This document shows, one piece after another, positions 1 to 36,107 of a stretch of DNA of 36,107 nucleotides. Origin of the DNA: Pseudonocardia sp. (GTDB lineage Bacteria; Actinomycetota; Actinomycetes; Mycobacteriales; Pseudonocardiaceae); assembly GCA_025465235.1 (NCBI GenBank), contig JAODNO010000645.1, positions 1 through 36,107 on the forward strand, read 5' to 3'. Under the pieces are notes generated by a model, which worked only from the letters and a program-made list of their open reading frames with translations, ran no database searches and was not told the origin of the DNA. Position 1 is the first letter of the stretch, and each line of letters starts with the position of its first letter. The position numbers were made by a program, and so were the translations under genes.

Positions 1-77
1 CGAAGTCCCCGCGCCATGGCAGGAGAATCGGTTTCCGGGGAGCGGATCGCCGTCCCGGTGGTGTCGGACGGCGGCAT
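1..77 (-). CDS. Possible N-terminus of a divergent gene, cut by the window edge
   Basis: An ATG at 77 (minus strand) opens a frame that runs without a stop to the left edge and encodes about 25 residues beginning MPPSDTTGTAIRS. Third positions are mostly G or C, as in the real genes here. A plausible minus-strand promoter lies upstream (TTGACG at 128-123, TAAGGT at 104-99) and the TGTTGACA element at 85-92 falls near its expected start site. No Shine-Dalgarno sequence is obvious. The fragment is too short to assign a family. It could be the target of the neighbouring GntR regulator, or a chance open frame. Confidence 0.3.
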   Translation of the reverse strand, partial: MPPSDTTGTAIRSPETDSPAMARGL

Positions 78-84
78 TGCAAGT

Positions 85-99
85 TGTTGACATTCGGAA
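85..99 (+). promoter_or_regulatory. Shared 15-nt element, copy 1 (candidate GntR operator)
   Basis: TGTTGACATTCGGAA matches 14 of 15 bases of the element at 1010-1024. Its core TGT-TG-ACA is an inverted repeat of the kind bound by FCD-type GntR repressors, and it contains a TTGACA -35-like hexamer. It lies between the possible divergent gene and the GntR gene, which suggests autoregulation and control of the divergent gene. Confidence 0.5.
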
Positions 100-128
100 C
101 CTTAGCTAGTTGACTTCCGTGGCGTCAA
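99..128 (-). promoter_or_regulatory. Candidate minus-strand promoter facing the left edge
   Basis: Read on the minus strand, TTGACG (128-123) is followed after 18 nt by TAAGGT (104-99). The expected transcription start, around 92, lies on the TGTTGACA element, an arrangement typical of a repressed divergent promoter. The -10 match is only moderate. Confidence 0.3.
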
Positions 129-242
129 GGTAGGGATTGGACGGGTGGAAAGCAGCCGGTCCGGGCACTTTTCGCCTGCCGCACGGAACACTGATGTCAC
201 ATGCGAAACGTCCGCGAAACAATGTCTCTATGGGGGTGGGTA

Positions 243-953
243 ATGCGCGACGGCGTGCTGGGCATCCAGCAACCCCGTCGACGAGGTCTTACCGACGAAG
301 TCGCCGAGGGCATCCGCCACGCGATCTTTGACGGCTCGTTCGAGATGGGTGAGCACCTCAACGAGGTGGACATCGCCGAACGGCTGGAGGTGAGCCGAGG
401 CCCGGTCCGAGAGGCCCTGGTGCAGTTGCGCCAGGAGGGCATCGTCACGATGAAATGGCACCGTGGCGCGCACATCGTCCAGTTCTCCGCCAAGGACGTG
501 CGCGAGCTGGCGAGCCTGCGCACCGTGCTCGAGGTGTTCGCGATCCGGGAGGCTGCCGTCTCGGCCACCGAGACCGACCTCGACCAGATGAACCAGGTCC
601 TCACCGCGATGTCCCGGGCGCTGGCCGACGAGAGCGACCACGCGATGATCCAGCTCGATGTGCAGTTCCACGACAGTCTGTACCGGGCGGCACACCACGA
701 CCGGCTCTGGAACGCGTGGAGTTCGATTCGCTCGCAGGTGATGCTCTCCCTGCTGGTCAAGCGGCACACGTTCAACGAGTACTACCGCGACAGGGTCATC
801 GCGGAACACCGGGACCTGCTGCAGGTGGTCGCCGCACGCGACCCCGAGGCGTGCGAGCGCGCGGTTCGTGAGCACCTGGCGGCCACCTACGAGCGGCTGG
901 TGAGCCGGTTCCGCAGCACGGACGAGGAAACGGCGGAGTCGACCGACCGCTGA
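243..953 (+). CDS. GntR-family regulator, FCD subfamily
   Basis: This is a 236-residue transcriptional regulator. An N-terminal winged helix-turn-helix (about residues 14-75, with the family-typical motif EVSRGPVREAL) is followed by an all-helical FCD ligand-binding domain. The metal-binding set of FCD domains is visible: D-x3-H in the motif LDVQFHDSLY, then His in AEHRDL and in REHLAA. FCD regulators usually repress catabolic genes until an organic-acid-like effector binds. I chose ATG 243 because a G-rich stretch (GGGGGTGGG) precedes it and it gives the normal short N-terminus; ATG 201 and ATG 222 are in frame but lack a ribosome site. The gene sits just upstream of a VOC gene with the same upstream element, so it probably controls that gene and itself. 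The effector is unknown. Confidence 0.9.
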   Translation: MRDGVLGIQQPRRRGLTDEVAEGIRHAIFDGSFEMGEHLNEVDIAERLEVSRGPVREALVQLRQEGIVTMKWHRGAHIVQFSAKDVRELASLRTVLEVFAIREAAVSATETDLDQMNQVLTAMSRALADESDHAMIQLDVQFHDSLYRAAHHDRLWNAWSSIRSQVMLSLLVKRHTFNEYYRDRVIAEHRDLLQVVAARDPEACERAVREHLAATYERLVSRFRSTDEETAESTDR

Positions 954-1009
954 CGGTCGGTCATCGCGGACCGGCTAGCCGGTGATCTTGACCATGTCAG
1001 CTTGTGCAA

Positions 1010-1024
1010 TGTTGACATTCTGAA
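1010..1024 (+). promoter_or_regulatory. Shared 15-nt element, copy 2, upstream of the VOC gene
   Basis: TGTTGACATTCTGAA repeats the element at 85-99 with one mismatch. Here the inverted repeat is longer: AATGT-TG-ACATT (1008-1019). It lies 44 nt upstream of the VOC start codon. Two copies in front of two adjacent genes argue for a binding site of the GntR protein encoded between them. Confidence 0.5.
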
Positions 1025-1067
1025 ATCGATTGCGGCACCGTAGAGGCATCCACGGAAGGGGCCAGTC

Positions 1068-1496
1068 ATGACCACCCGTCCCGGTTTCCACTTGGCGATA
1101 CCTGTCGATGACCTCGGCAAGGCGAGAGACTTCTACGGCGGCGTGCTCGGTCTGAGCGAGGGCAGGTCAGCGAGCGCCTGGGTGGACTGGAACTTCTACG
1201 AGCACCAGGTGGTGACTCATGTCGTGGCGGACGCGGCGCGCCCCGCCGTCGCCGGGCACAATCCGGTGGACGGCCATGAGGTCCCGGTGCCGCACTTCGG
1301 GTTGATTCTGCCCATTCCGGACTTTCACACCCTGGCGGACCGGTTGCGCGCGGCGGACACGAAGTTCGTGATCGAGCCGTACGTGCGGTTCGCGGACGAG
1401 CCAGGCGAACAGTGGACGATGTTCCTCCTGGACCCTGCGGGCAATGCGTTGGAGTTCAAGGCGTTCCGGGACGAGTCGCAGATCTTCGCGAAATGA
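1068..1496 (+). CDS. VOC-superfamily protein (glyoxalase/dioxygenase fold)
   Basis: The 142-residue product matches the two-module vicinal-oxygen-chelate fold. It opens with FHLAIPVDDL and ARDFYGGVLG, typical of the first module, and ends with LDPAGNALEFKAF, typical of the second. Likely metal ligands are His8, His76 (VPHFGLI) and Glu129, the usual His-His-Glu triad. Length suits a single-chain glyoxalase-like protein, shorter than the extradiol ring-cleavage dioxygenases. A good ribosome site (GGAAGGGG) precedes the ATG. The substrate is not evident. The neighbouring GntR regulator and shared upstream element suggest an inducible catabolic or detoxification role. It converges on the Dpp-type transporter operon. 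Confidence 0.85.
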   Translation: MTTRPGFHLAIPVDDLGKARDFYGGVLGLSEGRSASAWVDWNFYEHQVVTHVVADAARPAVAGHNPVDGHEVPVPHFGLILPIPDFHTLADRLRAADTKFVIEPYVRFADEPGEQWTMFLLDPAGNALEFKAFRDESQIFAK

Positions 1497-1511
1497 GCGC
1501 TGTATAGCTCG

Positions 1512-1552
1512 GGACACGCCGGTGCGGTTCAGCGGGCCGTGAGGCCGTGTCC
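1512..1552. terminator. Possible bidirectional stem-loop between convergent genes
   Basis: GGACACG (1512-1518) pairs with CGTGTCC (1546-1552) around a GC-rich interior that can fold further. It lies between the convergent VOC gene and the last gene of the transporter operon. There is no U-tract, which is common for actinobacterial terminators but makes the call weak. Confidence 0.3.
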
Positions 1553-1650
1553 GCGGTTGGTGCACGATTCGCGTGCCTGAATGGAGGACTCGGGCCCGCG
1601 AGTGCGAACTCGCCGCTGGGCAACGACTCCCTCGTCGACGCAGCTGAATC

Positions 1651-2670
1651 CTAGATTCGTGCGGCGGCTTTGGCGGCGTCGGGTGCGGTGCCGTCGGCTC
1701 CGACCAGGTGGCAGCTGACCTGGCGCGCCGAGGCCTCGATGGGGCGCAGGATCGGGACCTCGTCGGCGCATCGCGGAAGGTCTGCGACCGGACAGCGGGT
1801 GTGGAAGGTGCAGCCGGACGGCGGATCGATCGGGCTGGGGATGTCCCCGGTGAGGATGATGCGCTCCCGGCGTCGTTGCAGGGGCGGGTCGGGCACTGCT
1901 ATCGCCGAGAGCAATGACTGCGTGTAGGGGTGCTTGGGGGACGTGAAGATCTCCTCCCGGGTGCCTTCCTCGACGATGCGCCCCAGGTAGAGCACGGCGA
2001 CCCGGTTGCAGACCAGCTCGACCGTGGCCAGGTCGTGCGCGATGAACAGGCACGAGAAGCCGAGGTCCTCCTGCAGGTCCATCAGCAGGTTCAGCACGGA
2101 GGCCTGCACCGACACGTCGAGTGCGGACACCGGCTCGTCGGCGATGAGCAGGCTCGGGTCGAGCGACAGGGAACGGGCGAGCCCGACCCGCTGCCGCTGC
2201 CCGCCGGAGAGCTCGTGCGGGTACCGGTACCTCATGCCGGTGGCCAGGCCGACCTTGTCCAGTAGGGACTCGACCTTCTTGCCCAGCTCCCGGGAGCCGA
2301 GGCCGCCGTGCATGCGCAGCGGCTCCGCGACGATGTCCCCGATGGACTGTCGCGGATCCAGCGACGAGTACGGGTCCTGGAAGACCATGTGCACCTGGCG
2401 GCGCATCGGCCGCAGCTCGCGTTGGGAGAGGTGGGAGATGTCGCGCCCGTGGAGCGCGATCGTGCCTCCGGTCGGCTCGAGCAGGCGCACGACGCACTTG
2501 CCGACCGTCGACTTGCCGCTGCCCGACTCACCGACGAGGCCGAGCACCTCACCCGCTCTGATCGTGACGTCGACTCCGTCGACCGCGTGCACTGTGCCGC
2601 CGCCCCTGGACCGGGGCACGGGGAAGTGCTTCTTGAGACCCCGCACCTCGAGAACCGGCGGACTGGTCAT
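1651..2670 (-). CDS. Dpp/Opp-type ABC transporter ATP-binding protein (second ATPase)
   Basis: This 339-residue ATPase powers a peptide/nickel-type importer. Visible motifs are Walker A GESGSGKST, ABC signature LSGGQRQRVGLAR and Walker B LLIADEPVSALD. A C-terminal oligopeptide/dipeptide-type extension carries the family Cys motif CTFHTRCP with a further Cys downstream. The start is ATG 2670, which overlaps the TGA of the upstream ATPase gene by 4 nt; a longer frame from 2778 exists but is shadow sequence. It is the last gene of the five-gene operon. DppF-type ATPases pair with a DppD-type partner, here the preceding gene. Confidence 0.93.
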   Translation of the reverse strand: MTSPPVLEVRGLKKHFPVPRSRGGGTVHAVDGVDVTIRAGEVLGLVGESGSGKSTVGKCVVRLLEPTGGTIALHGRDISHLSQRELRPMRRQVHMVFQDPYSSLDPRQSIGDIVAEPLRMHGGLGSRELGKKVESLLDKVGLATGMRYRYPHELSGGQRQRVGLARSLSLDPSLLIADEPVSALDVSVQASVLNLLMDLQEDLGFSCLFIAHDLATVELVCNRVAVLYLGRIVEEGTREEIFTSPKHPYTQSLLSAIAVPDPPLQRRRERIILTGDIPSPIDPPSGCTFHTRCPVADLPRCADEVPILRPIEASARQVSCHLVGADGTAPDAAKAAARI

Positions 2671-3677
2671 GAGTGGTGTCCCTTCTCGCCCGCCACGGCC
2701 AGGGACTCGCCGGCGTGAAAACATGCTGCGTACTGGGCCGGCCGCGTCTGTTCGAGCACGGGCATTGAGGTGACGCACTCCCCGCTCGCCCGTGCGCAGC
2801 GGGGCGCGAACACGCAGGCGTCCGGCCTGCCGTGGAGCACCGGGACCAGGCCCGGGATCTCCTGCAGCCGCCGCGATCCGGACTGGTTGAACCGATCCGG
2901 GCGGGGCACCGCTCCGAGCAGGCCCGCGGTGTAGGGGTGCTGCGGATGGGCGAACAGGTCGTCGACCGGTCCGGACTCGACCTGGTGCCCGGCGTACATG
3001 ATCGCCACCCGGTCGGCGATGTCGGCCACCACGCCGAGGTCGTGGGTGATCAGCAGGATCGACGTGCCGACCTCCTCCCGGAGGTCACGCAGGATGTCCA
3101 GGATCTGGGCCTGGATCGTGACGTCCAGGGCGGTGGTCGGTTCGTCGGCGATCAGCACCTTCGGGTTGCATGCCACCGCCATGGCGATCATCACCCGCTG
3201 CCGCATGCCCCCGGAGAGCTGGTGCGGATACTCCCGCAGCCTCGCCTCCGGCGCCGGCATCCGGACGAGTTCGAGCAGTTCCGAGGCCCTCGCCCAGGAC
3301 TGCCGGCGAGTCATCCGCTCGTGCCGGTGCAGCACCTCCCGGATCTGGAACCCCACCGTGAACGACGGGTTGAGCGACGTCATCGGCTCCTGGAAGATCA
3401 TGGAGACGTCCCGGCCGCGGATCTCCCGGATCGCTGCCTCCGGCAAGGACGTCAGCTCCCGGCCTTCGAATTCGATGCTCCCGCTCACCGTCGCGCTCCG
3501 GGGGAGCAGGCCGAGGATCGACATCGAGGTGACCGACTTGCCGCAGCCGGACTCGCCGACCAGCGCCAGCACCTCGCGCGGCTCGACGGTGAACGACATC
3601 CGGTCCACGGCCAGCACCAGGCCCTCGTCGGTGCTGAACTCGACGCTGAGGTTCTCGACCGCCAGCCGCGGCGTCAC
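2667..3677 (-). CDS. Dpp/Opp-type ABC transporter ATP-binding protein (first ATPase)
   Basis: The 336-residue product has Walker A GESGCGKS, signature LSGGMRQRVMIAMAV, Walker B VLIADEPTTALD and a C-terminal oligopeptide-transporter extension with clustered cysteines (CVFAPRCARASGEC). This is the DppD/OppD-type partner of the ATPase encoded next. It starts with GTG at 3677, overlapping the permease TGA by 4 nt, and ends in a 4-nt overlap with the next gene, so translation of the operon is probably coupled. Its substrate follows from the binding protein and is unknown. Confidence 0.93.
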   Translation of the reverse strand: MTPRLAVENLSVEFSTDEGLVLAVDRMSFTVEPREVLALVGESGCGKSVTSMSILGLLPRSATVSGSIEFEGRELTSLPEAAIREIRGRDVSMIFQEPMTSLNPSFTVGFQIREVLHRHERMTRRQSWARASELLELVRMPAPEARLREYPHQLSGGMRQRVMIAMAVACNPKVLIADEPTTALDVTIQAQILDILRDLREEVGTSILLITHDLGVVADIADRVAIMYAGHQVESGPVDDLFAHPQHPYTAGLLGAVPRPDRFNQSGSRRLQEIPGLVPVLHGRPDACVFAPRCARASGECVTSMPVLEQTRPAQYAACFHAGESLAVAGEKGHHS

Positions 3678-4549
3678 CGGTCACCTCGCGGGTCCAGCAC
3701 GTCCCGCAGGCCGTCGCCGAGCATGGTGAACGACAGCGTGGCGAGCGCGATGGCCAGCCCGGGGAAGACCGCGAACCAGGCCGCCTGACTCAGGTAGTTC
3801 TGCGATTCCGAGAGCATCGTGCCCCATGAGGCGGTCGGTGGCTGCTCGCCCAGACCGAGGAACGACAGCGTGGCGGCCCCGATGATCGAGCCCGGGATCG
3901 CCACGCTCACCTGGACCACGAGCGGGGTGAGGCAGTTGCGGAGAATGTGGCCGAACATGATGACCCGTGCCGGGGCGCCACTGACCAACGCGGCCTGCAC
4001 GTACTCCTGCTCCCGCAGGCCGAGTACCTCAGCCCTGGTGATGCGGATGAAGGTCGGGACCAGCGAGATCGCCAGCGCGAGGATTGCGTTGCTCAGCGAC
4101 GGCCCGAGGATCGAAGCGAGACCGACCGCGAGGATGGCGAACGGGAACGACAGCACCACATCGGTCGCCCGCATCATCACCGTGTCGAGCCGGCCGCGGT
4201 AGTACCCGGACAGCAGGCCGAGGAACACGCCGACGAGCGCCGCGATCAGGGTCGCGAGGACACCCGCTTCCATCGACGCCCGGGTGCCGACGATCAGCCG
4301 GGACAGCACATCGCGGCCGAGGTCGTCGGTGCCGAGGAGGTGACCGGCGCTGAACGGGCTCACGAAGATCGTGTCGTAGTTCGTCGCGTTCGGATCGGCC
4401 GGCGAGATCAACGGGCCGAGGATTGCGACCAGGACGAAGAAGGCGACGCCGGCGAGCCCGATCACGGCCGTGGGGCGGCGGGTGAAACGCCGGCGGTACC
4501 GCAGGCGTTGCTGGGCCCTAGGGGTCAGTTCCGCGGCTAGGGCTGTCAT
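3674..4549 (-). CDS. Dpp/Opp-type ABC transporter permease (DppC-like)
   Basis: The 291-residue membrane protein has an N-terminal cytoplasmic stretch followed by a transmembrane helix (about residues 27-50), as is usual for the DppC/OppC side. The transport domain follows, with the family motifs FGTDDLGRD-like (here LLGTDDLGRDVLSR) and the EAA-type loop around VRITRAEVLGLREQEYVQAA-like sequence. Five or six membrane segments are visible. Start and stop both overlap neighbours by 4 nt. Confidence 0.92.
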   Translation of the reverse strand: MTALAAELTPRAQQRLRYRRRFTRRPTAVIGLAGVAFFVLVAILGPLISPADPNATNYDTIFVSPFSAGHLLGTDDLGRDVLSRLIVGTRASMEAGVLATLIAALVGVFLGLLSGYYRGRLDTVMMRATDVVLSFPFAILAVGLASILGPSLSNAILALAISLVPTFIRITRAEVLGLREQEYVQAALVSGAPARVIMFGHILRNCLTPLVVQVSVAIPGSIIGAATLSFLGLGEQPPTASWGTMLSESQNYLSQAAWFAVFPGLAIALATLSFTMLGDGLRDVLDPRGDR

Positions 4550-5502
4550 GTGACGGCCCCTTGGATCCGCACCCGGGGATTGAGCGCCGAGTACACCAGA
4601 TCGGTGAGCAGGTTGACGACGATGTAGACGGACGCGGTGACCAACACGACCGCTTGGAGCGTCGGGTAGTCGCGATTGAACACCGAGTCCAGGGTGAGCT
4701 TGCCGATGCCGGGCACGACGAAGATCTGCTCCGTGACGACGACACCGGAGATCAACGCACCCACCTGCAGGCCGACCACCGTCACCACCGCCGTCAGACT
4801 GTTGCGCAGCGCGTGTTTTCCGATGACTGCGGACTGCGCCAGCCCCTTTGCCCGCGCGGTGCGGATGTAGTCCTCGCCCAGCGACTGGAGCATCGCCGAG
4901 CGCATCTGTCGGATGAGCACCGCTGCCAGGCCGATCGCGAGCACCACCGCGGGCATGATGATGTGCTGCAGGTTCGACACCGAGTCCGTCGCGAACGGCA
5001 CGAACCCCGATGCCGGCAACCAGTGCAACCGCACGGCGAACAACAGGATGAACAGGATGCCGAACCAGAAGTGGGGCACCGACAACCCCAGCATCGAGCC
5101 GGTTGTGCTGAGGTAGTCGAGTGCGGTATTCCGCTTCAGCGCGGCGAGGATCCCGATCGGGATGCTGATGACCAGGGCGATCAGCACAGCCACGGCGGTC
5201 AGCTCCAGGGTCACCGGGATGCGGTCAGCGAGTACCGCGGAGACCGCCAGGCCCGTCTGCGGCGACGTTCCCAGGTTCCCGGTGAGCACGTGCCCGATCC
5301 AGTCGGCGTACTGAACGGGAAGGGGCTCGTCGAGCCCGTACTGCTGCCGGATCTGCGCGAGCACCTCGGGGCTGGCGCCCTCCGACGACATGGCCGTCGC
5401 GGCGTCACCGGGCAGCGCTCGGACGCCGAAGAAGACCACGACGGAGGCGATGAACAGGGTCAACAGCGCCTGCCCGACCTTACGGAGTACGTACCATCTC
5501 AC
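4546..5502 (-). CDS. Dpp/Opp-type ABC transporter permease (DppB-like)
   Basis: The 318-residue permease begins with the DppB-type helix (RKVGQALLTLFIASVVVFF) followed by the family sequence ALPGDAA. The periplasmic insert (LDEPLPVQYADW, GNLGTS) and a C-terminal transport domain with EDYIRTARAKGL are both visible. GTG 5502 is the likely start, 23 nt after the binding-protein gene. It ends in an ATGA overlap with the DppC-like gene. It forms the membrane channel with that partner. Confidence 0.92.
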   Translation of the reverse strand: MRWYVLRKVGQALLTLFIASVVVFFGVRALPGDAATAMSSEGASPEVLAQIRQQYGLDEPLPVQYADWIGHVLTGNLGTSPQTGLAVSAVLADRIPVTLELTAVAVLIALVISIPIGILAALKRNTALDYLSTTGSMLGLSVPHFWFGILFILLFAVRLHWLPASGFVPFATDSVSNLQHIIMPAVVLAIGLAAVLIRQMRSAMLQSLGEDYIRTARAKGLAQSAVIGKHALRNSLTAVVTVVGLQVGALISGVVVTEQIFVVPGIGKLTLDSVFNRDYPTLQAVVLVTASVYIVVNLLTDLVYSALNPRVRIQGAVT

Positions 5503-5525
5503 GACGCGACACTCACCGATCCGGG

Positions 5526-7106
5526 TCAGCTGCCGCTGGTGATGCTGGCGGTCTTGAGCTCGAGGGCGTCGTTGGGCAGGAACACGACTCCCTGCACGCT
5601 CTTGCTCGCCCCGAGCACCAGCCGGTCGTGGAAGAGCACCACATTGTCGAGGTAGGTGTTCTGCAGTTGGACGATCTGGCGGTACAACGTCTTGCGCTCG
5701 TTGGTGTCGGAGGTCGCCGTGGCCTGGGTGAGCAGCGCGTTGAGGTCCGGGTAGTTCGCGTTGCTGTAGTTGATCGTGCTGGTGGGTGACCAGAACACCT
5801 GGATGTTCTGGTCCGGATCCAGCCGGCCGGACCAGGAGTTCATGTAGATGTCGAAGTTCCCCTTCTGGGCATCGTTGCCGGCGGTGACGTTCTCCTCGGG
5901 CTTGATGGTCACGGCGAAACCCGCCTCCTTCGCCATGGACTGGATCACGGTGGCCAGCTTGGTCTGTAGGTCGTCACTGGCACCGATGATGACCGTGACG
6001 GGAATCGGCGTCGGAATGCCGCTCTGCGCCACCAGTTGCTTGGCCTTGGTCAGGTCCTGTCCGGGGCAGCCGGGGTCGGAGTACAGCGGGTTGGCGCTGG
6101 AGATCGGGCTGCACGACGGGTACTCCTGGCCGTTGTAGACGGCCTTGTTGATCGCGTCCCGATCGAGCGAGAGCACGAACGCCTGCCGCAGCTCCTGGCT
6201 CTGTGCGAGCGGCGTGTTCGGGTGCGTGTAGGGCGGCACGCCCGTACCGTGGGTGTTGGCCACGTTGATGGTGAACCCCCGGTAGCCCAACGAGTTCTGC
6301 GTCAGCAGGGTGGTACTCGGATTTCCTTCGATACCGGCCATGTCCGCGGGAGCGATGTCCATCGCGAGGCCGACGTCGCCCGACTTGAGGTTCGTCGCCC
6401 GGATGTTGGGCTGGGTGACCACCTGGAAGGTCACCTGGTTCAGCTTCACCTGGTTCTTGTCGTAGTAGTAGTCCGACTTCTTGAACACGATGCGGTCGCT
6501 GGAGGGCCGTGAATCGAACGAGAACGGGCCCACGCACACCGGTGCGGTACCGAACTGCGCGCCTTCTTTGGTCAGCGCCGTCGGGGAGAGGATCATTCCG
6601 GCGCGATCGGCCAGCACCGACGTCAGTGGCGTGGACGGTGATTTCAGCGTCAGCGTGACGGTGGCGGGATCCGTCACCGAGACGTCCTGGATCGCCGAGA
6701 GATTCGTGACCTGAGCCGAACCCTTGTCGGTCCGCGAGCGATCGAGGCTGGTCTTGACCGCCTGCGCGTCGAAGGGCGTCCCGTCGTTGAACTGGACGCC
6801 GCTTCTCAGCTTGATGGTGTAGGTCTTGCCGTCCGGGCTGACCGTCGGCAGTGCCGTGGCGAGCATCGGCACGATGGTCTGGTCCGGTGTGACAGCGAAC
6901 AGCTTTTCGCAGTACGTCGGCATGATGGCCGCGGCATACCGCGACTGGGTCAGCGCCGGATCGAGCGTGTCGGGAGCCGCGGGAATCGCGACCGTGAGAT
7001 TCCCCGCGGTGCCGGCCGCCCCGGTAGTGCCACCACCCGCCGAACATCCGGCGGCCAGCAGTGCCGCCGCGAACACAAGGGGAGCGAGCCAACGGCGAAC
7101 GAGCAT
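5526..7106 (-). CDS. Substrate-binding lipoprotein of a Dpp/Opp-type transporter (SBP family 5)
   Basis: The 526-residue product has a short basic N-terminus, a hydrophobic stretch and a lipobox LLAAGC with the lipidated Cys at residue 21, so it is anchored outside the membrane. The mature part matches family 5 solute-binding proteins: ILSPDGKTYTIKLRSGVQFNDGTPF-like text is visible as VSPDGKTYTIKLRSGVQF with DG/PFDA following. C-terminal sequence FDIYMNSWSGRLDPDQ is also typical. These proteins bind peptides but also nickel chelates, opines, sugars or drugs. The ATG has a ribosome site (AGGAAA). It is the first gene of the operon. The nearby amidohydrolases hint at an N-containing ligand, but that is inference. 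Confidence 0.92.
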   Translation of the reverse strand: MLVRRWLAPLVFAAALLAAGCSAGGGTTGAAGTAGNLTVAIPAAPDTLDPALTQSRYAAAIMPTYCEKLFAVTPDQTIVPMLATALPTVSPDGKTYTIKLRSGVQFNDGTPFDAQAVKTSLDRSRTDKGSAQVTNLSAIQDVSVTDPATVTLTLKSPSTPLTSVLADRAGMILSPTALTKEGAQFGTAPVCVGPFSFDSRPSSDRIVFKKSDYYYDKNQVKLNQVTFQVVTQPNIRATNLKSGDVGLAMDIAPADMAGIEGNPSTTLLTQNSLGYRGFTINVANTHGTGVPPYTHPNTPLAQSQELRQAFVLSLDRDAINKAVYNGQEYPSCSPISSANPLYSDPGCPGQDLTKAKQLVAQSGIPTPIPVTVIIGASDDLQTKLATVIQSMAKEAGFAVTIKPEENVTAGNDAQKGNFDIYMNSWSGRLDPDQNIQVFWSPTSTINYSNANYPDLNALLTQATATSDTNERKTLYRQIVQLQNTYLDNVVLFHDRLVLGASKSVQGVVFLPNDALELKTASITSGS

Positions 7107-7342
7107 GTATATTTCCTGTCCGTAATGGTCTGCGACAAACCCAAATTCGTTGGGGAGAGGTCAGTTCACGGCGAGACGGAAAGTCGTGACGCGCATGAAA
7201 GAACCTCGATGGGCGTCGCTTGCGACTCATTCAAGAATGAGCGAACCACCACGCCCCTTTCCCGTTGCATTTCCGCAGAACGGCATCCGACGAAAGCCTG
7301 AATCGCAGCACGGTGGTGTCGCGAGCGGGCGTGATCACTCTT
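7107..7342 (-). promoter_or_regulatory. Leader of the ABC importer operon with inverted repeats and a tiny ORF
   Basis: The stretch between the likely promoter and the binding-protein start holds three signals. CTCATTC-AA-GAATGAG (7226-7241) is a perfect 7+7 inverted repeat that looks like an operator. An 11-codon ORF (7196-7161, MRVTTFRLAVN, preceded by GAGG) could be a leader peptide. CCCAA-ATTCG-TTGGG (7140-7154) can form a small hairpin. I do not recognise a known riboswitch. Confidence 0.35.
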
Positions 7343-7365
7343 GTTCTCGACGGCATGCTAGTCAA
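7337..7365 (-). promoter_or_regulatory. Candidate promoter of the ABC importer operon
   Basis: On the minus strand, TTGACT (7365-7360) is followed after 17 nt by AAGAGT (7342-7337). The -10 is weak. The perfect palindrome GTGATCAC (7331-7338) overlaps the -10 and could be a regulator site. The implied 5' leader is about 230 nt. Confidence 0.3.
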
Positions 7366-7392
7366 TATTTGCCTTAGTAAGGAGATGTAACT

Positions 7393-7407
7393 GTAACATC
7401 ACGTTAC
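7393..7407. repeat. Inverted repeat GTAAC-ATCAC-GTTAC
   Basis: A perfect 5+5 inverted repeat with a 5-nt spacer, preceded by one more GTAAC (7387-7391). It lies about 30 nt upstream of the candidate -35 of the transporter operon, a position that suits a regulator-binding site. Confidence 0.35.
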
Positions 7408-7427
7408 GGAGCCGTTGCCAAAGCTGG

Positions 7428-7463
7428 ATCAATCCGGTCAATCCAGTCAATCCAGTCAACTCG
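7428..7463. repeat. Four tandem copies of a 9-nt unit (GTCAATCCA type)
   Basis: ATCAATCCG, GTCAATCCA, GTCAATCCA and GTCAACTCG follow one another without gaps. The period of 9 would be in frame in a coding sequence, but no convincing gene covers it. It may be a slippage-generated minisatellite or direct-repeat binding sites upstream of the transporter operon. Confidence 0.6.
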
Positions 7464-7812
7464 CGCGGTTGCCGCCGTACCTCGTCGCAGCATTCCCGGC
7501 GGGCTGACGGCTTCGCGATCCTCGCGCCCATGACACCCAGGACCACGGAGGACGGTGAGCAGGTCGTGCCGGAACTGCAGCGCCCCGGCCTCTTCCCGCA
7601 CCGAGTACACCGGTCTCGCCGTCCGGCGGCCCGCACCGACGCGCGCTCGCCGTCTGATGCAGGCGGGAGCCGGCCCGCTGCAGCCGCCTCGGGTCACCAA
7701 CCCAGCATCGGACCGGCGCCCGCCACACCTGCCTGCAACTCGTCCCCGCCCGACGAGCAAGACCCGTGACTCGACCTGAGCAAGTGCCTCTAGTCGACAG
7801 TGGACGGATCAG
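7464..7812. other. Intergenic stretch with no recognised gene
   Basis: Several overlapping open frames exist on both strands but none has a ribosome site, a consistent codon bias or a recognisable family. One minus-strand segment (about 7630-7545, text PVYSVREEAGALQFRHDLLTV) looks somewhat protein-like and could be a gene remnant; I cannot identify it. Confidence 0.3.
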
Positions 7813-7836
7813 CACCCCGACGTCGTCGTCGGGGTG
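7813..7836 (-). terminator. Perfect 9-bp stem-loop directly after the acetamidase gene
   Basis: CACCCCGAC (7813-7821) and GTCGGGGTG (7828-7836) are exact reverse complements around a 6-nt loop. The hairpin abuts the TGA of the acetamidase/formamidase gene, the position of a terminator. It has no U-tract. Confidence 0.6.
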
Positions 7837-8988
7837 TCAGCGGGCGCGGTCGAGGATCCGGCGGGCAAGCCCGCTGCCGGAGCCGGGTGGGAAGTCGGCG
7901 ACGCGGATCGAGCCGTGCACCCCGGTGACGAGGTCGACGGCCTGGGAGACGTCGAAGTCCGTCGCCGCGCTGAGGTAGAGGTAGGCCTGCTGTGGGTCCA
8001 TGTCGAACAGGGCGGTGACGAGCTCGACCGCGTTGCCGACGCACATGCGCAGGGCCCGGCCCAGGTCCTCGTCCATGCCGGTCGGGACGATCAGCCCGTG
8101 TCCGGCGGCGAACGGACCCTCGACTCCGCCGAGCTTGTGCCGGACCTGGGCGGCGGGGATGAGGTCGACCGTCAGCGACGCCCGCAGCGGGGCCTCCAGA
8201 GCGGTCAATGCGACCTCGCCGTTGCCCTGGGCGTAGTGCGGGTCGCCCACATAGAGCAGGGCGTCGGGCACCTGGACCGGCAGGAAGAGGGTCGCGCCGG
8301 GAGTCAGCAACCTGATGTCGATGTTCCCGCCGTGCAGGCCTGGCGGAACCGAGTGGGCCCGGGTCTCGGTGTCGGTGGCGACCCCGATGATGCCGAGGAA
8401 CGGGGCCAGCGGGAAGCGGGCCACCTCGTCGCCGTCGGCCCGTAGGGGCATGGTGCCGAACCACGCGCCGTCGAACTCACGCACGGAGCAGAAGGCGCTG
8501 TATCCGTCGTCCAGCTTGGGGTGCCCGGTGAGTACACCCCGTCCGTGCCGGGTGGAGACGACACCATAGGGAGCGCGCATGCGCAGGTCGTCGACACAAA
8601 CGGCGAGCAGGTCTCCCGGCCGGGCGCCGTCGACGGCGATCGGACCGGTCACGATGTGCGGCCCGTCGATACGGGGATCGCGGCGACGGCGCGCGGTCAC
8701 CTCGATCGCGTCGGCGAGCACCTGGTCGGGCGAGACGCCGTGCCGGCCGAAGTACCCGACCGGATCCGATCCTTGGTCCTCGAGGATGCCCTCGTGGCTG
8801 ATGGTGTCGACCACGACATGATCGCCGGCGCCGATGCGTGCCACCGGGGCTTCGGACCGGTGGGGGAGTCGTCCCCACATCACCCGGCCGGGATCCGCGG
8901 GGACGTAGACGATGCCGCCGTCGACCTCCGCCCCTTCCTGCAGGACGGGGAACGCGCCCATGGCCGGGCCGGGAAACGTGGTGGTCAT
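7837..8988 (-). CDS. Acetamidase/formamidase family protein
   Basis: This 383-residue cytosolic enzyme matches the FmdA/AmdA family, which hydrolyses formamide, acetamide or related small amides to the acid and ammonia. The strongest block is GGNIDIRLLTPGATLFLP followed by GDPHYAQGNGEV, close to the family signature. HEGILEDQG near residue 65 and the VTGPIAVDGARPGD block are also typical. GGAAGG precedes the ATG by a good spacing. A GntR regulator gene lies 190 nt upstream on the same strand, and a terminator-like hairpin follows. In context it could release ammonia and formate or acetate late in the breakdown of an N-containing compound; the substrate is unproven. Confidence 0.9.
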   Translation of the reverse strand: MTTTFPGPAMGAFPVLQEGAEVDGGIVYVPADPGRVMWGRLPHRSEAPVARIGAGDHVVVDTISHEGILEDQGSDPVGYFGRHGVSPDQVLADAIEVTARRRRDPRIDGPHIVTGPIAVDGARPGDLLAVCVDDLRMRAPYGVVSTRHGRGVLTGHPKLDDGYSAFCSVREFDGAWFGTMPLRADGDEVARFPLAPFLGIIGVATDTETRAHSVPPGLHGGNIDIRLLTPGATLFLPVQVPDALLYVGDPHYAQGNGEVALTALEAPLRASLTVDLIPAAQVRHKLGGVEGPFAAGHGLIVPTGMDEDLGRALRMCVGNAVELVTALFDMDPQQAYLYLSAATDFDVSQAVDLVTGVHGSIRVADFPPGSGSGLARRILDRAR

Positions 8989-9179
8989 CGAAGTGCCTTC
9001 CGTGGGTGGTCGGTGCCCGTTCGCTCCCCCTGCTCCGGAGGCTCCGCTGGGCGGCGATCTCGAGTGGTTGTGCCCACATCAGCCGGCGAGGTCCCTGTCG
9101 TTGTCCGGGCCGGCAGGGGTCGATGTGCTCGAGGTGCCCGTCGGTGGCCCGGCGCAGGGAGATGCGCTGGTCGCTGCCG

Positions 9180-9860
9180 TCAGTGAGCGGCGCGGTAGGT
9201 CTGCATGGCTGCCTTGACGTGCTCCTCCGCGGCGCGGCGGGCCGCGTCCTCGTCACCGTTGACGATGGCTTGGCAGATCTCCCGATGCTGAATGATCACG
9301 GTCTTCGACCAAGCCGCATCCGACAGGTTCGAGACCGTCGACACCGCAATCCTGTCCCATACCCGATGCAGGGCGTCCTCGATGAAGGGGTTGCCGGGGG
9401 CACGCCCGAAGGCCCGATGGAACGCCAGGTTGGCACGGGCGGAGCGCTTCGCGTCGCCCTCGGCCACGGCCTGCTCGACCTCGTCAGCCGCGTCCTGGAT
9501 GCCGCGGATCTCCGCAGGGGCGATCTGACCTGAGACCTGCCGGCGCGCCGCCTGCGCGGCAGCGAGCCCTTCCAGGGCCGCTCGCAGCTCGTAGATCTGC
9601 TCGATCTCGGCGCTGTCGAGCGTCGCCACTGCGACCCCCCGCGCCGCAGGCACCACCAGACCGTCCGCCTGTAGCCGTCCGAGTGCCTCCCGGACCGGGG
9701 TGCGACTCACCCCGAGCTCCTGCGCCAGCGCGGTTTCCGTGAGCCGCTCGGCCGGCGCCAGGTCCCCGTCCCCGAAGCGCCTGCGCAGGACCGTGTACAC
9801 CGCCTGCGCACTGCTCGACGCCGCCCCCAGATGTTCCACAGCGAAGAGCATACGGTGCAT
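9180..9860 (-). CDS. GntR-family regulator, FCD subfamily
   Basis: The 226-residue protein has a winged HTH (about residues 16-80, motif GVSRTPVREALGRLQADGL) and an FCD domain. In the metal site the usual Asp is Asn (N-x3-H in RANLAFHRAF), followed by His in IQHREI and EEHVKA. ATG 9860 or ATG 9851 are the plausible starts; both lie inside a cluster of CATAC repeats. It is divergent from the amidohydrolase operon and upstream of the acetamidase gene, so it probably controls both. Its C-terminal half (NPFIEDALHRVWDRIAVS) closely resembles the regulator at 17448-18143 (NPFLQDALDRLWSRIAIS), implying paralogy. Confidence 0.9.
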   Translation of the reverse strand: MHRMLFAVEHLGAASSSAQAVYTVLRRRFGDGDLAPAERLTETALAQELGVSRTPVREALGRLQADGLVVPAARGVAVATLDSAEIEQIYELRAALEGLAAAQAARRQVSGQIAPAEIRGIQDAADEVEQAVAEGDAKRSARANLAFHRAFGRAPGNPFIEDALHRVWDRIAVSTVSNLSDAAWSKTVIIQHREICQAIVNGDEDAARRAAEEHVKAAMQTYRAAH

Positions 9861-9908
9861 ACGACCCCGGACACCAACGCTTGACATACGCTGCATGCAA
9901 TGCATACT
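9848..9908. promoter_or_regulatory. Divergent control region: TTGACA/CATACT promoter and four CATAC repeats
   Basis: On the plus strand TTGACA (9881-9886) is followed after 16 nt by CATACT (9903-9908), a good promoter for the amidohydrolase operon. The region has GCATACG at 9848-9854 and 9857-9863, ACATACG at 9884-9890 and GCATACT at 9902-9908, plus the palindrome TGCATGCA (9892-9899). Two of the repeats overlap the promoter hexamers and two overlap the start of the divergent GntR gene. This suits repression of both directions by that regulator. Confidence 0.5.
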
Positions 9909-9930
9909 TTCCGCCTTGTACGGAGGTGGA

Positions 9931-10170
9931 ATGAGCATCGGAGCGCGCCTCGAACTGGCACTCGTCGCGCCCCGCACGCGCAGTTGCCTTCGTGTCCCTC
10001 ACCTCGGTGGCCTGGGGTCCGGCGGTGTTGCCGGCTGCAACGGGTCTGTCGGTGGGCGGCTTGGTGTGCTGGCCGCCCGACGCATCTCGCCGGCCGCACT
10101 CCGCTGGACGGGCCGCCGCCTGGGTTGTGGATGCGCTATCGCCCTGGAGGTGGGCAGGCATGTTTCCTGA
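9931..10170 (+). CDS. Possible 79-codon leader ORF overlapping the amidohydrolase start
   Basis: ATG 9931 follows a very strong ribosome site (GGAGGTGGA) located about 15 nt after the candidate promoter. The frame runs to TGA at 10168-10170, 11 nt past the amidohydrolase ATG at 10160, so it could couple translation. Against it, third-position G/C is roughly 72% by my count, below the neighbours, and the sequence (Arg-, Gly- and Cys-rich) matches nothing I know. A shorter leader peptide or plain untranslated leader is equally possible. Confidence 0.3.
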   Translation: MSIGARLELALVAPRTRSCLRVPHLGGLGSGGVAGCNGSVGGRLGVLAARRISPAALRWTGRRLGCGCAIALEVGRHVS

Positions 10171-11512
10171 CACGGATCTGCCCGCACGAGAGAACCTGGT
10201 CCTATCCGGCGTAACGGCGGTGACGATGGATCCGCGGCTGGGGGATCTGGAGCGCGCCACCGTGACGGTGGAGGCCGGTGTGATCACCGCCGTGTCCACC
10301 GAACCGGTGGATGTGGCCGCTGGGCCGGACACCACGGTGATCGACGGGAAAGGCCTTGTGGCGCTGCCCGGCTTCGTCGACACCCACTGGCATCTGTGGA
10401 ACAGCCTGCTCCGCGGCACCGTCAGCGACGCTCGCGATCGCGACTACTTCTCCGTGAAACGTGGTCTGGGCCCGCACCACGATCTCGAGGACTTCTATTG
10501 GGCGGCGCGGTTCGCGCTCGCTGAGGCGGTGACCGCCGGCATCACCACGGTGCACAACTGGGACCACAACGTCCGGTCCGCCGAGGACGCTGACGTGAAC
10601 GTTCGCGCCCAACTCGACGCGGGTGTCCGTGGCAGGTTCTCCTACGGCCCCCGGGACTCCACGCCCGCGGACCAGTCCATGGACCTCGACGACCTGCGCC
10701 GGTTCGCCGACCGCTGGCCCGCAGCCCGCGTCGACGGCCTGCTGGACTTCGGGGCGGCGCTGCGGGGCCCGTACCGGACGCCCGGGGAGGTCTATCGGCG
10801 CGAGTGGGCGACCGCGCGCGAGCTGGGCCTGCCGATCACCATGCATTGCGACCGCTGCCTGCGCGAGGACGGATGCCGCTCCTGCGGTCTCACGCGGCTT
10901 GCCGACGAAGGGCTGCTGGGTAGCGACGTCCAGATCGTCCACGCCGTGCACGCCTCGGAACGCGACATCGCCGCCTTGGCCGCCACGGGGACCCACGTGT
11001 CACTGAGCCCGATCACCGAGCTACGCACGATGGGGTTCCCGCTGGTCACTGAGCTGATCGCGGCGGGGGTGCCGGTCTCGCTGTCGACGGACACGCTGGC
11101 GATGCCGACCGCTCCCGACGTGCTCACCACGCTCCGGGCCGTGGAGGCCGTGGAGGCCGCCCGGTGTGGGTCGTCCGCAGTCAGCCCGCGCAGGCTCCTG
11201 CAGATGGCGACCATCGACGGCGCCCATGACCTCGGGCTCGGTGGGGTGACCGGGTCGATCACCCCGGGGAAGCGGGCAGATCTGCTGCTGCTCGACGCGG
11301 GCGCCTCCAACCTGCTACCCGGGGGGGACGTCGTCGAGGCGCTCGTTCGTCAGGGCAGGGCCACGGACATCGTCACCGTCGTGGTCGACGGCCGGATCCT
11401 CCTCGAGGGCGGCCACCTCACCCAGCCGTCGGCCCGCGCCGCGATCTCCGGCGCCGACGAACGACGGGACGCCCTGATTGAGCGTGCCCGCGCGGCCGGT
11501 GACTGGGCATGA
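10160..11512 (+). CDS. Amidohydrolase-superfamily enzyme (cytosine deaminase/ATZ-TRZ type)
   Basis: The 450-residue enzyme shows the complete metal-dependent amidohydrolase pattern. The HxH pair is in LPGFVDTHWHLWNSLLRGT (His76, His78). Further His residues occur in TMHCDRC and VHAVHAS, and the catalytic Asp is in SLSTDT. The C-terminal block GSITPGKRADLLLLD closes the composite beta domain. Such enzymes deaminate or dechlorinate N-heterocycles or hydrolyse cyclic amides in the cytosol. ATG 10160 is preceded by GGAGGTGGG; the frame is open further upstream but that part is not protein-like. It leads an operon with an MFS transporter, a FAH-family hydrolase and a PuuE-like deacetylase, so a heterocyclic or amide substrate imported by the transporter is likely. 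The exact substrate is unknown. Confidence 0.88.
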   Translation: MFPDTDLPARENLVLSGVTAVTMDPRLGDLERATVTVEAGVITAVSTEPVDVAAGPDTTVIDGKGLVALPGFVDTHWHLWNSLLRGTVSDARDRDYFSVKRGLGPHHDLEDFYWAARFALAEAVTAGITTVHNWDHNVRSAEDADVNVRAQLDAGVRGRFSYGPRDSTPADQSMDLDDLRRFADRWPAARVDGLLDFGAALRGPYRTPGEVYRREWATARELGLPITMHCDRCLREDGCRSCGLTRLADEGLLGSDVQIVHAVHASERDIAALAATGTHVSLSPITELRTMGFPLVTELIAAGVPVSLSTDTLAMPTAPDVLTTLRAVEAVEAARCGSSAVSPRRLLQMATIDGAHDLGLGGVTGSITPGKRADLLLLDAGASNLLPGGDVVEALVRQGRATDIVTVVVDGRILLEGGHLTQPSARAAISGADERRDALIERARAAGDWA

Positions 11513-11555
11513 CTCGATCCCTTGCCACTTCGACGATCACCTTAGGCGGTAATAG

Positions 11556-12806
11556 ATGACCACGAGCGCTGTGCCGACGGGCCCGGCAACAGAGCGCGTC
11601 GCGAACGGGCCCGCCATCGCGATGTTCGGGCTGCTCCTGCTGGCCTACTCGGTGAACGCGATGGACCGCATGGTCTTCCCGGTCATGCTTCCCGAGGTCA
11701 GCGCCGAGTACGGGTTCAGCCTCGACCAGTCCGGGCTCCAGTCCACGATATTCGCGCTCGGCATGGGGATCACCGGAATCCCGGCGGGGATCGCGCTGGC
11801 CAGGTTCGGCCGAAAGGCCCTGATCGTCGTCGGTACAGCGGCTTTCTCGGTGGCCACGATCATGACGATCGCGAGCACGGGCTTCGCCGACATGCTGGCA
11901 TGGCGGGTGCTCTCCGGCGTCGGGGAGGCCCTGCAGCTGGCCGCGATCATCACCGTGGCGGCCGCGGCGTTCCCGCGGCATCGCGGGCTCGCCATCGGGG
12001 CGGTGAACATGGCGTTCGCCACCGGCTCGGTCGTCGGGCCCTTGGTGGCGGCGGCCTTGCTGGTACACCACGGGACCTGGCGCTCGCCGATGATCGTCTT
12101 CGGGGTCGCCGGACTGGTCGTGACCGTCGCAGTCATTCTCTGCGTGTCGCGCCGGTTCACCGAGGTGACGGCGGCGCCCATGCAGGCGCACCACGTCGGC
12201 GGGGCCCGATCGGTGTTGCACTGGAATCCGATGCTCCTGGCCGTGATCACAGTGCTGTTCGGGCTGGTCGACTTCGCCTACATCGGCCTGTACGCGACTT
12301 ATCTGCGTCAGGAACTCGGTTTCACGCCCGGGCAGGCGGCGCTCGCGGTGGGCCTGTCAGGTCTGGCCGCGTTCGCCTCGCCGCTGGGCGGGCTGCTCGC
12401 CGACCGGCTCGATCCCCGCATCTGCCTGGGTCTACTGAACCTGTTGACGGCCGCAGCCGCGGCCGGCTTGTTCCTCGGGCCGCCTTCGCCGGGATGGCAG
12501 GCGGTGTTCTCCTTCCTGTTCGGGCTCTTCGCCAGCAGCGGTGTGTACGTCGCCTTGGCCGGTCTGCTCGTGAAGTCGGTGCATCTCGACATCGTGGGGC
12601 ACGCGTCGGGCGTGTTCATCACTTGCATCTACGTCGCCGCGGGACTCTCGGGCTATTTGTTCAGCCGCATCGTGAACGGCGCCGGCTGGGCCGGCGCCGG
12701 GCTGGTGCAGATCGTTGGCTTCTCGGCGGTAGGAGCGCTGCTGGCCGTGTTCCTGCGCCCGGCTCTGTTCAGCACCACCGCGCACACCGGATCGGAGATC
12801 TCATGA
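11556..12806 (+). CDS. MFS transporter
   Basis: The 416-residue protein has about 12 hydrophobic segments. The first helix contains AYSVNAMDRMVFPV and the loop after helix 2 carries a motif-A variant (GIALARFGRKALIV). SGVGEALQ lies in helix 4. This places it among anion or aromatic-acid type importers. It lies 43 nt after the amidohydrolase gene and overlaps the FAH gene by 4 nt. It closely resembles the MFS protein at 14956-16248 in the same segments (AINAADRQVFPV, SGVGESLQ), so the two are paralogous. It probably imports the substrate of this operon. Confidence 0.9.
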   Translation: MTTSAVPTGPATERVANGPAIAMFGLLLLAYSVNAMDRMVFPVMLPEVSAEYGFSLDQSGLQSTIFALGMGITGIPAGIALARFGRKALIVVGTAAFSVATIMTIASTGFADMLAWRVLSGVGEALQLAAIITVAAAAFPRHRGLAIGAVNMAFATGSVVGPLVAAALLVHHGTWRSPMIVFGVAGLVVTVAVILCVSRRFTEVTAAPMQAHHVGGARSVLHWNPMLLAVITVLFGLVDFAYIGLYATYLRQELGFTPGQAALAVGLSGLAAFASPLGGLLADRLDPRICLGLLNLLTAAAAAGLFLGPPSPGWQAVFSFLFGLFASSGVYVALAGLLVKSVHLDIVGHASGVFITCIYVAAGLSGYLFSRIVNGAGWAGAGLVQIVGFSAVGALLAVFLRPALFSTTAHTGSEIS

Positions 12807-13510
12807 CCCTGCTGTTCACCCCACCGACCGTCTTCGTGCCGGTCGCCGGCTCCGACCAGCGGTTCCCGGTGCGACGGATCGACTGCGTTGGCCGCAACTA
12901 CGTCGTCCACGTCCGGGAGATGAAGGAGGGCGACGAGCGCGACGACCCCTTCTTCTTCCAGAAACCGACCGACAGTGTCGTCGGGGACCGAGCTCGCGTG
13001 CCTTACCCACCTCGGACCGGCGACTTCCAGTTCGAGGGCGAGCTCGTGGTCGCGATCGGCGCCGACGGGGCGGACGTCCCTGTGAGCCGCGCCCTCGACC
13101 TGGTCCTCGGCTATGCCGCCGGCATCGACCTGACCCGGCGCGACCGGCAGCGCGACTGCCGGGAGCGGCAGATCTCCTGGGAGGCGGGCAAGGCCTTCGA
13201 CGCCTCCGCACCTTGCGGACCGATCACTACTCGTGAGGAAGCCGGCGACATCGCCGGAGCGGGTCTGCAGGTGACAGTCAACAGCGAAGTCCGCCAGCAG
13301 ACCCGGATTGCACTGATGATCTGGGACGTCGCGGAGATCATCGCCCACCTGTCCGGCGATTACCGCCTCATGCCAGGAGACCTGATCTACACCGGCACGC
13401 CCGCCGGGGTCGGCGCGGTCGTTCCCGGCGACGAGATCCGGGTCGACATCGACGGCCTGGAGCCCCTGTCCATCAACATCACCGAGAGCGGGAGCCATGC
13501 AACCAAATGA
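12803..13510 (+). CDS. FAH-family hydrolase, fumarylpyruvate-hydrolase-like
   Basis: The 235-residue product has the fumarylacetoacetate-hydrolase fold. The text RRIDCVGRNYVVHVREM, DDPFFFQKPTDSVV and GIDLTRRDRQ strongly recalls fumarylpyruvate hydrolases of the gentisate pathway. Metal ligands are likely Glu78 and Glu80 (FEGELV) and Asp109. GYRLMPGD-like and IYTGTPAGVGAV blocks end the domain. Such enzymes cleave a C-C bond in diketo acids to give pyruvate or a related acid. ATG 12803 overlaps the MFS stop by 4 nt. No gentisate dioxygenase or isomerase is nearby, so the substrate may be another acylpyruvate. Confidence 0.88.
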   Translation: MTLLFTPPTVFVPVAGSDQRFPVRRIDCVGRNYVVHVREMKEGDERDDPFFFQKPTDSVVGDRARVPYPPRTGDFQFEGELVVAIGADGADVPVSRALDLVLGYAAGIDLTRRDRQRDCRERQISWEAGKAFDASAPCGPITTREEAGDIAGAGLQVTVNSEVRQQTRIALMIWDVAEIIAHLSGDYRLMPGDLIYTGTPAGVGAVVPGDEIRVDIDGLEPLSINITESGSHATK

Positions 13511-14405
13511 GCGCATCGACTACGACCCGATCGAGGGCCGGGCAGCACTGCACCTCCCGGGAGGAGCGCGCGTCGCAGTCTGGCTGATCGTGAACGTGGA
13601 GGAATGGTCGGCGACCGAACCGATGCCGCGTACCGTCCTCACCCCGCCGGCCGGGGGCGTGCCGACACCGGACGTCCCGAACTGGGCCTGGCACGAGTAC
13701 GGCAACCGCGTCGGGTTCTGGCGGCTGCTCCGTGTCATCGACCGGCACGCGATACCGGCAGCGCTCGCCGTCAACGGGTCGGCGATCGGTGCCTACCCAC
13801 AGATCACCGAGGCGGCGATCGCCCGGCGGTGGGAATTCATCGGACACGGCTTCACCCAGAAGAACATGCAGAAGGTGCCCGACGAGCGGCTCGATATCCA
13901 GCTGACACGCGACGCGATCGCCGCGGCGACCGGCCGCAGGCCGCGCGGATGGCTCGGCCCCGGTCTCACCGAGACATGGGAGACCCCCGACCTGCTCGTC
14001 GAAGAGGGTTACGACTACGTGTGCGACTGGGTGCTGGACGACCAGCCGACCGTGCTACGCACCCGGGGCGACCGGATCGTGAACGTGCCGTACACCCAGG
14101 AGTGCAACGACGTCGCGATGATGCTCATCCAGCACCACACCGCCGACGAGTACCGACGCCGGGCCATCGACCAGTTCGACCAGATCCTCGCCGACGCGCG
14201 AGCAGACGACTCCGCGCGCGTGATGGCGCTGGTCGTGCACCCGTACATCATGGGAGCGCCGCATCGGCTGAAGTACCTGGACCTGGCACTCGAGCACATC
14301 CGGGGTCACGACGAGGCGACGTTCTGCACGGGCGAGCAGATCCTGGACTGGTACCGGACGGCCGAGTTGACCGCTGATGGGCGGGTCGTGGAAGACGTGA
14401 GCTGA
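13497..14405 (+). CDS. Polysaccharide-deacetylase-fold hydrolase (PuuE allantoinase/HpPgdA type)
   Basis: The 302-residue protein has the NodB-like fold in the PuuE/HpPgdA branch. EYGNRVGFWRLLRVIDRH and the following AALAVNGSAI are characteristic, as are EFIGHGFTQKN and GWLGPGLTETWETPDLL. The usual early Asp pair is replaced by VNVEEW, as often in this branch. Members hydrolyse allantoin, cyclic imides or N-acyl groups. The gene overlaps the FAH gene by 14 nt and is the last of the operon. A role in opening a cyclic amide or imide, or removing an N-acyl group, fits the amidohydrolase partner, but this is inference. Confidence 0.85.
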   Translation: MQPNERIDYDPIEGRAALHLPGGARVAVWLIVNVEEWSATEPMPRTVLTPPAGGVPTPDVPNWAWHEYGNRVGFWRLLRVIDRHAIPAALAVNGSAIGAYPQITEAAIARRWEFIGHGFTQKNMQKVPDERLDIQLTRDAIAAATGRRPRGWLGPGLTETWETPDLLVEEGYDYVCDWVLDDQPTVLRTRGDRIVNVPYTQECNDVAMMLIQHHTADEYRRRAIDQFDQILADARADDSARVMALVVHPYIMGAPHRLKYLDLALEHIRGHDEATFCTGEQILDWYRTAELTADGRVVEDVS

Positions 14406-14485
14406 CGCTTGGTGCGCTTCGGATTGTCCGGCGCGGCTGCCTGGACCAGGCTGTAGATCGTGAGGCTGTCGGAACTTGGCTCACG

Positions 14486-14660
14486 TCATGCGGCCCGCCG
14501 ATATTCGTGGAGGAGGCCGCCGAGCCGGTCGTGGCGGCGGACGCCGCGGGTGAGGTCGGCCTGGCGGTGTTCCGGGTTCGCGCGCAGGGGAGCGACCGAT
14601 CCGGTCGAGGAGTTTGCGGCGGGTGCTGCGCACGAATCGCTCGGTGATGAGAAATCGGAA
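14486..14660 (-). pseudogene. Decayed transposase remnant (C-terminus of an IS481/IS3-like integrase-core protein)
   Basis: On the minus strand one frame reads LITERFVRSTRRKLLDRIG (14654-14595), like the stretch after the catalytic core of DDE transposases. After a frame change, NPEHRQADLTRG and GGLLHEYRRAA lead to a stop at 14486-14488; the last piece is the usual IS481/IS3-type C-terminus. The expected middle section (HYNxHRPH type) is missing, so there is both a frameshift and an internal deletion. A possible element end, TGTAGATCGTGAGG, starts at 14453. No second end is visible. It marks a past insertion between two catabolic clusters. Confidence 0.6.
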
Positions 14661-14720
14661 GCGCCTGCCGGCATCGGCCCTTTATCAGTCCATGATGGAC
14701 ACCGCGAAAACTAGTCGTAA

Positions 14721-14747
14721 CAACTTCGCGGTTCCTCGCGCGAGTTG
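14721..14747. repeat. Stem-loop CAACTtCGCG...CGCGcgAGTTG
   Basis: The arms at 14721-14730 and 14737-14747 pair over 9 positions with a small asymmetric bulge around a 6-nt loop. It lies in the gap between the transposase remnant and the second MFS gene. It could be a terminator or a leftover of the mobile element. Confidence 0.3.
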
Positions 14748-14820
14748 CTGTAGCGAAGCTCGAAACCCGTTGCGACGACTCCGGGCGGCACCACGCATCT
14801 AGGACGCGGTTGTATCTTTG

Positions 14821-14837
14821 GCATACCTGGTATACCG
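14821..14837. promoter_or_regulatory. Candidate GntR/FCD operator GCATACC-TG-GTATACCG
   Basis: GGTATACC (14829-14836) is a perfect palindrome, preceded by GCATACC (14821-14827). GGTATACC-type sites are known for FCD GntR repressors such as UxuR/ExuR and NanR. The GCATACC heptamer recurs at 17386-17392 upstream of the GntR gene at 17448. This MFS gene may therefore belong to that regulator's regulon. Confidence 0.45.
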
Positions 14838-14955
14838 TCCTGCGGAAGATCGAGTGCGTCGGCCGAGGTCGTGCACCACCATACCTGTGAATGTCGTGAG
14901 GACCTGGTCAATCGACAGAACTTCGTCTTTCACCCGACATTGCTGAGGAGCAGAC

Positions 14956-16248
14956 ATGAGCCAGGTCTCGTCGGAGGCGGTTCGGACCTCAGGGGGCCCA
15001 CCTCGATCCTGGCGCGCCACCGCTATCGCGATCGTGGTCCTCGTGGTTCTCGCCGCGTCATACGCGATCAACGCCGCCGACCGGCAGGTCTTCCCGGTGC
15101 TGCTCAGCTCGATCAACAAGCACTATGGCTTCCCGCTCGCAGCGGGCGGCTTCCTGTCGACGATCTTCACGCTCGGCATCGGGATCGGCGGCATTCCCGC
15201 CGGCCGGCTTCTCGACCGCCTGTCCCGCAAGACTGTGATGCTGATCGGAATCGCGGTCTACTCCGCCTTCACGATCCTCACCCCGCTCGCTTTCGGCTTC
15301 GCGGATATGGCGGCCTACCGCACGATGTCCGGGGTCGGCGAGTCGCTGCAGAACGCCGCACTGTTCTCCGCTGTCGGCGCCTACTTCTACGCGCGCAGAT
15401 CACTCGCGCTCGGGGTACTGAACGTCTCCTATGGGATCGGTAGCGCCCTCGGACCGCTCATCGGGGCGCGACTTTTCACCGCAAGCGGGAGTTGGGCCCT
15501 ACCGCTCTACGTCTTCGGGATCGCCGGATTCCTCTTCGTCCTCATCATTCTGCTGACGGTCAACAAGGCTTACACGGAGGCCAAGGACACCGGGCGCGAG
15601 CAACCAGGCGCCGGAGACGACAGCTCACCACTGCCTGGGACGCTACTCAACCGAACCACTGTCTTCCTGTGTCTGGCGTGTGCAGCCGGCGGCCTCTCGC
15701 TCTATAGCTACCTCGGGTTGTATCCGACGTTCCTGCAAAGTCATCTCGGCCTGAGCGTGAACGACTCCGGCCTGGCCGCGTCCATGTTCGGGATCGGCTC
15801 ACTGGTAGCGAGTATCCCGTCCGGCTACCTGGGTGACCGCTTCGGAAACCGCATCATTGTTCAGGTCTCCTTTCTCTGCGCCATCGTTGTCGCAGCGCTG
15901 ATGTTCATGGTCGCCACCAGCACGGCCGAACAAACGGTACTGTCATTCCTCGAGGGCGCGTTCGGTAGCGGATTTGTCTACGTCAACCTCTACGCAGCAT
16001 TGCAGCGTTCGATTCATCCATCGCTGGTCGGGCGCGCGTCCGGCGCCTTCGTGACGTTCTTCTACTTACCCTCCGCAGTCGCGGGCTATCTCTTCGCTCA
16101 ACTCGTCAATGCCACCGGGTGGGCCGGCGCCGCAGTCGTGCAGCTCATGTTCTTTCCGCTGGTCGGCGCGATCCTGATGATATTCGTCCGGATCCCGGAG
16201 CGGACGGTTGGGACGCCCAGGGCGACTCGAACCGCGACCACGAGTTGA
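14956..16248 (+). CDS. MFS transporter (paralogue of the one at 11556)
   Basis: The 430-residue protein has about 12 membrane segments. SYAINAADRQVFPV opens helix 1, the motif-A loop reads AGRLLDRLSRKTVML, and a second motif-A-like loop after the central region reads GYLGDRFGNRIIV. A hydrophilic linker (about residues 205-225, rich in Glu, Asp, Ser) separates the two halves. GAGGAG precedes the ATG. It lies 27 nt before an amidohydrolase gene on the same strand and is probably co-transcribed with it. Its G+C content is visibly lower than that of the molybdenum-hydroxylase genes downstream. Confidence 0.9.
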   Translation: MSQVSSEAVRTSGGPPRSWRATAIAIVVLVVLAASYAINAADRQVFPVLLSSINKHYGFPLAAGGFLSTIFTLGIGIGGIPAGRLLDRLSRKTVMLIGIAVYSAFTILTPLAFGFADMAAYRTMSGVGESLQNAALFSAVGAYFYARRSLALGVLNVSYGIGSALGPLIGARLFTASGSWALPLYVFGIAGFLFVLIILLTVNKAYTEAKDTGREQPGAGDDSSPLPGTLLNRTTVFLCLACAAGGLSLYSYLGLYPTFLQSHLGLSVNDSGLAASMFGIGSLVASIPSGYLGDRFGNRIIVQVSFLCAIVVAALMFMVATSTAEQTVLSFLEGAFGSGFVYVNLYAALQRSIHPSLVGRASGAFVTFFYLPSAVAGYLFAQLVNATGWAGAAVVQLMFFPLVGAILMIFVRIPERTVGTPRATRTATTS

Positions 16249-16275
16249 CCGGACAACGCCGCAGAAAGGCAGAGC

Positions 16276-17286
16276 GTGGAAACGACAGAGTTCCGAGATC
16301 TACATGCGCACTATTTGGCGCCCTCCACCATCGATCGCATCCGGGCAGGCGAGTTCGCGCCGGCGGTGACGCTGTCCGACGTGGACGGCCGAGCGCGGTT
16401 CACCTTCCCGACCGGGGCGACGCGCACCATGCTTCCCGCGATGGCCGACCTCGACGCGCGACTTCGCCATCTTGATCAGTGCGGGATCGACATCCAGGTG
16501 CTCTCCACCTGGATCGACATGTTCGGCTACGACCTGCCGGAAGAACTCGCAGTCAGCTACCACAAAAGTATCAACGAGGGTCTCGCGGAGGCGGTGTCGT
16601 CCCATCCCGACCGTTTCCGGTTCTTCGCAAGCGTGCCTCTTCCCTGGGGGGACGCCGCGGCAGCCGTCCTCGAAGACGCCATGACGAGGCTGGGCGCGGT
16701 GGGCAGCATGATCGGCACGAACGTGCACGGCCGGTATCTTGACGACGAGCGGCTGGCGCCGTTCTGGCAGGCCAGCGAACGGTTGCACGCGCCTGTCGAG
16801 TTGCATCCGGTCAATGTCGCAGGCGCGGATCGGCTGCGCGGCGACGAGCTCTCGAACTTCCTCGGCAACCCGTTCGACACCACGATCGCCGCGAGCTCGC
16901 TCATCTTCGGCGGCGTACTCGACCGCCATCCCGGACTTCGTTTCGTGCTGGTTCACGGGGGCGGATACCTGCCCTATGCCGTCGGACGGCTGTCGCACGG
17001 CCGGGCGGCGCGCGGGGTTGCGCCAGAGCTGCTCCGCGGGCCCGAGGACTACCTCGACAGGTTCTTCTTCGACACCGTCGTATACAGCCCCGCGGTGCTC
17101 AGTGCGCTCGCGTCGATCGTCGGCGTGGAACGACTCGTGCTCGGCACCGACTACCCGTTCGACATGGAGCCGCCCGCCGTCCGCTCGATGGTCGCCGACA
17201 CGCTTGGTGAGCCCGCGTTGGTGCGGATTGCTCGGACCGCCCGGAGCGTCAGTTGTCGACACGACGAGACGGAGGCGGGTGGGTGA
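16276..17286 (+). CDS. Amidohydrolase family 2 (ACMSD-like) metal-dependent hydrolase/decarboxylase
   Basis: The 336-residue enzyme has the family layout: HAHY near the N-terminus (His10, His12), a His in VELHPVNV, a His in LVHGGGYLP and Asp in GTDYPFDM. This group includes aminocarboxymuconate-semialdehyde decarboxylase, aromatic acid decarboxylases and some lactonases. GTG 16276 is preceded by a modest AAGG site. The C-terminus lacks the usual NAxRLF ending and instead reads IARTARSVSC, which may be natural variation. It is paired with the MFS gene upstream. A role in decarboxylating or ring-opening the imported compound is plausible. Confidence 0.87.
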   Translation: METTEFRDLHAHYLAPSTIDRIRAGEFAPAVTLSDVDGRARFTFPTGATRTMLPAMADLDARLRHLDQCGIDIQVLSTWIDMFGYDLPEELAVSYHKSINEGLAEAVSSHPDRFRFFASVPLPWGDAAAAVLEDAMTRLGAVGSMIGTNVHGRYLDDERLAPFWQASERLHAPVELHPVNVAGADRLRGDELSNFLGNPFDTTIAASSLIFGGVLDRHPGLRFVLVHGGGYLPYAVGRLSHGRAARGVAPELLRGPEDYLDRFFFDTVVYSPAVLSALASIVGVERLVLGTDYPFDMEPPAVRSMVADTLGEPALVRIARTARSVSCRHDETEAGG

Positions 17287-17435
17287 GCTCGGACAGCGGC
17301 GGCGCGGTCGTCCTGGCCCGAGATCGGATCGTTCCCATTGCACCACGTGAGGGTGACTCCGAGCGGCGGGCTCGAAAACAGATGCGCATACCGCTGTACC
17401 ATAACCACTGCTCTCGATATCGTCGGAGCCGTCGA

Positions 17436-17447
17436 TATACTCCGGCG
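17436..17447 (+). promoter_or_regulatory. -10 element consistent with a leaderless GntR-hydroxylase transcript
   Basis: TATACT (17436-17441) lies 6 nt before the ATG of the GntR gene and no ribosome site precedes that ATG. Transcription should start at or beside the A of the ATG, giving a leaderless mRNA, which is common in actinobacteria. The -35 is not clear. GCATACC (17386-17392) and CGATATCG (17414-17421) upstream are possible operator parts. Confidence 0.45.
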
Positions 17448-18143
17448 ATGAGCCCGAGATCAGTGACAGCCCAGGCGGTCGAGAGTCAGGCGGATGTCGC
17501 TTACCGGGCGATCTACGACCTGGTCCTCCGCAGCCGCGCGAACGCGAATGCCGTGTGGTTTGAGCGCCAACTCAGCGACCAACTGGGAATGGGCAGAACG
17601 CCGGTGCGCGAGGCGCTCAAGCGGCTGCAGAACGAGGGCCTGTTGGTGCCGGTCTCCGCGCACGGTGGCCTCGCGGCCGCCACGATCTCCACCGCTGAGG
17701 TCGCTAACGTCTACCGGGTGCGCGCTGTGTTGGAGGCGCTCGCCGCAGAGCTGGCCGCCACCCGTTCCGCTGCCGGCGAGCTGTCCCGTGCCCAGCTGAG
17801 CGAACTTCGTCGACGTGCCGAGGCGATCAAGGAGTGCGCCGCAAACCGGGACCTGGCAGGGGTCTCCGAGGTGAATCACCAGTTCCACGAGTACGTCAAC
17901 GTCCTGGCCGCAAACCCGTTCCTGCAGGATGCGCTGGATCGGCTGTGGAGCCGCATTGCCATCTCCGCCATGAGGAACATCATCGACGATGACGCTTGGG
18001 TGACAGAGATGCATGTGCATCATGATGATCTCGTGCGGCTGATTACGGAGGGTGACGCAATCGGTGCGTCGGCGATCGCGCGGCGGCACACCGAGCGAGC
18101 TCGCGAAGTCTATGCAGCCCACCACGGCGAGGCGACGAGGTGA
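17448..18143 (+). CDS. GntR-family regulator, FCD subfamily, first gene of the molybdenum-hydroxylase operon
   Basis: The 231-residue protein has a winged HTH (about residues 15-80, motif GMGRTPVREALKRLQNEGL) and an FCD domain. The metal-site pattern is N-x3-H (VNHQFHEY), then His in VHHDDL and ARRHTE. ATG 17448 was chosen because it gives the standard N-terminus and sits just after a TATACT box; a frame open from 17253 is not protein-like upstream. Its TGA overlaps the GTG of the large hydroxylase subunit by 4 nt, so it is translated with its likely target operon. Sequence similarity to the regulator at 9180-9860 indicates paralogy. Confidence 0.9.
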   Translation: MSPRSVTAQAVESQADVAYRAIYDLVLRSRANANAVWFERQLSDQLGMGRTPVREALKRLQNEGLLVPVSAHGGLAAATISTAEVANVYRVRAVLEALAAELAATRSAAGELSRAQLSELRRRAEAIKECAANRDLAGVSEVNHQFHEYVNVLAANPFLQDALDRLWSRIAISAMRNIIDDDAWVTEMHVHHDDLVRLITEGDAIGASAIARRHTERAREVYAAHHGEATR

Positions 18144-20488
18144 GTGACCTCCCGCCCACTCGGGCCCCAGTCCAGCCTCCGGTGTCGCCGCCACCCACGT
18201 TCACGCATGTCCCCCAGGGAGCGCAGTCGTGGCTCCTCGGGAGACGGGAGGACGCCCGGCTGGTGACCGGGGCGGGCCGTTACGTCGGTGACCTCAAGGT
18301 CGCCGGCTGTCTCGACGCCGCATTCGTGCGCAGCAGGGTCGCCCACGGGCGGCTGCTCGCCGTCGACACGGGCGCGGCGGCCGAGATCGACGGCGTCGTC
18401 GGGGTGTGGAGCGCGGCGGACATGGGCGATGAGCTGCCCGTCGTGCCCTCGTTCACTCCCGGTTCGGCGGACGAGGAACGACAGCGCCCGGCGCTGGCGG
18501 TGGACAGGGTCCGGTACGTCGGGGAGCCGGTAGCCGTCATCGTCGGCACCGATCGTTATGTCGCCGAGGACGGCGCCGACGCCGTGCGGGTGGACATCGA
18601 CCCGTTGCCGGTGCTGGTGGACCCCGGGCAGGCCGCCGCGTCGTCCACGTGGCTCTTCGACGGGGTGGACAACGTCGCCGATGAGATGGAGTTCGGCGAG
18701 CCCGTCGACGACGAGGTGTGGCAGCGGGCCGCCGTCGTGGTGGAGGGCGCCTACCGGCAGCCGAGGCTCGCACCCACCCCGATGGAACCGCGGGCGATCC
18801 TCGCCGTTCCCGAACTGGACGGGCGGGTGACCATCTGGGTGTCACACCAGGCGCCCCACCGGCTGCAGAAGGACCTGGCCACGGCGCTTCAGCTGGACGT
18901 GGAGCGGATCCGGGTGCGGGTGCCGGACAGCGGGGGCGCCTTCGGCTCGAAGAGCGGCACGTTCCCCGAGTACCTTTCGGTCGTCCGGCTGGCGCTGCGG
19001 CTCGGCCGCCCGGTGCGCTGGATCGAGGACCGCGCCGAGACTCTGTCGGGTGCCACTCACGGTCGCGGCCAGAACCAGCGTGTGCGCATCGCCGCCGACG
19101 AGGACGGCCGGATGCTGGCGCTGGCGCTGGAGGTCGACGCCGACGTCGGCGGTTATCCGATCGCCGGGTTCGTCGCGGCCGAGACAGGGCTCGCCGCCGC
19201 CGGTCCGTATCTGACCCCGAAGGTGCACGCCCGTGTCCGCACGGTCGTCACCAACACGACGCCCACCGCTCCATACCGCGGCGCCGGACGCCCCGAGCAG
19301 GTCTACGCCGTCGAGCGAACCGTCGACCTTCTCGCCCGGCGCCTCGGCATGGACCCGGCCGAGCTGCGGCGGCGCAACTTCATCCCGCCGGAGGCGTTCC
19401 CGTACGAGGCGCCGACGGGCAGGCGCTACGACAGCGGGCAGTACGCGCTGGCGCTGGACAAGGCGCTGGAGCTGGTCGACTACGGGTACTGGCGCGAGGA
19501 GCAGCGCCGGCGCCGCCGGTCGGACACCGAGCGGGCGCTCGGCATCGGGCTGTGCAGCTTCGCCGAGCGCTCCGGGCTCGAGCAGGCGCCCATGGCACAC
19601 GAGTGGGCTTCCCTCGACGTCACGCCCGACGGGCGCGTCGTCGCGCGCATCGGCACCTGCTCGACCGGCCAGAGCCACGAGACGGTCTTTCCCGAGCTCG
19701 TGGCGCACACCCTCGGCATCCCCGCGCAGTGCGTCTCGCTCATCGAGGGGGACACCGACGAGGTGGTCCAGGGCATCGGCACTTTCGGGAGCCGCTCGAT
19801 GCAGGCCGGCGGCTCGGCGCTGCACCAAGCCGCGTTGGAGCTGATCGAGGAGGCGAAGCGCCGCGCGGTCCGGATGGGCTGCGCCGAGCCGGACGTCGGC
19901 TACGCGGATGGAACCGTCAGCGCCGGGGAGCGCAGCTGGACACTGGGCGATCTGGCGACCGCGTCGCCGGAACCGCTACGGGTCGAGGGCGTCTACGACA
20001 ACGCGGCCGCCTTCCCCTTCGGGACCTACGTGGCCGTGGTCGAGGTCGACCCGGAGCTGGGCAACGTCCGCGTGCTGCGCCTCGTCGCCATCGACGACTG
20101 CGGGGTGGCGGTCGACCCGGAGATCGTTGAGGATCAGACGATCGGGGCCATCGTGCAGGGGATCGGACAGGCGCTCTACGAGGAGATGCCGTACGACAAC
20201 CAGGGCACGCCGCAGGCCGACGGGCTGCTCGGCTATCTGCTGCCGACGATCGGCGAGCTCCCGCCGCTGACCCTCGACACCACCGTCACCCCCAACCCGA
20301 ACACCGCGCTGGGCGCCAAGGGCGCGGGCGAGGCCGGATGCATCGGCACCCCGCCCGCGATCGTCAACGCCGTCATCGACGCACTGGGACAGTCGGTCGC
20401 CGGCACCGACATCGGCGGCGTACAGCTGCCACTGACGCCGGAGACCTGCTGGCGGGCCGCTGCAGGCCAGGAGGTGGGCGCACGATGA
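18140..20488 (+). CDS. Molybdenum hydroxylase large subunit (xanthine dehydrogenase/CoxL family, form-II-like)
   Basis: The 782-residue subunit should hold the molybdopterin cofactor and hydroxylate a carbon in an N-heterocycle, aldehyde or similar compound. Visible blocks are RREDARLVTGAGRYVGD near residue 35, VRYVGEPVAVIV, VPDSGGAFGSK and the active-site loop PYRGAGR (378-384). The C-terminal catalytic Glu lies in GAKGAGEAG. The loop matches form II CoxL-like proteins (AYRGAGR), not the Cys-containing AYxCSFR loop of true aerobic CO dehydrogenase, so CO oxidation is unlikely. GTG 18140 overlaps the regulator stop. Gene order is large, FAD, Fe-S, not the M-S-L order of cox operons. No maturation genes of the coxD/E/F/G type are nearby. 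Confidence 0.92.
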   Translation: MSDLPPTRAPVQPPVSPPPTFTHVPQGAQSWLLGRREDARLVTGAGRYVGDLKVAGCLDAAFVRSRVAHGRLLAVDTGAAAEIDGVVGVWSAADMGDELPVVPSFTPGSADEERQRPALAVDRVRYVGEPVAVIVGTDRYVAEDGADAVRVDIDPLPVLVDPGQAAASSTWLFDGVDNVADEMEFGEPVDDEVWQRAAVVVEGAYRQPRLAPTPMEPRAILAVPELDGRVTIWVSHQAPHRLQKDLATALQLDVERIRVRVPDSGGAFGSKSGTFPEYLSVVRLALRLGRPVRWIEDRAETLSGATHGRGQNQRVRIAADEDGRMLALALEVDADVGGYPIAGFVAAETGLAAAGPYLTPKVHARVRTVVTNTTPTAPYRGAGRPEQVYAVERTVDLLARRLGMDPAELRRRNFIPPEAFPYEAPTGRRYDSGQYALALDKALELVDYGYWREEQRRRRRSDTERALGIGLCSFAERSGLEQAPMAHEWASLDVTPDGRVVARIGTCSTGQSHETVFPELVAHTLGIPAQCVSLIEGDTDEVVQGIGTFGSRSMQAGGSALHQAALELIEEAKRRAVRMGCAEPDVGYADGTVSAGERSWTLGDLATASPEPLRVEGVYDNAAAFPFGTYVAVVEVDPELGNVRVLRLVAIDDCGVAVDPEIVEDQTIGAIVQGIGQALYEEMPYDNQGTPQADGLLGYLLPTIGELPPLTLDTTVTPNPNTALGAKGAGEAGCIGTPPAIVNAVIDALGQSVAGTDIGGVQLPLTPETCWRAAAGQEVGAR

Positions 20489-21402
20489 AACCGGCACCCT
20501 TCGACTACGCGGCACCGGCGGAGCTGACCGACGCCGTCACCGCGCTGGCCGAACGGCCCGAGACGGCCCGCGTGCTGGCGGGCGGCCAGAGTCTCGTGCT
20601 GGACATGCACTACCGCCGGGAACGACCGGCCCTGCTGGTCGACATCAACAATGTGCGCGGCCTGGACGTGATCACGGTGGACGGCCACACGCTACGGATC
20701 GGCGCCCTCGCCCGGCACCGCGCCTTCGAGACGCCGACCGTGGCGCCGGCGGCGCTGGGGCGGCTGCTGAGCCGGGTGAGTCCGTACATCGCGCATCCGC
20801 CGGTACGCGCGCGGGGAACCATGGCCGGGAGCCTGGCCTGGGCCAACCCGGTCTCTGAGTGGTGCGCGACGGCGGTCGCCCTCGACGCCGGGATCGAGCT
20901 GACCGGGCCCCTGGGTAGGCGCCGGGTGCCGGCTGGCGACTTCTTCGTCGGCCCCTTCCGGACGGCGCGGCAGCCGGCCGAAATCCTGACCTCGGTGCTG
21001 CTGCCACTGCTGCCCGGGCAGGTCGGCGTCGGATTCTGCGAGCAGCGCCGTACGCACGCCAGCTTCGCCCAGGTCGCGGCCGTCGCGGTGCTGACCCTGC
21101 GGGACGGCGTGATCGCCGAGGCGCGGCTGGGGCTGGCCGGGGCGGCGGACCGGCCGGTGCGCGCGCACGACGCGGAGCGCCACCTGGTGGGCAGGGAGGC
21201 CGAGCCTGAGGTGTTCGCCCAGGCCGGCGAACTCGCCGCCGCCGGTTCGGATCCGCTCGCCGAGCCGCATGCCGGCGTGGAGTACAGGCGGCACGTAGTG
21301 GGCGTGCTCGTACGGCGCGCGCTGGCGCAGGCGCGCGAGGACAGCAACGGCAACTACGGCGACGAGGGTCGCGATCGACACGAGGGCCGGGAGGCACGAT
21401 GA
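20485..21402 (+). CDS. Molybdenum hydroxylase FAD-binding subunit (CoxM-like)
   Basis: The 305-residue product begins KPAPFDYAAPAELTDAV and carries the FAD-binding motif AGGQSLVLDMHYR (residues about 35-47). The second motif of this family, usually TIGGSLAHADPAAE, appears as TMAGSLAWANPVSEW, so the flavin site looks intact though variant. It passes electrons from the iron-sulfur subunit to an acceptor. ATG 20485 follows GGAGGTGGG and overlaps the large-subunit stop by 4 nt; it ends in an ATGA overlap with the Fe-S gene. Confidence 0.92.
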   Translation: MKPAPFDYAAPAELTDAVTALAERPETARVLAGGQSLVLDMHYRRERPALLVDINNVRGLDVITVDGHTLRIGALARHRAFETPTVAPAALGRLLSRVSPYIAHPPVRARGTMAGSLAWANPVSEWCATAVALDAGIELTGPLGRRRVPAGDFFVGPFRTARQPAEILTSVLLPLLPGQVGVGFCEQRRTHASFAQVAAVAVLTLRDGVIAEARLGLAGAADRPVRAHDAERHLVGREAEPEVFAQAGELAAAGSDPLAEPHAGVEYRRHVVGVLVRRALAQAREDSNGNYGDEGRDRHEGREAR

Positions 21403-21908
21403 CAGGGCGGACTCCGGTACGGCTGACGGTCAACGAGACCGACTACGACGTGACGGTCGAGCCGCGCCGGTTGCTGGCCGACGTGCTGCGCGAGGACTGC
21501 AACCTCACCGGCACCAAGCTCGGCTGCGAGCACGGGGTGTGCGGATCCTGCACCGTGCTGGTGGACGGCGAGGGGGTGCGCTCGTGCCTGATGTTCGCGG
21601 TGCAGTGTGCGGGCCGCGACATCCGTACGGTCGAGGGGCTGGCGGCGCACGGCCGGCTGCACGCCTTCCAGCAGGCGATCTCCACCGAGCACGGCCTGCA
21701 GTGCGGCTTCTGCACCGCCGGGTTCGTGATGCTGGTGGTCGGTGCCCTGGAGGACGACCCCAGCATCGCCGAGGATCCCGAGCGTCTGGACGGGCTGCTG
21801 AGCTCGAACCTGTGCCGCTGCACGGGCTATGAGGGCATCCGTCGCGCAGTGCTGCGTGCGTACGGCAGGAACGGCACGCACGAGAAGGACGGCGCCGAAG
21901 GGCACTGA
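21399..21908 (+). CDS. Molybdenum hydroxylase 2Fe-2S subunit (CoxS-like)
   Basis: The 169-residue protein binds two 2Fe-2S clusters. Cys43, Cys48, Cys51 and Cys63 (CEHGVCGSC plus a distal Cys) form the plant-ferredoxin-type site. Cys102, Cys105, Cys139 and Cys141 (CGFC and CRC) form the second. All eight are present, so the electron chain looks functional. Length is usual for the family. It overlaps the FAD-subunit gene by 4 nt and is followed after 56 nt by the M24-like gene. Confidence 0.95.
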   Translation: MTGRTPVRLTVNETDYDVTVEPRRLLADVLREDCNLTGTKLGCEHGVCGSCTVLVDGEGVRSCLMFAVQCAGRDIRTVEGLAAHGRLHAFQQAISTEHGLQCGFCTAGFVMLVVGALEDDPSIAEDPERLDGLLSSNLCRCTGYEGIRRAVLRAYGRNGTHEKDGAEGH

Positions 21909-21964
21909 ACGGATCCCCCGCCTCCGTCCCGCTCGCCCCAACGCCTTTCCCCGAGGAGACCGCA

Positions 21965-23179
21965 ATGCCCCGGATCGACAAGCTCCCGACCCCCTCCCAG
22001 GACAGCCTGTCGTCGGTCAACGGCTTTCCGCGCTACTCGGAGGCGGAGATGCAGCGCCGCTACGACGCGCTGCGGCGGGTGATGGACGACGTCGGCACCG
22101 ATGTCGCCGTGGTCTGCGGCGGCACCAGTGGCCTGGAGACATCGGTGCTGTACTTCACCAACTGGGCGCCGTCGGTGGAGAGCTATCTCGTGGTGCCCCG
22201 GCAGGGCGACCCCGTGCTGCTCGCGCGGTTGTGGAACCACCTCCCCGACGCCCGGCTCATCTCGGTTGTCGAGGACGTCCGCTACGGCGGAGACACCCCG
22301 GCGGAGCAGGCGGAGAACGTCGCCGATCTGCTCGCGAGCATGGGGTTCGACGGCCGCGGCATCGGCTGGATCGGCCCGCTCCGCGCCGCCGACATGACGA
22401 CCTTGCAGCGGCGGCTGGCCAGCGCGACCTTCACCGATCTCAATGCGGCCTACCAGGACCTCCGCCTGGTCAAGAGTGAGGAGGAGATGGTCTACACGCG
22501 CATCGCCGCCGGTTTCAACGACGCGGCGGTCGCCGCCATGGAAGCGGGCATCCGCCCCGGCATGCGGGAGTACGAGATCGCCAAGGTCATCGAGGGCGTC
22601 TACCTCGACCAGCGAGGGGTCAACCTCATCCACTTCACCATGTCGACGCCGATGTCCGACCCGCGCGTCTGCGTGCCGCACCAGCAGCACCCGGACCGCG
22701 TGGTGCAGCAGGGCGACGTGGTGGTGACGGAGATCAGCACCACGTTCTGGGGGTACGCCGGGCAGATCCTGCGCTCGTTCACCGTCGGTGCCGAGCCGAC
22801 CCCGCTGTACCGGGACCTGCATGCCGTCGCCGTGCAGGCCTACGACGACATTACCGGGCTGTTGCGCGCGGGCGTCACCGTCGGGGAGCTGCTGGAGGCG
22901 GCGGAGGTCATCGACAAGGCCGGATACAGCATCTGGGACGACCTGGTGCACGGCTTCGGCGGCGCCTACCTCCCCCCGATCCTGCGGACGCGGCAGACCC
23001 GCGGTGCGACCCACCCGGACGACTACGCCTACCCGACCGGAACCGTGCTCGTCGTGCAGCCTAACGTCATCACCCCCGACGCTCGGGCCGGCGTCCAGGT
23101 CGGCAACGCACTGCGGATCACCGACGACGGCGCCGAGGTACTCCAGGAGCACCCGATGGGGTTCCTGCGGTGTGCATGA
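21965..23179 (+). CDS. M24 (creatinase/aminopeptidase P fold) hydrolase lacking metal ligands
   Basis: The 404-residue protein has a creatinase N-terminal domain and a pita-bread C-terminal domain. In metal-dependent M24 peptidases the ligands are Asp, Asp, His, Glu, Glu. At those places I read Glu256 (VVVTEIS), Gln267 (WGYAGQI), His329 (VHGFGG), Gln365 (VVQPNV) and Gly380/Asn381 (VQVGNALRI). Only His survives, so a dinuclear metal centre is unlikely. His239, twelve residues before the conserved GD, aligns with the catalytic His232 of creatinase, which works without metal. A creatinase-like C-N hydrolase acting on the hydroxylase product is therefore a better guess than a peptidase. GAGGAG precedes the ATG. 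It follows the hydroxylase genes closely and is probably in their operon. Confidence 0.85.
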   Translation: MPRIDKLPTPSQDSLSSVNGFPRYSEAEMQRRYDALRRVMDDVGTDVAVVCGGTSGLETSVLYFTNWAPSVESYLVVPRQGDPVLLARLWNHLPDARLISVVEDVRYGGDTPAEQAENVADLLASMGFDGRGIGWIGPLRAADMTTLQRRLASATFTDLNAAYQDLRLVKSEEEMVYTRIAAGFNDAAVAAMEAGIRPGMREYEIAKVIEGVYLDQRGVNLIHFTMSTPMSDPRVCVPHQQHPDRVVQQGDVVVTEISTTFWGYAGQILRSFTVGAEPTPLYRDLHAVAVQAYDDITGLLRAGVTVGELLEAAEVIDKAGYSIWDDLVHGFGGAYLPPILRTRQTRGATHPDDYAYPTGTVLVVQPNVITPDARAGVQVGNALRITDDGAEVLQEHPMGFLRCA

Positions 23180-23257
23180 GCGGGACGATGCCGTGCGGCC
23201 TTCGCCGGCGCCCCGGCCGTTCCTGCGCTCGGCGGTCCCCGATGCCTGCGTGACCCG

Positions 23258-23285
23258 AGCGGGTTCCCCGCGCGGGGGGCCCGCT
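23258..23285. terminator. Strong GC hairpin between convergent genes
   Basis: AGCGGG (23258-23263) pairs with CCCGCT (23280-23285), and inside it CCCCGCGCGGGG (23266-23277) is self-complementary. It lies between the convergent M24-like gene and ABC-exporter gene and could terminate both. No U-tract follows. A second short palindrome, GTCCGC-T-GCGGAC, is at 23305-23317. Confidence 0.5.
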
Positions 23286-23345
23286 AGTCACCCGCGCGGC
23301 AGTCGTCCGCTGCGGACTTCGTGAGCCCGCTCCGGGACCGCGAGG

Positions 23346-25274
23346 TCAGGCCAGTTCCCGCTCGGGTAGCCCGTGCTCGGGCGAGGGTGCGTTCGGGGTC
23401 GGGGCGGGCACCGGATGGTGGAGGCTGTGGAGGCGCGCGTAACGGCCGCCCAGGGCGAGCAGTTGAGCGTGGGTGCCGGCCTCGGCGACCCGGCCGTCGG
23501 CGAGCACGACGATCCGGTCCGCGCGCGCCGCGGTCAGCAGATCATGGGAGATGATCAGGGTGCTGCGGCCGGCGATGAGCCGCCGCACGGGTCCCAGGAG
23601 CCGCTCGGCGGACTCGGCGTCCAGGCCGGTGGTGGGCTCGTCGAGCAGGAGCAGCGGGGCGTCGCGCAGCATCGCGCGGGCGATCGCCAGCCGCTGGCGC
23701 TGCCCGCCCGACAGCAGCCGCCCGCGCTGGCCGACCCGGGTGTCGTACCCGTCGGGCAGGGCTTGGATGAACTCCGCCGCGTCCGCGGCGAGGACTGCGC
23801 GCCCGATGTCGCCCTCGGTCGCGTCCGGGCGTCCCCACGCGATGTTGTCTCGCACCGTGCCGTCGAGCACCAGGGTCTCCTGCAGGACGACAGCGATGTT
23901 GCGGCGCAGGTCGGCGAGGCGGTACTCGCGCAGGTCGTGTCCGTCCAGCAGCACCGCGCCACTGGTGGGGTCGTAGAAGCGCAGGACCAGCTTGCCGAGC
24001 GTGGACTTGCCGGCCCCGGTGTCCCCGACCAGCGCAACGACCTCGCCCGCCGCCACCTGCAGGGTGACCTCGACCAGCGCCGGCCGCTGGGCGCCGGGGT
24101 AGTGGAACGTCACGCCCTCGAGCCGCAGATCGCCCCGGCTGCGCCGCAGGGGCGTCGGCGCGTCGGGCTCGGGAACCGTGGGCCGCTGGTCGAGGAGCTC
24201 GAGGATCCGCTCGGCGCCGGCGGTGGCGGCGAACAGGGAGTTGGTCAGCCTGCCCAGTTCGCGGATCGGGCTGTTGAGCTGGGACAGGTAGGCCATGAAG
24301 ACCAGCAGCCCGCCGAGGGTGATGCGGCTCTGGGCGAGCTCCCACACCCCGAGGGCCACCACCACCAGGATGCCGAGGACCTCGACGAGGGCGACGAGCG
24401 GGGCGAAGATCCCGTGGAGCCGGGCGGTGGTCATCTGGGCGGCGAAGCTGCCCAGGTTCTGCCGGTGGAACCGCTGGACCTGTGCGTCCTGCTGGTTGTA
24501 GGCCTGCACGAGCGCGGTGTTGCCGAGGCTCTCCTCGGCCACGGAGCTGATCGCGCCGTCGCGGCGTCGGGTCTCGCGCGCGGCCTGCTTGAGGCGTCGG
24601 GAGAAGTACCGGGCAAGTCCGAGGAACAGGGGTGCGCCCACCAGCGAGGCCGCCGCGAGGCGCCAGTCCAGGACGAACAGCGCCGTGCCGAACAGGAGGA
24701 TCCGGAACACGTAGGAGACGACGTCCGCCGGGCCGGTGAGGATCAGGGTCTCCACCGCTGACACGTCGCCCGTGAGCCGGGACAGGATGTCGCCGAGCGG
24801 GCGGCGCTCGAAGAAGCTCAGTGAGAGGTTCTGCAGGTGCGCGAAGGTGCGGGTGCGCAGGTCGACCAGAAAGCGCTCGCCGATCCAGGTGGACAGGTAC
24901 CGGTCGGCGAAGTCGAGCGCGCCCCCGACGAGGGTGAAGCCCACGAACGCGGCCGCGACCATCGGGAACAGGCGGTAGTCGTGTGGCGTCAACACGTCGT
25001 CCACGACGATCTTGAACAGCCAGATCTCCGCGGTCGTCAGCACCGGGGAGACAGCGACCAGGACCAGGGTGAGCGCGAGCCACCACCGGTAGCGGCGGGC
25101 CATGGGCCAGAACCGGCGCACGATCTGCCGCAGCCGCACGACCGGCGCCTCGGCCACGCCCTCCGCGCCAGCATCGCCCCGTTCCGGCACCGCGCCCGGT
25201 AGGACACCCGACGACTTGCCGCGAGGCGCCCGGCCCGGAGGCCGGGCCGGGCGCTCCATCGCAGGATCAGTCAC
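23346..25274 (-). CDS. Half-size ABC exporter (fused membrane and ATPase domains)
   Basis: The 642-residue protein has a charged N-terminal tail of about 60 residues, six membrane segments (about 65-330) and a nucleotide-binding domain. The latter shows Walker A GDTGAGKST (417-425), signature LSGGQRQRL (from 521) and Walker B LLLLDEP (541-547). This is the MsbA/LmrA-type layout of drug, lipid or peptide exporters; it works as a dimer. There is no N-terminal C39 peptidase domain. GTG 25274 is the likely start, 6 nt after a 49-codon ORF on the same strand; ATG 25259 is an alternative. Neither has a clear ribosome site, suggesting translational coupling to the small ORF. Substrate unknown. Confidence 0.92.
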   Translation of the reverse strand: MTDPAMERPARPPGRAPRGKSSGVLPGAVPERGDAGAEGVAEAPVVRLRQIVRRFWPMARRYRWWLALTLVLVAVSPVLTTAEIWLFKIVVDDVLTPHDYRLFPMVAAAFVGFTLVGGALDFADRYLSTWIGERFLVDLRTRTFAHLQNLSLSFFERRPLGDILSRLTGDVSAVETLILTGPADVVSYVFRILLFGTALFVLDWRLAAASLVGAPLFLGLARYFSRRLKQAARETRRRDGAISSVAEESLGNTALVQAYNQQDAQVQRFHRQNLGSFAAQMTTARLHGIFAPLVALVEVLGILVVVALGVWELAQSRITLGGLLVFMAYLSQLNSPIRELGRLTNSLFAATAGAERILELLDQRPTVPEPDAPTPLRRSRGDLRLEGVTFHYPGAQRPALVEVTLQVAAGEVVALVGDTGAGKSTLGKLVLRFYDPTSGAVLLDGHDLREYRLADLRRNIAVVLQETLVLDGTVRDNIAWGRPDATEGDIGRAVLAADAAEFIQALPDGYDTRVGQRGRLLSGGQRQRLAIARAMLRDAPLLLLDEPTTGLDAESAERLLGPVRRLIAGRSTLIISHDLLTAARADRIVVLADGRVAEAGTHAQLLALGGRYARLHSLHHPVPAPTPNAPSPEHGLPERELA

Positions 25275-25280
25275 CGCTGG

Positions 25281-25430
25281 CTAGTATCTGTCGCGGAAGC
25301 TGTCGCGGTCGCGGTCACGGTAGCGGTCGTCGTAGCCGTCGTTGTTGCGGTCGCACCAGTGGTCGTCGTTGTGACAGCCGGGGCGGCTGCTGCGCCCCAG
25401 CCAGCCAAACAGATAGTCAAACAGACTCAT
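25281..25430 (-). CDS. 49-residue Asp/Arg-rich small protein upstream of the ABC exporter
   Basis: ATG 25430 follows a ribosome site (GAAGG, about 6-7 nt away) and the frame ends at TAG 25281-25283, 6 nt before the exporter GTG. The peptide starts MSLFDYLFGWLGRSSR, a short amphipathic segment. It then has CHNDDHWC (Cys19, Cys26 with two His), a calcium-loop-like DRNNDGYDD and an Arg-Asp repeat tail. There is no signal peptide or membrane segment. I recognise no family. The Cys/His block suggests metal binding and DxNxDG suggests calcium binding, but both are motif-level guesses. The position suggests a partner, regulator or substrate of the exporter. The Arg-Asp tail is low complexity, so a chance ORF is possible. 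Confidence 0.5.
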   Translation of the reverse strand: MSLFDYLFGWLGRSSRPGCHNDDHWCDRNNDGYDDRYRDRDRDSFRDRY

Positions 25431-25883
25431 CGCGGACCTTCTTTCTCGTTTGCCCCCCCGACGACTCCAGCGTCATCGCGGCTCCCCGATCGTCCTCTGT
25501 GGAGCAGTGCTGTGTCAGACCTGTATCGGGAATTCACTCGTCCCCCGGAACGCCGGGCCACCGGGGGTGCCCCAGATCGCGCAACTCCCGCTGATCGGAC
25601 CTCGCTTGACCCCGGCGAACAGACCAGACAATGCTGGAGAATGGAAGCAAGAGTCGTCCGGCCGGGGGGCTCCCGGCGGTCGCGCTGTCCCGCCATAAGG
25701 GTGCGTGGCCAGTGGCGGTAGCGGTCGAACTCCTCGGACGTCTGCGAGTTCCTTATTGCCGCATGGCTGCCGCCGAGCCACCACTTGGTCGAAGGAATAT
25801 CACCGCCCCCGGAAACAGCCGCCCGAATGCGCGCGGCACCGCTCCGACCTCCGGCCCTTGAAGATCGAAGCGCCGATCACATC
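25431..25883. other. Intergenic stretch with no recognised gene
   Basis: No convincing gene is seen. A weak minus-strand promoter for the small ORF and exporter may be CTGACA (25518-25513) and GACGAT (25494-25489), spacer 18. Open frames on both strands lack ribosome sites and family features. Confidence 0.35.
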
Positions 25884-26861
25884 TCAGTCAAGGCGTTGGT
25901 CGATGTCCTGCCCCTCGATATCGGTCCACACGTCCGCCACGACCCGCGCGGTCAGCCGGGCAGCGCTCGACGCAACCTCTTCCGGGCCGCGCATGCCCAC
26001 CACGACGGACGCCGTCGCCACGTGCCGCAACGGAAACTGCATCGCCAACTGCGGGAGGGTATTGCCGTGCCGCTCAGCGACGCGAGCAAGCGCACGGGCT
26101 CGGGCCAGCATTTCGGCCGGCGCGGGGCCGTAGTCGAAGTACGCGTCGTCGCCCGGCCAGTGTTTCGCGAGCAGCCCGGAGTTGTATGGGGCGGCCGCGA
26201 TCACCGACACCCCACGCCGCTCGCACTCGGCCAGCAACGGCTCGCCGCTGCGGTCGACCAGGGTCCACCTGCCGGCCAGCATGACGGCGTCCAGATCGGC
26301 CTCCCGCACCATTCGCAGCGGGGCCTGCCACTGATTCATTCCGACGCCGATCGCGCCGACAACGCCCTGCTCGCGCAGCTCGACCAGCGCCGGGATCGCC
26401 TCGGAGAGTGTCTGGTCCACCAAGTCGTCCGGGTCGTGTACGAGCGCGAGGTCAATGCGGTCCAGTCCGAGCCGCCGCAGGCTCTCCTCGATGCTGCGAC
26501 GCACCCCGTCACCGGAGTAGTCGAGCCGCCGGGTCAGGGTGTCCGGCACAGCGAACATGCCGCTGCGCAGGTCCGATCCGGTGGGTGCGGGATTGCGCAC
26601 GAGCAACCGGCCGACCTTGGTCGAGACGACGTACTGCTCGCGCGGGTACGCGGCCAGTGCCCGGCCTAGGCGCTGCTCGGCGAGGCCGAGGCCGTAGTGC
26701 GGAGCGGTGTCGAAGTATCGGACTCCGGCGTCCCACGCGGCATGCACCGCAGCGGCAGCGGTGGCGTCGTCCGTCGGCGTATAGAGGTTGCCGATGGCGG
26801 CGGCTCCGAAGCCCATCTCGGTGACCTCCACGTCGGTGCGTCCCAGGCGCCGGCTCCTCAT
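25884..26861 (-). CDS. Aldo/keto reductase, likely deoxysugar (L-fucose-type) 1-dehydrogenase
   Basis: The 325-residue enzyme has the catalytic tetrad Asp51, Tyr56 (FDTAPHYGLG), Lys82 (VVSTKVGR) and His142 (LALVHDPDD). FDTAPHYGLGLAEQRLG followed by LGRAL resembles the D-threo-aldose/L-fucose dehydrogenase branch, which oxidises the sugar to its lactone with NAD(P)+. I prefer ATG 26861 because GGGAG lies 8 nt upstream; ATG 26876 is in frame but lacks a site and overlaps the preceding gene. It is the last gene of the seven-gene operon and would catalyse the first oxidation in the pathway. Confidence 0.87.
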   Translation of the reverse strand: MRSRRLGRTDVEVTEMGFGAAAIGNLYTPTDDATAAAAVHAAWDAGVRYFDTAPHYGLGLAEQRLGRALAAYPREQYVVSTKVGRLLVRNPAPTGSDLRSGMFAVPDTLTRRLDYSGDGVRRSIEESLRRLGLDRIDLALVHDPDDLVDQTLSEAIPALVELREQGVVGAIGVGMNQWQAPLRMVREADLDAVMLAGRWTLVDRSGEPLLAECERRGVSVIAAAPYNSGLLAKHWPGDDAYFDYGPAPAEMLARARALARVAERHGNTLPQLAMQFPLRHVATASVVVGMRGPEEVASSAARLTARVVADVWTDIEGQDIDQRLD

Positions 26862-26862
26862 G

Positions 26863-27726
26863 TCATGGTCTCCCATCGAGCCGGTACCAGGCTGCGGCGC
26901 TCGAGCCGAAGACCGCGGCGGTCTCGGTTTCGGAGCAGCCGGCGAGGAGGTCGCTCGTCACCGTGACGACGTCGAGGTATTCGGCACGAAGCAGGCAAAC
27001 CGGCCAGTCCGAACCGAACATGGTGCGCTGTGCACCGAATGCGGAGAGCACATGGTCGGCATAGGGCCGCACGGTGTCGGGTGTCCAGTCCCTTCCGGCC
27101 TCGGTGAGCAGCCCAGACAGCTTGACCGCAACGTTGGGCAGCTGCGCGAGTTCGGCGATGTGCCGCCGCCACGGCTGGCTCTCGCCGGCCGCGATCGGTG
27201 GTTTGCCGCCGTGATCGAGGATGAAGCGCAGCTCGGGAACCCGGCGCACAGCGCCGATGGCAGCCTGCAGCTGGGACTCGGTGACCAGCAGGTCGTAGGC
27301 GAGTCCGACGTCAGCCACGGCACGCAAACCGCGAAGGACGTCGGGGCGCAGCAGCCACTGCGGGTCCGGTTCGCCCTGCACCTGGTGCCGGATACCGACG
27401 AGCCAACGGGCATTCGTCCCGTCATTCAGTTCGGCGAGCCGATCGGCGACGTCGGGGGCGGCGAGATCTACCCAGCCCACCACGCCCCTGATTTCCGGCG
27501 TCCGTTCGGCGAGCGCCAGCAACTCCGGCGTCTCCTCCGCAACCGTGATCGTCTGCACGAGAACCGTGGCGCCGATGCCCGCGTCGGCCAACTGCGGCCG
27601 TAACTCTTCGAAGGTGAAGGTACGGCGCAGTGCCGGGATGTCTGCCGTCCAGGGCTGGTCGCGCACAGCGAGGTCCCACACGTGGTGGTGCGCATCGATG
27701 CGCACACCCGGCAGGTGCTCAGTCAA
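26863..27726 (-). CDS. Amidohydrolase-family lactonase (L-fuconolactonase-like)
   Basis: The 287-residue product belongs to the amidohydrolase-2 sugar-lactonase group. RIDAHHHVWDL carries the HxH pair (His13, His15), followed by the family text ATVLVQTITVAEET. A His in ILDHGGKPP and Asp in MFGSDWPV complete the site. It should open L-fucono- or L-rhamnono-lactone to the free acid. No ATG is available. TTG 27726 has a strong GGAGGAGGTG site inside the mutarotase gene and overlaps that gene's end, so I chose it; GTG 27705 is the alternative. The aldo/keto reductase starts 1 nt after the stop. Confidence 0.87.
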   Translation of the reverse strand: MTEHLPGVRIDAHHHVWDLAVRDQPWTADIPALRRTFTFEELRPQLADAGIGATVLVQTITVAEETPELLALAERTPEIRGVVGWVDLAAPDVADRLAELNDGTNARWLVGIRHQVQGEPDPQWLLRPDVLRGLRAVADVGLAYDLLVTESQLQAAIGAVRRVPELRFILDHGGKPPIAAGESQPWRRHIAELAQLPNVAVKLSGLLTEAGRDWTPDTVRPYADHVLSAFGAQRTMFGSDWPVCLLRAEYLDVVTVTSDLLAGCSETETAAVFGSSAAAWYRLDGRP

Positions 27727-28048
27727 GGTGGAACACCTCCTCCATCGGCGCCCACCACTGCCCGACTTCGGCAGTGTCGACAGGCTGCTGGCAGGGATCG
27801 GTGAGCTGCCACCACCGCCTGGTCTCAGGGTCCACAGCCATCGCCGCCATGTCGGAGTCGTAGTCGTCGCCGTCGTACTCCAGGTAGGAGAACAGGACAC
27901 CGTCGCGCAGGTAGATCGAGTAGTTACGCACGTGCACCTCGCGCAGCTTCGCGAGCACGCCAGGCCAGGCGTCGGCGTGCAGCGCGCGGTACTCCGCCTC
28001 TTTCTCCGGGCGCAACCTGATGACCGAGGCGAAACGCCGCACGTTCAC
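27719..28048 (-). CDS. L-rhamnose/L-fucose mutarotase (RhaM family)
   Basis: At 109 residues it has the normal length of the RhaM fold. RNYSIYLRDGVLFSYLEY, the tryptophan pair RRWW (79-80) and the C-terminal MEEVFHLD are family hallmarks. Tyr20 and His24 correspond to active-site residues of the E. coli enzyme. It interconverts the alpha and beta pyranose anomers so that the dehydrogenase gets its preferred form. GTG 28048 overlaps the SDR stop by 4 nt. The family name says rhamnose, but homologues also occur in L-fucose clusters, so I do not fix the sugar. Confidence 0.9.
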   Translation of the reverse strand: MNVRRFASVIRLRPEKEAEYRALHADAWPGVLAKLREVHVRNYSIYLRDGVLFSYLEYDGDDYDSDMAAMAVDPETRRWWQLTDPCQQPVDTAEVGQWWAPMEEVFHLD

Positions 28049-28803
28049 CGGGGACTCCGCAGCCGCAACGTCTCCATGCCGCCGTCGACGGCTAGCGCGA
28101 CGCCGGTGACCGATCCAGCGGCCGGCGAGCAGAGATACGCGATCGCGCCCGCGACTTCGTCAGGCGACACGAGCCGGCCGTGCGGCTGTCGCGCCTCGAG
28201 CGCGGCACGTTCGGCCTGCGGGTCGTCCGCCATCCCGAGCAGGCGGCCGACCCAGGGCGTGTCAGCGGTCCCCGGGTTCACGGCGTTGACGCGGATGCCT
28301 TCGGGGAGCAGGTCCGCGGCCATCGCGCGGGTGAGGGCGGCGACAGCGCCCTTGCTCGCTGAATACAGCGCCCGTTGGGGCAGCCCGGCGGTGGCGGCGA
28401 TCGAGCAGGTGTTGACGATTGCGGCCTGCGACGAGGCGCGCAACGCGGGCAGCGCGGCGCGGGTCACCCGCACCATGCCGACCACGTTGACGTCGAGCAC
28501 CCGATGCCACTCGTCGTCCGAGTTGTCCTCGACACCGCCTTGCGCACCGATACCGGCATTGTTGACCAGGATGTCGAGTCCACCGAGCTGGGAGATCGCG
28601 GCCTCGACGGCACGGCGCACTGCGGTGTCGTCGGCCACGTCGGCCTGGACGAAGCGCAGATGATCGTGCTCGGCGTCGGCGAGCGGCTCGCGGTCGAGGA
28701 CCGCGACGGTTGCCCCTTCGGCAGCGAGCAGGCGGGCGGTGGTCAGACCGATGCCGGACGCCCCGCCGGTGACAACGGCACGCAACCCTTCGAAGCCAGG
28801 CAT
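28045..28803 (-). CDS. SDR oxidoreductase, likely 2-keto-3-deoxy-L-fuconate (rhamnonate) 4-dehydrogenase
   Basis: This 252-residue classical short-chain dehydrogenase has the cofactor motif TGGASGIG (12-19), NNAG (81-84) and the catalytic Ser134, Tyr147 and Lys151 (YSASK). Asp37 after the second strand (VAVLDRE) favours NAD+. NPGTADTPWVGRLLG resembles 2-keto-3-deoxy-L-fuconate dehydrogenases. Placed beside a FAH hydrolase, it should oxidise the 4-hydroxyl of the keto-deoxy acid to a 2,4-diketo acid. ATG 28803 lies 1 nt after the FAH stop; a frame open upstream is shadow. Confidence 0.9.
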   Translation of the reverse strand: MPGFEGLRAVVTGGASGIGLTTARLLAAEGATVAVLDREPLADAEHDHLRFVQADVADDTAVRRAVEAAISQLGGLDILVNNAGIGAQGGVEDNSDDEWHRVLDVNVVGMVRVTRAALPALRASSQAAIVNTCSIAATAGLPQRALYSASKGAVAALTRAMAADLLPEGIRVNAVNPGTADTPWVGRLLGMADDPQAERAALEARQPHGRLVSPDEVAGAIAYLCSPAAGSVTGVALAVDGGMETLRLRSPR

Positions 28804-28804
28804 C

Positions 28805-29647
28805 TCAGGCCTGCCCGAAGTGCTGCCGTTGGCGGCCGAGCCCATCAATTTCCAGCTCGACGACATCACCTTCGCGGAGATAAGGGTGATCGGTCCTGCC
28901 GAGCGCGACTCCGGCCGGCGTGCCGGTGTTGATGACGTCTCCGGGCCGCAGCACCATGAATTGACTGAGGTACCACACGACGTGGCCGACATCGAAGATC
29001 ATGTTCTTGGTGCTGCCGTTCTGGCGAAGCTCTCCGTTCACCCACAGCCGCATGCCCAGACCTTGCGGATCGGCGACCTCGTCCGCGGTCACCAGCCATG
29101 GTCCCAACGGATTGAACGTCTCACAGTTCTTGCCCTTGTCCCACTGCCCGCCCCGCTCGATCTGGAACTCACGCTCGGACACGTCATGGCTCAGGACATA
29201 TCCGGCAATGTGTGCCGCCGCATCCCTGGGACCGTCGAGGTAGCGAGCCGGTGCGCCGATCACGACTCCGAGCTCGACCTCCCAGTCGGTCTTGGCCGAT
29301 GCGCGCGGGATCAGCACCTGATCCTCGGGTCCGACCACGGTGTCCGGCGCCTTCATGAAGACGACCGGCTCTGCGGGCTCGGCCGCTCCGGTCTCCTCGG
29401 CGTGGTCGCGGTAGTTCAGGCCGATGCAGACGATCTTGCCGATACCGGTCAGGGGTGGGCCGAACCGACCCACCGTGTCCAGCTCTGGAAGAGAACCCGC
29501 GCTGAGCGCATCTCGCGTCCGTGTCAAGCCGGTCGCGATGAACGCCGCGTCAATGTCATCGGTGAGCTGCGTGAGGTCGCGCCATGTCGCGCCGTCCCAC
29601 ACCGCCGGACGTTCTCCGCCTGTGTCACCGATACGCGCGAGGCGCAT
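28805..29647 (-). CDS. FAH-family hydrolase, likely 2,4-diketo-3-deoxy-L-fuconate (rhamnonate) hydrolase
   Basis: The 280-residue enzyme has the family core GIGKIVCIGLNYRDHAEE, metal ligands Glu123, Glu125 (WEVELGVV) and Asp155 (SHDVSERE), and the C-terminal INTGTPAGVALG. It matches the diketo-deoxy-fuconate hydrolase/ureidoglycolate-lyase-like branch, which cleaves the diketo acid into pyruvate and lactate. AGGAGATG precedes the ATG. It is not closely similar to the shorter FAH protein at 12803-13510. Confidence 0.88.
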   Translation of the reverse strand: MRLARIGDTGGERPAVWDGATWRDLTQLTDDIDAAFIATGLTRTRDALSAGSLPELDTVGRFGPPLTGIGKIVCIGLNYRDHAEETGAAEPAEPVVFMKAPDTVVGPEDQVLIPRASAKTDWEVELGVVIGAPARYLDGPRDAAAHIAGYVLSHDVSEREFQIERGGQWDKGKNCETFNPLGPWLVTADEVADPQGLGMRLWVNGELRQNGSTKNMIFDVGHVVWYLSQFMVLRPGDVINTGTPAGVALGRTDHPYLREGDVVELEIDGLGRQRQHFGQA

Positions 29648-29708
29648 ATGTCATCTCCTGTTCGAAAGCTGCTGATGTTCGCTGTGCGGTTGCCTTCCGG
29701 CGATCGAA

Positions 29709-30815
29709 TCATGAGACCACGATGGGGCTGATCGATTGCCTCGCGCGGATCGCGTCCCAGTCCCAGGCGACGCCGTTTCCGGGACTGGACGACGGATATG
29801 CGTATCCGTCCCGGACTTCGAGCTGCGTGCAGGTGATCGTTTCGAGTTGGGGGATGTGTTCCACCCACTGTCCGTTCGGTACACCACAGGCCAGCGCGAC
29901 GTGCAACTCCATCAGGAAGTGCGGTGCGACCGGGACGTTGTACGCCTCGGCAAGGTGCGCGACCTTGAGCCAGGGCGTGATCCCGCCGATGCGGGCCACA
30001 TCGACCTGCACCACCGAGCACGCGCCGGCATGCAGGTAATCCTTGAACTGGCTTACGCTGTAGAGCGATTCACCGATCGCGATCGGAACCGGACAGACGG
30101 CCGCCAAGCGGGCATGACCCCCGATGTCATCGGCCGCCAGTGGCTCTTCGATCCATGCCAGGTCCAGGTCGGCCAAGGCCCTGCCGCGGCGCTCGGCGTC
30201 ATCGAGGCGCAGTGCCTGATTGGCGTCCACCATGAGCTGGAAGGTCTCTCCCACCGCGGCGCGTACCGCCCTGAGCCGATCACGATCCTCCGTATGATGA
30301 GGCTTGCCGATCTTGAGCTTCGCGCCCCGAAAACCACGTTCGCGCATTCGGACCGCGTCGTCGACGAGCTGCTCAGCAGACAGGTGCAGCCAGCCGCCCT
30401 CTGTGGTGTAGACGGGCATTCGGTCGTGCGCACCGCCGATCGCCCGGTACAGCGGAGTGCCGGTCCGGACGCACCGAAGATCCCAGAAGGCGATATCGAT
30501 CGCGGCGAGCGCCAGCGAGCTGACCGGGCCGACGGCCAGTGCGTGCATACCGAACAGCAGCGACCGCCAGTTGGCTTCGAGTGTCTCGGTATCCATCCCG
30601 ATCACCCGCGGGAGCAGATGGTCGCGCATCAGCGCTACGATCGCGCTTCCTCCGCTACCGATGGTGTAGGTGTAACCGGTGCCGGCGCAGCCATCGTCGT
30701 CGGTCAAGGTGAGGATCGGCGTTTCCTGGCTGACGAAGGACTGGATCGCGTCGGTCCGTTGCGTCATCGGTTTGAGATCCACCAGTGTGAGCTCGGCCCG
30801 GACAATCCGCGCCAT
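29709..30815 (-). CDS. Enolase-superfamily dehydratase (talarate/galactarate-dehydratase-like)
   Basis: The 368-residue product has the mandelate-racemase layout. The base pair is Lys166/Lys168 (AKLKIGKP) and the Asp272-His299 dyad (VDVARIGGITPW; APHFLMELHV). Metal ligands are Asp197 (VDANQAL), Glu223 (WIEEPL) and Glu249 (GES). RIGGITPWLK and APHFLMELHV recall L-talarate/galactarate dehydratases, whereas classical L-fuconate dehydratase is longer (about 440 residues). In this operon it should dehydrate the aldonate to a 2-keto-3-deoxy acid. ATG 30815 was chosen as the family N-terminus (MARIVRAEL); the frame open to 31289 is shadow. It starts 2 nt after the esterase gene. Confidence 0.88.
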   Translation of the reverse strand: MARIVRAELTLVDLKPMTQRTDAIQSFVSQETPILTLTDDDGCAGTGYTYTIGSGGSAIVALMRDHLLPRVIGMDTETLEANWRSLLFGMHALAVGPVSSLALAAIDIAFWDLRCVRTGTPLYRAIGGAHDRMPVYTTEGGWLHLSAEQLVDDAVRMRERGFRGAKLKIGKPHHTEDRDRLRAVRAAVGETFQLMVDANQALRLDDAERRGRALADLDLAWIEEPLAADDIGGHARLAAVCPVPIAIGESLYSVSQFKDYLHAGACSVVQVDVARIGGITPWLKVAHLAEAYNVPVAPHFLMELHVALACGVPNGQWVEHIPQLETITCTQLEVRDGYAYPSSSPGNGVAWDWDAIRARQSISPIVVS

Positions 30816-30817
30816 CT

Positions 30818-32590
30818 CTAGGCCTCCGTGTCTTGGGTCGGTGTGCCGGCCGCCGGCAGCACTTGCAGCTCGAGGTAGGACGGGGTGGGTGCGGCATGGT
30901 GAACCGTCTGATGGGCCTTGACGAGATCCCGCACGGTGGCGGTCGCGATCGCACCGCCGTGATTGGGGTTGACATCGAAGCGGGGATAGTTGGAGCTGGA
31001 GATCTCCACGCGCACCGCGTGCCCGGCCGGGAGCACGATGCTGGTGTAGCCGAGATCGATCCGGTACTCGTAGCACTCGCCCGGAGTGACTGGTTCGGCG
31101 TGCGATGTGCCGTCCCGGTACCGGGCCCGGACGATACCGTCGCAAATGCTCAGCGCCCGGCCGTCGGGATGGACCTCGACGAGTTTCGCCGTCCAGTCGG
31201 TGTCCGCCGCCGACGTCTGGGCGTGCAGTACGACGTTCACCGCGCCGCCGATCTCGAGGTCGTGCTCGAGAGCCGCACTCGTGTAGCACAGGACGTCCGG
31301 GCGCGCCTCGATGGTTCGTTGGTCGCGCGGCCCGGCACGCAGACCGACATAGGCGCCCGGCAAGAACGTCGAGCCACCGGCGGTCGGCACGGGATCGGCC
31401 GGATCGAAGACGAACTCAGCAGGTTGCTCGCCGGTTCCTGGCAGCTCGGCCCGCAGGGAGCCCGGCGCACCGCCGCCCAGCGCGCCTACCAAGTACAGCC
31501 TGGTCGTCGCGGCGCGCCGCGGTGGCCATTCGGCTTCCGCCCGCCAGCGGTTGGCTCCCATCACGAAGACCTTGACCGGCGCTTGCGCTAAGCGAGCGGA
31601 GTCTCCGGCCTTCAAGAACGAGTTGAACCAGCCGAGTTGCACGGCGGTCATGTCGAGCGCGGCGGCTGCCGCGTCGGAGGCGAAATACACCTCGCCAAGG
31701 CCGTCATGGGGCACGGCGTGCGCCCATGGCCCGATGATCAGATGCTGGCGTGGGCCCGCCTCGCCGCCCGCGGTGGACATGCCCCGGTAGTTGGCGACCG
31801 TCCCGCGCAGGAACAGGTCGAACCAGCCGGCGATGTGCAGCGCCGGAACGTTGATCCGGTCGTAGCCCTCGGCGATGCTGATCGGCCGCCAGAAATCGTC
31901 CCGATCCGGATGAGCGAGCCACTCGTCCCAGGCCGGAAGCAACGATCTCAGCGGTGCTAGGCCGGCCAAGGGCCGGGCCGAATACGCCTGCCAGGGATCG
32001 CGCAGGAACTCCTCGAGGGCCGCGGACGATTCCGCCACGTCTGCTCCCGCGCTCGCCCGCCGTGCTGCCTCGGCGGCAGCCAGCCCGAGCGCCCAGTAGA
32101 GACTGAACCCGAGCTCGAGCGCGCCGCCGTAGTAGGTCCACGTGTCGTGATAGTCCGACGCCGTGGCCTGTGGCGCGATGGCCTTGAGCGCGGGCGGTTG
32201 ACGGACCGCTACCAGCAATTGGGTCGCGGCATAGTACGAAGCCCCGTACATACCGATGTCGCCGTTGCAATACGGCTGTGCGGCCAGCCACTCGATGGTA
32301 TCGACGCCGTCGTCACCCTCGTCGAAGAACGGCGTGAAGGCGCCCTCCGAGCCGAACCTTCCCCTGGTGTCCTGGATGACGACCACGTATCCGGCTGCCA
32401 CGGCACGGAGCGGTTCGATGCCGGCGCTGACCACCACGGCGAACGAGTCCGCGCGGTTGTACGGGGTCCGCTGCAACAGGGCCGGGAACCGGCCGGCGCG
32501 GGCGGGGCGCCAGATGTCGGCCTGCAGCCGAACCCCGTCGCGCATCGGCACCCATACGTCGCGTTCGACGATCACGGCTTCGTTGCTCAT
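30818..32590 (-). CDS. CocE/NonD-family serine hydrolase (S15-like)
   Basis: The 590-residue enzyme has an alpha/beta-hydrolase domain with nucleophile Ser118 (MYGASYYAATQ), the likely acid Asp in IAGWFDLFLRG and the likely His in GPWAHAVPH. A C-terminal jelly-roll PepX-C domain follows (VEISSSNYPRFDVN). Family members hydrolyse esters such as cocaine or acyl-amino bonds. There is no signal peptide, so it acts in the cytosol. It is the first gene of the deoxysugar operon, which suggests removal of an acyl group from an imported sugar ester. ATG 32590 has a GGGAG site at somewhat long spacing. Confidence 0.9.
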   Translation of the reverse strand: MSNEAVIVERDVWVPMRDGVRLQADIWRPARAGRFPALLQRTPYNRADSFAVVVSAGIEPLRAVAAGYVVVIQDTRGRFGSEGAFTPFFDEGDDGVDTIEWLAAQPYCNGDIGMYGASYYAATQLLVAVRQPPALKAIAPQATASDYHDTWTYYGGALELGFSLYWALGLAAAEAARRASAGADVAESSAALEEFLRDPWQAYSARPLAGLAPLRSLLPAWDEWLAHPDRDDFWRPISIAEGYDRINVPALHIAGWFDLFLRGTVANYRGMSTAGGEAGPRQHLIIGPWAHAVPHDGLGEVYFASDAAAAALDMTAVQLGWFNSFLKAGDSARLAQAPVKVFVMGANRWRAEAEWPPRRAATTRLYLVGALGGGAPGSLRAELPGTGEQPAEFVFDPADPVPTAGGSTFLPGAYVGLRAGPRDQRTIEARPDVLCYTSAALEHDLEIGGAVNVVLHAQTSAADTDWTAKLVEVHPDGRALSICDGIVRARYRDGTSHAEPVTPGECYEYRIDLGYTSIVLPAGHAVRVEISSSNYPRFDVNPNHGGAIATATVRDLVKAHQTVHHAAPTPSYLELQVLPAAGTPTQDTEA

Positions 32591-32634
32591 GTGTTTGCTT
32601 GCTCCCGTCAACGACTGGCTGCCCCGCACAGGTA

Positions 32635-32651
32635 TCCTATATTCTATAGGA
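32635..32651. promoter_or_regulatory. Perfect operator-like inverted repeat TCCTATA-TTC-TATAGGA
   Basis: A 7+7 inverted repeat with a 3-nt spacer lies between the divergent deoxysugar operon (start 32590) and the GntR gene (start 32705). On the minus strand TAGGAT within it could serve as the operon's -10. The left half TCCTATATT recurs at 33690-33698 in front of the sugar importer. It is the best candidate binding site for the GntR protein. Confidence 0.65.
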
Positions 32652-32704
32652 GAGCTGCGTTACGACCGTACTGGTCGAAGCGCGGAATCCGCTACCCTGT
32701 GTTC

Positions 32705-33439
32705 ATGGTGGAGCGCCCGGGTGCAACCGGAGGGGATGCCGCGACGACACGGTCCATGTGGACGACCGTCGGCGGCCCGGTGCGCTCCGTGCTGGCCGAC
32801 CGCGTCTATGAGTTGATCAAGATGAAGCTCATGGACAATGTGGTGGAGCCCGGTGCGCGGCTGTCGATCGACGCCCTGTCGCGGGACATGCAGGTGTCGG
32901 CGACGCCGATTCGCGAGGCGTTGGCCAGGCTCGAGTCGGACGGTTTGGTGGTCAAGCGCGCCCACCGCGGCTACACCGCCGCCCCGCGCCTCGATGCCCG
33001 GGCCTTGGACGAGCTCTTCCGGATTCGGATGCTGCTCGAACCGGCGAGTGCTTCCTGGGCGGCGCAGGCCGCGACCGCCAGGCAGATCGCGGCGATGGAG
33101 GACATGATCGCCGCGATGAGCGAACCCGTGACCGGGGACAGCTACGAGAGCTACCGCGCGTTCGCGGCGCAGGACGCGGCATTCCACCTGGCGCTCGCCG
33201 AGGCGAGCGGGGTCGGCCTGATGGTCGACATCCTGACTCGCCTGCGTCCGCATACTCAGCTCTACCGCCTTTACTACACCGTCGGAATCAGCGAGGACAC
33301 GGTTGCCGAGCACAGCCGGGTGATCGAGGCTGTGTCCCGGCGGGACGCCGCGTCCGCCGCCGAGGCCATGGCCGCTCACCTGTCGGCGTCCCAGCAGCGC
33401 CTGGCGACCAGCTCAGGACCGGGTTCGGACCGCGGCTAG
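32705..33439 (+). CDS. GntR-family regulator, FCD subfamily, of the deoxysugar regulon
   Basis: The 244-residue protein has a winged HTH (about residues 28-95, motif QVSATPIREALARLESDGL) and an FCD domain with the complete metal set: D-x3-H (QDAAFHLAL), His in AEHSRV and in AAHLSA. FCD regulators of sugar-acid pathways respond to aldonates or keto-deoxy acids. ATG 32705 lacks a ribosome site. A TACCCT box (32693-32698) lies 6 nt upstream, consistent with a leaderless transcript. The gene is divergent from the catabolic operon and upstream of the sugar importer, with similar sites near both. Confidence 0.9.
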   Translation: MVERPGATGGDAATTRSMWTTVGGPVRSVLADRVYELIKMKLMDNVVEPGARLSIDALSRDMQVSATPIREALARLESDGLVVKRAHRGYTAAPRLDARALDELFRIRMLLEPASASWAAQAATARQIAAMEDMIAAMSEPVTGDSYESYRAFAAQDAAFHLALAEASGVGLMVDILTRLRPHTQLYRLYYTVGISEDTVAEHSRVIEAVSRRDAASAAEAMAAHLSASQQRLATSSGPGSDRG

Positions 33440-33683
33440 ACGAGCACCGTAAAGGCATCGACGGTGTGCCTGCACATCGGTGCCGCAGCCGCCTTGATCG
33501 GCAGCGGCTTGTACCCATTTCCGAGCCCGCGTAGAGCACGGACGGCGCGGTGTCCTCAAGCACCCGGTTGGGTTCGACGGTGAACTGCCTGACCGTGCTG
33601 GCGTCGTCGGACGCCGCCCTGGCCGCCTTCGGCGGGTCGGCTCCCGTCACCTTTTGACTCTGGACTACGACGGCTGGGCCTGG
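33436..33683 (-). pseudogene. Unidentified decayed ORF (frameshifted) converging on the GntR gene
   Basis: A minus-strand frame with strong G/C third positions reads VVVQSQKVTGADPP ... TVRQFTVEPNRVLEDTAPSV (about 33680-33535). After a shift it continues as GLGNGYKPLPIKAAA and CRHTVDAFTVLV to a TAG at 33436-33438. Both halves look protein-like but need a frameshift to join. A stop lies just upstream. I cannot name the family. It could be the C-terminal leftover of a lost gene. Confidence 0.35.
33482..33508. terminator. Possible stem-loop downstream of the GntR gene
   Basis: GCCGCAGCC (33482-33490) pairs with GGCAGCGGC (33500-33508) with one mismatch and a 9-nt loop, 43 nt past the GntR stop. 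It also lies inside the decayed ORF, so the pairing could be incidental. Confidence 0.25.
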
Positions 33684-33684
33684 C

Positions 33685-33701
33685 TATGATCCTATATTAT
33701 C
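33685..33701 (+). promoter_or_regulatory. Candidate promoter/operator of the sugar ABC importer
   Basis: TATGAT (33685-33690) is a near-consensus -10 and is directly followed by TCCTATATTATC (33690-33701), whose first nine bases equal the left part of the inverted repeat at 32635. The right half is poorly conserved. A repressor bound here would cover the start site. The leader to the binding-protein start is about 340 nt. From about 33702 to 34037 I see no gene. Confidence 0.45.
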
Positions 33702-34037
33702 TTCGATTTGGAGCAGACGGCCAGAACATGTCATGACTGAAGAATCCGTACCACCGGGTCGTTGCGGCGTGCTGGAGCACCCGCCGGCTGCGACCATTCC
33801 GGCGCCGACCATGGCCGCGAACCCCGCATGCCACGTTGGCTTCGGATGACTCAGACCTCGGCGAAGACGTCGCCCTCAACGCGCGCGGCCCAGCCGAGAG
33901 AGCAGGCGCGGCCCGATCGCGGCCTCGCTGCCGGCAGCTGTCCTTCCAACTGAAAATCGAATCAGCTCGGTCGCGCCACCTCACGGCGACGCGACGCCGT
34001 CTCCTCATCCATGCCAAGCTCAGACAGGAGCACAGAA

Positions 34038-35042
34038 GTGAAGACAATGCTGTCTGCGACCGCTTTCGTCGCCAGCCTCGCGTGTGCGGCGGTGGCGCTC
34101 TCGGCTTGCAGTACCGAGCAGACGTCGTCGCAGGGCGCGGGCCAGCCGGCCGGAGCGACGAAGTCCTACACCTTCGGACTGGCAAACCAGCAGGAATCGG
34201 TCACCTTCCCCGCCGCGCTGGCCAAGGGCGCCAAGGCGAAGGCAGCCGAGCTCGGAGTGAAGATCGTGGACCTCGACTCGCAAGGGGACCAAACCAAGCA
34301 GGCCAGCCAGGTGCAGGATCTGATCGCGCAGAAGGTCAACGCGATCATCCTCGTGCCGCTGTCTCCCGGTCCGGCACAGGCCCTGGCCGATCAGACCGCC
34401 GCCGCCGGCATCCCGATCGGAACCGCGCACGGCTACGTCGGCGCCAATCAGGACGTGAGCACGCCGTATGCGAAGTTGAAGTTCGTCATCGACGAGAACG
34501 AGCTGGGTGCGGGCGCGACGGCGGGCGCGATGGCCGTGAAGGCCATACCGAACGGCGGCAAGGTCGCGGTGATCAGCGGGTCGGCAGGCTTCGTGGAGAA
34601 CACGACCCGGGTCACGAAGTTCCAGGAGGCCCTGGCTGGGGCCGGCGCCGGAAAGTTCACGGTCGTCGCCACCCAGCCCGGTGACTGGACCAAGGAGAAG
34701 GGCCAGTCGGCGTGTCAGAACATTCTCGCCGCCAACCCGGACATCTCGCTGTTCTACGCGCTGTCCGACGACATGGCTGTGGGCTGCGCGACCGCGGTCA
34801 AGTCTGCCGGCTCAACGGCGAAGATCATCGGCCTTGGCGGGTCGGCCGCCGGAATCGCGGCGATCAAGTCCGGGGACATGTACGGCACGGTCTGCTACAA
34901 GCCCTACGACGAGGGTGCGATGGCCGTGCAGACGATGTACGACGCCATGACCGGCAACCTGACCGGCCCCCCGAAGACCAGCTTCTACGACGCGCCCGCG
35001 ATCACCGCGGACAACGTCGGCTCCTGCACCCCGCAGTGGTGA
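34038..35042 (+). CDS. Sugar-binding lipoprotein of an ABC importer (periplasmic-binding-protein type I)
   Basis: The 334-residue product has a signal peptide with lipobox ALSAC, the lipidated Cys at residue 24. The mature part matches ribose/rhamnose-type binding proteins: VQDLIAQKVNAIILVPLSP and later NPDISLFYALSDDMAVGC. GTG 34038 was chosen because AGGAG lies 7 nt upstream and it yields a clean signal peptide; ATG 34011 is in frame without a site. An RbsA-type ATPase follows after 43 nt. Together with the upstream operator copy, it probably captures the deoxysugar, or its esterified or oligomeric form, broken down by the divergent operon. Confidence 0.92.
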   Translation: MKTMLSATAFVASLACAAVALSACSTEQTSSQGAGQPAGATKSYTFGLANQQESVTFPAALAKGAKAKAAELGVKIVDLDSQGDQTKQASQVQDLIAQKVNAIILVPLSPGPAQALADQTAAAGIPIGTAHGYVGANQDVSTPYAKLKFVIDENELGAGATAGAMAVKAIPNGGKVAVISGSAGFVENTTRVTKFQEALAGAGAGKFTVVATQPGDWTKEKGQSACQNILAANPDISLFYALSDDMAVGCATAVKSAGSTAKIIGLGGSAAGIAAIKSGDMYGTVCYKPYDEGAMAVQTMYDAMTGNLTGPPKTSFYDAPAITADNVGSCTPQW

Positions 35043-35085
35043 CCACGACGCTTCCGGTGCGCTGACACCACCAAAGGATCCCCAC

Positions 35086-36107
35086 ATGGCGGAAAACTCG
35101 GCCGGACCACGCGAGCCGGTCCTCGTTGTCTCGGACGTGCACAAGATCTACTCCAGCGGCACCCATGCGTTGCGCGGTGTTTCACTGGCGGTCCGTCCGG
35201 GCTCGGTGCACGGCCTGATCGGCGCCAATGGAGCCGGGAAGTCCACGCTCATCCGGATCATGTCCGGCGTCGAGACCGCGACCAGCGGGACCATGTCGTG
35301 GCAGGGCGAGCCGGTCTCCTGGACGACCCCCAGGGAAGCGCTCGCCGCCGGCATGGCAGCGGTACACCAGCACACCCCGCTGGTATCGACGCTGTCCGTA
35401 TTGGACAACGTGTTCCTCGGTCGCAAGGACTCCGTCAGGTGGGATGCCGCACGGCGCGAAGGCCAGCTGAGCGAACTGTGCGAACGAATGGACTACGACA
35501 TCGATCCGCACCAGACCATCGGCGAACTATCCACCGGCGGCAAGCAGATGGTCGCGATCCTGCAAGCACTGGCGCGCGACGCGAAACTGGTCCTGCTCGA
35601 CGAACCCACGGCGGCCCTGTCGCCACACGAGCGGGACGTGCTGTTCCGGTCCGTCCGCAGGCTGCGTGACGCGGGCACCACGTTCGTCTATGTGTCGCAT
35701 TTCCTCGACGAGATCCTCGACCTGACCGGTCATCTGACGGTCCTGCGAGATGGCCAGGTCATCGTCGACACGCAAACCTCGAGCGTGGGCAAGCAGGAAT
35801 TGGTGACCGCCATCGTCGGGCAACGATTGGCCCGGGTCGAACAACAGAACAGCACGCCAGAGGGGCCGGCGGGAGAACCTCTGCTCGTTGCGGACGGTCT
35901 GAGCTCGCCCGGCCGGTTCGGCCCGGTCAGCCTGACCGTGCATGCCGGCGAGGTCGTCGGGCTGGCCGGCCTGCTCGGCAGCGGCCGCACCGAGCTTCTC
36001 GAAGCGATCTACGGGGCGGACCGTTCCGCCGGCGGTACGGTCCGGGTCGGCTCGCAGCGTATCCGGCACCGGTCGCCGCGGGCCGCGGTCAGGGCAGGCC
36101 TGGCGCT
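35086..36107 (+). CDS. Sugar ABC importer ATP-binding protein (RbsA/MglA type), cut by window end
   Basis: About 340 codons are present with no stop before the edge. The first ATPase domain has Walker A GANGAGKST, a signature variant LSTGGKQMVAIL and Walker B LVLLDEPTAAL. A linker (about residues 245-270) leads to the start of a second domain (PVSLTVHAGEVVGLAGLLGSGRTE), whose P-loop has the degenerate form typical of this family. Full-length RbsA-type proteins have about 500 residues, so roughly a third is missing. AAAGGA precedes the ATG. Permease genes are expected just beyond the window. Confidence 0.93.
   Translation, partial: MAENSAGPREPVLVVSDVHKIYSSGTHALRGVSLAVRPGSVHGLIGANGAGKSTLIRIMSGVETATSGTMSWQGEPVSWTTPREALAAGMAAVHQHTPLVSTLSVLDNVFLGRKDSVRWDAARREGQLSELCERMDYDIDPHQTIGELSTGGKQMVAILQALARDAKLVLLDEPTAALSPHERDVLFRSVRRLRDAGTTFVYVSHFLDEILDLTGHLTVLRDGQVIVDTQTSSVGKQELVTAIVGQRLARVEQQNSTPEGPAGEPLLVADGLSSPGRFGPVSLTVHAGEVVGLAGLLGSGRTELLEAIYGADRSAGGTVRVGSQRIRHRSPRAAVRAGLA

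Follow-up and report, generated by a model that had tools for sequence, protein, structure and literature searches.

What small molecule is broken down by a compact set of four genes in Pseudonocardia sp., and by what chemistry, is the question raised by this locus on contig JAODNO010000645.1 (the window is the whole stretch of 36,107 nt that was analysed). The four plus-strand open reading frames encode an amidohydrolase (AH), an MFS transporter, an FAA-hydrolase-family protein (FAH), and a PuuE-like protein (Table 1). The tight packing described in the first-pass annotation was confirmed, with a 43-nt gap followed by overlaps of 4 and 14 nt; the AH start ATG sits within a longer open frame beginning at 9992. 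All four proteins matched Pfam families above the respective gathering scores (Amidohydro_1, 106.9 bits; MFS_1, 198.3; FAA_hydrolase, 188.5; Polysacc_deac_1, 39.5), and dN/dS values of 0.10-0.30 against three relatives revealed that purifying selection acts on all four genes. A scan of positions 8900-15100 found no terminator-like site 3′ of PuuE; the sole such site lies within the MFS gene, and this count is no higher than shuffles give (1 vs a mean of 1.4).

Table 1. Positions of the operon genes and of the features around their promoter, in window coordinates.
Feature	Position	Strand	Evidence or remark
GntR/FadR-type (FCD) regulator	9180-9860	-	Pfam GntR 54 bits, FCD 89 bits
Second operator-like site, two mismatches	9847-9862	+	At the GntR gene start
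Promoter-like TTGACA-16-CATACT of the operon	9881-9908	+	Lone promoter-like match in 8900-15100
Operator-like site TGCATGCAATGCATAC	9892-9907	+	Covers the promoter spacer and -10
tauE remnant, last ~60 codons, two frames	9980-10167	+	TauE similarity
Amidohydrolase AH, cog0402/PRK08204-like in fold, lacking the deaminase Glu	10160-11512	+	Pfam, fold and residue comparison
AH residues 229-242, HCDRCLREDGCRSC	10844-10885	+	CxxC-x5-CxxC next to the predicted metal ligand H229
MFS transporter, putative substrate importer	11556-12806	+	MFS_1 198 bits
FAH, candidate FAA-hydrolase-family C-C hydrolase (fumarylpyruvate hydrolase/FAHD1-like)	12803-13510	+	FAA_hydrolase 188.5 bits, profile matches
PuuE-like putative C-N hydrolase, polysaccharide-deacetylase fold	13497-14405	+	AF2 model, fold match

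A neighbourhood conservation search found the set conserved as a unit, its order recurring in several actinobacterial genera. Pseudonocardia, Amycolatopsis, Streptomyces (on plasmids), Nonomuraea, and Arthrobacter have this order, and in actinobacteria the conserved arrangement is a divergent GntR gene followed on the other strand by TauE, AH, MFS, FAH, and PuuE. Among the 78 informative loci (those with at least 300 bp upstream of PuuE), FAH lies directly 5′ of PuuE on the same strand in 43, indicating that the packing is not due to chance. Within 6.5 kb in these 43 loci, MFS was present in 20, TauE in 13, AH in 13, and GntR in 12. FAH was not detected in 37 of the 80 PuuE loci, some on short contigs and one (L089) with an FAH fragment at the contig end, from which it appears that PuuE can function without FAH. 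The FAH-PuuE pair occurs without AH alongside in L029 (genome G045), L096, and most proteobacteria, and was also seen in one acidobacterial MAG (L090). All three of the Variovorax/Cupriavidus plasmids fetched retain FAH, PuuE, MFS, TauE, and an AH; this AH shares just 32-36% identity, and another regulator takes the place of GntR. The window's PuuE groups with a 17-row actinobacterial, FAH-linked set (support 99/92), and two other genomes in a phylum sample of 396, the source genome included, match at 1e-60 (six candidates scored per genome, among the rows listed). Other actinobacteria share the operon, on plasmids as well as in genomes, and proteobacteria share part of it; it is probably horizontally mobile.

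The regulator gene has homologues 70-78% identical in three related loci (L027, L029, and L040). Its open frame extends to a GTG at 9977, but relatives align with it from residue 25-40 onward, which probably puts the true start near 9851-9860 or slightly upstream. Shuffles of 8900-15100 gave 0.4 promoter-like matches on average (sd 0.7) vs the one observed, and most relatives likewise have TTGACA or TTGACG before the operon. Each of the 14 related actinobacterial loci carries the operator-like site 5′ of the operon with at most two mismatches. In the 6.8-Mb assembly (G000), a single zero-mismatch copy was found, at the operon promoter, and the same is true of G010 and G045 (3/3 genomes). When two mismatches are allowed, the pattern does not outnumber its reversed control in G010 (1 vs 3) and does so by little in G000 (4 vs 2) and G045 (3 vs 1). 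The divergent GntR gene, together with the conserved site, suggests a single locally regulated operon, and the breakdown genes are probably self-regulated. The earlier proposal of one catabolic operon gains support at the sequence level from the local operator-like site, from purifying selection, and from the conservation of gene order. The tauE gene that separates GntR from AH is decayed here and intact in relatives; the remnant is 61-70% identical, in two frames, to TauE of L047, L048, and L040 (64% at 10024-10164). Neither this remnant nor the operator-like site featured in the first-pass annotation. Sulfonate breakdown, hinted at by TauE, was set aside, nothing further being found in its support.

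AH matches 3hpa, 4dyk, and 4gbd in structure (VIA Z 42.8-43.2), and its score against NCBIfam PRK08204 (NF006056) is 355.3, under the cut-off of 391. Residues H76, H78, H229, H261, and D311 are invariant in alignment A4; we take H76/H78 to be the HxH motif, H229 the beta-5 His, H261 the beta-6 His, and D311 the beta-8 Asp. AH therefore has the fold and the HxH/His/His/Asp set of cog0402 deaminases (ATZ/TRZ, MTA/SAH, and cytosine type), but not their catalytic Glu. Three residues past the beta-5 His the window's protein has R232, as do all 17 actinobacterial-type rows. Glu is likewise absent at this position in all four Variovorax/Cupriavidus rows, whereas it is present, as HLAE, HAAE, or HGSE, in 8 of the 23 other rows aligned, from 7 loci. 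The deaminase function originally suggested for AH was not upheld. Next to H229 lies the motif CxxC-x5-CxxC, whose four Cys are conserved without exception across the 12 actinobacterial rows of A4 and occupy the only A4 columns with Cys in at least three rows; another AH comparison has the motif in 17 of 17 rows. Among the open-licence PMC matches listed, no paper on cysteine motifs had an amidohydrolase term. It is conceivable, though we hold it doubtful, that AH founds an amidohydrolase subgroup with a tetra-cysteine metal site beside the catalytic metal in place of the deaminase Glu loop. Its chemistry would then be of a new kind, acting on a different bond and possibly redox, and AH would start an undescribed cyclic-amide pathway ending in pyruvate. 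The motif is a concrete lead toward an unusual active site.

The assignment of FAH as an acylpyruvate C-C hydrolase was borne out at the level of predicted fold and residues. The FAH profile (A2) matched fumarylpyruvate hydrolase/FAHD1 structures (6j5y, 4maq, and 6fog) with E-values of 1.5e-85 for 6j5y, 6.9e-77 for 4maq, and 3.2e-51 for FAHD1, and FAH aligns with FAHD1 and 4maq through the active site. H36/E39, E78/E80/D109, and K130, presumably the catalytic and metal residues of acylpyruvases, are invariant in A2 and align with FAHD1; together with the Pfam score, they place FAH, by sequence, in the acylpyruvase branch. Unlike the usual fumarylpyruvate hydrolase setting, the operon has no gentisate-pathway gene. 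Some FAA hydrolases decarboxylate or hydrate. The MFS protein is weakly similar to aromatic-acid/H+ symporters (67 vs a cut-off of 418.55), and we infer that it imports.

The AF2 model of PuuE (pLDDT 87.0) superimposes on PuuE allantoinase 3cl6 with a VIA Z of 32.1 and an rmsd of 2.1 over 280 residues, at 24% identity. Other matches were 3s6o (32.1), 1z7a (31.8), and 3rxz and 3qbu (28), with the remainder at or below 18.9, and the model thus points to a PuuE-type fold rather than the open CE4 deacetylase type. CE4 enzymes have a second metal His that is missing here (H117-x3-Q121). Of the suggested allantoinase/imidase-like C-N hydrolase, the fold and residues of the model are in agreement, whereas the allantoinase part fell away: a score of 115.1 against TIGR03212, vs a cut-off of 424.6, led us to reject a plain allantoinase. 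No purine-pathway genes were seen among the conserved operon neighbours examined, unlike the setting of PuuE allantoinase. Linear amides, too, can be substrates of PuuE-fold enzymes. According to the available part of one report, HpPgdA binds a metal that PuuE itself does not (PMC3084791).

On the observed gene set, its conservation, the promoter site, purifying selection, folds, and residues, we consider it somewhat probable that this is a locally regulated, mobile operon for breaking down a small compound that contains nitrogen and is probably a ring amide or imide. The GntR repressor would occupy the operator over the promoter until substrate or an intermediate frees it, and the MFS protein would bring the compound in. 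AH would perform the first cut, other than ordinary deamination; PuuE would hydrolyse a cyclic amide- or imide-type C-N bond to give a 2,4-dioxo acid; and FAH would split this acylpyruvate into pyruvate and a second acid, the order AH, PuuE, FAH being the presumed one. FAH and PuuE would form a fixed lower core, with AH and TauE as upper or accessory parts. The presumed route is compact, often plasmid-borne, and shared by Actinomycetota and, rearranged, Pseudomonadota. The single conserved operator-like site offers a ready reporter for an inducer search, making the substrate testable.

Three other readings were weighed. The first, which seems to us rather unlikely, is a ureide or pyrimidine route: PuuE would open a ring resembling uracil, orotate, or hydantoin, the ureido acid would be decarbamoylated, and FAH would serve as a decarboxylase or hydrolase of the oxaloacetate type. 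In proteobacterial relatives the set is indeed joined by an isochorismatase resembling RutB/biuret hydrolase and by a UrtA-like ABC substrate-binding protein, all far under cut-offs, and pyrE adjoins PuuE in L113 (352 vs a cut-off of 245) and L120; however, these genes are all absent from the window's unit, and the pyrE link is confined to those two loci, in one small clade without FAH. The route first proposed, with AH deaminating a ring compound, PuuE opening it, FAH yielding pyruvate, and an acetamidase completing the breakdown, draws on the deaminase fold of AH and is unlikely indeed, given R232 in place of the Glu kept in some other rows and an acetamidase outside the conserved unit. The latter did not hold as a member or as a finishing step: none of 88 loci had an AmdA match at 1e-10, and one partial match (3e-7) was found in L041.

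The third reading takes the kpi cluster of Arthrobacter sp. IN13, for 4-hydroxypyridine breakdown, as its model (PMC7356986, cited throughout from its available parts). AH would act as a ring-opening oxygenase in the manner of KpiC, for which opening of 3,4-dihydroxypyridine is reported, and FAH as a 3-formylpyruvate hydrolase like KpiD, whose function is itself a proposal. Like the operon, kpi combines an Amidohydro_1 protein, an FAA hydrolase, and a FadR-type regulator (an AraC-type one is also described), in an Arthrobacter, and AH lacks the hydrolase Glu. We nevertheless judge this reading very improbable. AH falls with the cog0402 deaminases, whereas KpiC is reported to stand apart from MTA/SAH deaminases, nearest P9WL22, P50045, and enamidase, a comparison made by description only. 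The unit has no pyridine monooxygenase; kpi includes a monooxygenase as well as an alpha/beta hydrolase, and its gene table contains no PuuE or polysaccharide-deacetylase protein.

The earlier remark that the set matches no named pathway stands, since no description of AH-MFS-FAH-PuuE was found among open-licence PMC papers. HxnM of the Aspergillus nidulans nicotinate pathway is reported to open a cyclic imide C-N bond and to have the same wider fold as PuuE; unlike the operon PuuE, it is described as structurally nearest HpPgdA, a metal-binding form, and FAA or fumarylpyruvate hydrolase terms are absent from that paper (PMC9304392). The lum riboflavin/lumichrome cluster is likewise a multi-hydrolase N-ring breakdown system, with an unassigned FAA hydrolase, LumV; it employs a P450, a Rieske dioxygenase, and a catechol dioxygenase according to the available text (PMC12746152), none of which is in the operon, and this route was rejected on its differing enzymes.

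A second block at 14956-21908 (MFS2, Amidohydro_2, GntR2, and a molybdenum hydroxylase) and the following M24 gene were not adopted into the unit. The operator-like site is absent from the block, and Amidohydro_2, hydroxylase, and M24 gave no match at 1e-10 within the fetched flanks of actinobacterial operon loci. Near PuuE, hydroxylase-subunit matches occur in 10 of 88 loci and Amidohydro_2-like matches in 11 of 88, all proteobacterial, so the second block and the operon may be functionally linked.

The operon, which comprises genes for an amidohydrolase (AH), an MFS transporter, an FAA hydrolase (FAH) and a PuuE-like protein (PuuE), is real, conserved and mobile. The positions, gap and overlaps of its genes were confirmed as given in the first-pass annotation, all four genes exceed the Pfam gathering score, and the reading of them as one operon is retained as a prediction from sequence. 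Comparisons with loci L048 (Pseudonocardia spinosispora DSM 44797), L047 and L040 gave dN/dS values of 0.17-0.23 for AH, 0.18-0.21 for MFS, 0.16-0.30 for FAH and 0.10-0.12 for PuuE, and this overall range (0.10-0.30) indicates purifying selection on all four genes.

The order GntR<-, TauE->AH->MFS->FAH->PuuE is annotated in Streptomyces and tblastn recovered it from Amycolatopsis, P. spinosispora, Arthrobacter, Mycolicibacterium brisbanense, Nonomuraea (two), and Stackebrandtia; the set thus recurs across actinobacteria as a conserved unit. GntR lies downstream in three Streptosporangiaceae loci (L049, L052, L059). The listing covers 80 PuuE loci out of a larger number. In 78 of them 300 bp or more of upstream sequence is available, and FAH is immediately upstream of PuuE in 43 of these 78; L102 and L089, whose contig ends in an FAH fragment, were left out. 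No FAH match was found in 37 of the 80 listed. Within 6.5 kb of these 43 loci, MFS was found in 20, TauE in 13 (the weaker 38-40% matches of L096 and L068 are outside this count), AH in 13, and GntR in 12. FAH, PuuE, MFS and TauE are retained on the Variovorax and Cupriavidus plasmids, which carry an AH of their own (32-36% identical to that of the window; those of L041 and L042 are 74-80% identical to that of L043) and, in place of GntR, a helix-turn-helix regulator of AraC-type appearance. In many proteobacteria, the genes around FAH-PuuE are instead those for an ABC transporter, isochorismatase-like and FrsA-like hydrolases and a second PuuE-like protein. These differences indicate that FAH and PuuE form the core and the rest varies. 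Locus L029, of genome G045, retains FAH, PuuE, MFS, GntR and the operator-like site; AH and TauE were not found there, and the ~70 bp between GntR and MFS leave no space for them. The best AH elsewhere in G045 is 36% identical.

A tree built from 91 PuuE rows places the window inside a set of 17, all actinobacterial and FAH-linked, with support of 99/92, the bootstrap being not fully settled. The FAH label required 15 changes, compared with 30.2 in shuffles, which test only the clustering of this label (0/500 reached 15). The assembly to which the window belongs, as contig C546, measures 6.8 Mb (731 contigs, 89% complete). Some PuuE-fold match occurs in 61 of the 100 genomes searched (own included), close matches occur only in G010, a genome of the same genus (88%), and G045 (83%), and the next reach at most 45% over full length, or 47% over a part. 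In a search of 396 genomes, matches at 1e-60 were found in only 2 others of the phylum; the unit is thus patchy. The top plasmid matches were four Streptomyces records (88%), followed by Cupriavidus, Variovorax (two) and Arthrobacter (70-74%), and then by a record at 48.5%. PuuE is directly downstream of FAH in all six plasmid loci examined (L040-L044 and L046, six of the best eight records). The Variovorax plasmid copy, L043, has toxin-antitoxin genes on one side and aadA on the other (7198-8713 and 18531-19113), a setting that fits a mobile context.

Between GntR and AH, two frames of the window match the last part of TauE (61-70%). One of these was also recovered by genome search, and relatives have an intact tauE at the same place. 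The apparent decay may be an assembly error. The genome search also found another TauE-like gene on contig C720 (41%), and part of one on C258.

Upstream of the operon lies TTGACA, then TGCATGCAATGCATAC. Among 14 other actinobacterial loci, including near copies L044 and L083, the best match to the operator-like pattern upstream of the operon was exact in 5, had one mismatch in 6 and had two in 3. The zero-mismatch pattern occurs once each in the window's own assembly (G000), G010 and G045, always at the operon promoter. Allowing two mismatches added three G000 sites, one at the GntR gene start, and gave totals against a reversed-pattern control of 4 vs 2 (G000), 1 vs 3 (G010) and 3 vs 1 (G045); for the window by itself, 5/100 shuffles reached two matches with three mismatches or fewer. 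The evidence therefore lies in the conservation of a single site rather than in any scarcity of loose matches. GntR would be the protein that binds this site.

The AF2 model of PuuE (pLDDT 87.0) matched both 3cl6 and 3s6o with Z of 32.1, and the protein scores below the cut-offs of both matched NCBIfam families. All 42 PuuE rows share H117 and Q121, and the second metal His that CE4 enzymes carry is therefore lacking, a likeness to PuuE itself. FAH aligns with 6j5y, 4maq and FAHD1 through the active site. The hydrolase roles first proposed for these two proteins stand as predictions.

The AH model (AF2, pLDDT 86.8, alignment of 13 rows) resembles deaminase-type cog0402 enzymes (Z 40-43), and the metal-ligand pattern is present. 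The proposed deamination was not upheld, as R232 stands where the deaminase Glu is expected, three residues after the beta-5 His. Among 23 other aligned rows, counted without the operon-type rows and the four corresponding ones from Variovorax/Cupriavidus, the Glu is kept in 8 (7 loci) and absent in 15, so its loss is common to a wider group. The loop reads HCDRCxRExxCx[SA]C in 17/17 actinobacterial-type rows, among which L027, L048 and L133 are one locus and L040/L046 and L044/L083 are near copies. Apart from the four Cys of this loop, no column of the AH alignment has Cys in at least 3 of the 12 actinobacterial rows. Model confidence is low (63) for residues 231-240. The cysteine motif may bind Zn or Fe.

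Features of the window around the operon
Feature	Position	Strand	Content or setting
Family-5 ABC solute-binding protein gene	5526-7106		Beside acetamidase/formamidase-family gene
Acetamidase/formamidase-family gene	7837-8988	-	
tauE remnant	9980-10167		Between GntR and AH
Second block	14956-23179		MFS, GntR, Amidohydro_2, molybdenum hydroxylase, M24 peptidase
Molybdenum hydroxylase genes	18140-21908		In second block
M24 peptidase	21965-23179		In second block

The acetamidase/formamidase-family gene, earlier suggested to finish the breakdown, was dropped from the route, as no link to the operon was seen in other loci. The second block, whose MFS and GntR are 40% and 36% identical to their first-operon counterparts, looks like another catabolic unit. 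A larger proteobacterial cluster (L060, L071, L082, L112 and others; ~6.4-18 kb), with genes for a FrsA-like hydrolase, an isochorismatase-like protein, a second PuuE, FAH, PuuE, an ABC transporter, an amidase-like protein and Amidohydro_2, is probably a pathway of its own. A sulfopyruvate-decarboxylase-like TPP pair, about the size of LumK/LumL, lies near a PuuE tandem in L113 (10880-12678) and L126 (13350-14470), and a pyrE gene adjoins PuuE in L113 and L120.
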